Shown here: positions 1 to 64,000 of the stretch, in pieces
Layout: every line of letters starts with the position of its first letter
How positions within the stretch are numbered: the first letter of the stretch is position 1
Position numbers and translations under genes: made by a program
The notes under the pieces: generated by a model
Seen by the model: only the letters and a program-made list of their open reading frames with translations
What the model was told of the DNA's origin: nothing
The model's database searches: none
NCBI RefSeq assembly: GCF_021731785.1
Contig: NZ_JAKFWS010000031.1
Coordinates: forward strand, 62,001-126,000
Source: Methylocystis sp.
Lineage (GTDB): Bacteria > Pseudomonadota > Alphaproteobacteria > Rhizobiales > Beijerinckiaceae
Reading direction: 5' to 3'
Length of the DNA stretch: 64,000 nt

Positions 1-1
1 C

Positions 2-598
2 ACTGAGTGGGCTCCAAGCCACAATCATGCCGACCATGAGCAGGTAAGGGCTGAGTGGGAGGCAGAACGGGAAGAGCGCGAATCCGCTGCACCACAGCCT
101 GATATTGAATCAATTATCGCCGCGCTTCAGCGCGGTGAGACAGCTCGTTACGGCGATGTGGAGGAGAAGCGCCAACGCCAAGAAATCCTTGACCGCCTCG
201 AACAATTGGAACGCCTGCTGCCCCGGCAGGCGCATGGTGGGATCGGGCACAACAACCCCCCTTCAGAAGAAGGCGGGCTTGGCACTGACCTTGTGCCTGA
301 CATCCGCGAGGCAAGCGCAATTATACGAGAAGAACTCGTAAAGCCTGAGCCGAACGCCCTTGAGGTTGCGAAGGCGACCTCCCGCCTATCGGCTGCCGTG
401 TCCTGGATTGGCAAGAAGCTCGACGTGGCGATTGAGAGCTTCTCTAAAGAGGTTGGAAGCACTAGCGGAAAGGCCGTTGGCGTTGTCATCGGCGCGTACG
501 GGGTTGGGAAGGTCGCCCCGTCGATTGGCGGAACCCTCGGCCACGTGGTGGAGAGCGCAATTCAATGGCTTTCTCATATTATTACCCTGCCGTTCTAA
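2..598 (+). CDS. Hypothetical protein, 5'-truncated by window edge
   Basis: The reading frame of ORF 158..598 is open back to base 2 (TEWAPSHNHADHEQ...), so the gene probably starts outside the window; C-terminal hydrophobic/glycine-rich segment. Confidence 0.6.
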   Translation, partial: TEWAPSHNHADHEQVRAEWEAEREERESAAPQPDIESIIAALQRGETARYGDVEEKRQRQEILDRLEQLERLLPRQAHGGIGHNNPPSEEGGLGTDLVPDIREASAIIREELVKPEPNALEVAKATSRLSAAVSWIGKKLDVAIESFSKEVGSTSGKAVGVVIGAYGVGKVAPSIGGTLGHVVESAIQWLSHIITLPF

Positions 599-659
599 GA
601 GTCGGACTCAAAATTAACACCTTGATTATGCGTTTCTAGCGATGCGTCGGGAGAGCTGT

Positions 660-1069
660 CTGATGGAGGCGATGAGCAACTAGGCCTCAGATGAGGCGAT
701 GGAAGCTTTCCAATCCTTGGCTAGCCTTCGGCAGTGATTAAGCCAGGCGAGGGTTCGTTCGACGACCCAACGCCGTGCAACGAGGACGAAGCCCTTTGTG
801 GCATCTGGGCGTTTGACGATTTCGATGACGGGGCCATTCGTCTTCACCAGCCAGAGCGGCTTCAAGCTTCTCGCCGGCGTAACCGCTGTCGGCGAATATA
901 TGCGTGATGGTCGGGAAGCTTTCGCAGGCGAAGCCGATGACGCGCGGCGCGCCATCCCTGTCCTGAATGCTCGCTTCGTGCACGATCCCGGTGAGCATAT
1001 GGCCTTGCGTGTCCGTCACGATGTGACGTTTGCGGCCCTTGATCTTCTTGCCGGCATCGAAGCCGCGCG
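660..1069 (-). pseudogene. IS5-family (IS427-like) transposase, C-terminal part, frameshifted and interrupted by IS66
   Basis: Minus-strand translations FDAGKKIKGRKRHIVTDTQGHMLTGIVHEASIQDRDGAP...DSGYAGEKLEAAL and, in another frame, NGPVIEIVKRPDATKGFVLVARRWVVERTLAWLNHCRRLAKDWKASIASSEA. Confidence 0.85.
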
Positions 1070-1174
1070 GTAAGCCTCCGCCGAGGGCCGTCTGGCGATT
1101 GGGGCTGACGGCGGCGATAGTCGTGCGCGTGGCGCGGGGATCGTGTCCACTATCGATGATGGACACTATCTCCG

Positions 1175-1546
1175 ATGACCGAGGCGGAAAAAGACGAGGC
1201 TGCGGGTTCCGGGGGCCGGCGGCGCTATTGGAAGAACGACGCGAAGCGCCGCATTGTCGCGGAGAGCTTGGAGGAAGGAGCGTCGGTGGCGGAGGTCGCG
1301 CGGCGCTATGGCCTCAACGCGAATCTGCTGTTCACTTGGCGGCGGCGGTTCGCGGCCGGCGATGCGAGCGAGCAGCCTGCGGTTTTACCGGTGACGATCA
1401 CGTCGACGCCGGCCATGGCGCTTTCATCGGCGCCCGGGACCATCGGCCGAATGGAGATCATGCTTTCCATGGGCGAGAGAATCGTGGTCGGCGCGGATGT
1501 CGACGCGTCGGCCTTGGCGCGCGTGGTCAAGGCGTTGCGGCGATGA
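1175..1546 (+). CDS. tnpA: IS66 family accessory protein TnpA (transposase HTH)
   Basis: YWKNDAKRRIVAESLEEGASVAEVARRYGLNANLLFTWRRRF. Confidence 0.9.
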   Translation: MTEAEKDEAAGSGGRRRYWKNDAKRRIVAESLEEGASVAEVARRYGLNANLLFTWRRRFAAGDASEQPAVLPVTITSTPAMALSSAPGTIGRMEIMLSMGERIVVGADVDASALARVVKALRR

Positions 1547-1890
1547 TCCCGGTCTCGGCGGACGCACGGGTCTGGCTCGTCACCGGCCAGACCGACATGC
1601 GCAAGGGCTATGCGAGCCTGGCGCTGATCGTTCAGGAGACGCTGCGCCGCAATCCCAATGGCGGACATTTATTCGTGTTCCGTGGGCGCCGCGGCGATCT
1701 GATAAAAATTCTCTGGCATGACGGCCAGGGTCAATGTCTTTTCGTGAAGCGATTGGAGCGCGGGCGTTTTATATGGCCGTCGGCCTCATCCGGCGCGGTG
1801 ACGATCAGCTCCGCGCAGCTCGGCTATCTTCTTTCCGGCATTGACTGGCGCGCTCCACAATACACATGGCGCCCGGAGGCAGCGGGCTGA
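1543..1890 (+). CDS. tnpB: IS66 family accessory protein TnpB (Orf2)
   Basis: MIPVSADARVWLVTGQTDMRKGYASLALIVQETLRRNPNGGHLFVFRGRRGDLIKILWHDGQGQCLFVKRLERGRFIWP; ATG at 1543 overlaps the tnpA stop. Confidence 0.93.
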   Translation: MIPVSADARVWLVTGQTDMRKGYASLALIVQETLRRNPNGGHLFVFRGRRGDLIKILWHDGQGQCLFVKRLERGRFIWPSASSGAVTISSAQLGYLLSGIDWRAPQYTWRPEAAG

Positions 1891-1950
1891 GATTTTTCGA
1901 GTGGATGGCCAGCGATAAGTCTTGCCGGCGCGCGCCATTGTGATTCGATC

Positions 1951-3585
1951 GTGACCATGAGCGCCGCTGATTCTCTTCCCGACGACGTCGAGGCTTTGAA
2001 GGCGATGCTCCGCGACAAAGACGCGGAGCTGGCGCAGGCGCGCGCAACAGCTTCGAACGCGACCGCTCTGATCGCGCATTTGCAGCTCTCGATCGAGAAG
2101 CTTCGACGCGAGCTCTATGGGACGCGCAGCGAGCGCAAGGCGCGGCTGCTCGAGCAGATGGAGCTCGAGCTCGAAGAGCTCGAAGGCGATGCCGCCGCCG
2201 CCGAGCTCGCCGCCGAACAAAAGGCCGATGCGGCGAAGACGACCGCGGTCCGCGCCTTCTCGCGAAGAAAGCCTTCGCGCCAGCCCTTTCCGGCGCATCT
2301 GCCGCGCGAGCGCGTCGTTCTTCCGGGGCCGACGGCATGCGCATGTTGCGGTGGAACGCGTCTGCACAAGCTCGGCGAGGACGTGACCGAGACGCTGGAG
2401 GTCGTTCCACGGCAATGGAAGGTCGTCCAGCACGTGCGAGAGAAGTTCACCTGCCGCGACTGCGAGAAGATTGCCCAGGCTCCGGCGCCCTTTCATCCGC
2501 TTCCGCGCGGCTTTCTGGGGCCGAGCCTGCTGGCGATGATCCTGTTCGAGAAGTATGGACAGCATCAGCCGCTGAACCGCCAGTCGGCGCGCTATGCGCA
2601 TGAGGGCGTGGAGCTGAGCCTGTCGACGCTCGCCGATCAGGTCGGCGGCTGCGCCTCGCTGCTGCGGCCGCTCTGCGATCTCATTCGTGACCATGTCTTC
2701 GCTGGCGCGCGCGTGCATGGCGACGAGACGACCGTTCCGGTCCTTGCCAAAGGCAAGACGCGAACCGGGCGACTGTGGACCTATGTGCGCGACGACAGGC
2801 CCTTCGGCGGCGCCGATCCGCCGGCGGCGGTCTTCTTCTACTCGCGCGATCGCACTGCCGAGCATCCAGAACGCCATCTAGCGCGTTTTGCCGGCGTCCT
2901 TCAGGCCGACGCTTATGCCGGCTTCAAACGGCTCTATGCGCCGGAGAGGTCGCCGGGGCGGATCATCGAAGCCGCGTGCTGGAGCCATGGGAGACGCAAG
3001 TTCTTCGTGCTCGCGGACATCGCCGCCAACGCCCGCAACAAGGCGCTCGGCAAGCAGACCGCGATCGCGCCTCTCGCTCTGGAAGCGGTCAAACGCATCG
3101 ACGCGATCTTCGACATCGAGCGCGAGATCAATGGCCGCCCCACCGAGGAGCGTCTGGCCATTCGCCGTGAGCGTGTCGCGCCGCTCGTCGCCGAGCTCGA
3201 GGCATGGATGCGCGGCGAGAGGGCGCGGCTGTCGCGTCACGCCGAGGTTGCCAAGGCGATGGACTACATGCTCAGACGCTGGAGCGCATTCGCGCGCTTT
3301 CTCGACGACGGCCGCATCTGCCTGACCAATAATTGCGCCGAGCGCAACCTTCGCGGCGTCGCGCTGGGAAGAAAATCGTGGTTGTTCGCCGGCTCGGATC
3401 GCGGCGGTGAGCGCGCCGCTGTGATCTACACGCTGATCGCCTCCGCCAAGCTCAACGGCGTCGACCCACAGGCTTGGCTCGCCGATGTGCTGGCCCGCAT
3501 CAACGATCACAAGATAACCGATCTCGCCGCCTTGCTACCGTGGCGCTGGGCCGCCGACCTACAAGCCAAAAAGCTCGCCGCCTGA
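1951..3585 (+). CDS. tnpC: IS66 family transposase
   Basis: 544 aa with zinc-finger segment (CACCGGTRLHKLGEDVTETLEVVPRQWKVVQHVREKFTCRDCEKI) and HGDETTVPVLAKGKTRTGRLWTYVRDDRPFGG, LTNNCAERNLRGVALGRKSWLFAGSDRGGERAA. Confidence 0.96.
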   Translation: MTMSAADSLPDDVEALKAMLRDKDAELAQARATASNATALIAHLQLSIEKLRRELYGTRSERKARLLEQMELELEELEGDAAAAELAAEQKADAAKTTAVRAFSRRKPSRQPFPAHLPRERVVLPGPTACACCGGTRLHKLGEDVTETLEVVPRQWKVVQHVREKFTCRDCEKIAQAPAPFHPLPRGFLGPSLLAMILFEKYGQHQPLNRQSARYAHEGVELSLSTLADQVGGCASLLRPLCDLIRDHVFAGARVHGDETTVPVLAKGKTRTGRLWTYVRDDRPFGGADPPAAVFFYSRDRTAEHPERHLARFAGVLQADAYAGFKRLYAPERSPGRIIEAACWSHGRRKFFVLADIAANARNKALGKQTAIAPLALEAVKRIDAIFDIEREINGRPTEERLAIRRERVAPLVAELEAWMRGERARLSRHAEVAKAMDYMLRRWSAFARFLDDGRICLTNNCAERNLRGVALGRKSWLFAGSDRGGERAAVIYTLIASAKLNGVDPQAWLADVLARINDHKITDLAALLPWRWAADLQAKKLAA

Positions 3586-3645
3586 TCTACGCGCAGCCGT
3601 CCTTGGCTGAAAATGATCAGCCCACGTGCCTCACCGGATGCTTAC

Positions 3646-3700
3646 GCCGCGCGGGCCGCCGGCTTCCGTGGTCTTGACGCTTTGGCTGTCGATGATGGCG
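3646..3700 (-). pseudogene. IS5-family transposase fragment (other side of the IS66 insertion)
   Basis: IIDSQSVKTTEAGGPRG in minus frame; joins FDAGKKIKGRKRH at 1069 when IS66 and one TSD copy are removed. Confidence 0.85.
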
Positions 3701-4002
3701 GCCAAGCGCTGCTTGGCGGTCGGCGCGCTGTGGCTGCGGGTGAGCGCCTCGACATAGGCGCCAATATGCAGCGGCGCGATGTCAATGAGCGAAGCAAGCC
3801 CGCGCTGCTCGCACCAGGCGAGGAATTCGCCGATCGCCCGGCCATAGCCGCGCCGGGTGTGCGGGTTGCGGATGTTGGCGATAAAGAATTCGCAGAAACG
3901 CGTCTGCGCGCGCTCGCCCGCCGCCTGCACGAGCGCAGGAACATGGCTCGGTATGGTCGCCGGCAGGGCGGCTGGCCGGCCTTCAGATTCAATTTCGAAC
4001 AT
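3697..4002 (-). pseudogene. Tyrosine recombinase (integrase) N-terminal SAM-like domain fragment
   Basis: FCEFFIANIRNPHTRRGYGRAIGEFLAWCEQRGLASLIDIAPLHIGAYVEALTRSHSAPTAKQRLAAI, then switches in frame to IS5 sequence. Confidence 0.8.
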
Positions 4003-4357
4003 GGCGCGCGTCTTTGAAGGTGAAGGAGGCGCTTGGGTTCTCCAAATTCGAGAGCCGCAGCAGAGCGATTTCCGGCCGCTCGCGCAGCATGGCGAAAGGC
4101 GCCGCGAGACTGTCAGCCTCGGCGTAGGTCTCAAAGCCCCAATGGAAGTCGACCATGCCCTGGTAGTCGGTCGACTCATCGGGCTCTGTGACCGCGAGCC
4201 CGATCAGCGCGTCGCGCAGCTCGAGAAAGTCATCGGTCTTTTTGACCCAGACGACGACGTCAAAGGGCGGCAAGCGCGACACGCGACGATCCTTATCTAA
4301 TCGCGCAACGCGCTCGACGCCCGTTGCGAACGCGGCTGCAGATAATGGGCCTTCCAT
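3989..4357 (-). CDS. Hypothetical protein
   Basis: ORF only; MEGPLSAAAFATGVERVARLDKDRRVSRLPPFDVVVWVKKTDDFLELRDALIGLA... Confidence 0.4.
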   Translation of the reverse strand: MEGPLSAAAFATGVERVARLDKDRRVSRLPPFDVVVWVKKTDDFLELRDALIGLAVTEPDESTDYQGMVDFHWGFETYAEADSLAAPFAMLRERPEIALLRLSNLENPSASFTFKDARHVRN

Positions 4358-4533
4358 ACAGTCTTGAGCTTGCAGACAAGCGCGGCGTAGTCGGCGCGGG
4401 CCGCCTGCCGGGCTGGGTCGGCGGCGGCGACCCCGCGCTGCGCCAGGTCGTTGAGCTGGTCGCCGCGCGCCTTTAATCGGGCGAAGGTCATCCGCCAGTC
4501 ATTGTGGAAGCTTTTGTCTCGATCGTCGTACAT
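4297..4533 (-). CDS. Hypothetical protein
   Basis: ORF only; overlaps the next gene by 61 bp. Confidence 0.4.
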   Translation of the reverse strand: MYDDRDKSFHNDWRMTFARLKARGDQLNDLAQRGVAAADPARQAARADYAALVCKLKTVWKAHYLQPRSQRASSALRD

Positions 4534-4584
4534 GCGGCCTCAGGTCAAGTGTAAGATAAAGGACACCTGCGTGTCCGCGCTTGC

Positions 4585-5520
4585 CTATTCGATCACTTCA
4601 ACGTCCCGAACGATCGCCAGCCAGTCCTTGAATTCGTCCAGGCCCCATTCGTTCTTGGCCAAATTGCACGCCAAGTGCGTGATCTGCGTGTTGGCGTCAT
4701 CATAGGCGATATTGCTGCTGTCAATCCGATCTGCCGACGGTTGCAGCATTTTGCTGGTCGTCTGGGTAAGAGGGCCTCCGCAAAGCGCACATTTGCCCTT
4801 TTGATCGTCAGTCCATTTCCGCATGATCAAAGCCACCAGGTCGGAAACATTGGGGGCGGTTCGAAGCGGATTTTGGCGCGTCGTGTATTCGCCGCCAGAC
4901 TTGACCCGCGCCTGAATCAGAAGAGCCATTCTCGCGGCTTCCTGCTTGATAGTCTTCTCGACGGTATCCGAGAGACCACCCATGAGCCGCATGTAGCGCT
5001 GAACCGGCTCGGAAAGATGCAGCTCGATACGCCGAACCTGAAGCGCCATGACCGCTTCCCGCTCCGCGCCGGTGGCTTCGACGACATTGCCCCGGTTCTC
5101 CATCGCGCCCAGAGCCGCGTAGGCCTTCGGCGTCAACACGCGCGCTTCCGGATATGGCGGCCCTGTCATGACTGCGGCGTCGAGGACGGCCATGGAATAC
5201 GGCCATGGATTTTCGCCAAATCGAGCGGTCGTGAGGGCCCACTGGTCAGGGGGGACAATCAAGCTCGTTTTCAAAATATGGTTTGGCTCGATCGATACCG
5301 CGGAAATCAAACGGCTTCGATGATCTGGGTCTTCGGTCATCTCCGCGCTCGTCGTTCCGACGTAGATCGCGATATCCCGACCCGGCCGAAATTCGGCCTG
5401 GAGGCGTTGTCCGACGTTCTTCTTGCTAAAAGAAAAGCACGGCCAGCGATCGCTGATGAGACCAAATTCGCTTTTGAGAAAAACCCGCCCCTCGGGTTTC
5501 ATCATGTCAAATACCTGCAC
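4585..5520 (-). CDS. HNH-endonuclease-like protein with a distinct N-terminal domain
   Basis: C-terminal KCALCGGPL...PSADRIDSSNIAYDDANTQITHLACNLAKNEWG resembles an HNH/zinc-ribbon nuclease; about 200 aa N-terminal region of unknown type. Confidence 0.65.
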   Translation of the reverse strand: MQVFDMMKPEGRVFLKSEFGLISDRWPCFSFSKKNVGQRLQAEFRPGRDIAIYVGTTSAEMTEDPDHRSRLISAVSIEPNHILKTSLIVPPDQWALTTARFGENPWPYSMAVLDAAVMTGPPYPEARVLTPKAYAALGAMENRGNVVEATGAEREAVMALQVRRIELHLSEPVQRYMRLMGGLSDTVEKTIKQEAARMALLIQARVKSGGEYTTRQNPLRTAPNVSDLVALIMRKWTDDQKGKCALCGGPLTQTTSKMLQPSADRIDSSNIAYDDANTQITHLACNLAKNEWGLDEFKDWLAIVRDVEVIE

Positions 5521-5806
5521 CTGCCCCCCTCGTTTTTGACGGGGATTCTGACGCTGATTTTCGCACCAGGCAAGCCGCTGATTTTCCAGCTTTTCCCATA
5601 TGTCTCAAAAGTCTTGAGTTATGGCGGAACGTCCGGGCGGGGCCAGAGGATCGATGATTCCCTCCGTCTTCCATCCAAGACCGTCACGATAAAAACGAAG
5701 GGAGTTCTCCAGATCATCGACGCCGATGGTGATTACGGCAATGCGTGGTTTCACGGCCGAAGTCCTTCCGTGGCGCCGCCTTGCCGCCGCTGCTGGCGGC
5801 TACAAT

Positions 5807-6076
5807 TTACTCGCCATACTCGCGATCATGAGTGGAAGCGTTTGGTCGTTGTTGTTCCAGCGATTCCCTGTATGCGACGCCTCCTCGGAGGAACTTGGGC
5901 CATGGCGGCATGGCAATGGCGGGATCGAGGCGTTCCGGCAGGAGACCCCAGAGCTGCGGGTGATGCCAGCAAAGTTCGTGTCCCGTGCTGTCTCGGTGCT
6001 CGCGAATGCCCTTACGCAGTCGTCGAGCCTCGGCAATCAACGCCTCTTTGCTCATGTGTTCGAGGTCCTCGTCCAT
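5807..6076 (-). CDS. Small conserved hypothetical protein
   Basis: MSKEALIAEARRLRKGIREHRDSTGHELCWHHPQLWGLLPE... Confidence 0.6.
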   Translation of the reverse strand: MDEDLEHMSKEALIAEARRLRKGIREHRDSTGHELCWHHPQLWGLLPERLDPAIAMPPWPKFLRGGVAYRESLEQQRPNASTHDREYGE

Positions 6077-6137
6077 TCATTTCTCCCGCTTGTAAATGAC
6101 GGGGCGGCAGCGTCGCTCTTCTTTCGCGATATGCCAG

Positions 6138-6638
6138 TCAGACGGTGGCCGCCGTGACGAGAGCGATCAGCGCCAGCAGGGCGAAGACCGCGCGCGCGAC
6201 ATGGGAATGCTCCCATTGGTCGCGCGCCGACGCCCAATCCCGATCGTTCCACTTGGCGCCCGTCTCTCCGCCAACGGCAAAGAAGGCTGCGCCGGCTCCT
6301 GCGAGTTGTTGGTCCTTGAGCCAGAATTTGTTGACCGGATGCGTGAACGCCCAATAGAGGCCATGCATGATCAGCAACGATACAAGGGCGCTGAGCGTGA
6401 ACCAGAATGCCGCGCTCCCAAATGGCGTGAGGACGAGCAGGACCAACGTAGCCAACATTGCGCCGAATTCGCCGAACACTGCGCCGATCGTGAATCCAGG
6501 ATAATAGATCGTCTGCACGGTGACATAGGTCTCCTTGTCGAGCCGCAGCTTTCCTGGCAGTTCAAGCGCGTGGGCTAATGTCAGCGCCACTGCGACCGAC
6601 ACGAGCACGATGGTGAGAATTTGCCAAATCTGGAACAT
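6138..6638 (-). CDS. DUF1772-like integral membrane protein
   Basis: Four hydrophobic segments, 166 aa. Confidence 0.5.
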   Translation of the reverse strand: MFQIWQILTIVLVSVAVALTLAHALELPGKLRLDKETYVTVQTIYYPGFTIGAVFGEFGAMLATLVLLVLTPFGSAAFWFTLSALVSLLIMHGLYWAFTHPVNKFWLKDQQLAGAGAAFFAVGGETGAKWNDRDWASARDQWEHSHVARAVFALLALIALVTAATV

Positions 6639-6878
6639 GGCCGCTTACTCCAAGCCCCGCTCATTAATTATTAGTCATTGTGATCAACATGGATTTTGCA
6701 ACTGCACCGGGCCTCCCGCCCGCATATTATTTGCGCTGGCTGCTCGATCTGAAGCCAGTGGCCAGCGCCGTCGACCACCACATGCTTCAGGCACTTTCGC
6801 AGACGGTAGAGAGCGCCTGGCGTGTCCCGTCCCCGAACGGGGAGGCCTTGGGTCGGCTGTTCCCGATTGCCCTGCGAC

Positions 6879-7544
6879 TTAGCCCTTGCGCGCCCAGCGT
6901 TCGCGGCGCTCCAGCTCGGCCGCGCTAGGATTGTCGTCGGCGAACGAGCCGGTGGGCACCTTGCCGGAGCGTTGATAGGTTCCGACGATAACTCCCGTCG
7001 TCGACGTATCGCTGCTCTCCAGCGTCCAGGCGTGCGGGCGCGAATTCTCGTCGAACAGCCGCTTGCCCCGGCCCAGAATGACGGGGAAGGTCAGGATGGT
7101 CAGCTGGTCGATCAGGTCGTTGGCCAGGAGGGTGTGGATAACCTCGCTCGATCCCTGGATCAACAGGTCCCGCCCCTTGGTCGCCTTCAGCGCCCGCACG
7201 GCCTTGGCCAGGTCACCCTCCAGGCGATGGCTGTGGGCCCAGTCCAGCGGCGTGTCGAGGCCGGTGGCGACGTACTTGTTCACGGCGTTGAACTTGCGGC
7301 CGATCTCGTCGTTCATGTGCGGCCAGTAGGCGGCGAAAATCTCGTAGGTGCAACGGCCCAGGAGCAGGTCGTAGTCCTCGCCCATGGCGCGGTCCATCAG
7401 TCCGCCCAGCTTCTCGTTCCAGAAGGGGAAGGTCCAGCCGCCGTACTCGAAGCCGCCCCGAGGGTCCTCCTCCGGCCCGCCGGGGGCCTGCATGACGCCG
7501 TCCAGGGAGACGAAGGTGGCGGTTCTAAGCGTGCGCATGATCAA
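6879..7544 (-). CDS. Dihydrofolate reductase family protein (RibD C-terminal-like)
   Basis: TATFVSLDGVMQAPGGPEEDPRGGFEYGGW...DLLIQGSSEVIHTLLANDLIDQLTILTFPVILGRGKRLF. Confidence 0.9.
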   Translation of the reverse strand: MIMRTLRTATFVSLDGVMQAPGGPEEDPRGGFEYGGWTFPFWNEKLGGLMDRAMGEDYDLLLGRCTYEIFAAYWPHMNDEIGRKFNAVNKYVATGLDTPLDWAHSHRLEGDLAKAVRALKATKGRDLLIQGSSEVIHTLLANDLIDQLTILTFPVILGRGKRLFDENSRPHAWTLESSDTSTTGVIVGTYQRSGKVPTGSFADDNPSAAELERRERWARKG

Positions 7545-7609
7545 TCTCCTTTTTGGGGTCAGATATCAGAAGAACTCGGGCGGCATCGGCTGGATGGCGT
7601 CGCCTACAC

Positions 7610-7735
7610 GAACTTTGTTGGCATCATCCTTTACTTTGGAGGTTGTTGCCGGAAAAGACTGATCTGATCCCTGTGATACCGGAATGGCCGGAGTTCATCA
7701 GAGGCTGTGTGAGATATCGGCAGTCGCTGGATGAG
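7610..7735 (+). pseudogene. Truncated second copy of the small HELCWHHP protein
   Basis: HELCWHHPLLWRLLPEKTDLIPVIPEWPEFIRGCVRYRQSLDEQ; matches the 5807..6076 protein but lacks its N-terminus. Confidence 0.6.
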
Positions 7736-7854
7736 CAAGGCGCCAAACGTGAATTGGGCTACTCCTGCACAGTGCGAGCCGCGCGGCGGCGGCTTCAATC
7801 GCGCGCTTATGCGCGCTTATGCGCGCATCGAATTCTTCCACGATGACCCCATGT

Positions 7855-8049
7855 TCAACGCAGTCGATAGAGCTCCTTGATACGCAGGAAAATATCGTCG
7901 AGTTCGATTTCGCCGCGGATGTATGCGTCGAAGATCGGTTCGGCGTCCGCGTCGGCCGACAAGCCTTCGATCAGGTTCTCGTGATGCGCGTCGCGGATGA
8001 CGAGGCGTCGGCGTTCCATTTCTTCCGCTGAGAAGAGTCCTGTGCGCAA
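7855..8049 (-). CDS. VbhA-family antitoxin-like protein
   Basis: FSAEEMERRRLVIRDAHHENLIEGLSADADAEPIFDAYIRGEIELDDIFLRIKELY resembles Bartonella VbhA (helix ending in xxxxEG). Confidence 0.7.
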   Translation of the reverse strand: MRTGLFSAEEMERRRLVIRDAHHENLIEGLSADADAEPIFDAYIRGEIELDDIFLRIKELYRLR

Positions 8050-8191
8050 AGCGTCCGATGGCGCGGCGCGCCCCTCCTGTTGAAATGAATTCCGAACTAA
8101 ACCGCGCTCGACTTCCTATTCGCGCCAGCGCGGCGGCAAGGCTATTTTGGATAGGGGAGCGCGTTGTCGCCGGCAAGTGTTTCGTCTGACG

Positions 8192-8943
8192 TCAGAAAGT
8201 GTGACGGCGGGCCAGGAGTTCGGTGGCGACGTCGCCGAACGGCTTCATGTCGGCGCCTGATGGGTTGTCGGGGCTGGCGGCGGAATCATCCATCATTTCA
8301 TCGAACGTTGCCATATCGTAATAGTCGAACAATGGGTCGTCGAAGCGGTCGGCTTCGATGGCCCGCTGGACCAGTGGCCGCAGTAGGCTGAACTGGAGAT
8401 GGGCAATGAGGTTCGCCCATCCGTCCCAGACGCGCGCCGGGGCCGTGCCGAGTTGCTCGAATGCGTTATGAGAAAATCGGCCGCCGATTCTTTATCGATC
8501 CTGCCGGCGATGGTGAGCGCGCAGATCGTGTCGGTCATGACAACGGCGCGCGTGTGCATCGATGCGTCGGGATCGAGCGCCAACTCATAGAGAGGGACGG
8601 GATCGCCATCGAAGGTCGAGCGCATCACGGGATCGGCCAGAACGTCGAGGGCGTCTTCTAGTTCGAAGCGACTGCTGAATTGGCTGCAGCGCAGAAGCCG
8701 GGCGAGCGGACGATAGGCGTCCGTCTCGCGCCATTCGGCAAACAGCAGCATGATGAATGGGATCGGGGTCGGTTGCTCGCGTTGGGTTTTCGGCGAGGCG
8801 TCGAGATACGTCTCTATTTCCTCCAGGAAGATGGGCGTCATTCGACGGCGTTGCCGAGACGCCGCCGCGAGCGCCTTTCGCGGCGGATCGTCGTCGTCGA
8901 AGCTGGCGTGGGTTAGCGCATGGAGGATTTCGTGGGGCTTCAT
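8192..8943 (-). pseudogene. DUF1186-like protein, frameshifted near 8465-8475
   Basis: MKPHEILHALTHASFDDDDPPRKALAAASRQRRRMTPIFLEEIETYLD...ESAADFL then in another frame AFEQLGTAPARVWDGWANLIAHLQFSLLRPLVQRAIEADRFDDPLFDYYDMATFDEMM...LLARRHTF*. Confidence 0.55.
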
Positions 8944-9059
8944 CTGGTTTCTGTCGAGGTTGTCGCCGACGTTGTGGAGATCACGCGGCGTGGTTTCAGT
9001 CGGAGTGAAAGGCCCAACGGGGGGCCGGGGCGAAGACCGCGCGCCCCGGCTCGACCAGT

Positions 9060-9287
9060 TCATCTGCTCCTGCGAGCGTCGTCTTCTCGTCGTCTGCGGT
9101 CTTCGTCGTCGCGCCGTCGGCGGTCCTCTTCCTCGCGATAGCGTCGTTGTTCTTCGTCACGGCGACGATCGTCCTCTCGTCGTTTGCGGTCTTCGTCGTC
9201 GCGCCGTCGGCGGTCCTCTTCCTCGCGATAGCGTCGCTGTTCTTCGTCACGTCGACGATCATCTTCGCGGCGATCGTAATCGTTCAT
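9060..9287 (-). CDS. Highly charged low-complexity protein with internal tandem duplication
   Basis: REDDRRRDEEQRRYREEEDRRRRDDEDRKR repeated twice almost exactly. Confidence 0.4.
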   Translation of the reverse strand: MNDYDRREDDRRRDEEQRRYREEEDRRRRDDEDRKRREDDRRRDEEQRRYREEEDRRRRDDEDRRRREDDARRSR

Positions 9288-9587
9288 ATGCGTTTCCTCT
9301 GTTTGTCTTCAAACGCGTCGCGCAGCGCTCACGGATCGGATTGGGCGCTCGCGCGGACGGAAGATTGATGCAGCGATGCGCGAATGCGAACCGCCAGCCA
9401 TAATCGTCGGGGAGCCCCCCGCGTTCTGATCCCCGGGGCAAGGGGGGTGCGGTGCGACATAATAACTCACGCCCGAAAAACCTGTAGCCTGACGCAACGG
9501 GAGGGGTTGCGTGACATGTCGGCGCGCATTTAAGTTCGCATAAATGCTTAACAATTTGGAATGGGCCGGGGGATTTAAGCGCGAAGA

Positions 9588-10103
9588 TTGAGTCTCGCGA
9601 AAATTTCATACGAGAAAGGAAGCGGCGGCATGACCATCGTTTTTGAGGAGAGCGGAGTAGAGGCGAGGATCGAAAAGAACGGCGACATACCGATGGTGGG
9701 AGCCGATCCCGAGGAGGCGACCACTGAGGCAGAGGCGAGTGTTGGGGCGGTCGAAAAGGCCGTCGACGCACCGATGGCGAAAGCCGATCGCGACGAGGCG
9801 TATTTCGAGAAAATGGCATTCGTTGCCGAATGTGTCGAGGTGCGGCGGTTCCTAAAGATGCCGCCGTGGTTGAGCGAAGTTCGGGACGAAGAAGATGCCG
9901 GTTCGCAATGGGGCAGGCTATACCATGATCTCGAAATCGACGAGCGTGTGCTCGCGATCGCACGGATATTTCCTCAGCGCCCGGAGGGTTGGGAGGAAGC
10001 GGCGTCGGTTCTGATCGCCTACCTGGATTTGCGCGAAAACTCTATTGACCCATTGGTAGGAATCGCGCGCGCACTTTGCGGGGATGGCGCGCGAACCGGC
10101 TGA
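9588..10103 (+). CDS. Hypothetical protein
   Basis: ORF only, 171 aa acidic; real start may be the ATG at about 9630. Confidence 0.5.
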   Translation: MSLAKISYEKGSGGMTIVFEESGVEARIEKNGDIPMVGADPEEATTEAEASVGAVEKAVDAPMAKADRDEAYFEKMAFVAECVEVRRFLKMPPWLSEVRDEEDAGSQWGRLYHDLEIDERVLAIARIFPQRPEGWEEAASVLIAYLDLRENSIDPLVGIARALCGDGARTG

Positions 10104-10153
10104 CCGTTCGCGCGCACCCGCGTTAGCCTCCTTGAGTGTAAAAGGAGGTCCCA

Positions 10154-11260
10154 ATGCGAATAGCGTTTTTCATCTTTGCTCTGATTTTGACGTCGACGGC
10201 GTCGGCGGATCCGGCGACGACGTTGGATGGTCAGCAGGAGTCGACGGCGGGAAATGTCCCGCCTGTTGCGCCCGAATCGTCGATGTCCAATGCTGACGGA
10301 GCCGGATCGTCGCCGCCGCTGACGCCAGTCGCGCCGGAGACGATCGAACAACTGCCGGTCCTGAGGCACATAAACAAGAGCGGGGCGAAACTATTCGACG
10401 CGGGAAGGGCGCATGACATGCGCGCCGTGGTCGCGCGCCAGGGCGGAGAATTCATGATTCTCCAGGTGACGCCGGATGGCGAAGCCGTCATCGCCGGAGC
10501 ACAAACGAATTTGTCGGCGGCGACGTTGCGCGCGATCGCGGACGGCGGACAGCAAATCACGGATCTTGGCGTCAGCCATGGCGTGCACGGATTGTTCGTT
10601 CGCAATGGAGGACAATTTCAGGTGTTTTACGCGACTCCGGACGGCGAACGAGTGATCCCGGGAGTTATGTGGGATGCGACTGGAAAGAACATCACTCGAG
10701 AGCAAGTCGCTCCGATCCCCGGCGTGACGCCCACCGTGACGATCGGCAAGGAAGTAGGCGCGCCGGACGGCGACGCTGATGGGTCGAAAAGATCACCGCT
10801 CGAACTCGCGGAGCATACGACGTTCGGTGTGATCGGCGCGGCTTCCGCGCCGCGCCTGTTCGTTTTTGTCGACCCGCTATGCAGCTATTCGGTCAAGGCC
10901 CTGCAGCAGCTGCAGCCTTTTGTTGCGAGCGGGCGTGTGCAGGCGGCGATCATTCCGCTTTCCGTCCTGGACTATGAGGATCAGGGCCGCAGCACGACCA
11001 GCGCGCTGGCCATGTTGAGCAAGCCGGCCGATCAGATGGTGTCGGCCTGGTCGCGCGGCGATCTGAACGGGCCGCCTTCGGGCGAGGCGGAGGCGAAGTT
11101 GCGCGCCAATATGATGGCAGCTGAAGCGATCGGTCTGCGCGGCACGCCGACGGTCATCTGGCGTAAGGCGGATGGTTCGGAGGGCCGTATCGACGGCCTG
11201 CCGGAGGATTGGAATGCGGTGATCGCATCGATGGGAGGCGAGAACCATGCTGCGCGATAG
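10154..11260 (+). CDS. DsbC/DsbG-like thioredoxin-fold periplasmic protein
   Basis: Signal peptide; FVFVDPLCSYSVKALQQLQPFVASGRVQAAIIPLSVLDYEDQGRSTTSALAML...AEAIGLRGTPTVIWRKADG. Confidence 0.8.
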   Translation: MRIAFFIFALILTSTASADPATTLDGQQESTAGNVPPVAPESSMSNADGAGSSPPLTPVAPETIEQLPVLRHINKSGAKLFDAGRAHDMRAVVARQGGEFMILQVTPDGEAVIAGAQTNLSAATLRAIADGGQQITDLGVSHGVHGLFVRNGGQFQVFYATPDGERVIPGVMWDATGKNITREQVAPIPGVTPTVTIGKEVGAPDGDADGSKRSPLELAEHTTFGVIGAASAPRLFVFVDPLCSYSVKALQQLQPFVASGRVQAAIIPLSVLDYEDQGRSTTSALAMLSKPADQMVSAWSRGDLNGPPSGEAEAKLRANMMAAEAIGLRGTPTVIWRKADGSEGRIDGLPEDWNAVIASMGGENHAAR

Positions 11261-11795
11261 AAATCGAACGGAAAATCCGACCGTCGGGAAGAGACCGTCA
11301 ATGTTCGGCCGGACCTGGCGGGGAGTGAAGCGGCTCGGAGCGCCGGCGACTCGAGCCTTCCCGAAAGACGAAGTCGTCGAAGGAGGGCGGGCGATTGGGC
11401 GACTGATTGCGGCGGTGCGTCAGGGACGGCCGGGCGACCCGAGGTTTCGATTGCATGAGGACCGTCGCTTCGATCTCGAAGCGACGGCCTTCCTGCATGG
11501 ACTGTCGTTACATCAGCTAGAGGCCGTGTTGTGGCGCCGACAGCGGCAAACGGCGGTCGCGGCCTATATCGCCTTCGGGTTCGGCTGGGTCTTCTTCCTT
11601 CTTTGGCTGTTCGAGGCGGCGACTACGCCGTGGTCGTCGTGGCGTATTCTTCCTGTGCTGGAATTCGCGCCGTTCTGCGTGTTCCTATTTCTGATAGCGT
11701 TCAGGAGCGCGTTGCAGAATTATCAGATCCGGATGCGGCGGTTGGCGACGGCGGGGGAATATCTCGATACGTCTGGGCAGTTCTGGCCGAGCTGA
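11247..11795 (+). CDS. Membrane protein, possible T4SS component
   Basis: Overlaps end of Dsb-like gene; two TM segments (YIAFGFGWVFFLLWLF; FAPFCVFLFLIAF). Confidence 0.5.
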   Translation: MLRDRNRTENPTVGKRPSMFGRTWRGVKRLGAPATRAFPKDEVVEGGRAIGRLIAAVRQGRPGDPRFRLHEDRRFDLEATAFLHGLSLHQLEAVLWRRQRQTAVAAYIAFGFGWVFFLLWLFEAATTPWSSWRILPVLEFAPFCVFLFLIAFRSALQNYQIRMRRLATAGEYLDTSGQFWPS

Positions 11796-11814
11796 GCCAG
11801 ACTTCGTCTCCCGG

Positions 11815-12218
11815 CGGGCGAGCGAGACTTCGTCGTCCGACTCGACCCAGCCCCGGAACAGGCTCGGACCTTCTCCCGCTGGGCTGGAGTCTGTCGCGCC
11901 GTCTACAACGCCGGGCTTTTTCAAAGGAAAAATTTCGGGCGCAAAGGAGACAAGCGCCGGTTCTTTGGCTTCGTGAAGCAGTTCTGCGAATTGACCGCCC
12001 TTCGCGCCGAGTTCGACTGGGTTCGCGAGGTCTCGCAAACAGCCGAGCAGCAGGCGCTGAAAGACCTTCAGCAGGCGTATAAAAATTTCTGCGCAGTGCG
12101 CGCCGATTATCCGACTCCCCGCCAGCATATCCGCGAGAGCTTTCGCCAGCGCGGGGCTATTATCCCGGCGGGAAAACGCGCTGTAGCGCGAAGATCGCGC
12201 CCAAGAGAGCGAAACTAA
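11815..12218 (+). pseudogene. TnpB-type (IS200/IS605 accessory) gene remnant, N-terminal part
   Basis: RDFVVRLDPAPEQARTFSRWAGVCRAVYNAGLFQ...FVKQFCELTALRAEFDWVREVSQTAEQQALKDLQQAYKNFCAVRADYPTPR. Confidence 0.75.
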
Positions 12219-12420
12219 CCGTTATGATCGTGATCAAAATCGCGTTCTTGGCTTTTTCGATTTTGGTTTCGAGCTTCGCGATGTCGCTTTTGGTCGCGAC
12301 TTCCTCCCGCAGCGCTTGATCCAACCCCTCGGCGTGGGCGCGCGCCTGCTTCTCATCGACTCCTGCGGCCTTGAGCCGGTCGATATAGGCGAGCTTGTCA
12401 AATAAAAGCTGGCTGGTCAT
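12160..12420 (-). CDS. DUF1640-like coiled-coil membrane protein
   Basis: LLFDKLAYIDRLKAAGVDEKQARAHAEGLDQALREEVATKSDIAKLETKIEKAKNAILITIITVSFALLGAIFAL. Confidence 0.7.
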   Translation of the reverse strand: MTSQLLFDKLAYIDRLKAAGVDEKQARAHAEGLDQALREEVATKSDIAKLETKIEKAKNAILITIITVSFALLGAIFALQRVFPPG

Positions 12421-12597
12421 GGGCCTATCCTAGCATGTAGGAGGCGTTTGCGGCGATCGTCACTAGACCGCCTCATTTTTTAGCCGCCGGGGGCTGGGCG
12501 TTTTTACAACCCCAACTCGCGCGTTCCGCGCTTGTGGCGCGGCGAGGCGGCGACAGAAGGCGGACAGCGGCATGGGCGAGCGAGCGGGCCGAGCGGC

Positions 12598-12906
12598 TTA
12601 GAAGGTGCCGGGAGGGGCGCTCCTGCTATCTCCGGAAGCCCCATAGGCCCAAGGGGCGTGCTCGTAGTCTGGGCGGGTTCCTTGGGTGGAGGGCTCGTAT
12701 GGCTTGACGACCGTGCCGTTGCGATCGATGACCGGCGGCCGCCAGGTGGCGTTGGCTTCGCCGTAAGCGGCGTAAGGATCGTAGAATGGATGAAGGACCG
12801 CAGGGGAGGGCGGGGCGTTGTAGCTGCTCGGGGTGCGGACATTTCCGGACGAGCAGGCCGCGAGCGGGATGGAAAGGCAAAACAAAGCGATGGGGAGATT
12901 TCGCAT
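12598..12906 (-). CDS. Small lipoprotein
   Basis: MRNLPIALFCLSIPLAACSSG lipobox. Confidence 0.6.
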   Translation of the reverse strand: MRNLPIALFCLSIPLAACSSGNVRTPSSYNAPPSPAVLHPFYDPYAAYGEANATWRPPVIDRNGTVVKPYEPSTQGTRPDYEHAPWAYGASGDSRSAPPGTF

Positions 12907-12974
12907 GATAGGCTCCTGTCTAGGAGGCCATCATCATCGGCGCGCGCGCGAACGCGATGGATAATCTTGCGCCG

Positions 12975-13634
12975 TTAGCGTTCGAGAGCGCTTAAGAGTT
13001 CGAGGAGACGGTCTGTTTCTGGGAGAGCGACGTGTGGTTCGTTGCGGATCCAATTGTCGCGTATGATCTGAATGATTTCTTTGAGATCCTCGTATTCGGG
13101 TCGATCGGTTTTGCCTTCTTCGGCGGCTTTTAGCAAAGCCAGGTTGTATCGGTCCAATCCGCGGCCATATCTGAGAGCCTGTCGCAGTCTGGCTTCGGTG
13201 TCTGATACGGTCTTGTCCTTCTCGGCGTAGTCACGCCTAAGCTGATCGATCTCGCGATTCTGTGTGTAGATAGACCATTTCAAATCGCGGACGGAGAAAT
13301 TCAACGACGAAATCTCTTCGTCCAGTTTCGTGATCTCGTCCTGCAATCGAGCGGTGTCCCGGCCGCGCTGGTTGAGATCGTTGATCAACGAGTTGTAATA
13401 ATTGATGTGAATCGTGCGAACGCCGTTGCGCCGTTCGTTTTCCTGGCGCGCATTGATCTGACGGACGGCGTCCGACCACCCTGCGTCATAACCGCGGCTT
13501 TTGCCCTGGCGAAGACCGTGGCTTTCTCCGGAGTAATAGCCATCCGAGTGGCCCACCTCATACCAGAGGAGGCCGCTCCCCGAGCCAGGTTCGTCATCGT
13601 CGCGCATGTCAGGCTCCCGTATTGTGATCGCCAA
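12975..13634 (-). CDS. Coiled-coil hypothetical protein
   Basis: Heptad-rich central region LNQRGRDTARLQDEITKLDEEISSLNFSVRDLKWSIYTQNREIDQLRRDYAEKDKTV. Confidence 0.55.
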   Translation of the reverse strand: MAITIREPDMRDDDEPGSGSGLLWYEVGHSDGYYSGESHGLRQGKSRGYDAGWSDAVRQINARQENERRNGVRTIHINYYNSLINDLNQRGRDTARLQDEITKLDEEISSLNFSVRDLKWSIYTQNREIDQLRRDYAEKDKTVSDTEARLRQALRYGRGLDRYNLALLKAAEEGKTDRPEYEDLKEIIQIIRDNWIRNEPHVALPETDRLLELLSALER

Positions 13635-15996
13635 GGTCGGTCTGTGCGCTCATCGTCGAATCCATGCCCGCGTTTTTCGTGCCCGATTCTCCTTTGCCGT
13701 TGGAGAGGAGTTTCTGAGAACCGGTATGCTGAGATCCTACACCATTGCCGCCGGAATATCCCGACGAGTTGCCCAGTCGGGACTGGGCGTATTGGTCGAC
13801 GGTTTGGAGTGTTCGCCGCGTTCCGGTCCACGCCGCCGCCTTGCTGAATTCGTCCATGTCGACGCGATTGGCCGCCGAGAAGCCCAGCATCTTGGGAACA
13901 TGATGCGGAATGAGCGAGATCATGGCGAAGGACTTTATCGCGACGATGATATGCAGCAGAACGAACACGGCGAGCAGGACGATCAGGCCGATAAGGTTCG
14001 TTACGAACCAGCCCTTCTCGAGAACGAAGTGCACGGCGACGCCGAAACTCATTCGGATGAGCCAGGAGATCGAGGAGAAGATGAAAAAGCCGGTGAAGAG
14101 GCCGAGAAGCATGAGAACGGGGCGGAACAGGACGTTGAACAGCAATTCATAAACCTGAATGGCGCGGCCATGCAGGCCGGCTCCGTCGAATGTCATATGC
14201 GCGAACATCATTAGCGGCACCGCGATGACCGCTTCGATGACGAGGATGAGATAGCCGGTGACGCCGGCGATCCACATGACCCAAGGGATGAGCGGCAGCA
14301 CATAGGCGATCATCAGTCCCGGAATGAGGAGGGCGAGGAGGCCGAAGAAGAGGGGGGTCAAGAGAGCCTTGAAGATGTCCGCAAGGGCGCCGGCGGTGAT
14401 GGCGGCGGCGGTTCCGGCAAAGTTGCCTGTGAGAAAAGAAAAAACTGCGGTGCCTGTTTGGATCGTTCCAGATGAAGCGGCGATGGCGACGCCATAGGCG
14501 GCCAGCGAGGCATTGACGAGGTATTGGCCGAGGGTGATGAGCCCCCCGAAGGGATCGGCCCATTGATTGCCGGTCGGGGATATGTGGTTTGCTATGAAGT
14601 TCAAGAGAGGTTCGCTGAGATTGATCGAGCGAAATATCCTTTCGATCCACGACCGGCCCTCGCTCGAGGCTGCAGTGCCGAAAGTATCGGAATTGCCGGT
14701 TGGAGGAGTGTCGCCGTCGACCGTGTTCACGTAAGTCTTCAGCGAGGAGGCGAATTTTGTGGTCGCGCCGAGGAGCGGAGCGAGGTCGGTCTTGAGGGAT
14801 TGGCTGAAGCCGTTGTAGTTCGGGCCGTTGACGATGGGCATATTGTCGAGAAGGGAGAGGGTGCGTCCGTTCAGTTGAGCGAAGGTGAGATAATAGGACC
14901 CGGCGGACGCCCAGCCGAGCGATGAAAGGCTGGTGCTGGTGTTGCTGGGGAGGCCGATTTTTCCTTCGCGGGCGTCCTGCGGTTTGAGGGCGTTTTGAAG
15001 TTGCTTTTGGATGTCAGTGGCGGCCGTTGTGAGTTGTTGTTTGTAGGCGTCTGTCGCGTTGGTGAAGGTCGCCTGCAGCGGCGTGAGCGCGGATGTCTGT
15101 TTGGTTTGCCAGTAGTTTTTTGCGACGCTTTCGGCATCCTTGCGAATGGTGGCGATGATCCCTTCGAGAATCGTCTTCTGCTGCGCGGTCATGTCGGTGT
15201 CGACACCGACGATTGGCTGCGAGCCGGCGGACGGGTCGCTGACGGTGATGGTGCCGCATGCGGGTGAGCCGCTCTGGTTCCCCGGCGACAAGTTGTACGC
15301 CCAGGTGACTGAATTGCCGGAGATCGTGGTGGGAGTGGGGGCCGGCGCGATCTGCGGGTTGGCGGTGGCCTCGTTGACGAGGGCGCGGCAGAGTTCGTTT
15401 TCGATGATGCCGAGGACGACGCTCTTTGTCCCGGGGATCATCGGCGTGGCGATGATCATGGCGTCGGGGCCGATGGCCTTGATGGCGTTGTCGTAGACGG
15501 ACTTCGCCATGCCGATGCCCCACATGGCGGTCTGCACGACGGCGGCCTGGCCGATAGAGTAACCGGAATTGACTGGGAACATCATGATGGCGGCGAAGCC
15601 GATCCGCACGGCGAACAGCGCGGTCATCGAATTGGTGAGGAGATTGCTCGTTTCCGCCACGCGAAAAATATTGTGGATCGAGAGGTAGCTGAGATAGGCC
15701 ATGGCGAGGGCCATGGTGAATCCGGTGAGCTGGCCGAGCAGGTGGCCGATGACGGTGGCGGCGGCGCCGGTGCATCCGCCCCCTTGCGCTCCGCCCGCCT
15801 GCCCTCCGCCCGTGCACGGGCTTCCGTTCATCGGGAAGACGGCCCTGATCATTTCGGCCGCCCAATCCGTGCCGGGATCGAGCGCTTGCCAACTGACGTC
15901 ATAAGTCTGCGGGGCGGGGGCCTGGGCCAGCGCCGGCGTGAGGCAAGCGAGGGAGATCAGGGCAATCCAGAAGGCGGCAAAGAGGCGGCGCGACAT
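13609..15996 (-). CDS. traY: DotA/TraY family type IV secretion protein
   Basis: Signal peptide MSRRLFAAFWIALISLACLTPALA; NLLTNSMTALFAVRIGFAAIMMFPVNSGYSIGQ and multiple TM segments typical of DotA/TraY. Confidence 0.85.
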   Translation of the reverse strand: MSRRLFAAFWIALISLACLTPALAQAPAPQTYDVSWQALDPGTDWAAEMIRAVFPMNGSPCTGGGQAGGAQGGGCTGAAATVIGHLLGQLTGFTMALAMAYLSYLSIHNIFRVAETSNLLTNSMTALFAVRIGFAAIMMFPVNSGYSIGQAAVVQTAMWGIGMAKSVYDNAIKAIGPDAMIIATPMIPGTKSVVLGIIENELCRALVNEATANPQIAPAPTPTTISGNSVTWAYNLSPGNQSGSPACGTITVSDPSAGSQPIVGVDTDMTAQQKTILEGIIATIRKDAESVAKNYWQTKQTSALTPLQATFTNATDAYKQQLTTAATDIQKQLQNALKPQDAREGKIGLPSNTSTSLSSLGWASAGSYYLTFAQLNGRTLSLLDNMPIVNGPNYNGFSQSLKTDLAPLLGATTKFASSLKTYVNTVDGDTPPTGNSDTFGTAASSEGRSWIERIFRSINLSEPLLNFIANHISPTGNQWADPFGGLITLGQYLVNASLAAYGVAIAASSGTIQTGTAVFSFLTGNFAGTAAAITAGALADIFKALLTPLFFGLLALLIPGLMIAYVLPLIPWVMWIAGVTGYLILVIEAVIAVPLMMFAHMTFDGAGLHGRAIQVYELLFNVLFRPVLMLLGLFTGFFIFSSISWLIRMSFGVAVHFVLEKGWFVTNLIGLIVLLAVFVLLHIIVAIKSFAMISLIPHHVPKMLGFSAANRVDMDEFSKAAAWTGTRRTLQTVDQYAQSRLGNSSGYSGGNGVGSQHTGSQKLLSNGKGESGTKNAGMDSTMSAQTDLGDHNTGA

Positions 15997-16062
15997 AATG
16001 TCCTCGCGGTTTGAGGAAGTGTCGAAGCTGTCACGGGCGTGCGCGAATGCGGTCATGGGCAA

Positions 16063-17979
16063 TCATGGACCCGGGCTCGGGCTCGGCGCAGCTCGGGAAT
16101 TGGCGTCGGCGTCGTGGCGGAACAGGCTGCGGATCTTTTCGAGGACTTTGTCGACGAGTTCGCGGGCCTTATCGCCGAGATGTTCGAGCGCGCTTTTCCC
16201 CTCTTTCTTTCCGGGAGTGTTGGCGGCGGCCTCGCCGACTTGCCCATCGAGTTTTTCGAAAAAGGCGCTCCATTGCGCGCTTTTGGGATGGGAGGCGAGC
16301 GTCTCGGCGATCGTCTCCCGGTGTTTTCCGTATTGCCCGAGCGCTTCGGCGGCGCGCTCGTAGCCGGAGCCAAAGGCGCGGTTGTCTTTGAGCGCGGCGT
16401 TGTATTCCTTGCGGAGGTCCTCAAAGGGCCCGCCGTCCTGCATCCCTTCGATAACCGCCTGCATGCCGCCCTTGTTGTTCTTGGCGGCCTCCTGGATGCG
16501 GTTGAGGACGGCGACGCCGGGCGTCTGACGGAAGGCCTCGAGCGCCTCGACGGCGGCGTGCGCGGATCTCTCGGCGGCGTCGATGGCTTTTTCGTCGCGG
16601 CGCGCCTTCATGCGCGATGATTCGAAGTTCTGAAGGCTCTGCTTGACTTCGGCTCGATCCAATTCTTGCTGCGGCTGCGCTTGCGCTTGCCGACGCGCAT
16701 CGCTGGGGGATTGAAGGGTGACCCCCTCAAGGACTCTGCCGACGCCGCTGGCGGCCTTGCCGGCCGCGCCGAGGGTTTTGCCGAGCAGGCCGCCGATGAC
16801 GAGCTTTTGCTGAACGACCTCGATTTCATGTTTGGTCGGCTCGGGCTCGGAATAAGGTTCTGTCGGCTCGGGACGCGATGCCTGCGTTGCTCGCGCGGCC
16901 GCGGGGGCAGCTTGAGAGTTTTGATGTGGCGCCGGCTTTTGAGCGTTGTTGTCGTCGTTGGCGGGAGCCGCGGCGGCGGCGGCGGGCGCTTTGACGGGTT
17001 GCTTTGGGTCTGCGGGCTGAGCGGGGGATGCTGCCGGTTTTGTGGGCGCGGGCGTTTCTGCTGGTCGGTTCGGCGCCGGATCAGGATCAGGGTCGAATGC
17101 GGCCATTTGGGCGATCGGGTCGTTGATGCGCTGCGATTTGGCGGTCGGTGGAGAGATTTCGGGATCGACGGAACGGGCGGCCGGCGGCTGTGGCCAGTCT
17201 CGTGGTGGTTTTGCCGCGTCGGACCCGGCAGGCGCGGCGGGAGCCGCAGTCGCCGGGTGTTCAGCGGCGGGCCGCGCGCTGTCGGGCGCGGCGGGGTGTG
17301 CGGAGGCCGACGCAGCGGCTTGGAGGCGCGGCGCGACCAGCACCTCGTAGGAGAGCGCGTTGACGTCGTTTTGGATCGTTTTGGTGTTCTGGTCGGTTTT
17401 GCGGGCGACTTCGACGGCCTTGTCGCGTAGCCTCGCAACCAGTTCGGAATTGTCGATGGTCGGCGTGCGCTGCAGGAGTTTTTGGAGTTGTTCGTTTTGG
17501 AGCCCCGGGCTGGTCTCGGCCAAGCGGGTCAACTCGTCGCGAATATTCTGCTGGATGGGGATGGGTCCGTTCAGCTTTTCGACATCCTGAAGCGCGTAGG
17601 CGAGCTCGGTTTTGAAGCGAGGATTGTCGACGCGGTCGAGAGGCTTTTCCCAAAACGAGCGAGAGGCGCTGTCGATTGCGGCCGCGAGTCTGGGATCGCG
17701 CGCTTCGATTTGCGGGCGCAGCTGTTCGAGCCGCTGAATGAGATCGGCTGTTTCTCTGACCGCTGATCTCTTTTGCTCGACGCCTCGGTCCGGGCCGGCT
17801 GGGGGCCCGGCGGTCGGTTCGTCCGTCCCAGGACCGATCGATGAGCTGCGATCGGCGGCTGCCGTGTCCTTGGCGGGGGGTTCTGTTTCCTGCTTCGACG
17901 ATTCGATGTGGCGCGGCGGCGCGGCAGCGAGCTTGGGATCGAGGTCGTGTCGAGGCGCCTGGTCTGGTTGGTCGGCCAT
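16063..17979 (-). CDS. Large Pro/Ala-rich hypothetical protein
   Basis: 638 aa; disordered Pro/Ala-rich middle, helical C-terminal domain; stop lies just upstream of DotA gene. Confidence 0.6.
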   Translation of the reverse strand: MADQPDQAPRHDLDPKLAAAPPRHIESSKQETEPPAKDTAAADRSSSIGPGTDEPTAGPPAGPDRGVEQKRSAVRETADLIQRLEQLRPQIEARDPRLAAAIDSASRSFWEKPLDRVDNPRFKTELAYALQDVEKLNGPIPIQQNIRDELTRLAETSPGLQNEQLQKLLQRTPTIDNSELVARLRDKAVEVARKTDQNTKTIQNDVNALSYEVLVAPRLQAAASASAHPAAPDSARPAAEHPATAAPAAPAGSDAAKPPRDWPQPPAARSVDPEISPPTAKSQRINDPIAQMAAFDPDPDPAPNRPAETPAPTKPAASPAQPADPKQPVKAPAAAAAAPANDDNNAQKPAPHQNSQAAPAAARATQASRPEPTEPYSEPEPTKHEIEVVQQKLVIGGLLGKTLGAAGKAASGVGRVLEGVTLQSPSDARRQAQAQPQQELDRAEVKQSLQNFESSRMKARRDEKAIDAAERSAHAAVEALEAFRQTPGVAVLNRIQEAAKNNKGGMQAVIEGMQDGGPFEDLRKEYNAALKDNRAFGSGYERAAEALGQYGKHRETIAETLASHPKSAQWSAFFEKLDGQVGEAAANTPGKKEGKSALEHLGDKARELVDKVLEKIRSLFRHDADANSRAAPSPSPGP

Positions 17980-18063
17980 GATTTGATGTTCCTTGGATGA
18001 AACGCGTTGAAAAGTTTTTGGCGCAACGGCGAGTGGGGTTTGGTCCCGATCTCGTCCTGTCGC

Positions 18064-19266
18064 TTATTGATTCGCCATGTTCGGAGTCGGAAGTTCGACG
18101 GCTGGTCGGACATCATGCTCCGCCGCGGACGCGAGATGAGTGGCGTTGACGGCGGCGTTCTTCATCGCCATGCGATAGTTTTCGAGGAGCAGGTAATTGG
18201 TGACGGCGAGCTCGTTGGCGATCTCGCGCTCGACCGCCGCCGGCGGCATGCTTTGGAGTTGCGCGGCCCAGTTGACGTCGCTGTAGCGGCGATGCACGTC
18301 GAGTTGCAGCGCCTGCAGCCAGGAGCCCGTGTCGACGGGGTCGAGGCCCTCGTCCTTCATCTGTTTTTTCTGCTGGGCGTTGAGCGGCACGGAGGGAGAT
18401 TGTGCGGCGAGCACTTCGTTGATCACGTTTCGAGCGAGCGACATGCGTGCTTCGTATTTGCGGCGGCGCACCGAGGCCTCCTTGCCGTCGAGAGAGGCCA
18501 ACTGGGCGCCGCGTTGCGCCGTGGGAACAATCGGCTGGATTAGGTTGGTGACGTAATCATTGGCGGCGTTGACGCCATCCTGGCCGTCATATGTGCCGGT
18601 TCCGAACAGGCTGGAGGCACGTTGATCCGCGTTTTCTCGTTTCGACGCGGCGCAGAGCCCGGCGGCGGCTTCGTCCTGGGAGCAATAGCGCGCGTAGTGA
18701 AGCATGTTGATCGCTTCGACCGCCTGGGACGTTCCGTAATAGGCCGGCTGGCCTTTCTTGGCTTCGCCGCGCTCGTCGCCGACATCCTGGATCGCCGTCG
18801 CGACTTTCCACGACTGTCCGGCGCCGACAGTGATCGTTTGCCCATTGTCGAGATGAGCGCAATGCAGCGGATTGACGACGTGTTCGTCGCGGATTTGCGC
18901 ATTGCGCTTGTCGCGTTCGAACCGCGCCATGGCGTTATTGGATGCGTCGGCGATGTCGCGCTGGGCCGAGATCTGCGCCTTGGAGTAGTTGGCGTTCTGC
19001 GTGAAGCCCTGACGGAGCAAGGTGGTGACGTCCCCATAGGTGCTGGAGCCGAGCAGGCTGGCGATAGGTCCGCTCAAACCGAGTTGGCCTGTTATGCTTT
19101 TCAATATCCCGTTGGCCTGGTCCTGGAGGGCCTTTAGCCCCTGTTGGATGCCAATGGCGGTCATGTCGATGACCGCCATTTGAGAAACGGCGGGGCTTGC
19201 GCCGAAAACGACGGCGCCGATGAGAACGCCGACCGTCGTGGACGTGAGAAGAGAGGCTTTTTTCAT
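18064..19266 (-). CDS. TraW-like conjugal transfer protein
   Basis: Signal peptide plus 370-aa helical periplasmic domain in T4SS cluster. Confidence 0.5.
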   Translation of the reverse strand: MKKASLLTSTTVGVLIGAVVFGASPAVSQMAVIDMTAIGIQQGLKALQDQANGILKSITGQLGLSGPIASLLGSSTYGDVTTLLRQGFTQNANYSKAQISAQRDIADASNNAMARFERDKRNAQIRDEHVVNPLHCAHLDNGQTITVGAGQSWKVATAIQDVGDERGEAKKGQPAYYGTSQAVEAINMLHYARYCSQDEAAAGLCAASKRENADQRASSLFGTGTYDGQDGVNAANDYVTNLIQPIVPTAQRGAQLASLDGKEASVRRRKYEARMSLARNVINEVLAAQSPSVPLNAQQKKQMKDEGLDPVDTGSWLQALQLDVHRRYSDVNWAAQLQSMPPAAVEREIANELAVTNYLLLENYRMAMKNAAVNATHLASAAEHDVRPAVELPTPNMANQ

Positions 19267-19275
19267 GGGTTGTCC

Positions 19276-19836
19276 TCACCAAAGGCCCATCGTGTTGGGC
19301 AATGTGTAGCCGGTCGGCGCGCGGCCTGCGCCGTTGACATAGAGACTGCCGCTTCCGCCGCTTCCGCCGACGCCGATATAGCCCATGGGGGGACCACCGC
19401 CGCCGAAACTCAGTTTTGGACAGGAGAGTCCGCCGCCCATGCCGCCGCCGATGCCGCCGAAGTTGAACGACCCGAGATTGAACCCGGACATGGTGATGCC
19501 GCACTGCTTGTTGCCGAGGGCATTTTGCCAGGCGTTGGTGATGGCGTTGCAGATCTGCCCCTTGATGGCGTTGAACAGATTGGTCGGATCGAGCAGGTTG
19601 ACGATCACGTTGAGGCCGACGCCCTTGAGGATGTTGTCGAGACAGGTCAGCGACTTGATCGACTGCGGTGCGGCGATGTCTTTGTCGTCGGCGGCGATGC
19701 GGGCGGCGGCGGTGTCGGCCGCTCGCTGATAGAGCGTCGAGCAGGCGGCGCTGCCGGTCGGCTGAGAGGATTGCGCCAGCGCGCCGGTGGAAATGGCGGC
19801 GAGCAGGGCGACGAGGGTGAAAAATCTCTTGCTCAT
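19276..19836 (-). CDS. Secreted T4SS-associated protein
   Basis: MSKRFFTLVALLAAISTGALAQ signal peptide; Gly-rich C-terminus. Confidence 0.5.
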   Translation of the reverse strand: MSKRFFTLVALLAAISTGALAQSSQPTGSAACSTLYQRAADTAAARIAADDKDIAAPQSIKSLTCLDNILKGVGLNVIVNLLDPTNLFNAIKGQICNAITNAWQNALGNKQCGITMSGFNLGSFNFGGIGGGMGGGLSCPKLSFGGGGPPMGYIGVGGSGGSGSLYVNGAGRAPTGYTLPNTMGLW

Positions 19837-20315
19837 CAAATGACCTTTCGTGCGGCTCTGTCCTGTTTGTGTTCGATTGCGCAGATGACGAGCGAGGACA
19901 TGCGTACGGCCGCGGTGATGCGAGTGAGAAGCGCGCGTCGGCTGGCGAATTGCACGGCTTTTTGGATGGCTTGGGAGGCTCCGCCGGCGTTTGGCGTGAA
20001 GAGGCCAGCGAGCAGCGCCTCTCGGTAAGGCTTGTTTGGTTCCGTCATCCAATCGAGCAGGCGGAGGAGGCGGGCGCTTCCGAGCTGCGCCAGAACCGAG
20101 TGGAAAGTGGTCCGCGCGGGGTCGGTCTTGAGACGTTTCGACAAGCCTTTCGGATCGAGAGCATAGGCCTCGTCGAGGGCGACGCCGAGCGCGACGACGG
20201 CGGTTTCGATGGTCGGGTTCAACTCCGCGCGACGGGCCGCGACGGGGAGTTCGTTCCAGGCGTCGAGTTCCTCGTGATCGAGCCAGGAGATGGATCGGGT
20301 GCTGAGATCGGGCAT
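19836..20315 (-). CDS. Hypothetical T4SS-cluster protein
   Basis: Overlapping ATG/stop with 19276..19836 gene. Confidence 0.5.
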   Translation of the reverse strand: MPDLSTRSISWLDHEELDAWNELPVAARRAELNPTIETAVVALGVALDEAYALDPKGLSKRLKTDPARTTFHSVLAQLGSARLLRLLDWMTEPNKPYREALLAGLFTPNAGGASQAIQKAVQFASRRALLTRITAAVRMSSLVICAIEHKQDRAARKVI

Positions 20316-20375
20316 CGGGTCTCCGTTGTTGCAAACAGGATCCGTCGCGAGCGCGCGAATGACGATCGTGTTTTT

Positions 20376-20795
20376 TCAACGAGCGATCGAAACGGCGTTG
20401 TCACGGACAGTGACGCGAAAGCCGAGCGGCCGAACCGCCTCTCGCAACACCACCGGCCATTGCCGTCCGCCCTGCCAGTCGACGAGCGCGGCCGTGTCGG
20501 TTCCGGGGCCGAAACTGACTTTGACGGGAGCGGGGACGATTTGCCGGACGGCGAAAGCGAGTGGGACTTTCTTGCCGAACCCGCGCGCGGAGATCGTCTT
20601 GGGAGTGTGACCATCGCGCCGCTTTTCAACCGGTTTAACGGTTTTGCTGATTGAGGGGTCGGCGGTGGACGGTGCTTCAATCACGGCGGGCGGGTCGGAC
20701 GTCGTCGACTCGGGCGGCAGCATGGCGAAGTCGGCTCTAGCCGGACCGAGCGAGGAAAACAGGGCGATGATCGGCAGGACCGGGATTGAACGCAT
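20376..20795 (-). CDS. TcpQ-domain-like periplasmic protein
   Basis: Signal peptide; VPLAFAVRQIVPAPVKVSFGPGTDTAALVDWQGGRQWPVVLREAVRPLGFRVTVRDNAVSI. Confidence 0.65.
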   Translation of the reverse strand: MRSIPVLPIIALFSSLGPARADFAMLPPESTTSDPPAVIEAPSTADPSISKTVKPVEKRRDGHTPKTISARGFGKKVPLAFAVRQIVPAPVKVSFGPGTDTAALVDWQGGRQWPVVLREAVRPLGFRVTVRDNAVSIAR

Positions 20796-21002
20796 GACCT
20801 AGAACCTCCGTTGGAAATCCGGAGTGTCGAGGCTGTGCGCGCGAATGCGGAGGAAAATGTCTTGCGCGGCTCACTGGCGGTGAGCCCTCGCGCGAGGGCG
20901 ATCGAAAGCAGCGGCGGATGGCGCTGGCAACATAATATAACATATATGGGAATGGTCGCGATTAGGGTGATTCGGTTGGGTGGATTATGGGGTGGTTGAG
21001 AG

Positions 21003-21440
21003 ATGGCCAGGAGAAAAGAAACGGATGAGAGTAATGAGAGCAAGGAATTGCTGGAGGCGATCGGCGAACGTGTAAGAATGTTAAGAAAGGCCGCGGGGTT
21101 AAACCAAACGCAGTTGGCGGAATCCGTTGGCCTACACCAAGGCTATATCCATTTGGTCGAGGCGGGGAATCAAAACATCACCGTGGCGGTTTTGAACCGG
21201 TTCGCGATCAAGTTTAACACCCCGATTGGCAGTTTCTTTCCAGAGGTGCAGCTTCAAGAGGCGTCGGATGAGGCGTTGACGCATCTCGTGAGTGTGGTCG
21301 AAAAATTGGCCGAAGCGCTTCAGGCTCGTGGAAGGCGAGATACGCAGCTTGTGGAGGAGATTGAAACCTTGGTGTCTTCGGTTCGTCGGCGATTGGAGAA
21401 GAAACCAAAGAAAGCGAACGGAGTGACGAAGGAGGGATGA
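21003..21440 (+). CDS. XRE-family HTH transcriptional regulator
   Basis: IGERVRMLRKAAGLNQTQLAESVGLHQGYIHLVEAGNQNITVAVLNRFA. Confidence 0.93.
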   Translation: MARRKETDESNESKELLEAIGERVRMLRKAAGLNQTQLAESVGLHQGYIHLVEAGNQNITVAVLNRFAIKFNTPIGSFFPEVQLQEASDEALTHLVSVVEKLAEALQARGRRDTQLVEEIETLVSSVRRRLEKKPKKANGVTKEG

Positions 21441-21506
21441 GGGGGCAAGGGGAATATATAGATTATTCTTGACTGTATGAATATAAGGTATTATTGATCT
21501 GCTCCG

Positions 21507-22931
21507 GTGCTATTCGCCGGGCCGGATCTCATGCTCCATCGCCAAAGTCAGCCTTCGGTTCAGAACCCGCGCGGAGCGCTCGGGGTCGAATGGGCTGGCT
21601 TTTTCCTTGCCCTCGTCGGCGCGGCGCTGGTTAGCGCCGACGGTGTCCTCGAGGGCATGATCGGCGCGGGCCTCGGGCTCGAGGCGATAAGTACGTATCT
21701 CGGGTGCGCGCGAACGCAGATACTCGACGAGATAGCGGCGCGCGGGATCGTCGTCGCGCCCGAGCAACTCGAAAAACCGCTCAGGGCGAGAAGGGGCGGC
21801 TGGTCGGCCTGTGACCACATGCTGCTCATCGCGGCCTGGTTGTGTGGCATTCCGGTTGCGGCTATCGCCGAACTCGTCGGGCGAACGCGCGGCGCTGTCT
21901 ACGGCAAGCGCCGGCGCATCGGGCTGGCGCCGCGGCGTCGGAAATCGGCCAAACAATCACGCAAGACAAGGGATGCGGACGCCGCCGCACCGCCGGTCAG
22001 GCGCGCGAGGCGGACCAGACCGCGCCCCGCCGTCGCCGACCCTCCCTCACGCGATCCAGTTCATGCGCGGACGACGCCGTCGCAGGGTGGATCACAGCAA
22101 GTCGACGAGGTAATCGCCTGCGCCGATACGGCGACATCGTTGGTCGCTGTCATTGGCCCCGAGAATCCGTGCATTGATGGCGTGGAGGCGCTGGATCGGG
22201 ACGACAGTGGACGCCCGACCCTGGAGGTGGTCGCGAACGACCGTGACTCTGCGCAAGCGGTGGGCGGAGATGATCTCGCCGCAATCGCGCAGGAGGCGCC
22301 CGCCCGTCAGCGGCTAGCACGGGCGCGGCGCAGCGGCTCGGCAAAAAAATCCACGAAATCCAACAAGAATTCGGCCTCAGCCGCAACATCCCCGCCGCGC
22401 GCGTTGGAGCCGGCGGTTGCGGCGGCGATCGCGGCGTTCCAGGAACGCCAGGTCTACCGGGACGTGGTGCTGTATGGCCGCCATAAGGACGTCCCCCGGA
22501 CCGTGGAGTTGGCGGTGCGGGCGCTCGGCGGACAAATGGTCGCGTCGATGGTGAGCGCCATGGGCGAAAAAAGCGAAAGCACCGTCAAATCCTATTTGCT
22601 GAAAATGCATCTGTCGACGGCGAAGAAGCTGCTGATCCACGCCGAATTCGACGTTGCGACGTTCAGGGAACGGCTGGATGGGATGTACCGGCCGCATTTC
22701 GGCGTGGAGGAGCGGCGATTGTATTTCAGAAACGACAAGGACCAGCTACGGCACTGTAAACTCCGCGACGAAAACGCGCGCCGTAAGCGACGAGAACGAG
22801 AGAGGGCGGCGGCGGAAAAGAGAGCGGCGTCGCCGCCCGCTGTGCCTGCCAATGTTGTCGTCTATACGATCAACAGGAAGTCGATTAGTTTACCAAGTTT
22901 GAAATGCCTCGAAGATTCGCGCTCGCCGTAG
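21507..22931 (+). CDS. GcrA-like HTH-domain regulator fused to an unknown C-terminal domain
   Basis: GGWSACDHMLLIAAWLCGIPVAAIAELVGRTRGAVYGKRRRIGLAPRRR resembles the GcrA N-terminal signature. Confidence 0.6.
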   Translation: MLFAGPDLMLHRQSQPSVQNPRGALGVEWAGFFLALVGAALVSADGVLEGMIGAGLGLEAISTYLGCARTQILDEIAARGIVVAPEQLEKPLRARRGGWSACDHMLLIAAWLCGIPVAAIAELVGRTRGAVYGKRRRIGLAPRRRKSAKQSRKTRDADAAAPPVRRARRTRPRPAVADPPSRDPVHARTTPSQGGSQQVDEVIACADTATSLVAVIGPENPCIDGVEALDRDDSGRPTLEVVANDRDSAQAVGGDDLAAIAQEAPARQRLARARRSGSAKKSTKSNKNSASAATSPPRALEPAVAAAIAAFQERQVYRDVVLYGRHKDVPRTVELAVRALGGQMVASMVSAMGEKSESTVKSYLLKMHLSTAKKLLIHAEFDVATFRERLDGMYRPHFGVEERRLYFRNDKDQLRHCKLRDENARRKRRERERAAAEKRAASPPAVPANVVVYTINRKSISLPSLKCLEDSRSP

Positions 22932-23577
22932 AGAGACCGATTTTTTTTGCCAATCCCTGTTTCCTTGGCGTCTTGAAGCCATCGCGCTGGCGCGCACATG
23001 ATCGCGGCGCGCGCCCTTTTTTTTGCGCATGTGACGACGGGTCTGTCGCAATGCGCGTTTTGATGGCGCGATTTTGGCGACCACGCGGACGACGCGATTC
23101 GATCCGTTGATGATTGAGAGTCTTTTCCGGTCTCCAATTCGACATGTGGAAGGATTGGCGTTCCGGCGAGCGCGTCCGCGCGCACTGCACGAAATGCCCG
23201 CTCGATCAAATCAGCGCAATTGCAACATGCGGCCGCATGGCGTCGCGCCCTTCTGCATCGGTCGTGCGCGAACAGCCGACGCGGGAGGCGGCGCGCGCGA
23301 CTTACGAACTATGTGCGGATGAGGCGCGTCGTTGGGCCGCAGAGGGGTCGATCGCGACGCTCCGTTCTGGTCTCCGGCGATGTCTATGCAGAGACAATCT
23401 GTCGGGTCAAACCGAGATTTTGCTGGATGCGAATGCGCGCAATGTGATCGCTCGACCGGCCCGTAGGTTGTCAACTGGGTTGCCGGCCTGTGTCTTTGCG
23501 CGGTCGAGCGACCAAACAATGCAGGAGTGATTTGAAATGGCGTGCGCGTTCGCGCGTTGAGCGGCGAATATCGCTCC

Positions 23578-24204
23578 ATGCAAAACGAACATGCAGCGAT
23601 CACCCGCAGACTATCCGACCCGGATTTTCAGGCGTCTCTCGTCAGCAAGTGCATTGGGCTTGCGATCGGTTCGTCGGTTCTGCTGACGGCCTTCGTGGTC
23701 CATGACGTGTATGTGTGGACGCATCCTCCGACGCCGAAATATTTCGTGATCGACGGTCGGCAGACGCGCGCGGTGACGGCGTTGGACAGTCCGGTCATCG
23801 ACGATGCGCAGATGCTCGAATGGTCCACGCGGGCGATCCTTGCTCCCTACAATGTGAACTACAACGATTACCCGCAGCAACTGAGCGCGGCGACTCGTAA
23901 ATTCACGGTGCGAGGCTGGAACTCCTTCGCCACGAGCCTCATGGACACGAAAAATTTCGAGGCCATGAAGCGGGCGATGCTGCTCTGTTACGCGCAGGCG
24001 CAGCGGGCGGCGATCATTAGCGAAGTCACGAGCGTCGGTGACGCGCTCGCCTACCGCATCCAGGTTCCGATCGTTCAGACCTGTCAAAACAGCAATCAGA
24101 GCAACACGCAGAATTTGATGATCAAGGCGCTCGTCGTGCGGACGAACGCCGAGGATCGTCCGGACGGATTGGCGATCGACGAGTTCGTGGCGGTTCGGCA
24201 GTGA
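23578..24204 (+). CDS. traM: DotI/IcmL/TraM family protein
   Basis: Single TM, YFVIDGRQTRAVTALDSPVIDDAQMLEWSTRAILAPYNVNYNDYPQQLSAATRKFTVRGWNSF. Confidence 0.88.
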   Translation: MQNEHAAITRRLSDPDFQASLVSKCIGLAIGSSVLLTAFVVHDVYVWTHPPTPKYFVIDGRQTRAVTALDSPVIDDAQMLEWSTRAILAPYNVNYNDYPQQLSAATRKFTVRGWNSFATSLMDTKNFEAMKRAMLLCYAQAQRAAIISEVTSVGDALAYRIQVPIVQTCQNSNQSNTQNLMIKALVVRTNAEDRPDGLAIDEFVAVRQ

Positions 24205-25196
24205 ACAGGGAAGGGACGCGCATGTGGCGAAGATCGACGATATTGGGAGTGGCCGCCGCTCTGGCGGCTGCTTCGCCGTGCATGGCGCAACAGGCGGCGA
24301 GTCTGCCGTACTCGGCGAACGGCGCCGGGGGCCAAGGCGGGGGGCAGGCCGAGGCGGCGACCGGTTCGTCCGACCGCGTCGCCAATATCATACCGATGAC
24401 GCCGGGAATGATCCGCGACTTGGGCAAGAGATTCGGCGACAACAAACGCGCGCAGGAACAGGCGACGACGGAGTTCGCAGCGCCGGGGAGTCGGCGTGTA
24501 ACCGTTTCTTTCACGCCGGGCCAGGCGGTCAACATCATACAGACCGTCAAGGGCTATCCCACCGCGCTGTCGTTTTTCGACCGCACCGGCGAACCGTGGC
24601 CGATCGAATGGGACACCAACTCCAATCCGGCGGCTGTGGCGGACGGGTCGAATTGCAACACTGGCCCGAACTCCGGAGGGCCGGCGGTCGCCGCCACCGG
24701 CTTTTACGTTTGCACGCCGAAGAAGGGCTCGAACGTCCTGGAAATCACGCCGATGTCGTTGCAGCCGCGCGGCGGTTTGGTGGTGACGCTGCAGGGAGCG
24801 CCGAAGCCGATTAGCTTCTTATTGGTCGGCGGCGGCGGCCGCTATGACGCGGATATGAGCATTCAGGTCGCCGATCGCGGCCCCAACGCCAAAGCGGGGG
24901 CTATTCGCGGGCCCGCGCCCGACACCGCCGCGCCGTTCTTGACCGCGATGCTCGACGGCGTGCCGCCAGCGGAGGCGACGCCGCTCTCGGTCCAGGGCGT
25001 CTCTCCGGATGAATTGCGCGCCTGGCGGCTCGGCGACCGCGTCTATTTGCGCACGCGCCTCACGCTGATCTCTCCGGAATGGACGGCGTCGGAGGCGGCC
25101 GAGGGCGGTCTCACCGTCTATCAGGTGCCGGCGACGCCGGTGGTGCTGCTGTCCCACTACGGGCGCACCGTGTCGGCTTCCCTTACGGAGGATTGA
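24201..25196 (+). CDS. traN: DotH/IcmK/TraN family outer-membrane complex protein
   Basis: PMTPGMIRDLGKRFGDNKRAQEQA...RRVTVSFTPGQAVNIIQTVKGYPTALSFFDRTGEPWPI. Confidence 0.92.
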   Translation: MNREGTRMWRRSTILGVAAALAAASPCMAQQAASLPYSANGAGGQGGGQAEAATGSSDRVANIIPMTPGMIRDLGKRFGDNKRAQEQATTEFAAPGSRRVTVSFTPGQAVNIIQTVKGYPTALSFFDRTGEPWPIEWDTNSNPAAVADGSNCNTGPNSGGPAVAATGFYVCTPKKGSNVLEITPMSLQPRGGLVVTLQGAPKPISFLLVGGGGRYDADMSIQVADRGPNAKAGAIRGPAPDTAAPFLTAMLDGVPPAEATPLSVQGVSPDELRAWRLGDRVYLRTRLTLISPEWTASEAAEGGLTVYQVPATPVVLLSHYGRTVSASLTED

Positions 25197-25197
25197 G

Positions 25198-26508
25198 ATG
25201 TCTGGTTTTGTGTCGAAAAATTCGTTCTTGTCGCTTTTGCGGGGGTTCAATCGAGCCGGGAGGGGAGGGCCGGCGCGGCTCTTGACCATCGCCGGCGTCG
25301 GCGTGTCGATGGCGGCGCTCGCAATCGGCGCGTCGTCGATTACTCATCCGCCTGCCCCGGAATCATCGGTCGCGAAAATGCCGGAGGTCGACGCGTTGCC
25401 GGGCGGGATGCAGAGCAATGCCGCGCAAGACGCGTTGCTCCTGCGCCACGCGCAGGACAAGGCGCGACAAGCCTTGGCGAACGGTGAATCCTATACGCCG
25501 CCGATGCCGGCGAGCGTGCCGCTGAAGATCGTGGATACGCCCGCCGCGGTGGAGACCGCGAAAGAGGAGCCGCCGCCGCAGCCTGTCGTTCGTCCGGTCC
25601 CCGAACCGGCGCCGACGTATGTCCCGCCAGAAGAATCGCACGACGAACCGGCGCGCTTTGAAAAGATCGCGTCGACGAGCGAGACGACGGGCGCGGCCGA
25701 GGATGCTCAATACAAGCAGGCGGCCGGAGATTTGTTCCGGCAGTGGGAAGCGCGCCCGCCGCGCACCGACCTTGTGCTGACGCCGGCGGCGGACGTCGTC
25801 GGCGATGTGCCGCCGGGAGCGCGTTACGAGGACGGCGCGGAACGGGCCCCGCGCGGTTATCCGCAATCGCGTCAGGCGCGGCCCGCGCCGGAGATGGTGC
25901 TGGTTCCGGCGGGGCGCGGCGTTTACGCACATACGATTGTTTCGGTGAATTCCGACACCGGCGGGCCGATCGTTTTGGAGGCGGACTCCGGGCCTTTGGC
26001 GGGCGACCGAATGATCGGGATGTTTTCGAAGAATCAGATGAATAGTTCATTGTTCGGAAACACCGATCGATTGATCGTGCAGGTGCACACGATCGAACAT
26101 CACGGGCAAGCCATTCAGGTGCGGGGCCTCGTGATTGCGCCGGACTCCATGGAGACGGCCGTCGCGACGAGCGTGGATCAGCATTACTTCGAGCGCTTCG
26201 CGCTGCCTGCCGCGGCGGCGTTCGTCGCTGGGCTCGGACAGGCGATCGCCCTATCGGGGTCCACGATGCAGTTCCTGCCGTATGGCGGCTATGCGACGAG
26301 CTATCGCAATCTCGATTTCCGCCAACAGGCGGGAATCGCAGCGGGCGCGGCGGGGGCGCAGGTCGGGCAAACGCTGCAAATGCAAACGCCAAAGACCTCG
26401 ACGGTGTATCTCGCGGCGAACGCCGGCGTCGGCGTCGTGTTTTTGCAAAACGTCGTGGCGCCGACGTCCGCCGAGACGTTCTCGCCAGCCGGCCTCAACA
26501 CGAAATAA
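25198..26508 (+). CDS. traO: DotG/IcmE/TraO family protein (TrbI/VirB10-like C-terminus)
   Basis: MVLVPAGRGVYAHTIVSVNSDTGGPIVLEADSGPLAGDRMIGMF...VYLAANAGVGVVFLQNVVAP. Confidence 0.92.
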   Translation: MSGFVSKNSFLSLLRGFNRAGRGGPARLLTIAGVGVSMAALAIGASSITHPPAPESSVAKMPEVDALPGGMQSNAAQDALLLRHAQDKARQALANGESYTPPMPASVPLKIVDTPAAVETAKEEPPPQPVVRPVPEPAPTYVPPEESHDEPARFEKIASTSETTGAAEDAQYKQAAGDLFRQWEARPPRTDLVLTPAADVVGDVPPGARYEDGAERAPRGYPQSRQARPAPEMVLVPAGRGVYAHTIVSVNSDTGGPIVLEADSGPLAGDRMIGMFSKNQMNSSLFGNTDRLIVQVHTIEHHGQAIQVRGLVIAPDSMETAVATSVDQHYFERFALPAAAAFVAGLGQAIALSGSTMQFLPYGGYATSYRNLDFRQQAGIAAGAAGAQVGQTLQMQTPKTSTVYLAANAGVGVVFLQNVVAPTSAETFSPAGLNTK

Positions 26509-26580
26509 TTCGCGCCGCGCATTGCGTCATTCGCGCGGGCGCCTGCGAATCTTTCGATCTACCGGTCACAGGAGGAAACG

Positions 26581-27957
26581 ATGAGCGACGCTGCTGCTGA
26601 ACTGAATTTTCCCGCCGGCGAAGACGCCGACGCCGTCATGCTCGGCGTGCTGGGCCAGGATGTCGAGACGGTGTCCGGAGTGAGCCCGGGGACGCATAAA
26701 TGGAGGGTGTCCGCGAAGGGCGTCGGGGACGCGGTTTCGTCGCGCTTCACGCGGCTTCAGGCGGTTCTGTCAGACGGCCTCGCCGCGATTGCGGGAACTG
26801 ACCGCCAGAGCGAGGGGAGAAGTCCGGAAGGAATTGAGCCGGCATTGGCGGCGGACGATAAAGATGGTCCCGTTTCGTCCCCGAAGCCGATGTGGCGGCG
26901 CGCCGACGTTCTCGGGGGCGCGTCTGCGATTGCGCTCGGCGCCGTCGTTATGGGAGCGGTCGCGTTTTGGCCCGATGGGAAGGACGGTTCGTCTGCGGCC
27001 CCCGTTTCGGAAACGGGGCTGATGGCGCCGGCGGCGAAACTGGCGACCGCGCTGCGACGCGACGTCGCGCCGGTGGTTGTGGAGCGTCCGGCCGTCGCGC
27101 CGACGCAGCAATTGATCAAGGAAGTCGAGTCTTTGTGGGAAAGCGGAGCGCGGTCCAAAGATCGAGAAAAAGCCTCTGATGCAACTTCTGGGACAGTTTC
27201 GGGCGTCGGGGCGCCGAAGGAAACCGCAGCTGTCGTCGCGCCGACGGTGAGCGAAGTGGGACTGGCGACGTCCGCCGGGGAGCCAGCAAAATCACCTGCC
27301 GTCGGCGGGGCGGCGGTGGGTCCCGCCAATCAAACGGTCGCGGCGGTCGCCGCGCATGACACGGAGGCGAGCGCGAAGAAGAAGCTGGAAGATGGGCCGC
27401 GCGTCGCGTCGGTCGTGAAGGACGCGACCATTAAGGGGGATGACGCGAAGGCGGCGCCTGTCGACGAAACCAAGCTCTACAGCATGATCACCGAGGTCTC
27501 CACACTGGTGCGCCGCACGCGCGAGGAAGTGGCGAAGATTGCAGGCGAGCATCAGAAGTCGACTAAGGCGGTAGAGGCAAAGCTCGCGGACTTCGAACGT
27601 CGCCTCAATCTCGGAGAAGCGCAGGGGGCTCTGAACGCCGCGAAAGCGACATCCATCACACCGCCGGACGCTTCGCCAACGAATTCCGCGCCGTCGCCGG
27701 CTTCAGGCGCCCAGAAGGGCGTGATTACAGCGTCGTTATCGACGGAAGCGCCCGCCGCGCCGCCGGCCGCCCGCTATCGTGTTCAGGCAGCGTCGCCTGG
27801 TCTTGCGATGCTCTCCGAGATTGATCGAAGCGGCGACGATGTTTTGCCGTTGCAAGTGGCGGTTGGCGCCAATGTTCCGGGATATGGGCGCGTCACAAAG
27901 ATCAGCCAGCGCGGGAGCGAATGGGTCGTCCAGACCGAGAAAGGTTCGATCCGCTAA
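26581..27957 (+). CDS. TraP/DotF-like protein
   Basis: Position after TraO; one TM, coiled coil, C-terminal YRVQAASPGLAMLSEIDRSGDDVLPLQVAVGANVPGYGRVTKISQRGSEWVVQTEKG. Confidence 0.6.
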   Translation: MSDAAAELNFPAGEDADAVMLGVLGQDVETVSGVSPGTHKWRVSAKGVGDAVSSRFTRLQAVLSDGLAAIAGTDRQSEGRSPEGIEPALAADDKDGPVSSPKPMWRRADVLGGASAIALGAVVMGAVAFWPDGKDGSSAAPVSETGLMAPAAKLATALRRDVAPVVVERPAVAPTQQLIKEVESLWESGARSKDREKASDATSGTVSGVGAPKETAAVVAPTVSEVGLATSAGEPAKSPAVGGAAVGPANQTVAAVAAHDTEASAKKKLEDGPRVASVVKDATIKGDDAKAAPVDETKLYSMITEVSTLVRRTREEVAKIAGEHQKSTKAVEAKLADFERRLNLGEAQGALNAAKATSITPPDASPTNSAPSPASGAQKGVITASLSTEAPAAPPAARYRVQAASPGLAMLSEIDRSGDDVLPLQVAVGANVPGYGRVTKISQRGSEWVVQTEKGSIR

Positions 27958-27984
27958 AAGGTTGGATCCGACGGAGGCGACATC

Positions 27985-28521
27985 GTGCAGGGACTTGTAA
28001 ATTTTGCTGGTCAAATCGGCAATGCGATCGCGATCCTATTGCCGACTTTTTCTTATCTTGCCGCGATCGGCCTGTTCCTGTCGTCCACATGGGGGTTTTG
28101 GATGCAGGCGCATCCGCATAACCCCTTTCGCGGCCGTCCGTGGGTTCCATTCGTTGCGCTGCTGTTGTCGGGGGCGTTCGCGTCGTTCCCGTCGATTCTC
28201 ACAATGGCCAACAACACCGCCGGCACGAATCTGCAGGTCCAGGTGTCGGCGTTGACGAGCTACACCGCGCCGACGGTGAGCAGCGGCGTGCTGGGTCAGA
28301 CACCGGGCGACGCGGTCGTCAATGTCGTCAAGTTGTTCCAGGGATTTTTCCAGGCGTTTGGGGCGATGGCTTGTTTTTTCGCGATGTTGACCTGGAACGC
28401 CGTGATCGGCGGACGCAGCAGGCGCAGCGCCGGGGGATGCGGAGTCCAATTCGTGTTCGGAATCATGCTCATCAACATCGTCACGGTTTCGAGTTGGCTG
28501 GTGGCCGTTTTCAAAGCGTGA
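27985..28521 (+). CDS. TraQ-like membrane protein (DotE/IcmC-like)
   Basis: Four TM segments, conserved position downstream of TraP. Confidence 0.55.
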   Translation: MQGLVNFAGQIGNAIAILLPTFSYLAAIGLFLSSTWGFWMQAHPHNPFRGRPWVPFVALLLSGAFASFPSILTMANNTAGTNLQVQVSALTSYTAPTVSSGVLGQTPGDAVVNVVKLFQGFFQAFGAMACFFAMLTWNAVIGGRSRRSAGGCGVQFVFGIMLINIVTVSSWLVAVFKA

Positions 28522-28532
28522 AAGATCGGAAG

Positions 28533-28898
28533 ATGCAGTTTCCTCACCGAGAACGGTTGGCCGATGTGGAAAAAGCGGCCGTGAGACGAAACCAGATCAT
28601 CGATCTGGCGTTTTTCTGCGCCCTGGGCGTGACCGTCGGCGCGCTTTGGATATTTGGGGAGAGCGTCGGACGTCTATCCCTGGCGTCTTTGATGTTTTCA
28701 ACGACGTGCTTTGTCTCTGCCTGCGCGCGATTGGCGCTGTGCGGCTGGCGTCTGAACAAATGGGACAAATTCGGATTTTGGGATAGCCGACCCGAACAAG
28801 GCGTGTTGGTCACGTTGCGAAGCGACCTGGCGAGCTGCGTGCTGCTGTCGATCGCCGGCTTTGTGTCGTGCGCAATCGGCTTCACGCTGTTGGCGTGA
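28533..28898 (+). CDS. Small membrane protein
   Basis: Three hydrophobic segments; ATG 28533. Confidence 0.5.
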   Translation: MQFPHRERLADVEKAAVRRNQIIDLAFFCALGVTVGALWIFGESVGRLSLASLMFSTTCFVSACARLALCGWRLNKWDKFGFWDSRPEQGVLVTLRSDLASCVLLSIAGFVSCAIGFTLLA

Positions 28899-28932
28899 AG
28901 ACGCGGAGACCAAAGGAAAGGACAAAAGGGCA

Positions 28933-29283
28933 ATGTCGACATTGGAAAGCATCAAGAACTCGCCGACGGCGATCTCGTTGAGCGGCTGGGTCCTCTTTTA
29001 TTCGGGGCTATTGTCGGTCGTGGGTCTTTATCTGGCAGTGGGCGTTGTCGCTTTACTGGGGGAGCAAGGAGAAATCCCGCTGGACTTCGCGTTCAGGATG
29101 GGCGGGTTGTTGACGGGCGCGGCGGCGGTCACTGTTTGCGTTTTCGCCTGGGCGCTGCGTCGATGGGCGCGGCACTTTTCTTCCAACGCCCGCCGTTACG
29201 GGTTGTTCGATATTGCGATGATTGCGGTGATCGGATTGGCGCTTTGCGCGGGGATCTGGTTTTTGACGTACAGCGCGGCTTGA
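28933..29283 (+). CDS. Small membrane protein
   Basis: Three hydrophobic segments; ATG 28933. Confidence 0.5.
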   Translation: MSTLESIKNSPTAISLSGWVLFYSGLLSVVGLYLAVGVVALLGEQGEIPLDFAFRMGGLLTGAAAVTVCVFAWALRRWARHFSSNARRYGLFDIAMIAVIGLALCAGIWFLTYSAA

Positions 29284-29403
29284 ACGCCGAACCAAAAAAA
29301 AGAATTTGACTTGCAAAAAAAGAATTTCGTCGTTCGCGCGTTCGCGTCGGATCCTTTGCCTCGAGGGCAGACCATCTGCTCTCGTCACCAAAGGAGATCG
29401 AAG

Positions 29404-29808
29404 TTGCTGACTTTTCCCAAACTCAAATCCCGCCTGGCTGCGGTGGCTGCCGGTTCGTTGCTCACGGTTTCGATGGGGGCGACGGCAGCTTATGCGCAGG
29501 CGGCGGGCCAGACGCTCGGCGCTCAGGTGCAGAACATCGCCAAAGAATTTTCAACGGCCGGTGGGTTCGCCGGCTCGACGGCGATGTATGTGGCGGCGTT
29601 GGTCACATTCGTCGCTGGCGTCTGGTTTTTGTGGCAATCGCGTCAGCCGGAAAACCGCGAGAGCGGCAAGGTCGCCGCGGGACTGACCGGTCTCGTGTTG
29701 ACCGGGTTGTTCGTGGCGGGCGGGTCGTGGATCCAGAAGGCCTCCTACACGACGACCGGCGCGGGCGCGAAGGTGAACGATCAGGCTGGCGTGATCACGT
29801 TCCAGTAG
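29404..29808 (+). CDS. IcmD/TraR-like small membrane protein (TTG start)
   Basis: Signal peptide then GGFAGSTAMYVAALVTFVAGVWFLWQS...GKVAAGLTGLVLTGLFVAGGSW. Confidence 0.55.
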   Translation: MLTFPKLKSRLAAVAAGSLLTVSMGATAAYAQAAGQTLGAQVQNIAKEFSTAGGFAGSTAMYVAALVTFVAGVWFLWQSRQPENRESGKVAAGLTGLVLTGLFVAGGSWIQKASYTTTGAGAKVNDQAGVITFQ

Positions 29809-30037
29809 GCGTGATGCGTCTGTCCCCGCTTCCCAGCCGGTTCGCGCGTGGTCCGTCGCTCTCGGGCGCGGACTGGGGTTCTGAGTTTTTTCGGCGCATC
29901 GGCGGGGCGCGGGTCGTCGTAGCTCTTGCCGGTTCAGCGGCTGTGAAGCCGAGAACTGGCAAGGGCGTTTTCACTCTTAAAACAGGCGAGCGATTACGTA
30001 TGCGATTGTCGACAAAGCAACAACGCATGATGGGGCG

Positions 30038-30733
30038 GTGATGCGCGTGCAGCCGCTGGTGTTATCGGTTCGCGCCGGGTCCGTGAATGCGACCGGGGGA
30101 GAGCGTTCCCGCGTTGTCTCGGGGCGTGAGCGACAGGGCGGAGACGTTCTCGGCTTATGTCGGTTTTGTGGGGGCCCGATCTTTATCGGGCAAGAGAGAT
30201 TTCATCTCGATGACGATCATTCCAACCAAGATTGCGGAATTTCGGCGTCGAGTTGTCCTTTGTGCCATCTGACGCAGCATCTCGAGCGGCCCGAGATCGA
30301 TCGCGAAGCGACGTTAATCTGGCTGCCGGAAGTGACGCAGGGCGTGCTGAACGCGCTCGTCTGGGACATTCATCTGACATTGGCGAAGCATGGCAGGCCG
30401 CTGTGCCTGGACCGGCTTTCGTTTTCCGCCCCCCCGCCCGCGCGCGTCGCCGCTTCGGCCTATGCCGCGTTGAAAGATCGCGGTCTCGCGGCGCTAAGGC
30501 GCATCGGCACGACGTCGCCACGCGATCTCGCGGAGGCGCTGCTGCGGTTGTCGCCGAGTTCTTACGACCGCCGCGCGGAGCTTCTGGGCGGCGCGCGTCT
30601 GCTTCCGCTCGGGCGCTTCCTTTGGAACGGGCGCGACGTCTATCCGCAATTGGTCGAGACTTTGAAGAGCAACTCGAAACGACAAGACATATCGGCCGCT
30701 CGGCGGTTTCAGGAAAAGGACCTTACGCAATGA
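30038..30733 (+). CDS. DotN/IcmJ (TraT-like) protein
   Basis: CRFCGGPIFIGQERFHLDDDHSNQDCGISASSCPLCHLTQHLERPEIDREATLIWLPEVTQGVLN: Cys-rich zinc module as in IcmJ/DotN. Confidence 0.85.
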   Translation: MMRVQPLVLSVRAGSVNATGGERSRVVSGRERQGGDVLGLCRFCGGPIFIGQERFHLDDDHSNQDCGISASSCPLCHLTQHLERPEIDREATLIWLPEVTQGVLNALVWDIHLTLAKHGRPLCLDRLSFSAPPPARVAASAYAALKDRGLAALRRIGTTSPRDLAEALLRLSPSSYDRRAELLGGARLLPLGRFLWNGRDVYPQLVETLKSNSKRQDISAARRFQEKDLTQ

Positions 30734-31392
30734 GGACTGGACTTCGATATTCGGCGATCTGTTTCATCGTCGCTTTGGCGGGTTGCGGCGATGAGCGCGC
30801 CGCCAACGAGAGCAACTTCGGCGCGGCGTTGTCGAAGGCTCTCGGGCAAGACGTGTGTTTGGGGTACAGCCTAACGAGGTTGCTCGATCAATTCATCACG
30901 CGGGAGGACGCGGTTGTTCGCCGGTTCGACGTGTTGGTGCGCGCCGGGCTGTTGAAGAACGATCAGATCGAGGAGGTACCGCAAATCACCGGCGGCGTAG
31001 TGAAGATGTGGACGTATAGTCTGACGACGAAGGGCGAGACGTTTTATCAGGAAAAGGATATCGCCGAGAATATGTTCGAGCCGGCGAAAACCGTGAAGAG
31101 AGGAGATTTCTGCTACGGCAAGTTGGCGCTCGGGTCGGTCCTGAAATGGGAAGGGCCGCGCCGGAACGGCGATTACGCCGAGGCGACCGTAACCTACACA
31201 TACAAGATCGCTGATGCGGCCGATTGGTCCGCGGCGCCCGAGATACGGGCGGCGTTTCCGCGCGTCGGAGAGATCGCCGACAGCTCCGGCAAATTGGAGA
31301 CGCAAGACGTGGTGCGGCTTACGAACTTGGGATGGGAAGCTGGGCCGTTGTCGATCGTCGAAGGCATGAGGGCGGCGGGCGCGGTCAAATAG
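30730..31392 (+). CDS. Lipoprotein of T4SS cluster
   Basis: MRTGLRYSAICFIVALAGCGDE lipobox; ATG 30730 overlaps DotN stop. Confidence 0.55.
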   Translation: MRTGLRYSAICFIVALAGCGDERAANESNFGAALSKALGQDVCLGYSLTRLLDQFITREDAVVRRFDVLVRAGLLKNDQIEEVPQITGGVVKMWTYSLTTKGETFYQEKDIAENMFEPAKTVKRGDFCYGKLALGSVLKWEGPRRNGDYAEATVTYTYKIADAADWSAAPEIRAAFPRVGEIADSSGKLETQDVVRLTNLGWEAGPLSIVEGMRAAGAVK

Positions 31393-31447
31393 CTCGCGCA
31401 AGGTCAGGGGAAGCGCGAATCGAGATATCGGACTCGGAGGAATTCTG

Positions 31448-34400
31448 GTGTTGAATTTGATTTCGCGCGGCCTCGCCGCTGTGTCCTTGATGGTGAAACA
31501 GCCGCTGGCGAGTTTTTGCGACATCGAGACGTCGCACGCCAACGCGCTGGTCACCAAGCAAGGCGATTATCTGAGTTTCATTCGGCTCGGCGGGATGCGG
31601 CGCATGTCGACGCGCGCCGATATCGAGCGGTTGGCGAACGCCATGCGCATCGATATTTCGGGCACTCTGGAAAACAGGGGCCATGCGATCGTTGGCTGGT
31701 ATGCGTCAGACCCGGATCTCGCGGCGGTCGAAATCGAACGGGTCAATATGGGGGCGTGCCGGGAAGTCGCGAGGGAGATCGGACTCGATCTCCATGACAT
31801 TCTCGATGAACGCAAGAAGCTGTGGACCGGCACTATGCGTTGGGAAGCGGCGTATTTCGTTCTTTGGACGCGCGCCGGGGCGCTCACCAAGGAAGAGCGC
31901 AAGCAGATGAAGGAGGAACAGGCGGCGTTGGCCAAGAAATGCGACAAGATCGGCGACGCCCAAAAGTTCTTTTTGCGCAGCGAGGTGATGGCGGCGCGCC
32001 ATGCGGGGTTCGTGTCGCGCGTGCTGTCGTCGCTGAAAGGCCTGGATGTAGCGGCGACGGAAATCTCGGCGCATGACGGCGTGATTGTCGCGCGCGAAGC
32101 CATGTATCGCGAAACGGTCGGCTCCTCTTGGCGTCCGATATTCGTCGGCGACGGGTTCCGACCACGCTGGCCCGACGAGGGCGACAAGCGGCCGCCTCTG
32201 GAACTGCTGATGTGGCCGCCGCTGCGGGACCACTTTTTCGACTCCGACGCGGTCGTGCTCGATGGGCAACGCGTCGAACTTGGCCTCTTCGATTATGGGG
32301 CCGTCGACATGACGCTCGGTCCGGAGGATCCGCGACCTTTCGTCGAACTTTCGTCGCGGCTCGGCCAGGACCGCATTCCGTGGCGGGTGTCGTTTGTGAT
32401 CGAGGGGGGCGGCAATTCCGACATGCAGCTGAAGCGCGTCGGCGCGAAGTTCTTGTGGATGTTTCCCGGAAACAAGGATGTGACACGCGCCTTCGAGTTT
32501 CTGGACCATGAGCGCGAAGCCAACAATCACATCGCCGTGCGGCTCCGCGCGTCCTTCGCGACCTGGGCACCGTTTGGCGAAGTTGGGAAGTTGAGACTTC
32601 GTCTGTCGACGCTGAAACAGCGTCTGGAAGCCTGGGGCAATTGCCGGGCGACGACGGCGATCGGCGATCCGCTCGAGGGCGTCATGAGCAGCGTGCCCGG
32701 TCTCGCACTGACGTCGACGGCGCCGCCGTCGGTGGCGTTGGTCGGGGATGTGTTCACGATGTTGCCGTGGGGCCGGACGGCGTCGCCGTGGGAGAGAGGC
32801 AGCATCCTCTTTCGTCAGCCAAATGGCGCGATGTGGCCGTATGATCCCTCCGGCGGTTCGAAGCGGCCCGCGGTGACCGACATATTCGTTGCGCCGCCGG
32901 GGTCGGGAAAGTCGGTTCTGGCGAATACGATCAATCTCGGCCTGTGTCTGAGCCCGGCGGCGCTCGGGGCGCGCGGCGCGAAGCTGCCGCTGATTGGCAA
33001 GCTGGATATCGGGGACTCGGCGGAAGGGTTCGTGCTGCTGGTGCAAGAAGCGCTGGGGCCGAGTCGTCGGCACGAGGCGATTTTCACGAGGATGCAGTTT
33101 GCGCCAGGCTTCGAGTTCAACGTGTTCGATCTGCAGGTGGGGTGCGAATATCCGCTGCCGCTCGAAAAAGCATTTTTGCAGAATTTTCTGGCGTTGATCA
33201 CGCTGCCGCCGGATCAGAGCACGCCTTTCGAGGGAATGAACCAGATGATCGGCATCGTGATCGACGAAGCCTATCGTCTCTGCACGGATGTTCCGGGCGC
33301 ATCGCCGAAACGTTACCGCCGCGACGTGGAGCCTGCGGTCGATGCGGCGATCGAAAAATATCGGATCGACCTGCACCACGAAGAGCCGCACTGGCGCGAT
33401 GTGGTGACGGCGTTATGCAACGTCAGGGAATACCGGCTCGCCGAGATTGCGCAGCGTCATGCCGTCCCCTTGTTGCAAGACTTGATCGGCGCCGTGCGTA
33501 CGGATCAGGTGAAGGATATGTTTGGCAAGTTGACGATCTCCCTGACGGCCGAGCAGGCGTCGGATCTGTTTGAGCGTTACATCTACGACGTGATTCGAAA
33601 GTTTCCGACGTTGAACAGCCCGACGAAGCTCGATTTCGGGCCGGCGCGTGTCATCGTTATGGATCTGGCGGAAGTGGCGCCGTCCGGTTCGGCGGCGGCG
33701 AACCGTCAGACCGAGATGATGTATATGCTGGGCCGGCACATCATCGCGCGCAATTTTTTTCTCAAGCCCGACTATCTGCCTCTGGTGCCGGAGCATGTGC
33801 GCGGCCACCACCAGGTTCGATTCCAGGAAACCTACGAATCTGTAAAGCGGCTCGATTACGACGAGTGGCACCGCACCCAGGGCAGTCCACAGGTGAGGGC
33901 GCAGGCCGAACTCGATGTCCGTGAAGGCCGCAAGCACAACACGCAATTGGGCTTTGCGAGTCAAAGATTGAGCGACATGGGAGACGGGATCGTCGCGCAA
34001 TCGACCGGACGCTTCGTTTTGCGCGCCGGCGACGATACCGAGGCCGAAGACATCATTGAGCGTTTCCATCTGTCCGATGCGAGCGCCGACGTCGTGCGGT
34101 TTCGGCTGCATGGACCGGGCGCGGCAGGGGCGCCGTTTCTGGCGGTGTTGCAAGCGGACAACGCCAAATACGAGCAGATGTTGGTCAACACGCTTGGACC
34201 GATCGAGCTCTGGGCTCTGTCGACGACGCCTGGCGATCGGGCGCTACGCAATCGTCTCTACGACCGGATCGGCTTCCGCGAGGCGCTGCGCCGCCTCGCC
34301 AAGATATTCCCAGGCGGTTCGGCCGAGAAGGAGATCGAGGAACGCAAAGCCAAACGGTTGAGGCGCGGCGAACTCGACGCGCGCGCGGAGTCGGGGGTCG

Positions 34401-34501
34401 TCGACGAACTGACCGCCGAATTGGCGGACGCCCATGGCATCGGCGCCAAGCTTCGTTACGGGGACGCGCGCAACGAGCATCTGGAGATCGCCGCGCAATA
34501 G
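31448..34501 (+). CDS. traU: DotO/IcmB/TraU VirB4-like ATPase
   Basis: VAPPGSGKSVLANTINLGLCL Walker A; 1017 aa; TDIFVAPPGSGKS, GMNQMIGIVIDEAYR. Confidence 0.95.
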   Translation: MLNLISRGLAAVSLMVKQPLASFCDIETSHANALVTKQGDYLSFIRLGGMRRMSTRADIERLANAMRIDISGTLENRGHAIVGWYASDPDLAAVEIERVNMGACREVAREIGLDLHDILDERKKLWTGTMRWEAAYFVLWTRAGALTKEERKQMKEEQAALAKKCDKIGDAQKFFLRSEVMAARHAGFVSRVLSSLKGLDVAATEISAHDGVIVAREAMYRETVGSSWRPIFVGDGFRPRWPDEGDKRPPLELLMWPPLRDHFFDSDAVVLDGQRVELGLFDYGAVDMTLGPEDPRPFVELSSRLGQDRIPWRVSFVIEGGGNSDMQLKRVGAKFLWMFPGNKDVTRAFEFLDHEREANNHIAVRLRASFATWAPFGEVGKLRLRLSTLKQRLEAWGNCRATTAIGDPLEGVMSSVPGLALTSTAPPSVALVGDVFTMLPWGRTASPWERGSILFRQPNGAMWPYDPSGGSKRPAVTDIFVAPPGSGKSVLANTINLGLCLSPAALGARGAKLPLIGKLDIGDSAEGFVLLVQEALGPSRRHEAIFTRMQFAPGFEFNVFDLQVGCEYPLPLEKAFLQNFLALITLPPDQSTPFEGMNQMIGIVIDEAYRLCTDVPGASPKRYRRDVEPAVDAAIEKYRIDLHHEEPHWRDVVTALCNVREYRLAEIAQRHAVPLLQDLIGAVRTDQVKDMFGKLTISLTAEQASDLFERYIYDVIRKFPTLNSPTKLDFGPARVIVMDLAEVAPSGSAAANRQTEMMYMLGRHIIARNFFLKPDYLPLVPEHVRGHHQVRFQETYESVKRLDYDEWHRTQGSPQVRAQAELDVREGRKHNTQLGFASQRLSDMGDGIVAQSTGRFVLRAGDDTEAEDIIERFHLSDASADVVRFRLHGPGAAGAPFLAVLQADNAKYEQMLVNTLGPIELWALSTTPGDRALRNRLYDRIGFREALRRLAKIFPGGSAEKEIEERKAKRLRRGELDARAESGVVDELTAELADAHGIGAKLRYGDARNEHLEIAAQ

Positions 34502-34849
34502 GCTGTCCGGCGTCGGGTTGGAATGGCAAAAAGATTTCGGTTTCGCCGCATGAGAGCTTTGTCATTCGCGCGCTTCAGACGGACGATCGGCATCGTGAAA
34601 GATCGACTTGACGATGGGAGAAATGTTCATGGCCAGCGTGCGCATTCAGATTCGTCCAAACAGCGTGGTTCTTTTCGGCGCGGCGTCGCGCTGTGTTTCA
34701 CGGCTCGAACGCAGCAATTCTCGCGCGCCGGCGGAGGACGGCGTGGGTTCGGCCGCTGAGGACGCGGAGATCTGGCGCCTGCACCGCATGAAGAACCGTC
34801 GATTTGTCCCATCGGGTTTGGTTCGGCGTTCGCGCAGACGGCGGCTAGC

Positions 34850-35338
34850 GTGATCGCCCGAACAATCGGAGCAAAGCACATGCGAGGCGATCGACGTCTT
34901 ATCTTGTCAGGTTTGTTGGTCTCGCTCGCGGGCTGCGCGCATGAAGTGCCAACGACGGTCGACGTGGCGGGCATGCCAAATGCGGAGATCGCTATGCGGC
35001 GGAGCATGGCGCATGTCGACAAGGAGATGAGCGCACTTGGTCGTCTGCAGCCATCGCGGCGTGGCGGGCCGGCTGTGGTCCCGGCGGAGCTCGACAAAGT
35101 AGTCGCCTTCGAATGGGAAGGCCCGATTGAAGGCGCGGTGGAGAAACTCGCCAAAGAGGTTGGTTACGACGTCGTGGTCGATGCTCCGTTCAACGCGCCG
35201 TCGGTGTCGATCGGCATCAGCGCGGGGCCGCAGCGCGTCTATGACATATTCCAGGCGATCGGCCACGCCGCCGGGGATCGGGCGACCGTGCAGGTCGATC
35301 CGCAACACCATCGCGTGCAGGTGATTTATCATGTCTAG
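34850..35338 (+). CDS. traH: DotD/TraH family lipoprotein
   Basis: LVSLAGC lipobox; VVAFEWEGPIEGAVEKLAKEVGYDVVVDAPFNAPSVSIGISAGPQRVYDIFQAIGHAAGDRATVQVDPQHHRVQVIYH. Confidence 0.85.
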   Translation: MIARTIGAKHMRGDRRLILSGLLVSLAGCAHEVPTTVDVAGMPNAEIAMRRSMAHVDKEMSALGRLQPSRRGGPAVVPAELDKVVAFEWEGPIEGAVEKLAKEVGYDVVVDAPFNAPSVSIGISAGPQRVYDIFQAIGHAAGDRATVQVDPQHHRVQVIYHV

Positions 35339-36326
35339 ATCACGAAAAACGAAATTTGCATCGACTGTTCTGGCGTCGACGATCATCGCGTCGATGATGT
35401 TCTACCCCGGAGGCCCGGCCTCAGCGCCCGCCTGGGCGAACGGCGGCATCGCCGTCTATCCCGTGCCTCCCGCGCCTTCGCCGGAAGATGTTGACGCCGC
35501 GGCGCATGTGCTTGGCAATCCGCTTAACAAGCCGATCACAGGCGCAGCGCACGAGCCGGCAGTGGTCGGCGGCGAGCGGCCTCCTTCTCTTGAGACCCTG
35601 CAGGCGGTGAGGGCGGGAGGAGGAGATCCCGGTCTCGGTCTCGAGCCGGGGCGGGAAGATGTGTTGCATCAAGCGGCGTTGACGTTCGGGGCGCAGGGTG
35701 GGCTGGCGGGGCGGGCGTTTGCGATCAACGAAATGCTGCGGCGTTATGAGCCGACGCTGGATGAGACCTATGATTTTCATGCGCTGGTGCTGCCGCTCGG
35801 CGGCGGGCGCACATTGATGCGGCCGCCGGTGGTCACGCATGCGCAGCTCGCGTTCGCCCTGGGCGACAACGCTCAGGTGGCGCGGGAGACCGACTGCGTC
35901 TACGGGATCACGCGCGAAGCGCAGCTTGCGTCGGCGCCGCCCAATTGGCGCGCGTATTTAGTGAGGAATTGGCGAGCGCCATCGCGCCCGCATGACGCGG
36001 TGCTGCCGCGCACCGAGCAAGAAGCCGCCTACTGGAACAAATGGGTGGCGGAGGGCTGGGCGCAGGGCGAGAAGCAGGGGGTGGAGATCTTTCTCGCCGA
36101 CCTCGGACGGCTGCAGCGGGACATCGTCGGCATGGCGCGCTATCGGGTGTTGTTGCGTCAGGGGCTCGTCGCGCATCCGAAAGTCGTTTTTCAAAACAGC
36201 ATCGTGAACGGCGGGCGCGACGAACTGCGCGCGGGCGACCGCATCGTGCGCATCACCGATCAGCCTGGCCTGCGCGCCGACGCGCGGCGGTGGGGCGCGA
36301 AGCGCCACGGGCCTTGTCCGAAATAG
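35331..36326 (+). CDS. traI: DotC/TraI family protein
   Basis: YDFHALVLPLGGGRTLMRPPVVTHAQLAFALGDNAQVARETDCVYGITREAQLASAPPNWRAYL. Confidence 0.88.
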   Translation: MSRSRKTKFASTVLASTIIASMMFYPGGPASAPAWANGGIAVYPVPPAPSPEDVDAAAHVLGNPLNKPITGAAHEPAVVGGERPPSLETLQAVRAGGGDPGLGLEPGREDVLHQAALTFGAQGGLAGRAFAINEMLRRYEPTLDETYDFHALVLPLGGGRTLMRPPVVTHAQLAFALGDNAQVARETDCVYGITREAQLASAPPNWRAYLVRNWRAPSRPHDAVLPRTEQEAAYWNKWVAEGWAQGEKQGVEIFLADLGRLQRDIVGMARYRVLLRQGLVAHPKVVFQNSIVNGGRDELRAGDRIVRITDQPGLRADARRWGAKRHGPCPK

Positions 36327-36369
36327 ACTGATCGTTTGTGGAGAGGGGGAGGAAAGCAAAGATGCGTGT

Positions 36370-36891
36370 GTGTTGACGGCGCGCCGGCTTTGTTTCGTCA
36401 GGGAGCAAGCGATGAAATACCGAAAGGATCTATGGTCCGATTTCGAAGACCTGATGAAGCAGGCGGGCATCGGCGATTGTCGGCTGGCGATCAACATCAC
36501 GGAGAAGCGCGTGCGCGCGCGTTGCGCGTCGTGGCCGTTGCCGCGGGTGGTGGAGCTGTCGCAAGGCGCGGTGGACGCCGGACCGAGCGTGTGGCGTCCG
36601 ACGCTCGCGCATCAAGCTGCGCGCACGCGCCAGCGTCGGCGCTGGCTCATTCCGTTCGGCGCAATGGCCATAATGCTCGTCGGCGCGGCGATGGGCGCGC
36701 CCGCGATCGGGCTTGCTTGCGCGGGGATTTGGCTGCTGGCGGTAAAGTGGCGCTACGAGCTCGACGCCGACAGATGGGCGGCCCGAGCGGTCGGCGTCGA
36801 GACGATGGCGCGAGTTCTCGAGAGATTAGGAATGGCTGGACGATGGCGCGCTGGCGCCTTGCGCCGTCGCGCGCGCCATCAATTGGGATGA
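36370..36891 (+). CDS. M48-peptidase-like membrane protein with degenerate zinc site (pseudo-protease)
   Basis: PRVVELSQGAVDAGPSVWRPTLAHQAARTRQRRR...KWRYELDADRWAARAVGVETMARVLERLG: M48 layout but HExxH is HQAAR; real start may be ATG at about 36412. Confidence 0.6.
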   Translation: MLTARRLCFVREQAMKYRKDLWSDFEDLMKQAGIGDCRLAINITEKRVRARCASWPLPRVVELSQGAVDAGPSVWRPTLAHQAARTRQRRRWLIPFGAMAIMLVGAAMGAPAIGLACAGIWLLAVKWRYELDADRWAARAVGVETMARVLERLGMAGRWRAGALRRRARHQLG

Positions 36892-36895
36892 AACC

Positions 36896-38053
36896 ATGCT
36901 CAATGTCGTAAAGACGGATGCAGCCGCTGGGAGAGAATGGGAGGGGCCGGGCCTGTGTTGGGTTGCGGACCCGCGCAAGAGCGCGCCAGGGCTGGATTCG
37001 CTTTTGACGTGGGCCTATCGGGCGGGGGCGTCACGCATTTCGTTTCAAACGGGGGGATCGCCTTCGATCAGGGTTTACGGCCGCAATCGCAAGGTGAACG
37101 ACGACACGCTGGACGAGGCGGAGATCGCGCAGATCGTCAATCATCTCTATGGCGCGGATGGCATGGCGCGATTGCAAGGCGGCGCGGCGCTCGACACGAC
37201 ATATGAAATCGCGGTGAGCCGCTCGGAGCGGCTGCGTTACCGGTTGAACGTCACGCCGACGCGCACGAGCCGACGCTTCGGCGCGAATGTGGTGATGCGT
37301 CCGATCCCGGATTTGCCGCCGTCGCTGGAACAGCAGCTGGTCGAGCCGGGCATCATGGAGGCGTTTCGGCCGCGCAATGGCATGGTGATCGTCTCGGGCG
37401 GGACGGGGTCCGGCAAGTCGACGCTGATCGCCGGCATGACGATCGCGAAACTGCACGACGCGAACGGTCATTACGACATTGTGGAGGGCGCCGCGCCGGT
37501 GGAGTTTTTGCTCGATCGCGTCAAGAGTCTGTGTTCGACGATCAATCAGAGCGAGATCCCGCGCGACCTGCCGACATTCGAGGAATTCATTCGCGGCTGC
37601 ATGCGGCGGGAGCCGACCGATATCATCGTCGGCGAGTGTCGCGATACGGCGACGATGAGCGCGGCCATACAGGCGGCGATTTCCGGGCACACGTTGACGA
37701 CGACGATCCATGCGAATGACGTCGCTTTGACGATGCAGCGCATTGCGAGCCTGTGTCCGTCGGCCGAGAGAGAGAATTTGATCAGCGCGGTGGCGCAGTC
37801 GTTGCGGCTGGTCATCAATCAGCGGCTGGCGCAATCGACGGACGGCAAGCGCACGGCGCTGCGCGAGTTTCTGGTGTTCGATCGCAAATTGCGCACGCGC
37901 TTTCTGGAGACGGATCCCGCGCAGTGGCCCAGCCTGACGCGACGAGCGATCGAAGAACAGGGTCAGTCATTCGCCAAATCGATCCAGAATGCGCTGATGG
38001 AAGGCCGCATCAGCGAGCAGACGGCCGCCTATGAATTGAAAGAGGAAGGCTGA
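36896..38053 (+). CDS. traJ: DotB/TraJ VirB11-like ATPase
   Basis: GMVIVSGGTGSGKSTLIAGMTIAKL; RREPTDIIVGECRDTATMSAAIQAAISGHTLTTTIHAN. Confidence 0.95.
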   Translation: MLNVVKTDAAAGREWEGPGLCWVADPRKSAPGLDSLLTWAYRAGASRISFQTGGSPSIRVYGRNRKVNDDTLDEAEIAQIVNHLYGADGMARLQGGAALDTTYEIAVSRSERLRYRLNVTPTRTSRRFGANVVMRPIPDLPPSLEQQLVEPGIMEAFRPRNGMVIVSGGTGSGKSTLIAGMTIAKLHDANGHYDIVEGAAPVEFLLDRVKSLCSTINQSEIPRDLPTFEEFIRGCMRREPTDIIVGECRDTATMSAAIQAAISGHTLTTTIHANDVALTMQRIASLCPSAERENLISAVAQSLRLVINQRLAQSTDGKRTALREFLVFDRKLRTRFLETDPAQWPSLTRRAIEEQGQSFAKSIQNALMEGRISEQTAAYELKEEG

Positions 38054-38301
38054 TGTGGCGAAACACCGCGTTGCCGACGCGCATCTTGTTTCTCGACGGG
38101 CGCGCATGCCTGCCGCTGCTCGTGTTCGTGGTCTATTGGAGCTGGGCGACGTTCTATATCGCGATCATGGGCATGACGTTTTTTGTCGTGGTCCGTTGGG
38201 CCGGACTGACCGTGCCGTCGGTGCTGCGGCTTGCGCGGCGGCTGTTCGTCGGCGCCGAGCGCACGGCGGTTCCCGTATGGAAGCGCAGGAGGGCGGCGTG
38301 A
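38053..38301 (+). CDS. IcmT/TraK family protein
   Basis: TRILFLDGRACLPLLVFVVYWSWATFYIAIMGMTFFVVVRWAGLTVPSVLRLARRLFVG. Confidence 0.85.
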   Translation: MWRNTALPTRILFLDGRACLPLLVFVVYWSWATFYIAIMGMTFFVVVRWAGLTVPSVLRLARRLFVGAERTAVPVWKRRRAA

Positions 38302-38750
38302 GCCTGGATATCGGAGAGGTCGAGGGGGTTTTGGAGCGGCTGTTGCTGAAGGAGGGACGCCCGGTGTTGCTCGCGGGGGAAAGCGTTGCGCTCGATTGCG
38401 CCGTCGCGGCGGATGGATTGCTGCCATTGTTCGTGATCGCTGGCGAAGCATTGTGGCGCGAAGTCAGGGGAGAAGGCTTTTCACTTAAAACCGAACCCGA
38501 CGACGGCGCGTTGCTCGGCTACAAGCTCGCGGAGATCGGCACGGGGTCGTTTAAGGCGGTGATGCTGGCGACGATGGAGGCGATGTTTCAGGCGGCGGGG
38601 CCAAATGGGATCATCGTCGAGGATCTGGGCCGCGTGTGGATCGCGTCGACGCGGCGGGCCGAGGCGGCGCAATCGGTCGGAGATGCCGATGAAAATGCGA
38701 TGCAGGCCGGGAGCGGTTCGATGGAACGGCCCAAGGCGGAGACGATTTGA
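38277..38750 (+). CDS. Hypothetical T4SS-cluster protein
   Basis: ATG 38277 overlaps icmT; 157 aa soluble. Confidence 0.5.
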   Translation: MEAQEGGVSLDIGEVEGVLERLLLKEGRPVLLAGESVALDCAVAADGLLPLFVIAGEALWREVRGEGFSLKTEPDDGALLGYKLAEIGTGSFKAVMLATMEAMFQAAGPNGIIVEDLGRVWIASTRRAEAAQSVGDADENAMQAGSGSMERPKAETI

Positions 38751-39271
38751 TGAAGAGGATATTCGTTTGCGCGCTCGCGATCGCGGCGTTGCACAACGCC
38801 CCGACGCGGGCGGCCGACGACATGGCGCGCGGGACTTTTATCAAGGAGTGCATTGACGCGGCGGCGAGCGCTCACGCTGTTCCGCCGGCGATCTTGTTGA
38901 TCCTGCTCAACGTCGAGAACGGACGCCTCGGGGAGGTCAGTCAGAACACAAATAAGACCGTCGACATCGGTCCGATGCAAGTCAACGATAGTTGGCTGCC
39001 CAAACTCGCGGCGCATTGGCGGGCGTCGGTGGATGCGACCTACCTCGCGCTGCGCGATGAGTTTTGCGCCAATATCGAAGCGGGCGCATGGATTTTGCGC
39101 CAGGCGCTCGACGAGGCGAAGGGCGACATTTGGGAAGGCGTCGGCCTCTATCATTCACATACCGAGCGGCACAAGACGGAGTATCTGCGTAAAGTATTGC
39201 AGCACGCCGGACGATTGCAGAAGCGCGCGTCGGCCGAGTTGGTCGCCGACAATGGTGCGGTGGGGAGGTAA
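38747..39271 (+). CDS. Lytic transglycosylase (SLT-like, VirB1/IcmX-position)
   Basis: ILLILLNVENGRLGEVSQNTNKTVDIGPMQVNDSWLPKLA. Confidence 0.88.
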   Translation: MMKRIFVCALAIAALHNAPTRAADDMARGTFIKECIDAAASAHAVPPAILLILLNVENGRLGEVSQNTNKTVDIGPMQVNDSWLPKLAAHWRASVDATYLALRDEFCANIEAGAWILRQALDEAKGDIWEGVGLYHSHTERHKTEYLRKVLQHAGRLQKRASAELVADNGAVGR

Positions 39272-40404
39272 TGGCGCGCTCGGCGTCCTCCCACGAAGGC
39301 GGCAGCGACGGCGCGGCGTTTCTCATGACCGTGGCGGTGTTTGTCGTCGGGATCGGATTGGGCGGTTGGTATCTCTGGGAGGAGATGCATGCCGAGATCA
39401 GCGCGATTGCGATGCAGACGTTGCACGGGCAGATGAGGCTCATTCATCTGTTCACCGACCGTTATGACGTCGCCGACGCGCAGGTTATGGCGACCGATCC
39501 GACCAAAGTGAAATTTCTTCAACTCGTCCGCCTCGCGCGCGAGGTCGGGCGCTTCTTTCTTCTGCCGTCTATCGGGCTGGTGCTGGTTCTGGCGGCGGCG
39601 TGTTTCAGCCGCGCAGGAGCGAAGCGGTTTTCCAGAGCGCTCGATCTCGAAGGATTGATACGCGAGCAGGTTAAGACGTTTCGTACGCCGGCGGCCTTCG
39701 TCGGGCGGCGTTTGGGCTTGGTCGATATCGACCACAAAGAGCCCCGGCCGGCAGATCGGGCGTTGAGCCGCGCCGAGTGGGTCGCACGTTGGGCGACGGA
39801 CAAGAACGGCGGGTTCAACGAGGGGGCGGCATGGGCCGAGCTCGCGCGCCAACTCGGCGACCCCAGACGCGAGCCTGAAGATGCCCCGCCGCATCTGCGC
39901 TGCATGCTGGCGGTTTTTTCTCTACATCGCGCGCAGCGACGGGATGAAGCGCTCGCCTATCTCGGCGATCTCTCGGAGTCCCTCATCCCCGCCGGCAAGG
40001 AAGGGCGCGGGGGCCCCGCAAAGGGGCTCGCTTTCCCGGTTGCCCTGATCGCCAAGGCCGATGACTTGCTTGGTTCGCGCGATTTCCGACAGCCGCTCGT
40101 CGACACGATGAGCATGCACGGTTTCACGACGACGGCGGCGATGAGCGTGTTGATCGCGGCGCGGCTGGAAGGGGGCGTTCTACCGCCGTCGCAATTCGGG
40201 TTTTTGAAGCTGGTCGACCGCCGGCTCTGGTATGCGCTGCATTCGTTGGGATATCCCGCCGACATGTTCAATCCGCAACTCCATCCGACGCCGCGCGTCG
40301 AGGCGCTCGGCGCGCGCGATCATTGGGCGACGGAACGGATGCTCGGCGAAGCTTTGTCTCTCCCGTCGATCGACCGCGCCCTCTCCGCGCTCCGATCGTC
40401 CTGA
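39271..40404 (+). CDS. trbA: DotM/IcmP/TrbA family protein
   Basis: Two TM plus C-terminal FLKLVDRRLWYALHSLGYPADMFNPQLHPTPRVEALGARDHWATER. Confidence 0.85.
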   Translation: MARSASSHEGGSDGAAFLMTVAVFVVGIGLGGWYLWEEMHAEISAIAMQTLHGQMRLIHLFTDRYDVADAQVMATDPTKVKFLQLVRLAREVGRFFLLPSIGLVLVLAAACFSRAGAKRFSRALDLEGLIREQVKTFRTPAAFVGRRLGLVDIDHKEPRPADRALSRAEWVARWATDKNGGFNEGAAWAELARQLGDPRREPEDAPPHLRCMLAVFSLHRAQRRDEALAYLGDLSESLIPAGKEGRGGPAKGLAFPVALIAKADDLLGSRDFRQPLVDTMSMHGFTTTAAMSVLIAARLEGGVLPPSQFGFLKLVDRRLWYALHSLGYPADMFNPQLHPTPRVEALGARDHWATERMLGEALSLPSIDRALSALRSS

Positions 40405-40695
40405 TGGCTGCGCAGGGAGTTCGCGGTCGTAACGACGGCGAGGATCGAGTTGACCGGTGGGGCGGCGGCTGCGTGATTGTCGCCCTGCGTCACAGGTTTG
40501 AGTTTTCGCATATCGGCAAATCCGTGTTCGGGGGCGTTGCGGGAGGGGCAAAGCGAGTCATGAGGGGCGATCCGAGCCGACAAATTTGGCGGAAAGGCGA
40601 TCGATGGATTTCGCGGCGGCGACGGAAATATCGAGGGATTTTATTCGCGCGAGGCCGTTCGATCATGTGTCGCGAACGCAAGTAAGGAGGTTTTG

Positions 40696-41157
40696 ATGGA
40701 GGCGCCTTTCTCGGATGCGGCGGACGGCCGGTCGAAAATCATCGTCGAGCCGCCGCACATTCATATCGATGTGCATGTTCATCTCGATGGGGCCGTCGGC
40801 GTTGCGCCCGTAGCGGATAAGCGGGACGCCCCATCTCGCGAATTTGACCAGCCGCCAGCGGCCAGCGAGAGGTCGAAGCGGCCGTTGCTCACCAGTCTCG
40901 TGGTTGCGGCCGGCGTGCTGGCGGTCGGTTACGGCGGCTATCATGCGGGGATCGTCTCTTCGGCCCAACAAGTCTCGTCGCCCCGCCTCGCCGCCGCGGT
41001 GCGGCCGCCTAATCATCCGACGGATACGGCGCCCGCTGCGTTGCCGGAGGCGCTCGCCCGCGAGTTGCAGCAGGCGCCGCAGATCACGCCGCCGCCGGGG
41101 GCGGCGACGAAGTCCGGCGCGCCATCTGGTCCGGCATCTTTCGGACTGCACGACTAG
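40696..41157 (+). CDS. Single-TM hypothetical protein
   Basis: LLTSLVVAAGVLAVGYGGYHAGI. Confidence 0.5.
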   Translation: MEAPFSDAADGRSKIIVEPPHIHIDVHVHLDGAVGVAPVADKRDAPSREFDQPPAASERSKRPLLTSLVVAAGVLAVGYGGYHAGIVSSAQQVSSPRLAAAVRPPNHPTDTAPAALPEALARELQQAPQITPPPGAATKSGAPSGPASFGLHD

Positions 41158-41199
41158 CGCGGGCGAGGTCGCGATTTCAATGGACAACGGAAGGCGGCG

Positions 41200-41553
41200 A
41201 TGAGGGAAGCGCGAGATTGCGATCCGAATGTGTTGCATCCGGAAACCGAGGCGGCCGTCGAACAGTTTGCGAGCGCTTTGAAAGCGAAATTGGTTCGAGC
41301 GCAACAAAAATATGGTCATTCGACGGGTTGGAAATATGAGGATTGGCGGACAACCTGCCAATCCGAATTGACGAGACACGTCGCCAAAGGCGATCCCTTG
41401 GATGTCGCCGCTTATGCTCTGTTCTGTTGGGCGCGCGGCTGGACGACGTGCGCGCGTTCGGACGGCTCGGATTTGATGTCGTCGCCAGGCCGCATCGCGT
41501 CGGCGAACGCGATCGGCGCAGGTTCGGCGCGGCTCCTCGGAGGCGAGGCATGA
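41200..41553 (+). CDS. Conserved phage/plasmid-type hypothetical protein
   Basis: FASALKAKLVRAQQKYGHSTGWKYEDWRTTCQSELTRHVAKGDPLDVAAYALFCWARGW. Confidence 0.55.
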   Translation: MREARDCDPNVLHPETEAAVEQFASALKAKLVRAQQKYGHSTGWKYEDWRTTCQSELTRHVAKGDPLDVAAYALFCWARGWTTCARSDGSDLMSSPGRIASANAIGAGSARLLGGEA

Positions 41554-43862
41554 TCCCGCGCGAGATTTCAGGACCGCAGGATCGGTTCGAGCGCTCGGGC
41601 GCTCAGGCGTTGCGTGACTTGAGGCCGATCTCGACGCGAGCGTGGGCCGCGTTGATGAGCGAATTTTCGGGGGCTGTGCTCGCGGTCGCCGCCGGCGTGA
41701 TGGCGTTCGAGCCGGCCGCAGTCGAGGTGATCGTTCCGGCGGCTATCGGTTACGCTGGTCTGGTGCTGACGCGGCGAGTCAAATTGCCGCTGCGGTTGCC
41801 GAAGAGCGCGGGGATGAAGGATTGGAATGACCCGGATCCGAAAAACCGGCAGCCGCGGCGGGCGGCGGGCGTAGTGTATCTCGGCCGCGACGTGAACGGC
41901 AAGGAATTGTGGATCACCGCGCCAGACGCGCGCCAACATGGGACGATTCCGGGAACGACCGGCGCGGGAAAGACGACGGCGATCCTGAGTTTCTTATGCA
42001 ACGCCCTGACTCATGGGAGCGGCTTCGTCCTGGTCGACGGCAAGGGGGACAGCGAGCTGTTCGGCGAGGTGATGGCGTTCGCGCGGCGGTTCGGGCGCGA
42101 GGACGACGTGTTGCATCTCAATCTGCTCGTCGCCAGCGGCAGCAAGGAGAGCCACAGCTTCAATCCTTTCGCGACGGGCAACGCCGACCAGATTCGCGAG
42201 ATGGTGGTGAGCCAACTCGGAGAACAAGCGGCCAATGATTCGAACGGCGTGTTCCGCAGCCGCGCCGTCGCGCTGATTGGAGCCGTTATACCGGTTTTGA
42301 CGTGGATCAGGGATCACGCGGGCATAGGAATCGACATCGAGAAGATTCGCGACGCGCTGGAATTGCGCGTGATCTGGAAACTGGCGGTTAAGGGCGATTA
42401 CGAGCTGCGCGATCCGGCGACGAGCAAGACGAGGGACATTCGGCTGGATTTGCCGCAGGACGTCGTCTACCCGCTGAGAGCCTATCTCGGGGAGCTTCCA
42501 GGCTATGATACGGAGCTCGACTACAACAAGCAGAAATCGGACGATCCGTCGAAGCAGCATGGCTATGCGCGATTCTACTTCACGGAAATGTTCACGCAGT
42601 TGGGGGTGTCGCTCGGACACATCTTCAAAGTCGAGCAGGGCGACATCGACATGCGCGACGTGATCCTGAATCGGCGCATACTCGTGGTCTCCTTGCCGGA
42701 TTTGGAGAATTCGTCCGACACGTTGGCGGGGCTGGGCAAGATCGTGGTGACGTCAGTGCGCGGCATGATGGCGCAGATGTTGAGCACGCCGAGGGCGATG
42801 CTGGGGCCGGACGCTCCTTATCCGGTGGTGTTCGACGAGGTTTCGTCTTACGCGACGAGCGATTTGGCGCGGATGTTGAGGCAGGGTCGCGCCCTGAATA
42901 TTTCGTTCTGGCTTGGCTTTCAGGAAGTCTCGGGCATTTTCGCCGAGCTCGGCGAGAGAACATACACGCTGCTCGGCAACGCTGCTCTCACCGTGGCGAT
43001 GCGTTTGCAAGACGCCAATCGAACGCGTCAATGGATAGAGGAGACGTCGGGCAAGGCGGATGTGGCTCAGGCGACGAGCTATCGTGGCGGGGACATCGGC
43101 GAATATCACGACACGCGCCAGGCCGATGTGCGGCAGGTGGCGCGCGTGGACTGGCGGGACCTTCAGCGCCTGATCGAGGGCGAGGCGATCATTCTGTCGG
43201 GCGACCGGCGCATTCACGCCAAGGTGTTTCATGCGGTGGTGGACAAGACCGGGCCGAAGCGGCTGGTGCGGCCTGTTCCGCTGGAGCTACCCGCGCGTCA
43301 AACGGTCCAGGATCATCGGGAACGCATTCGGGAGATCGCGAGCCGGATCGAGAACGGGATCATCGCGGCCGGTGGGGCGGAGCCAATGTCGCCGACATTA
43401 CGGGCTATGTATGAGGGGTTCCGCGACGAGCTGGAGAAGGGCGGCAACGGGCGGGCGTGCGTCGATGCGGCGATCGCGGCCGCCGGGAGGGTTCCCTTCG
43501 CTCCTGGCGAGACGGGCGGATGGCAGGCGCGGTTCGCGCCGATGCTGGAGTCGGCGGTGGATGGAACGCCGGGAGAATCGGCGCATGTCGTGGCGCTGCT
43601 CGATCCTGGCGACGCCAGGCTTTTTACCACGCTCGTCGAGATCGAGACGACCGCCGGAGCGTCGGAGCAGAAAGCGCGAGAAAATGTGTCGGCTCTGATG
43701 GCGCGGGTCGCGGCGGCGGTGAAGGAATTCGGCGGTCGGAAACCAACACCTCCGACCGCCTCTAAATTGCGCGAGAATTTGGAGATGCGCGTGATCGCCG
43801 GAGGGGCCGATGTCGATGAGGCGCAGCCGGCGGTCAGACGAAGCATGGGAGCGTCGCCTTGA
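41550..43862 (+). CDS. trbC: DotL/IcmO/TrbC type IV coupling protein
   Basis: HGTIPGTTGAGKTTAILSFLCNALTHGSGFVLVDGKGDSELFGEV; VVFDEVSSYATSDLARMLRQGRALNISFWLGFQEVSG. Confidence 0.93.
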   Translation: MIPREISGPQDRFERSGAQALRDLRPISTRAWAALMSEFSGAVLAVAAGVMAFEPAAVEVIVPAAIGYAGLVLTRRVKLPLRLPKSAGMKDWNDPDPKNRQPRRAAGVVYLGRDVNGKELWITAPDARQHGTIPGTTGAGKTTAILSFLCNALTHGSGFVLVDGKGDSELFGEVMAFARRFGREDDVLHLNLLVASGSKESHSFNPFATGNADQIREMVVSQLGEQAANDSNGVFRSRAVALIGAVIPVLTWIRDHAGIGIDIEKIRDALELRVIWKLAVKGDYELRDPATSKTRDIRLDLPQDVVYPLRAYLGELPGYDTELDYNKQKSDDPSKQHGYARFYFTEMFTQLGVSLGHIFKVEQGDIDMRDVILNRRILVVSLPDLENSSDTLAGLGKIVVTSVRGMMAQMLSTPRAMLGPDAPYPVVFDEVSSYATSDLARMLRQGRALNISFWLGFQEVSGIFAELGERTYTLLGNAALTVAMRLQDANRTRQWIEETSGKADVAQATSYRGGDIGEYHDTRQADVRQVARVDWRDLQRLIEGEAIILSGDRRIHAKVFHAVVDKTGPKRLVRPVPLELPARQTVQDHRERIREIASRIENGIIAAGGAEPMSPTLRAMYEGFRDELEKGGNGRACVDAAIAAAGRVPFAPGETGGWQARFAPMLESAVDGTPGESAHVVALLDPGDARLFTTLVEIETTAGASEQKARENVSALMARVAAAVKEFGGRKPTPPTASKLRENLEMRVIAGGADVDEAQPAVRRSMGASP

Positions 43863-44773
43863 AAAACAGAGAGAGACGTGCGGGCGCGCTTCGGCGCGGC
43901 GCGGCGATTTTGGGAATTGCGCTGTTGCCTGTGGCGTTCGCGGGATGCCAAGACGAGGAACAGGCGGAGAGTCGGCAGCGGCCGCAGACGTTCATGACGG
44001 CGCAGGCCCCACGGCCGTTCGCGGGGGCTGGGCCGGTTCAGACTGCGCGCCCGACTGACGCCGCCAAATTCGCCTATACCCATGAATTGTGGATTGTGGT
44101 GGCGCCGCGCTGGGTGGGGCCGCATTTCGAGCGAGCGAAGTCGTTATGCGCGAGCGACGCGTCACTGCGATGCGTCCTGCTGGACGCGAGCACGAATCTG
44201 AACGACGGCGGCCCCTCTCGCCCGAGCGCCAATCTCCAGGTGCGGCTTCCCCACGGGTCGGTCGCCGCGTTTACGAAGATCGTGACGACGGCGGTCGAGG
44301 GGGAAAATCAGAGCGATCTTGTGGTGAGCCGGTCGGCGACACGGTTGGAGGATCTCGGCCAGCCGCTCGCCGATACCAAACGGCGACGGGAGCAGCTGGA
44401 CGATTATCGCAATCGTCTGAAGGCGCTGGAGGGGCGCGCGGATACGCGGGCGGAGGATCTGATCAAGATCGCCAACGAACTGTCGCGCACGCAGTCGCAG
44501 ATCGAAGAAATCGACGAGCAGCGACGTAAGCTGGAGGAACGCGTCGACACCGAGCTGGTGAGCGTCTTCATTCAATCGGAAGCGCCGTCCGGCGGGCCGC
44601 TGGCTCCGATCGAACAGGTGTGGAGGCGCGCGGCGAACATCATCGGGGCGAGCGCGGCGGCGGCGCTTCGCTTCGCGCTGATGGCGGCGCCGTGGACGCC
44701 GCTCATTTTTATTGTCGCCCTTTTGTTGCGCTGGATTCTGCGGGGCTGGCGGCGCCGCCGCGAAGATGCTTAG
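43859..44773 (+). CDS. DUF4349-like lipoprotein
   Basis: Signal/lipobox LLPVAFAGC; SATRLEDLGQPLADTKRRREQLDDYRNRLKALEGRADTRAEDLIKIANELSRTQSQIEEIDEQRRKLEERVDTELVSV plus C-terminal TM. Confidence 0.75.
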   Translation: MKNRERRAGALRRGAAILGIALLPVAFAGCQDEEQAESRQRPQTFMTAQAPRPFAGAGPVQTARPTDAAKFAYTHELWIVVAPRWVGPHFERAKSLCASDASLRCVLLDASTNLNDGGPSRPSANLQVRLPHGSVAAFTKIVTTAVEGENQSDLVVSRSATRLEDLGQPLADTKRRREQLDDYRNRLKALEGRADTRAEDLIKIANELSRTQSQIEEIDEQRRKLEERVDTELVSVFIQSEAPSGGPLAPIEQVWRRAANIIGASAAAALRFALMAAPWTPLIFIVALLLRWILRGWRRRREDA

Positions 44774-45350
44774 TGGGAGCGAAGCGTTTGGCGCGGGGCT
44801 CGGCGGTCTCGTTGAGGCGCTGGCGCGCAACAGGGGGACGGCGCTCATCGCGCTCGGCGCCGTCGGGTTCCTTTGTCTGGCGTTTCTCTCCCTTCGGACG
44901 CGCCCGCCGCGTTACCGGCGCGGACGCTTTCTTTCCCAAAACGAGAAGCGCTTCCTTTGCGCCCTGGACGAGGCGGTGGGGGAGGACTATCGCGTTTTTG
45001 CGCAAGTGCGGCTCGCCGATCTCCTCGATGTCGATGCGGGCCCGCGCGAGCCACGACGATGGCGAGCGATGCGGCCCGTATTCGGCAAGAGCGTCGATTT
45101 CGTGATTTGCGCCGCGGCGACATTGGAGCCGGCGGCGGCGATCGAAGTCGACGACCGAACGCATCTGCTTTCCCATCGCCAGGAGCGGGACGTGTTCGTC
45201 AATACGGTGTTCGCGGAGATCGGGTTGCCGTTGCTGCGCGTGTCGGCTCGACGCAGTTACTCGGCGAGCGCGGTCAGGAAGATGCTGGCCGACGGCGGCG
45301 TCGATTGTGGATCGGCGAGAACCGGTTTCAAAGCTATGGAGCGACTATGA
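44766..45350 (+). CDS. DUF2726-like protein (restriction-nuclease-like fold)
   Basis: FLSQNEKRFLCALDEAVGEDYRVFAQVRLADLLDV...KSVDFVICAAATLEPAAAIEVDDRTHLLSHRQERDVFVNTVFAEIGLPLLRVSA. Confidence 0.75.
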   Translation: MLSGSEAFGAGLGGLVEALARNRGTALIALGAVGFLCLAFLSLRTRPPRYRRGRFLSQNEKRFLCALDEAVGEDYRVFAQVRLADLLDVDAGPREPRRWRAMRPVFGKSVDFVICAAATLEPAAAIEVDDRTHLLSHRQERDVFVNTVFAEIGLPLLRVSARRSYSASAVRKMLADGGVDCGSARTGFKAMERL

Positions 45351-45514
45351 GAAATGCGTTTACCATTTTGGTCGCCGTGGCTCTCGTCGGCGTCGTGGTC
45401 GCGGCCTATGCCGGCGGCGACGGAAAGGGTTTGGAAAAATCCGTGATGCACGGCGTCGGATGGGGGATCGGCCGCGAGATTGCCCACAATGTCTTTCGTC
45501 ACGTCTTTCACTAA
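45347..45514 (+). CDS. Small membrane peptide
   Basis: 55 aa with one hydrophobic segment; ATG overlaps DUF2726 stop. Confidence 0.4.
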   Translation: MRNAFTILVAVALVGVVVAAYAGGDGKGLEKSVMHGVGWGIGREIAHNVFRHVFH

Positions 45515-45697
45515 GAGGACGTTCGGCTCCGCGCTCGTTTTGAAAGGCGCAGGGTGCGTGTGCGCTCATTCGCGTGTCGCACATTGTATCTGCATCGGCG
45601 GCATTTTGTGGGTGATGGGCGGTTTGATTTTGGCGCAAGGCGTCACAGAGTTTGCCGGCGTCCTCGGGGAGCCCGTCGGCGGCGTGAGAGGGGCCCT

Positions 45698-46000
45698 ATG
45701 ACGCGGGAAAGAAATAGTCGAATGGTTTGGCCGGGTTTGATGCGGACGATTGGCTCGCTGACGTGTCTCATCGCGAGTGGCGCGAGCGCTTGGGCCGACG
45801 GCTGCTATGCTCTGAACGGCGGCTCGGCCGTCGGCCGGCGTTACACCGACACGCTCGCAGAGGCGACGCGCCTCGCCGTCGGCGCTGCGACGGTTCGGAA
45901 ACTGGAGCTTGGGCGGGCCTATACGATGGAGTTCCGCGGCGACCGCCTGAACTTGGTGATCGACAAAGCGGAGATCGTCGTGGCGGTTCGCTGCGGCTGA
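45698..46000 (+). CDS. Peptidase inhibitor I78-like secreted protein
   Basis: Signal peptide; LGRAYTMEFRGDRLNLVIDKAEIVVAVRCG resembles the I78 C-terminal DxRLNxxxDxxxxIxxxxCG signature. Confidence 0.6.
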   Translation: MTRERNSRMVWPGLMRTIGSLTCLIASGASAWADGCYALNGGSAVGRRYTDTLAEATRLAVGAATVRKLELGRAYTMEFRGDRLNLVIDKAEIVVAVRCG

Positions 46001-46125
46001 TCTTCATTCCGGTTGCGCCGCATGCGCGGGCGCGATCATCGATAACGACGCGAATTGCCGCGACTGGCCATTCGCGCCTCGACGACAAATCATCTCGGGA
46101 CCTGATCAACGTGAGAGGTCTCGTG

Positions 46126-47613
46126 ATGAACGACAAATCATATGACATTGCGTTGCTTCGTGCGGCTCCCAAGGGAGACGCCGATGCGTCGACGCAATGC
46201 CTGACGCCGGTCGAAGACCAGCTTCTTCGCGAAGCCTTCGGACGCTATGGCGGAGAGGCGCAGGCGCGAGCCGATGCGGCCTTGGTCGTGGCGCGCTATC
46301 AGCAGATGGGCGGTGGCATGTGGTTCGTTTGTGGCTGTCGTGAAGACGGTGGCCGCTTTCCGGTGCTGGTTCCGGTTTCCCAAACGCACATCCGTCGGCA
46401 TGAGGATGGGATCTGGCCGGGGCATGACGAGGCATGCGATTTTTTCCGCGACCCGGAACAGCAATGCGCCATCTTGCGCAGCTACCGGCGCGAATCCGGT
46501 AATGACGCGATCCGATTGGCGAGAGCGTTCGGAGAGCCGGGTCCAAAGTTGGAGCGAGCGTTTGTTGGGGTGTCCGTTGCGAGGAGCCGGCCGACGCTGG
46601 CTCGTCTTCTCGCTCGGATCGTCGATGACGCGGGACTGCAGAAGATTCCGCCCGGCTGGCGGAAACCACCGTCGCTGCGCGACCAGTCGGCGGCGCTCTG
46701 GGAGGCGGCCAGGGGCGTGTATTTGGACTCCAATGTGCGTCTTCCGGATTTCTTTTGCACCAGTGCGCGCAAGCTCGGGGAGTTAGTCGAAAAGATCGGC
46801 AAAACGAGGCCGGGACGCTTCACGTGCACCCGTCCGCACGGCGTATTGATCGCGCGCCTCGAGGCGATTCACTCGGGCGCGCTCGAACCGATGGCCGGCG
46901 ATCCGATTCCGGTGCGCGGACGCATCGCCGTGTTCGGGGAGCGGGCAGGGCGTGGTGGATCGCTCGCGGACAATGCGCGAGCGCCCTATCTCGCGGCTTG
47001 TGTAGTTGGGCGTGCGGAGGACGACGGGCCAGTGGAAGTCTTGTCGGCCTATGCGCATCCTTGCGCGAGCGCGGACCATTTGATGCTCGTCGACAGCGAT
47101 TACGAGAGGCGGACTCTTGCGCAATTGCGAAGTCTCCAGGAATGGCTCGAGAAAAAACGCGGCGTCGGTCTCACGATCGAAAAGCCGGTGTTCGAACTGG
47201 GACCTGTCGATGAAGGGGAAAATTCGTCAGTGGGACGAGGGGTCTGCATTCCGGATTTCGTGTTGCGCGCGACGGGCGTCGGCGACGGTGGGCATGAGAT
47301 CGCGATCATCGAGACGATGGGATTCGCAGATGCGAGCTATCGCACCCGCAAGACGCGGATGCACGCGATGATGAGCGCCGCGCTCGGCGGCGCACCGGTC
47401 GTGATGCACGATTTCGTGGAGATCGGCAGCATGAGTCGGGAAGAGTATGATCGCGCGTTTTGGCGCGGCCTGATGCGACTCGTGGCGGGGCGCGGAGATG
47501 TTCCGACGCGAGATGGCGGGATCCGGAGGCCGAGAGATATTCGATGCGCGCCGGTTCAGCCCCCGGGCGAGGGGGAAGAACGTCGCGGAACAGGAGCGTC
47601 GGCAGCCGGCTGA
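46126..47613 (+). CDS. DUF1173-like plasmid protein
   Basis: 496 aa; CGCREDGGRFPVLVPVSQTHIRRHEDGIWPGHDEACDFFRDPEQQ...IPDFVLRATGVGDGGHEIAIIETMGFADASYRTRKTRMHAMM. Confidence 0.55.
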   Translation: MNDKSYDIALLRAAPKGDADASTQCLTPVEDQLLREAFGRYGGEAQARADAALVVARYQQMGGGMWFVCGCREDGGRFPVLVPVSQTHIRRHEDGIWPGHDEACDFFRDPEQQCAILRSYRRESGNDAIRLARAFGEPGPKLERAFVGVSVARSRPTLARLLARIVDDAGLQKIPPGWRKPPSLRDQSAALWEAARGVYLDSNVRLPDFFCTSARKLGELVEKIGKTRPGRFTCTRPHGVLIARLEAIHSGALEPMAGDPIPVRGRIAVFGERAGRGGSLADNARAPYLAACVVGRAEDDGPVEVLSAYAHPCASADHLMLVDSDYERRTLAQLRSLQEWLEKKRGVGLTIEKPVFELGPVDEGENSSVGRGVCIPDFVLRATGVGDGGHEIAIIETMGFADASYRTRKTRMHAMMSAALGGAPVVMHDFVEIGSMSREEYDRAFWRGLMRLVAGRGDVPTRDGGIRRPRDIRCAPVQPPGEGEERRGTGASAAG

Positions 47614-50600
47614 TCGGCTGTCCTCGGTCGAGCGCGCGGCGCAGAGCGCTGTTGAAGCAACCCGGCGTCGAGACTTTGAAGCGTGTCGCGAAGCAAGGCG
47701 GAGTTGCGTTTTGCGTCCTCACCGAATTCGGCGATGTGCCGCGCCAGATGGTCGATGAGGATGTTCGAGCATGCTCGTTCCCGGGCCTGCCGTCCGGCGT
47801 CTTTGCATTCCGACGCCCATTTATGAAACGCGTGGCTCTGTTTGATGAAGGCGTCGATCCCTCGCTCCTTGGTCCGTCGGTAGGCCTCGACGAGATCGAG
47901 GGCGAGCGATTTATAAGGCTTGTGCGCCATGTCGGCGGCGACGCGCCGCCATAAGTCCTCGCTCTCGATCGGCTTGGCGTCGCCGAGCGCCCGGCTTCTT
48001 TTCTCGGCCTCGTAGACGGCGGCTTCGGAAATCATCGTCCAGGTTTGTCCTCTGGCGCGGCTTTCGGCGACGTAGGCCTTGAAGGCGGTGATGCCGGCGC
48101 TGCCGCGCGGCAGGGCGTCGATATGTTCGTCGGAGGTGCGGCCCTGCGCGGCGTCGACGGTCAGAGCGTGACCAAAACCGAGCATGAGGCGTTTGGTCTT
48201 CGGATCGATCAGCCGTCGCCACTCGACCTCGCCGATTTGCCCTTTTGCGTTTTGAAGAACCAGCCCTTCGTCCGTCTTGCCGAGCACTTTGACGACATGG
48301 CCGTTATAGCCGATCGGCCCCTGCTTGCCGTCGATGCGCGCCCAAGTATAGCGATAGAGGCGCAGATGATCTCCGGTGGCGATCGGCAGGTCGAAGGTGT
48401 GCGGTTCGTTGGAGCCGCGCGGGGCGACGGCCTTGTGGATCGTCTCGTCATCGCCGATTTCGCCGCGCGCTTTCAGGCGGTGGCGTATCGCCACACTGAT
48501 GGCGGCGGCGTCCTCGTTGGTGAGTGTCGAGACGGTGACGCTGCGTGTCGCGCCCCCAGCCCGCAACATATCGCGTCGATTGAGATAGAAGCCGGCGATT
48601 TTGCTGGCGACCTGGTCGTAGTCGCCGCCGACGAGCATGGCCGAGCCGTCTTCCCTTTTCATGGAGAGGGCTTCTTGCGCCTTGGCGTCGCGAAAGAGGC
48701 CGGCGATCTGGCGATGGCGCCTGTCGATCTGGCGAACGGCCGTCAGGAGTTCGGGCTGCGCCGTCCGCGGCAGGGCGCGGCGCATGATCTCGATCGTGTC
48801 GCCGGCTTCGATCGCCTGGGCCTGCTCGCGGTCGCCGAGCGCCTTGATGGTCATGCCGGTTTTGGCTTGCAGTTCGAGCAGCCGCAGCATCGGTCGCGGG
48901 GCGATCTGGCTGATCTCGTCGATGACGAGGATCGTGTTGCGGGTCGGGATGAATTCCCCCGATTCGACAGTATTCAAGAAGGGTTCGAGCGCCCGCGTCC
49001 ATTGAACGCCGGGGACTTGCAACTGGTCGGCTTGGCTCCAGGCGGTGGACACGCCGACGATTTCCCGTCCGCCCGCGTCGAAACGCGTGTCGGCTTTCCA
49101 GGCGGCGACAAGCGGCTGCAGGAGCGTGGTCTTGCCGGAGCCGGCGACGCCGGTAAGCAGCGTGAGCGCGCCGCCCTGGCCGAGCGCGTAGATGGCGGCT
49201 TTCTGGGCGGCGCCGTGTTCCGGTTCGCTATCGAAATCGAGCCCGGAGGCGTCGATGGCGTCGCGAATGGCTTTTGTGGGGAGAGCGCCGGAGATGTCGA
49301 GGGCCGCGCGCGTAGCGCGTCGTTGCAAGTCCGCCTCGATGCGGATTTGCGCGGAGTTGGTGACGCGCAGCACTTCTCTGGCCTCGTCGTCGGCCGGATC
49401 GCGTTTGGCCCAGGCCATCACCAGATCGACATGTTCGCCTCTGAGCTCGATGCCCTTGCGTTCGATCAGTTCGACGACGCGGTCGATGTCCTCCGCGCCG
49501 CCGCCGACGCCGGCCCCGATTAGTCCGCGCGCTGCGTGGGTGCGAAGTTTGTCGTGGTCGATGACGGCCGATGTGTGGAATTCGTCGGCGAGATGCTTCG
49601 CCGCGAAGGCGTAGGCCTGTTCGTAACGCTCGGCGTCGGTGAGCGTCTTGTGTTGGACGTCGTCCAACACGGTCGTGTGTTCCCAGCCGATCGCCTCTGC
49701 CTGGGCGCGCCAGATTTGATGATCGTTTTTCTCGCCGTGCTTGGCGAGGCGCGCGGCGACGCCAGCCTCTGCAAGGATTTCGGCCTTTTTCTCAGCGGAG
49801 ATGTCGTCCCAATCGAGGCCCTGGCTGGTCGCGAAGGCTTTGGCGTTGCGCAGGACCTGATGGCGGCTCTTGCTGAACGCCTCATTGGCGAATTGAGGAA
49901 TGTCGGCAATGACGACGGCTTCTTCTTTTGCGTCATAGGCGACGCGGATACCGAGCGCCCGCAATTCGTCGGCGAGGACGGCTTGACCGAAGGCGCCGAA
50001 CTCGTGGACACGCGAGTGTAGGCGCTGGGTGTCGAGCGAGCCGATATGGCCGTCGTCGGTGACGACGATGTTGAACATGGCGTTGTGAATGTGATCGTGC
50101 GGGTCGCCGGCGATCGGCGCTTCCAGGAGATAGGTGGCGCCGTCGCGACCGTCTTGGACAGGAAGGGTCGGGCGGGCGATGTAATGGCGAAAACTGACCC
50201 ATGTGACCGCACCTGGATCGGAGCCGTTCTCGCCCGCGCGTCCCCGCCTGGCCCAGCCGATTTCTCGGGCGATATAGTGCATGGCGGCGTCGTTGGCGCG
50301 AGCGATGGCGGTGCGGATGGCGGCGGATTCGGCCGGGCTGGCGGCGAATTCGGCCGCCAGCGTCACGGATTTGTGCGGCGAGAAGGTGAAGTCGTAACCG
50401 CTGATGTCTCTTTTGTGTTTGGACCAGGCCTCGCCATTGTCGGCGCGCTTGCCTTCGAACAGGCGGTCGAGTTCTTCGTCTTTCGGCGCATGATGAGAAT
50501 TGACGCCGAGGGCGCGGGCGATCGGCAGCGGCATGTCGCGTCGCCATTGCGGGCCGCTGTCGGAGCCGGCGTAATAGTCGGTGAGCCGGCTGCCGGGCTC

Positions 50601-50720
50601 GAGCGGGCGACCGGGAGCCTCGGGCGTTTGTGCGGCGGACTGACCGATTTTGGCCTCGGTGAAATACATACGGACGAGCTTGCCGTTGGAGCCGGCGGCG
50701 AATTTGCGAAAGGTGATCAT
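47556..50720 (-). CDS. MobF-family conjugative relaxase-helicase
   Basis: SRLTDYYAGSDSGPQWRR, GYDFTFSPHKSVTLAAE, GDPHDHIHNAMFNIVV (HUH triad), LTGVAGSGKTTLLQPLVAAW, TILVIDEISQIAPRPMLRLLELQ. Confidence 0.95.
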   Translation of the reverse strand: MITFRKFAAGSNGKLVRMYFTEAKIGQSAAQTPEAPGRPLEPGSRLTDYYAGSDSGPQWRRDMPLPIARALGVNSHHAPKDEELDRLFEGKRADNGEAWSKHKRDISGYDFTFSPHKSVTLAAEFAASPAESAAIRTAIARANDAAMHYIAREIGWARRGRAGENGSDPGAVTWVSFRHYIARPTLPVQDGRDGATYLLEAPIAGDPHDHIHNAMFNIVVTDDGHIGSLDTQRLHSRVHEFGAFGQAVLADELRALGIRVAYDAKEEAVVIADIPQFANEAFSKSRHQVLRNAKAFATSQGLDWDDISAEKKAEILAEAGVAARLAKHGEKNDHQIWRAQAEAIGWEHTTVLDDVQHKTLTDAERYEQAYAFAAKHLADEFHTSAVIDHDKLRTHAARGLIGAGVGGGAEDIDRVVELIERKGIELRGEHVDLVMAWAKRDPADDEAREVLRVTNSAQIRIEADLQRRATRAALDISGALPTKAIRDAIDASGLDFDSEPEHGAAQKAAIYALGQGGALTLLTGVAGSGKTTLLQPLVAAWKADTRFDAGGREIVGVSTAWSQADQLQVPGVQWTRALEPFLNTVESGEFIPTRNTILVIDEISQIAPRPMLRLLELQAKTGMTIKALGDREQAQAIEAGDTIEIMRRALPRTAQPELLTAVRQIDRRHRQIAGLFRDAKAQEALSMKREDGSAMLVGGDYDQVASKIAGFYLNRRDMLRAGGATRSVTVSTLTNEDAAAISVAIRHRLKARGEIGDDETIHKAVAPRGSNEPHTFDLPIATGDHLRLYRYTWARIDGKQGPIGYNGHVVKVLGKTDEGLVLQNAKGQIGEVEWRRLIDPKTKRLMLGFGHALTVDAAQGRTSDEHIDALPRGSAGITAFKAYVAESRARGQTWTMISEAAVYEAEKRSRALGDAKPIESEDLWRRVAADMAHKPYKSLALDLVEAYRRTKERGIDAFIKQSHAFHKWASECKDAGRQARERACSNILIDHLARHIAEFGEDAKRNSALLRDTLQSLDAGLLQQRSAPRARPRTADQPAADAPVPRRSSPSPGG

Positions 50721-50722
50721 CG

Positions 50723-51040
50723 TCAGGCCTTTGCAAGAGCGGAGAAGTGCGTCTCGAGCGCCTCGACGGTCTTGCTCGGCAGGTTTTGCTGCATGTCGAT
50801 GAGGAGATCGACGGCCTTGCGCGTGAGGATAAGTTGTTCGCGTCCCTGGGCGATCAGATGGGCGAGCAACTCACTCAGGGTCGGCTCCCCGGCGTTGTCC
50901 TTGGGCGTGAGGAGGGCGATGATTTCGTCGAGGCGAGCGATGGCGAGCCGGTTTTGATCGTTCTGGCTCTTCGCCGCCGCGAGGATATTGTGGGTTTCGG
51001 TCTCGATACGGGAGAGAGCGTCTTTCAGTTCGTCGGTCAT
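50723..51040 (-). CDS. Hypothetical protein adjacent to relaxase
   Basis: 105 aa helical; immediately upstream of relaxase. Confidence 0.5.
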   Translation of the reverse strand: MTDELKDALSRIETETHNILAAAKSQNDQNRLAIARLDEIIALLTPKDNAGEPTLSELLAHLIAQGREQLILTRKAVDLLIDMQQNLPSKTVEALETHFSALAKA

Positions 51041-51200
51041 GACGTCGTCCAATGGTTGCTGCCGCGGGGGAAACCGCCACAGGCAATCACGCCTTTGCGC
51101 GAATTCGTCTTAGAAAAATCGCGGAACGAAAAAATGAGATCCGGCGAAAGGCGCGGGGGCGCCCGCCATGGGATCGTGCGGCAAGCGCGGCGGCGGGCGC

Positions 51201-52745
51201 TCAGCGTCCCTTGCCGGAGCGGGGGGCGGACGCCGGCGCGCCAGCGGGACGCGCGCCGGGCGGGTGGGCAAGCGGCGGCGAGTTCGCGGAGCTGCGCGAG
51301 GGCGGTTTGCCTGAAAATATCCCCATGAGCGTCTGCTGGCGTTTCGACAAGGGATAGCGCGCGCGTTCTTGCGGCGGCGGGGCCGCCGGGAGATCCGGAG
51401 TTGGAGCCGTCGCCGGCCGCGGGGCTTCGGGGAGCGGCTTCGGAGCGGATGGCGCGTGCGACGCCTCGGGCTGGCGCGGCTTCGCCTTTTTCGGCTGAAC
51501 CCGCAAAGGCGCGGGCGCATCCTTCACCGCCACCGTCGCCCGCTCAGGTTGCCCGCCAGGGCCTCTGCGGTTTTCGCCGGGCGCCCGCGCAGCGGATCCG
51601 GGCGCGGCCGTCTTCTTCTCGGCGCGCGGCATGGTCGCCGGGCGCGTTTGTGGCGCGGAGACTGTCGGTGTGTCATGCGCGCGGTCCCGGCGCTCGATGG
51701 CCGCGAGCCGCTCACGGGCGTTCGCGATTTGCGCCGCGGTCAGGATCTCGTCCACGGGGTTGCCGTCGAGATCGACGGGCGCCCGTCCGGCGAGGACGGC
51801 ACGGCAATAATCGGGGCGCGTCCTGTAGCGGTCGAGAACGTAATTCAGCAGGCCGATGTCGACGTCCGGCAGCCGGGCGCGCAAATCAACGTCGACGCGA
51901 TGTTTCAGGGGCGCGACGGCGGGCGCGCCCGCGCGCTTGAAGCAGGCGGGAAAGGCGGCGGCAAGCCTGTCGAGCAGTTTGGCCGCGCTGGCGCGGCGTG
52001 CGGCGACTGATGCGGCGCGTGTGGAAAGAAACTCTTGCGCATGGGCGGTTTCCCGGGGCGTGAAGACGGTCTGGACCACCTGGCCGTCGAGGTCGACGCG
52101 CGGGCGACCGGCGATAACGCCGCTCTGATAGGCGGCGGAGCGCACATAGAGCCGCAGCGCGGCGTGCAGCAGGACGGGATCGATGTCGGGCTGGCGCGCG
52201 AGAATGTCGGCGTGGATGCCGATCTTGACAGGATGCGGCACAACACCCTTGCTCTTGAAACAGCCGGGGAAGTCGCCGGCGAGTTTGTCGAGCAGCGTCG
52301 CGATGTCGCGGAAGCCTTTCTTTTTGGCCTTCTGATTGAGATCGAAGCAAGCGAGCCGTCTTTCGGCTTCGGCTTTTTCTTCCGGGGTGATGACGGCCTG
52401 GACGATCTGACCGTCGAGGTCGATGCGCGGGCGGCCGGCGATGAGGGTGCGCCAATAGTCGGGTCCGGAGGCGTAAACGCGCAGGGCGGATGTCAGGAGG
52501 ACGGGATCGGTGTCGGGCCGGCGCGCCAGGACGTCGGCGTGGATGTCGAGCTTGATCGGCGAAATGTCCGGCGCCCGGTGCGGCTTGAAACAGGCGGGGA
52601 AGGCGGCGACGAGTTCGTCGAGGAGGGCGCGCACGGCGGCGTAGCCCGGCCGCTCGGCGCCCTCCGCCGCGCCGGCCGCTTGCGTTTGTTCGGCGGCGCC
52701 GCGGCCACAAGGAACGCTGGTTTGGTTGTTGTCGAAAGCCGTCAT
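51201..52745 (-). CDS. Protein with three tandem ProQ/FinO domains and Pro-rich C-terminal tail
   Basis: Three copies of ALLDEL..FPACFK...PIKLDIHADVLARRPD.D..LL..ALR.Y..S.DY...LIAGRPRIDLDGQ.VQ.VITPEE. Confidence 0.88.
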   Translation of the reverse strand: MTAFDNNQTSVPCGRGAAEQTQAAGAAEGAERPGYAAVRALLDELVAAFPACFKPHRAPDISPIKLDIHADVLARRPDTDPVLLTSALRVYASGPDYWRTLIAGRPRIDLDGQIVQAVITPEEKAEAERRLACFDLNQKAKKKGFRDIATLLDKLAGDFPGCFKSKGVVPHPVKIGIHADILARQPDIDPVLLHAALRLYVRSAAYQSGVIAGRPRVDLDGQVVQTVFTPRETAHAQEFLSTRAASVAARRASAAKLLDRLAAAFPACFKRAGAPAVAPLKHRVDVDLRARLPDVDIGLLNYVLDRYRTRPDYCRAVLAGRAPVDLDGNPVDEILTAAQIANARERLAAIERRDRAHDTPTVSAPQTRPATMPRAEKKTAAPGSAARAPGENRRGPGGQPERATVAVKDAPAPLRVQPKKAKPRQPEASHAPSAPKPLPEAPRPATAPTPDLPAAPPPQERARYPLSKRQQTLMGIFSGKPPSRSSANSPPLAHPPGARPAGAPASAPRSGKGR

Positions 52746-53048
52746 GGGATCTCGTCTCGAAAAGCAGGGTCGCCGGACCGCAATCGGGTCCAATGCAAAA
52801 GGGGCTGATTGTCGAACGCGAACGCAACCGACGCAGAACCTGAAAGACGCTCGCGGCGCGATCGCCGCTTGCGCCAGGAACTCCAGGGCCCGGCGTCAAT
52901 CTGAGGCGGCAGCGATCGAGACCGGGCCCTGGAGGACCGCTCCATCGGCTTAGGGTGGGGCGGAGCGGCCGCACCCATTGTGACAAGCAGCGGCGCGAAT
53001 GGGAATCGCCGTGAAGAGTTTTCCGTCATGCCGTCGCGCCGCCGCCGT

Positions 53049-53889
53049 TCACAACACCACGACGCGGGCGCCCTTGGCGACGCGCCGGTAAAGATCGATG
53101 ACGTCGGCGTTGAGCATGCGGATGCAGCCCGACGACACGGCGCGGCCGATCGTCTCCGGTTCGTTGGTTCCATGGATGCGAAACAGCGTGTCCCTGGCGC
53201 CGGTGAAGAGGTAGAGAGCGCGCGCGCCGAGCGGATTGTTGAGGCCGCCGTCCATGTGCTGGGGCAGATCGGGGCGGCGTCCCAGCATCTCGCGCGGCGG
53301 CGTCCAGCCCGGCCAGAACGCCTTGCGGCCGATCCGCGCCTGCCCCTTCCAGGAGAACCCCTGTCGCCCAACGCCGACGCCATATTCGATGGCGCGTCCG
53401 TCGGAAAGCGACAGATAGAGCTTGCGCGCATGCGTATCGATGGTGATCGACCCCGCGGGCTGGCCGGTCGGGTCGGACACGACGCGCGCCGTCGATAGGC
53501 TGAAATCGACCTCGCCGTCGTAATCGACCGGCGTCGAGTAAGCGGGATCGGCATCGGCGGGGAGCGCCGCCACGCGCGCCCCGTCGTTCGGCCGCGCCGC
53601 CGGCGTGGCGCCATGGTCGAACCCCGGTTCTCGCGCCCGGCGACCTCGCGGAGAAGGGGGCGGCTCGTAACCGCCGTCTTGCTCGGGGTCGTTGGACCAG
53701 GGGTCGTTGTTAAGGCCCTGCGACTGGTCGAGCGGACGCGCGGGTGAAGCCGGATTGGCCGGGTAGATCGGGTAGGCGATTTGCCGGGTCGCGATACCCA
53801 TACTCGTAATATTGCGCGACGGCGGGGGAGGCGGCGAGGAGCGCCCCAGCGGCGAGAAGGGCGGCGAGTGGGGGGCGAGCGGTAAACAC
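53049..53889 (-). pseudogene. L,D-transpeptidase (YkuD) with N-terminal signal peptide in a different frame
   Basis: GSITIDTHARKLYLSLSDGRAIEYGVGVGRQGFSWKGQARIGRKAFWPGWTPP...FRIHGTNEPETIGRAVSSGCIRMLNADVIDLY; signal peptide MFTARPPLAALLAAGALLAASPAVAQYY out of frame with the body. Confidence 0.75.
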
Positions 53890-53945
53890 GATCGGGCGCT
53901 CCTTATATTTTGCGAAAGCGAGCTTTTCGGCAACGCGTGGCGATC

Positions 53946-54278
53946 TTAAGGAGGGGAGCCCGGCCTGACCGCTCGCGACGCCGTCGCCAATCTTAGATGG
54001 GGAGCCGGCTTGAACACGACGACCCGGCGCGGCGTGACGAGGGCGGCGACGCCGGTTCTCGGATTGCGGCCGGGGCGGGCGTTCTTGCAGCGGACACGAA
54101 AGACGCCGAATTTGCGCAGCCGCACGTCCTCTCCGCGCGCCAGCGCGCAGAGGATTTCCTCGAGGACGCAATCGACCAGGGCGCTGGCGTCCTTGCGGGA
54201 AAGGCCGGGGAGGCGGGCGTAAATGGCGTGCGCGAGGTCGTCGCGCGTCAATGTGCGTTTGGAAACGGTCGCGTCCAA
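53946..54278 (-). CDS. IHF/HU-family DNA-binding protein
   Basis: LTRDDLAHAIYARLPGLSRKDASALVDCVLEEILCALARGEDVRLRKFGVFRVRCKNARPGRNPRTGVAALVTPRRVVVFKPAPHL. Confidence 0.93.
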   Translation of the reverse strand: MDATVSKRTLTRDDLAHAIYARLPGLSRKDASALVDCVLEEILCALARGEDVRLRKFGVFRVRCKNARPGRNPRTGVAALVTPRRVVVFKPAPHLRLATASRAVRPGSPP

Positions 54279-54366
54279 AATCCGATGCGGCTCTTCGCCG
54301 CCTCCTCAAAAAGCCGCCGCGGCGGCGGCCGCGACGAGAAATCAACCTTAACGCGCCGTCGCGCGC

Positions 54367-55227
54367 TCAACTATGGAAGCGGCTACGGCCGCGCGCGCCC
54401 AAGGCTTCGGCCACCGCCTCCCAAGTGTGATGATGGGCGGCGAGGGCGGCGGCGTGGCGCGCGGCCGGCGGCAAATGCGAAAAGAGGCGGCGCATGGCGG
54501 CCGCCCCTCCCAAGACATAGCCGGCGACGATCCGTTGTCTGGCGTCGGGCTCGCCAGGCCGGTGGAAGGGAAAGGTCTCGATCAGCTCCAACGCCAGCGG
54601 GTGCGAAACGATGCGAACGGGGCCGTCCGCCGTCGTGATCGTGGCGGGAGCGGAATGGCCGAACGCCGCCGCCGTCTCGATGGCGCGATGAAAGGCGGCG
54701 GATTCGTTGACCGAGAGCGCGAAAACCCTGGCGAGATCGTCGCCGCTCGTCCATGGCAGGCCTTTGCCGTCGGGGCTTGCGAAGTAGCGCAGCGGCGTTC
54801 CGAAGATGGATTCGGCGTGTAGCGGCTCCGCGCGCCGCCGCCCGATGTCGGCGGCCCTTGCGCGCCCCTTAAGCGTGGCCTCCGCGGCGCTGAAGGCGAT
54901 GATATATTCGAATTCCCGCGCCTCGTCGCCGTCGAGGTCCGCAGCCAGTAAGGCGAAGGCGTCGCGATCCAGTTCGAAAAACCGATCGGCGCCGGCCCGT
55001 TTCTCCGTGAACCCCATGGCGCAATTTTGCGCCATGGGGCTCTTGATGCGCGACAGCCGGTCCTTCAGGCGATCGATGGCCGAAAGCACATCTTTGTGAT
55101 CCTTGCCGAAGCTTTGTGCCATGATGCGGCTATCGGCGACGGCTTTGCCTTCGGCGACAGAGACGATGTCCCCCGGCGGCGGAGTTTGGGTCTCGCCCCT
55201 GTTTGCGCGCTTCTGATCGGGGGCCAT
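54367..55227 (-). CDS. Rha-family phage regulatory-like protein
   Basis: GKAVADSRIMAQSFGKDHKDVLSAIDRL...NCAMGFTEKRAGADRFFELDRDAFALLAADLDGDEAREFEYIIAF. Confidence 0.78.
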   Translation of the reverse strand: MAPDQKRANRGETQTPPPGDIVSVAEGKAVADSRIMAQSFGKDHKDVLSAIDRLKDRLSRIKSPMAQNCAMGFTEKRAGADRFFELDRDAFALLAADLDGDEAREFEYIIAFSAAEATLKGRARAADIGRRRAEPLHAESIFGTPLRYFASPDGKGLPWTSGDDLARVFALSVNESAAFHRAIETAAAFGHSAPATITTADGPVRIVSHPLALELIETFPFHRPGEPDARQRIVAGYVLGGAAAMRRLFSHLPPAARHAAALAAHHHTWEAVAEALGARGRSRFHS

Positions 55228-55248
55228 TGTTTTTATTCCTTCCTGAAA

Positions 55249-56379
55249 TCATCTGGACTGGCCGTTTCCGGTCGGCTGCCGCGAGGTTCGGGGCATCGGC
55301 CGGGGGTCGTCGAATCTGGGGGAGTCGCCGAGCCGGGTGTAGACCTTGATGAAGTGGTTGGCGTGTTGCGCCGCGTTCGCTATTGCGCCGTCGAGCGCGA
55401 GCAAGGGCTGGCTGCCTCGAAGGTCGCCGCCGAATTCGAGGATCTGCTGGCATCGACGCCAAAACGCTTCCACCGTCTTGAGCGAGTGGGAAATCGCCAG
55501 ACAATTCATTTGATCAGCTTCGTAAAGGACGTGACTGCAATCCGACCTGTAGAGATGATGTGAGCCATTCGGCAAGATCGTCAGAATAAACCTGCCCACA
55601 TTGCACTTGGGGATTTGCACCCAGTCTTCGGCGTTTTTGTGCCCCTCCTCGCTTCCGATTTGGTTTGGCGCGAGCGTCTGGCGCGCGAAGGCGAGGAAAA
55701 TCAGAGCGGCTTCGGCGATGGCGCGTTTTTCCAGACGTTCCTCGCCCGCCTCGACGACAAGCGTGGTCATCTGCGAGTCGGGAATGCGGCCGGCGGCCGT
55801 GGCCTCCGGAACGCCCAGGGCGTCACAGCATTCGGTGAGGAAAAGCGGGTATCTGCGGCTTGACGTGTAGGGGATGTTTTTGCCGAACAAGGCCTTGAGC
55901 AGGTGGTCAAAATTGAGACTTCCCACGGCGAAGATTTCTAAGAGGCGGTCGCGGGCGTCGCGCGCAGACTCCGGGTCCGCTGTCTCGTTCGGCTCGGCTT
56001 GCCCCTGGCCGACCTCGTAGCGGCCGGTTTTGTAGATTGATGGCACGACGTCGTGAAAGAGCCAGCGCTGGAAGGCGCGCGCCTCAGGCTTGTTGCTACG
56101 GGTGATCAACCTGACGAGGCCTGAGAGGTTCACGACGGCCAGTTCCTGGGGCCCGCCAAGGGTATCCACTTTTCGGACCCCCTTTTCGTCGTCGTCGAGA
56201 CGCGTGAGAACCTGATTGGGATTTTTGAGATCGAGCGCCGCGCAAGCGTCGTTTGCGACGGTCCAGATCTCGTCGTCTATCTTAAAGGCGCGCACGGGGT
56301 GATCGCGAAACTTGAACTCGACCGGCAGAGAGGCCTTGTTTTCGCCGTTGGCGTTGATTTGATCTTCTGACATTTTCAC
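55249..56379 (-). CDS. BRO-N domain antirepressor-like protein
   Basis: FKFRDHPVRAFKIDDEIWTVANDACAALDLKNPNQVLTRLDDDEKGVRKVDTLGGPQELAVVNLSGLVRLITRSNKPEARAFQRWLFHDVVPSI. Confidence 0.9.
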   Translation of the reverse strand: MKMSEDQINANGENKASLPVEFKFRDHPVRAFKIDDEIWTVANDACAALDLKNPNQVLTRLDDDEKGVRKVDTLGGPQELAVVNLSGLVRLITRSNKPEARAFQRWLFHDVVPSIYKTGRYEVGQGQAEPNETADPESARDARDRLLEIFAVGSLNFDHLLKALFGKNIPYTSSRRYPLFLTECCDALGVPEATAAGRIPDSQMTTLVVEAGEERLEKRAIAEAALIFLAFARQTLAPNQIGSEEGHKNAEDWVQIPKCNVGRFILTILPNGSHHLYRSDCSHVLYEADQMNCLAISHSLKTVEAFWRRCQQILEFGGDLRGSQPLLALDGAIANAAQHANHFIKVYTRLGDSPRFDDPRPMPRTSRQPTGNGQSR

Positions 56380-56690
56380 GCATTCCTATTGATATCGTTG
56401 CCTTTTCCCGCATATCGCGCGTTGGCGCGAGCGGGCGTTTTTGGCCGTGTCGCGAGACCCTTCCCGGATCGAAAAAAATCTCTCGCCGGCTATTGACGAG
56501 GCTAGGCGAGGGACGCGCGAACGCGAAAGGGCGGCGTGCTGGGGCGTGGAGGGGCGTCCCGCGACGCGCGTTATGCGCGTGTGTCTTCTAAATTACGCGT
56601 TCTGAGAGCGCCTTGGGGATTTCGCGCGCGAAGGCGAAGCCTGAGCTTCTGGCACCAACGGTGCAATGGTGCATTCCCGTCTATTTTTGG

Positions 56691-56723
56691 TCTCCCGCTC
56701 ATCTCCCGTTGATCTCCCGGAGG
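56691..56723. repeat. Three 11-bp direct repeats TCTCCCGctca/TCTCCCGttga/TCTCCCGgagg
   Basis: Read directly from sequence. Confidence 0.8.
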
Positions 56724-56841
56724 TGGGGCGGAGCCGGGACGGTGCTGGAACGCTTTGAGCGTGAGCCAAGCCGTGTAGAGACACGGACAAGCAAACCATA
56801 TGCCAACCTTGTCGCGCTGGCAATTGGCAGCGCGATTGCGA

Positions 56842-56891
56842 ATTCGCGCGTTCGCGCGTTCGCGGGTTTGATTCGCGCGTTCGCGCGTTCG
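56842..56891. repeat. Two exact 21-bp direct repeats ATTCGCGCGTTCGCGCGTTCG separated by 8 bp
   Basis: 56842-56862 and 56871-56891, spacer CGGGTTTG. Confidence 0.9.
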
Positions 56892-57002
56892 AGGCGCAGG
56901 CTCGAGTGGAATGCAAGCGGCGAAAAATGACGAGCAGCCGATGAGAAAGAGCGGTCGCTCGGCGCGAGGTTCAGGACGGCCGAAACAGGGGATGTCAGTC
57001 GA

Positions 57003-57647
57003 ATGGCCGAGAAGAAGGAGAAGTGGTTGGCGGTTTTGGACGGGATGGCGCGGCCGGGGAATCGGTCTTCGCTGTTTTGGTGGATGTTCGAACATCACGA
57101 CGAGATCGTCGAGGCGACGGCTGGCCAGCGGATGCAGTGGAAGAGGCTGTGCGTGGAATTCGTCGCGATGGGCCTGACCGATACGTCGGGCAGGGGAGTG
57201 ACGGAGGCGAATGCGCGCAAGACGTGGTGGCAGGCGCGCCGCGAAAAAGCCCGCCGGGCAGCGGCGCGCGCGGCGGATGAGGCCAAGCGGGACGCGGCGG
57301 CGGAAGCGAGGAGGAACTATCCGTCGCGCATGCCGCGTGACGTTCGACCGCTGGCGGGCGAACCGGCGCGTCATTCGAACGGGGCGGTGGTCGTCTCGGC
57401 GACGGCACGGGCGTCTCCCTCGGCGTTGCCGATCGCGGCGGCAAAACCCTGGGAGGACCCGAAGCTACCGCCCGAGCGGGCTCGGCACATGCAGGAGCAG
57501 CTGGAGAGGTTGGACCGGGAGCACGAGTGGAATGCTCGGCACGTGAAGCCGCTCAGCAAGGAGAGATACAAAGAGCTCGAACAAGAATTCGGGGTCGAAA
57601 GAGTGCAACAGCGTTTACTACTAAATCGAGCAAGAGAAGAGGGATAG
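57003..57647 (+). CDS. Putative DNA-binding protein, first gene of StbABC/TraKLM-like operon
   Basis: LFWWMFEHHDEIVEATAGQRMQWKRLCVEFVAMGLTDTSGRGVTEANARKTWWQARREKARR; position upstream of ParA-like gene. Confidence 0.5.
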   Translation: MAEKKEKWLAVLDGMARPGNRSSLFWWMFEHHDEIVEATAGQRMQWKRLCVEFVAMGLTDTSGRGVTEANARKTWWQARREKARRAAARAADEAKRDAAAEARRNYPSRMPRDVRPLAGEPARHSNGAVVVSATARASPSALPIAAAKPWEDPKLPPERARHMQEQLERLDREHEWNARHVKPLSKERYKELEQEFGVERVQQRLLLNRAREEG

Positions 57648-57651
57648 ACCA

Positions 57652-58512
57652 ATGTCAACAATTGGAAATTCAACGAATGACCGCCGTCCCGTTCTACTGA
57701 TCGCGGTTGGCCGGCAGAGGTGCGGGAAGACCGTCTTTCTGAATACGACTGTGCAATTTGTGCGCGCGCATGGCGGCAATATGGTGATGTGGAATGCGGA
57801 TACAATGAACCGCACGCACAGTCTTTCTTTGTTTCACAGCGATGTTCTCGAGCCGGGGTCCGCCGATCCGGAGGACGTGAAGGCTTGGCTCGAGGAGCGG
57901 TTCATCGACATGGTGGAGAAACAGTATGACGCCCTGCTCGACGTCGGAGGCGGAGATACGCCGCTGGCGCGCCTCGTAGACGAGGTGCCGATCGTTTCGG
58001 AGCTGGAAGAGCGAGGCGTGCGCGTGGTGCTTGTGCATCTGATCGGCCCGGAAAGGGCGGATTTGGATTATCTCGAGCGTTTTTTGACGGAAAGCCGGCT
58101 CGCGCCGGAGGCGACAATTCTTGTGCTGAACAAAGGTTTGGTGTTGTCGGGACGATCGGACGGTGTGGCGTTCGCGGAGGTGCGGCGACACCCGGCGTTC
58201 CTGGAGGCGGTGGGCGGAGGCGCGGTGGTGGCGACGCTGCCGAGGCTTCCGTGCATGTCGCAAGTGACGGATCGCGGGCTGACCTTCGTGGAAGCGATGA
58301 CCGGGATCGTGAAACCGGGACAAGCGCCGATGTCGTTTTTTGATCAGTCGCGGGTCAAGAACTGGTGGAGCCGCGAACTGCCAGGATTTTTCCTCGAAAG
58401 AATTCCGTCTCTCTGGTTGCCGGATATGCCGGCGCTTCGGGCCGAAGTGGGCGAAGCAAAAGAAGCCAGGAGCCGTCCAAGGAAAGCGGAAGCTCAGAGT
58501 GCGGAAGGATGA
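57652..58512 (+). CDS. ParA/StbB/TraL-like P-loop ATPase
   Basis: RPVLLIAVGRQRCGKTVFLNTTVQF Walker A; DALLDVGGGDTPL. Confidence 0.7.
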   Translation: MSTIGNSTNDRRPVLLIAVGRQRCGKTVFLNTTVQFVRAHGGNMVMWNADTMNRTHSLSLFHSDVLEPGSADPEDVKAWLEERFIDMVEKQYDALLDVGGGDTPLARLVDEVPIVSELEERGVRVVLVHLIGPERADLDYLERFLTESRLAPEATILVLNKGLVLSGRSDGVAFAEVRRHPAFLEAVGGGAVVATLPRLPCMSQVTDRGLTFVEAMTGIVKPGQAPMSFFDQSRVKNWWSRELPGFFLERIPSLWLPDMPALRAEVGEAKEARSRPRKAEAQSAEG

Positions 58513-58528
58513 ACAGGAGGAATGGCGA

Positions 58529-59212
58529 ATGAGTTCGGATAGACAAGCGGTCGCGACGCAGTCGCAAAAAGTCGCAGCGGAAATATCCGCCAGCATAAAG
58601 GAGTGTGAGAAGGCGACGTTGGATTGGGGAGTACAGCCAGATCATCTGGAAGGGCGTTTTGTCGCTTCCTTGTTGACAGCCATCAGAGCTCTCGCGCGCT
58701 TGGTTGCGGCGGCGACATCGGACGTGAGGGACATTGTTCGGGGCGCCAAGGAAGCGGCGGACACCGAGATCGTGAAGCTTCGCGAGGCGAACAAGTTGGC
58801 GGCGTTGACGGTCAGGCAGGCGGAAGTCGTGCAGGAGAGGATTGTCACGAATGTTTGCAAGGACTTGAGCAGGAATCTGCTCTCGGAGTCGCAGCAATGG
58901 CTTGTTCTGACGGAAAAGAACCTCCACCGCAACAGATCTCGGATATATGCAGTGAAGATGACGCTGGCGGCGCTGGCGTTGCTGGGGGCGAGCTTTGCGT
59001 TTGGATACCAGCTTCGGGCCTGGGAGGATGAGCCGGCGGTGCAGTCGCTGGCGCGCTGCATCAAATCGCCGCTGCGAGTTGTTGTCGAGGGCGGGCAGCC
59101 GACGGGCGACTGGACGTGCAAGTTGGACACGTTGGTGCCGCGCACCTGGCGCGAGCTGCCGGCGGACATGCAGCGTCGTTGGCTGTGGCTGTGGCGGTAT
59201 GTGACGGGGTGA
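58529..59212 (+). CDS. Coiled-coil single-TM protein (StbC/TraM-position)
   Basis: MTLAALALLGASFAFGYQL TM; helical N-terminus. Confidence 0.5.
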   Translation: MSSDRQAVATQSQKVAAEISASIKECEKATLDWGVQPDHLEGRFVASLLTAIRALARLVAAATSDVRDIVRGAKEAADTEIVKLREANKLAALTVRQAEVVQERIVTNVCKDLSRNLLSESQQWLVLTEKNLHRNRSRIYAVKMTLAALALLGASFAFGYQLRAWEDEPAVQSLARCIKSPLRVVVEGGQPTGDWTCKLDTLVPRTWRELPADMQRRWLWLWRYVTG

Positions 59213-59306
59213 GGCGCGGGCTTGTGGCGAACGGCGAAGATTGGGGGAGGCGCGCCTCCCCCAATCTGTTTACGTCAGGCGGCATGGAAGGCGTTCGGAG
59301 CGACCG

Positions 59307-59594
59307 TTACTTTACGAATTTCATGATGGCGAAGATGGCGCCGACGAGGGCGAGATTGAAGCCGAAGACCCAGCGCAGGATGTCATACTTCGCGTGAGAA
59401 ATTTCGAGTCTGAGCCGCGCCTCCGTCTCGCCAATGTCGCGTTTGAGTTCGGCGACATCGGTTTTGGTGGCGACGCTTTCGCTGAAGGCGGTTTCGAGGG
59501 CTTCGGCAGAGGCGCGCGCCTGGTCCGGGGTGAATCCACCGCGCGTGAGGCGGTCGATATAGGTGAGGGGGTTGAAGAGAACCTGAGCGCTCAT
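59307..59594 (-). CDS. DUF1640-like coiled-coil membrane protein
   Basis: VLFNPLTYIDRLTRGGFTPDQARASAEALETAFSESVATKTDVAELKRDIGETEARLRLEISHAKYDILRWVFGFNLALVGAIFAIMKF. Confidence 0.75.
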   Translation of the reverse strand: MSAQVLFNPLTYIDRLTRGGFTPDQARASAEALETAFSESVATKTDVAELKRDIGETEARLRLEISHAKYDILRWVFGFNLALVGAIFAIMKFVK

Positions 59595-59686
59595 GGGAAT
59601 GTCTCTAGCATGTTTGGGCAGGCGGCGGGAGGCTATTCGCGGCAAGAAGAAGCAGGCGTGACGGCGACGCCTGCTCCGGCTTTCGT

Positions 59687-59890
59687 TCAGAACGGGATCG
59701 GATGGTCGTTGTTCGCGCCGATTTGTTTCTCGATATCGATATCGGCGAAGAAGGCGTGCTCATCGATTGCCGCCCTGACGGCGCGCGCGTCGGCGAGTTC
59801 GGCGGCGATGATTTTTCGTTCGCGCGGATCGATGCAATCGTTGAGTTCGGCGCGCAGTTCTTCGATGTGGCGTTCGATGTCGTAGCTCAT
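59687..59890 (-). CDS. Small hypothetical protein
   Basis: MSYDIERHIEELRAELNDCIDPRERKIIAAELADARAVRAAIDEHAFFADIDIEKQ. Confidence 0.5.
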   Translation of the reverse strand: MSYDIERHIEELRAELNDCIDPRERKIIAAELADARAVRAAIDEHAFFADIDIEKQIGANNDHPIPF

Positions 59891-59953
59891 TTGCAATCTC
59901 CTTCGTCTCGATGACGAAGGTTGGGCACGAGCGCACGAAGGCCGGGTCGAGGA

Positions 59954-60214
59954 TCGCTTTAGCGACCGCCGGCGGCGGCGAGCGGGGGAACCGATTTTGT
60001 CGAGGGCAAAACTTCAGGTTTTGGTCTCGACAAAATTGGGGGGACCGCTCGTCCTCGAGGCGGCCTGAGCAGCCGTATACTGGGACGTCATAGAGAGAGA
60101 GAGAAGGACGGCCCCGAAGGGGCCGTACCGCATGAGAGAGGCAAGGCCTCTCTCCGACAAAGAGGCATGCGTCGGCATGCGTGAGACTCGAGATATTGCG
60201 CGCCGCCAGCGCGC
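59954..60214. other. Hairpin-dense non-coding region (six inverted repeats)
   Basis: Perfect arms at 59954-59965, 59994-60036, 60108-60126, 60134-60154, 60165-60180, 60198-60214. Confidence 0.6.
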
Positions 60215-60534
60215 GGGAAGAACTTCGCCTCTCCGTCCTCCGCTGGAGTTTCGATATTTTGGGCGGGGGATGGGAGCGCTAGCGAAAGCGATCGTGACCG
60301 GAACGGCCGAGACGGCGCGTGCGCCGGCTCGGGGAGCGTCGCTTGCGGCGCGAGTAGAGCGCGGTTCCGATTTATCGGAATTCGCCAGAACGGCTTCAGG
60401 CGCTCACAAAGACGCATCCATAAAGACACGACTTTTCAGGCGATTTTATCATTCGCGCAATTTGAATGGAGCGTCGGCGGGCGGCGTTTTGGAATTCCGG
60501 CGGGCCGGGAGAGCGCCGACCAGGGACAGAGACG

Positions 60535-61881
60535 ATGGGCATCTTTTATTTGAATGTAGGCTCGGTGCGGCGCTCCGCGGGGCGTCGGGCGGTGGTCGCG
60601 GCGGCGTATTGTTCACGGTCGAAATTGGATGACGAAGGCTTGGGGCGAGAAGTGGATTTTTCGAGCCTGTCGGATCTCGAGCATTCGGAAATTCTACTGC
60701 CGTTAGGGGCTCCGGATCGGTGGCTGGACCGGACGGTCTTATGGAACGAGATTGAGAATGTGGAGGAGCGCGAGAATGCGCAGCTTGCGCGGGAGATAGA
60801 GCTTGTATTGTCGAAGGATCTAGCGATTGACGAGGGGGTGAAACTTGCGCGCGAATTTTTACTTGAGCAGTTTGTCCAGCGGGGAATGATCGTCGACTTC
60901 AATATTCATCGAACGCAAGGGGCGGACGGTGCGCGACGGGGGTATGTGCAAGCGTTGTTTTCGATGCGTGAAGTTTGTGGCGAGGGGTTTGGAAAGAAAC
61001 GGACGGACTGGAAGGAAACGAAACTGTTGTTGAACTGGCGGGAGCGTTGGGCGCAGCTATCGAACATACATTTGCGCGAAACCGGGCGAGATCGGATGAT
61101 CGGGGCGGGTCCGAGCGCGGCGCGTGGCCGGGCGCTCGAACCGCTTCTCGGGGGGCGAGAGTATGAGGCGGAGAATCATGAACTTGGGTGGCGCAACGGC
61201 GAGCGTTTGGCGGCGGAGCCGGGATTGGCGCTGGAGGCGCTGACGCGCGAGGGAGGGACGTTCTCGCGGGGCGAATTGGCGGAATTCGTGAAGGGCAATA
61301 CCGGGGGCGACGAACAATTCAAGATGGCTCTGGCGCGGGTGGAGGCGTCGGTCGATCTTGTCCGGCTGCCGGACGGAGAGGGGTTTAGCACCCGCAAGCT
61401 GATGGGAAGCGTGGCTGGCGCGGGAGCGAACGGCTCGGGTTCGGGTCGCGAAGCCGGCGCGATGGGCGGCGGCGACTCGGGTCGAACGTTGCGCGAGGCG
61501 GTGGCGCTATGGGAGGCGGCGGGGCTTCGGGTTCGCTGGGTGGGCCTAACCTATGAGCTGGCGAAGAAGTTCGAGAAGACGACGGCGATCAAGAGCGTAG
61601 CCGTTCACGGTCTCTTGGGGCGGTGGCAGAAGAAGCGAGAGTTGCTGGCGTCGAATGATGTTCTGGTGGTGAACGACGTGGCGGAGATGAGCGAAAAGCA
61701 GAAGGAGTGGATGTTGAAGGCGGCGCGGGCGGTTGCGGCGAAGCTGGTATTGGTTGACGGAGAGGAATTCGTCGAGATCGACGGCGGCGATATTGGCCTC
61801 GATGCGCAGCAGCTGGCCGCACTGGGCGGCGGGGAGAGGTCGACGGGGAAACCGAAGCGTCAACGAATGGGGCTTTGGTAA
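60535..61881 (+). CDS. TraA/MobQ-type relaxase-helicase homolog with degenerate catalytic motifs
   Basis: RRSAGRRAVVAAAYCSRSKL...GADGARRGYVQALFSMREVCGEGFGKKRTDWKETKLLLNWRERWAQLSNIHL; C-terminal LREAVALWEAAGLRVRWVGLTYELAKK...NDVLVVNDVAEMSEKQ. Confidence 0.8.
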   Translation: MGIFYLNVGSVRRSAGRRAVVAAAYCSRSKLDDEGLGREVDFSSLSDLEHSEILLPLGAPDRWLDRTVLWNEIENVEERENAQLAREIELVLSKDLAIDEGVKLAREFLLEQFVQRGMIVDFNIHRTQGADGARRGYVQALFSMREVCGEGFGKKRTDWKETKLLLNWRERWAQLSNIHLRETGRDRMIGAGPSAARGRALEPLLGGREYEAENHELGWRNGERLAAEPGLALEALTREGGTFSRGELAEFVKGNTGGDEQFKMALARVEASVDLVRLPDGEGFSTRKLMGSVAGAGANGSGSGREAGAMGGGDSGRTLREAVALWEAAGLRVRWVGLTYELAKKFEKTTAIKSVAVHGLLGRWQKKRELLASNDVLVVNDVAEMSEKQKEWMLKAARAVAAKLVLVDGEEFVEIDGGDIGLDAQQLAALGGGERSTGKPKRQRMGLW

Positions 61882-61891
61882 GCGGCGAGGA

Positions 61892-62071
61892 TCAGCCGAG
61901 CGGGGGTCTTGGTTGGGCGCAGCGGCGGTAGGACGCCTTGCCTTTTTTAGGCGCGACGATTTTGACGCGGGCGTCCAGTTTGACGGGGACGCCGGCGTTT
62001 GCGGCGCGCAGGCGCAGAGCGCGGGCGCATGCGTTGCGCGGTCGCGTCTGCGGGTTGGTTTGCTTGGGCAT
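61892..62071 (-). CDS. Small basic hypothetical protein
   Basis: MPKQTNPQTRPRNACARALRLRAANAGVPVKLDARVKIVAPKKGKASYRRCAQ. Confidence 0.4.
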   Translation of the reverse strand: MPKQTNPQTRPRNACARALRLRAANAGVPVKLDARVKIVAPKKGKASYRRCAQPRPPLG

Positions 62072-62171
62072 GGCGGTCTCCTTGCTGAGCGATCTGGCGC
62101 GATGCGCTTGTGCTGTGGCCAGCGGTTCGGCGAAACGAAGGCGGGGACCGGAGGGTCCCCGCCCTGGCGCC

Positions 62172-62750
62172 TCATTCGAAGGCGCTGAGTTCGGCGGCGG
62201 CGGACTTGCGCTCGACGCTGGGTCCTTCGCCGGCGGGCGTGTAGGGTTTCCAATCCTCACCGGTGATTTCGACGTAGGCGGCGGCGGCTCCCTCGGCGGC
62301 GGCGAGCAGAGCGTAAGCCTGCATGGCGAGGTCGGCGGCGAATTTGCGGGCCTTTTCGGCCCGGCTTTCGAAGCCGGAGGGGGCGTCGCGATCCTCGTCG
62401 CGGTGGTCGTTGGCGAGCTTGGAAGTGAGGTCGCGGGCTTCGCTGAGTTTGTTGGTGTAGAAGCTTCCAGCGCCTTGGGCGGACGCGACGTAAGTGCCGA
62501 CGATGCGCTGGAAGTGCATCTTTGTGGCGACCTCGTTGAGCGCCTCGTCGAAAGCGATCCAGGTCTGGCGGAGCATCTGCTCGTGGATGTTGCGGATGCC
62601 GGTGAAGTCGGGAACCGACAGAGCGAAGCTCTGGGCGACTTTCGCTGCGACTGCGTCGTTCGGGCAGATGAGGCGGGCGCGTTCGAGGGAGATTTCGGGA
62701 CGAGCGGGCTTGTTGCGTTTCGCAGCGGACGTTTGGGGACGCTTGGTCAT
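62172..62750 (-). CDS. Hypothetical protein
   Basis: 192 aa helical ORF with ATG 62750. Confidence 0.5.
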   Translation of the reverse strand: MTKRPQTSAAKRNKPARPEISLERARLICPNDAVAAKVAQSFALSVPDFTGIRNIHEQMLRQTWIAFDEALNEVATKMHFQRIVGTYVASAQGAGSFYTNKLSEARDLTSKLANDHRDEDRDAPSGFESRAEKARKFAADLAMQAYALLAAAEGAAAAYVEITGEDWKPYTPAGEGPSVERKSAAAELSAFE

Positions 62751-62911
62751 GATCGTGATCCTGTTCATGTGCGCCGGGGGTTCGCCGGCCCGATGCCGGT
62801 TTGTTTCCCTCGGTGCGGTCCCTGAAAGCCTGGCCTCGAACCGGGACTGCACCCGCAGCCGACGCCTCTTGGGGCGGCGGCGGAGGGCCGAAGCCTTTGC
62901 GGAGGACGGCA

Positions 62912-63025
62912 GGGCGGCGACTATTTTGATTCGCGATGCAAAGCGGTCCGGGCGACATAGAAAGTCCGGCGCTTGCGCCGGTCCGAAAATGGAAGCCCGG
63001 CCGCGGCGGAAAATAGTCGCCGCCC
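62912..63025. other. Structured element: perfect 16-bp inverted repeat enclosing a CUUG-loop hairpin
   Basis: GGGCGGCGACTATTTT (62912-62927) / AAAATAGTCGCCGCCC (63010-63025); inner CCGGCG-CTTG-CGCCGG at 62966-62981. Confidence 0.75.
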
Positions 63026-63343
63026 GCCGTTGCGGTCACGGTTGGCCAGGCTTAGGGACGCAACCAAACCGAGGGGACAAACCGTTGATCGGGTCCGTTT
63101 GGCGGAACCTCAGCGCACGGAGCAACAGCGGATCACAAAGACCAAACGTCGTTCCGAAACATCCCGCTGCGCGACAAGGCCGCCATTGTCCCGGCGATCG
63201 ATTGCCGGCGCTTGCCGAAAGCATTGCCGACCGACGGCGGGGAAAACCCTCGCCCTGCTTCGGCCTCTGCGAAGCCGACTGATCCACCCCCACTGAACTG
63301 GTCCACCTTGAGGTATGTCTTCGGACAGGAGAGGAGGACCGTT

Positions 63344-63622
63344 ATGCCGAGGAAGAGACCAACGCCTGAGGAGATCGTCGCGAAGTTGCGGCAGGTTGAT
63401 GTGCTTGTTTCGCAGGGAAAAAGCGTCGCCGATGCGGTGCGTTCGATTGGAACGACCGAGGTAAGTTACTACCGGTGGCGCAAGGAGTTCGGCGGTCTGA
63501 AGACGGATCAGATCAAGCGGCTGAAGGAGCTTGAAGCGGAGAATGCCCGACTTCGCAAAGCGGTGTCGGATCTGACGCTTGATAAGATGATCTTGGCCGA
63601 GGCGGCGCGGGGAAACTTCTAA
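63344..63622 (+). CDS. IS3-family transposase OrfA
   Basis: MPRKRPTPEEIVAKLRQVDVLVSQGKSVADAVRSIGTTEVSYYRWRKEFGGLKTDQIKRLKELEAENARLRKAVSDLTLDKMILAEAA. Confidence 0.93.
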   Translation: MPRKRPTPEEIVAKLRQVDVLVSQGKSVADAVRSIGTTEVSYYRWRKEFGGLKTDQIKRLKELEAENARLRKAVSDLTLDKMILAEAARGNF

Positions 63623-64000
63623 GCCCTTCGCGCCGCCGGGCCTGCGTTGATCACGTTCGATCCCAGTTGAAAGTGTCCGAGCGCCGGGTCTGCCATGCGC
63701 TCGGACAGCATCGCTCGACGCAGCGGCGTATTCCGGCGGGACGAGAGGATGAGGCGCCGCTGACCGCCGATATCATCGAACTTGCTCGTCAATATGGCCG
63801 GTATGGCTATCGCAAGATCGCCGAGATGCTGCGCACGAGAGCGGGCTGGGTCGTCAATGACAAGCGGGTCGAGCGCATCTGGCGGCGCGAGGGGCTGAAG
63901 GTTCCCGCTAAACAACCCAAACGAGGCCGCCTATGGCTTGCCGACGGCTCATGCCTACGTCTGCGCGCCGAACGCCCCAATCACGTCTGGTCTTACGATT
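63622..64000 (+). CDS. IS3-family transposase OrfB, N-terminal part (runs off window)
   Basis: APLTADIIELARQYGRYGYRKIAEMLRTRAGWVVNDKRVERIWRREGLKVPAKQPKRGRLWLADGSCLRLRAERPNHVWSYD. Confidence 0.88.

Follow-up and report, generated by a model that had tools for sequence, protein, structure and literature searches.

IncI plasmids use I-type, Dot/Icm-related transfer. On I-type plasmids two FinO/ProQ proteins have been described that lower replication, FopA by stabilizing the Inc antisense RNA against repZ and PcnR by binding the repA leader (PMC9977716). Those plasmid-borne members that have been characterized regulate the plasmid that encodes them by way of one or few RNAs (PMC9977716), and FinO also binds RepX, the replication antisense RNA of another plasmid (PMC8136791). 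In the structure of RocC with RocR, the 3' nucleotide sits in a pocket made up of a conserved Tyr and Arg together with a Gly, an N-cap Ser-Lys and the following Arg grip the hairpin, and tight binding by RocC requires the N-cap basic residues (PMC9674577). The antisense ctRNA represses repC on repABC and repC plasmids (PMC10194956). Published accounts present FinO/ProQ proteins as small and monomeric, each with a single RNA-binding domain of this kind. The domain family and its general way of working are already known; the two- and three-domain tandem architecture and the plasmid context reported here go beyond the published picture of a family of small proteins (PMC9977716). No description of a tandem ProQ/FinO architecture was found in the literature searched, whose reach mostly stopped short of subscription journals.

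The window analyzed here, a stretch of 64,000 nucleotides, encodes a protein of 514 aa, 54.8 kDa and pI 10.1, a size and three-domain layout that depart from the 14-27 kDa stated for the FinO/ProQ family (PMC9977716). A Pfam search of this protein matched PF04352 (ProQ/FinO) over three stretches with 176 bits (E 1.9e-52) and returned no other domain. Each of the three domains, D1, D2 and D3, exceeded the curated PF04352 cut-off of 27 bits (Table 1), in agreement with the initial annotation, which had read three tandem ProQ/FinO domains, the third most divergent, and a Pro-rich tail from the sequence. D1 and D2 are 55% identical while D3 is 41-45% identical to either, and the C-terminal tail (21% Pro over 164 aa, 17% Arg+Lys, pI 11.6) is probably disordered judging from its composition. 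The frame is open with normal codon bias, and a chance or mis-called ORF was ruled out by the three separate HMM matches, the codon bias and the homologues. The three domains were the sole ProQ matches in the 4.2 Mb host genome in the PF04352 search. The protein scored 39.7 bits against the NCBIfam FinO model NF010317, far under its cut-off of 136 bits, and 113.5 bits against the enterobacterial ProQ equivalog NF003434 (cut-off 127), whose C-terminal Tudor domain is absent.

Table 1. Location of the tandem ProQ/FinO gene, its domains and the neighboring plasmid genes, in window coordinates
Feature	Position	Strand	Remarks
Triple ProQ/FinO-domain protein gene	51201..52745	-	ATG start, 514 aa, 3 PF04352 matches
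D1, ProQ/FinO domain	52323..52637	-	PF04352 58 bits
D2, ProQ/FinO domain	51990..52304	-	PF04352 74 bits
D3, ProQ/FinO domain	51678..51986	-	PF04352 55 bits
Basic Pro/Ala-rich C-terminal tail, 164 aa	51204..51695	-	Composition only
Dot/Icm (MPF_I) conjugation cluster	12975..45350		Syntenic with pMSC49b
MobF relaxase/helicase	47556..50720	-	NF041492 above cut-off
Small protein gene, 105-109 aa, directly before mobF	50723..51052	-	Conserved on pMSC49b, pOB3b2 and Methylocapsa pRX1
L,D-transpeptidase (YkuD) gene	53049..53933	-	With ProQ, the segment between HU and small/mobF; absent there in pMSC49b
HU-family protein gene	53946..54278	-	pMSC49b homologue directly before small+mobF

Structure prediction, which had been proposed as a check on the domain reading, supported it. 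AlphaFold models of D1 and D3, built from the three domains alone, reached a pLDDT of 91 and 89, respectively, with the same helix order in both. In a structure search the D3 model matched RocC, the Legionella ProQ homologue, NMB1681 and FinO (1dvo, E 2e-3) and nothing else at E < 0.01. Its best match and closest solved fold was RocC (7rgt, TM 0.78). RocC has only one domain, and although the equivalents of its Tyr87 and Arg97 are kept in D1 and D2, those of its N-cap Ser70, Lys71 and Arg75 are lost in all three domains.

RNA-binding residues were compared with those of 75 other family domains using E. coli ProQ numbering (Tyr70, Arg80 and Gly37; N-cap Ser53, Lys54 and Arg58), which is our own mapping through the alignment. 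D2 keeps Gly37, Tyr70 and Arg80; D1 keeps Tyr70 and Arg80 and has Asp in place of Gly37; D3 keeps Tyr70 and carries Gly37 to Arg, Arg62 to Asp and Arg80 to Pro replacements. Arg80 was present in every one of the other domains that cover this position (73/73 of the 75 compared). The N-cap triplet reads D/P/T in D1, D/P/H in D2 and D/I/N in D3. Loss of Arg58 is common and the residue is not family-defining, as it is absent from 22 of the 75 other domains; the second domains of the Methylosinus relatives described below retain it. With Tyr70 and Arg80 kept in D1 and D2, the N-cap lost throughout and Arg80 lost in D3, the sequence makes it plausible that D1 and D2 bind 3' tails but contact the hairpin more weakly, which avidity may offset, and that D3 is altered or inactive in the canonical sense.

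Relatives were sought with PF04352 at four taxonomic levels, in 399 genomes sampled from the phylum, 385 from the class, 398 from the order and 248 from the family (partly overlapping sets, about 1,400 proteobacterial genomes). Among the matches listed, ORFs with at least two ProQ domains occurred only in the window's genome (three domains) and on Methylosinus plasmids (two domains). The gene is intact in Methylosinus G975 (254 aa) and G987 (271 aa). It is split by a one-base frameshift on pMSC49b (contig C3 of G880; WP_142864563/WP_142864562, L025 19759-20504), and in Methylosinus sp. Ce-a6 it is broken by an insertion sequence within the first domain (L076 about 9953-10159). These four genes, the only tandem relatives found, are 44-45% identical to the window protein and are carried by the same plasmid type. 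They differ from it in having two domains and no Pro-rich tail, in lying at the other, DotA end of the Dot/Icm cluster and, for the intact copies, in standing beside a solo repC. The link between tandem ProQ genes and conjugative plasmids is real because the Methylosinus genes flank the same Dot/Icm cluster; the initial annotation had named homologues without any tie to conjugative elements as evidence against its reading, and the tandem homologues do have such a tie. The PF04352 search found no ProQ match in the other sampled members of the window's own genus, and about 97% of the sampled alphaproteobacterial genomes were without ProQ. Neither tblastn nor pattern scans gave phage or IMG/VR relatives, and of the scans of genome contigs the single-sequence one found no relatives and the profile one only Methylosinus sp. 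Ce-a6. Alphaproteobacterial ProQ/FinO members are reviewed as mostly recent arrivals on mobile elements (PMC9977716), which fits the present case.

A phylogeny of the three domains had also been proposed at the outset, and it was informative in part. D1, D2, D3 and the Methylosinus domains formed one clade with support of 98/94 in a larger tree and 99/97 in a smaller one; the tree gave no firm order within the clade, nor a firm orthology of D1, D2 and D3 to Methylosinus d1 and d2, and AU tests rejected no arrangement. Next to the tandem clade stood single-domain ProQs of Hyphomicrobiales. Several of these single-domain genes are found in phage-like arrays together with genes for terminase, SSB, a sliding clamp or a recombinase. 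Over about 100 codons each, dS was 0.50 between D1 and D2 and 0.84-1.24 between D1 and Methylosinus d1, and this lower divergence suggests that a D1-D2 duplication or gene conversion postdates the split from Methylosinus. The two intact two-domain Methylosinus genes gave a dN/dS of 0.29, indicating that the two-domain gene is under purifying selection. A separate 15-kb contig (G938:C99, L068) carries a single-domain ProQ gene and two mmgR/suhB-type sRNA matches at 4788-12734.

The window is part of a 131-kb contig with repA, repB, repC, a Dot/Icm (MPF_I) cluster and a MobF relaxase, apparently a large, self-transmissible plasmid of an alphaproteobacterium related to methane-oxidizing bacteria. 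Because the two ends of the contig do not overlap, a closed plasmid is only inferred. The cluster, which bears out the assignment to a Dot/Icm-type element, encodes DotA/TraY, DotI, DotH, DotG, a large ATPase, DotD, DotC, DotB/TraJ, IcmT/TraK and the coupling protein in the gene order of Methylosinus plasmid pMSC49b; most core proteins of the two clusters share 65-88% identity. On the minus strand the order is HU, YkuD, ProQ, small gene and mobF. The tandem gene was therefore correctly placed just upstream of MobF on the same strand, with one small ORF intervening (148 bp from the ProQ stop to the small-gene start). A tie to the relaxase operon beyond this plasmid was not supported. On pMSC49b the HU gene directly precedes the small gene and mobF, and the Methylosinus two-domain genes lie at the other end of the cluster; because YkuD and ProQ occupy an indel relative to pMSC49b, the position next to mobF is particular to this plasmid. 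A conserved relaxase-operon gene was ruled out, as pMSC49b, pOB3b2 and pRX1 all lack ProQ at that place, and searches of the OB3b and Methylocapsa plasmids that share this mobF returned no ProQ. The HU-family gene of pMSC49b (L029 31860-32177) is missing from the PLSDB gene table.

RNA genes were sought on the contig and around the tandem gene. Upstream of repC the contig carries an S-element (60.2 bits, gathering 47) and a predicted antisense ctRNA whose score of 46.4 bits is just under the gathering level of 50 (E 1.7e-8), the presence of both being judged by sequence only. This was the only ctRNA match in the host genome. Its predicted fold is a GC-rich hairpin with a pyrimidine-rich 3' tail and a terminator-like end, and ctRNA hairpins folded better than shuffled sequences (z -4.0 for the window's contig, -2.9 and -2.6 for others). 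On two Methylosinus plasmids the intact two-domain gene has, at a distance of about 1.8 kb, a solo repC accompanied by an S-element and a ctRNA of its own (L064 16489-17950 and L062 2561-4012); the G987 plasmid has a full repABC besides its solo repC. On the two Methylosinus plasmids without that solo repC the ProQ gene is broken, by the frameshift in one and the insertion sequence in the other. The Methylosinus genomes have 3-6 ctRNA genes each, on several replicons. No match to the FinP family was found on the 131-kb contig at the Rfam gathering level, which leaves room for a FinP-like RNA of new sequence, and for known sRNAs near the gene a search of 44-58 kb gave no Rfam match, even with the threshold relaxed to E < 1. 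Around the gene 4 terminator-like sites were counted versus 2.7 expected by chance, none of them on the strand of the gene.

By analogy with the described I-type systems, our leading reading, possible though short of probable, is that the protein acts in plasmid replication control. A single mobile-element ProQ domain would have been tandemly duplicated to give a plasmid-borne FinO/ProQ RNA-binding protein, with the basic, probably disordered tail supplying RNA-chaperone activity. The conserved pockets of D1 and D2 would grip terminator-like RNAs by their 3' tails, D3 would make a different contact, and the protein would stabilize a plasmid antisense RNA and/or aid pairing with its target. The likeliest target would be the replication switch formed by ctRNA and repC, much as FopA acts on Inc and repZ, and the protein would then keep plasmid copy number low. 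The closest parallel is FopA of IncI1 pCol1B9, likewise a FinO-domain protein on an I-type transfer plasmid with an antisense RNA controlling the initiator. FopA, compared by its description only, is small, has one domain and works on Inc/repZ, whereas the window's contig has ctRNA/repC. PcnR of IncI2 is similarly a plasmid-borne FinO/ProQ protein of an I-type plasmid that acts on replication but, again by description only, has one domain and binds the repA leader without an antisense RNA. The features that mark the FopA/PcnR setting were found on the window's contig, namely Dot/Icm genes with repABC and a predicted antisense RNA upstream of the initiator gene.

The ctRNA near repC on the contig, the solo repC/ctRNA pair near the intact Methylosinus genes and the breakage of the gene where solo repC is missing are suggestive of replication control. 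The ProQ-repC neighborhood is one shared block in two related plasmids and so counts as a single observation, picked post hoc. The contrast between broken and intact genes was likewise spotted post hoc and comes from four plasmids, two of them near-identical, and thus from few independent lineages. Against replication control, repABC ctRNA systems usually run without a ProQ protein, given that 97% of the sampled alphaproteobacterial genomes have none; the N-cap basic residues on which tight binding by RocC depends are missing from all three domains; pMSC49b keeps its main ctRNA despite the frameshifted ProQ gene; and in the assembly more than 100 kb separate the window's ProQ gene from repC, on a contig that is not closed. 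For this lineage of Dot/Icm plasmids it is doubtful, in our estimate, that several pockets in one chain hold antisense RNA and target mRNA at once, with D3 serving another ligand; if true, tether-driven pairing by a multivalent FinO/ProQ protein would represent a mode of action new to this protein family.

Control of fertility, which we rate as rather unlikely, is a live rival to replication control. The protein could stabilize a candidate antisense RNA that represses a Dot/Icm or mobF regulator, as FinO does through FinP-traJ, or repress the downstream mobF operon directly. Its short distance from the small gene and mobF, which share its strand with no intervening terminator-like site there, fits such a role, as does the finding that all known tandem relatives are on Dot/Icm plasmids. 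However, the relaxase neighborhood is not conserved, no ProQ was matched on the mobF/Dot-Icm plasmids of OB3b and Methylocapsa, and the FinO-FinP-traJ system of F-like plasmids, though plasmid-borne and of the same fold, has one domain and an F-type T4SS, while the window's contig yielded no FinP match and the protein scored far below the FinO model. The RNA-based layer of transfer control proposed in the initial annotation thus stands as possible, but not as the best-supported reading because FopA and PcnR on I-type plasmids act on replication, not conjugation (PMC9977716). A broader RNA chaperone, whose multivalent domains bind many host and plasmid terminators as a plasmid-encoded ProQ where the chromosomal one is absent, is unlikely. 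The host genome has no other ProQ, as is the case for most sampled alphaproteobacterial genomes, and tandem domains with a basic tail would raise avidity, but for the plasmid-encoded members known so far the number of targets is one or very small (PMC9977716), and with 2 of the 4 Methylosinus copies broken the host is not dependent on the gene.

Two further explanations each seem improbable. One is that the protein captures antisense RNAs of rival repABC plasmids or prophages, as in the binding of RepX by FinO or the use of RocC by a Legionella plasmid sRNA. The multiple ctRNA genes of the Methylosinus genomes and the phage-like setting of some near single-domain relatives are consistent with this, whereas the window's genome has just the one ctRNA match, on the same contig. 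The other, to which we give an equally low chance, is a neutral or decaying expansion, in which unequal recombination would have left the tandem domains behind as a by-product and D3 would be losing function. D3 has lost the otherwise invariant Arg80 as well as Gly37, two relatives are broken, and the D1-D2 dS, being below that of D1 and d1, indicates that domain number changes quickly. Yet the 514-aa reading frame is uninterrupted and has normal codon bias, the D3 model is still that of a folded domain, and the two-domain gene is under purifying selection. As for replication control, large alphaproteobacterial plasmids have ctRNA/repC as their standard copy-number switch, and this pair would be a candidate FinO-type target of which we found no report in the searchable literature. 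The natural series of two and three domains on one plasmid family makes it possible to test directly how additional domains affect RNA affinity, specificity and duplex formation.

Several other features were noted on the contig. Besides MobF, the contig encodes a second relaxase, MobA/MobL with a helicase-like AAA_30 region, at window positions 60535-61881 (+). The protein encoded at window positions 10154-11260 (+), on the edge of the Dot/Icm cluster, has a weak, below-cut-off match to the DsbC N-terminal domain and is conserved on related Methylosinus plasmids. Group II intron matches were found on the same contig outside the window, at about 29593-31531 and 43533-44128 of G000:C4.
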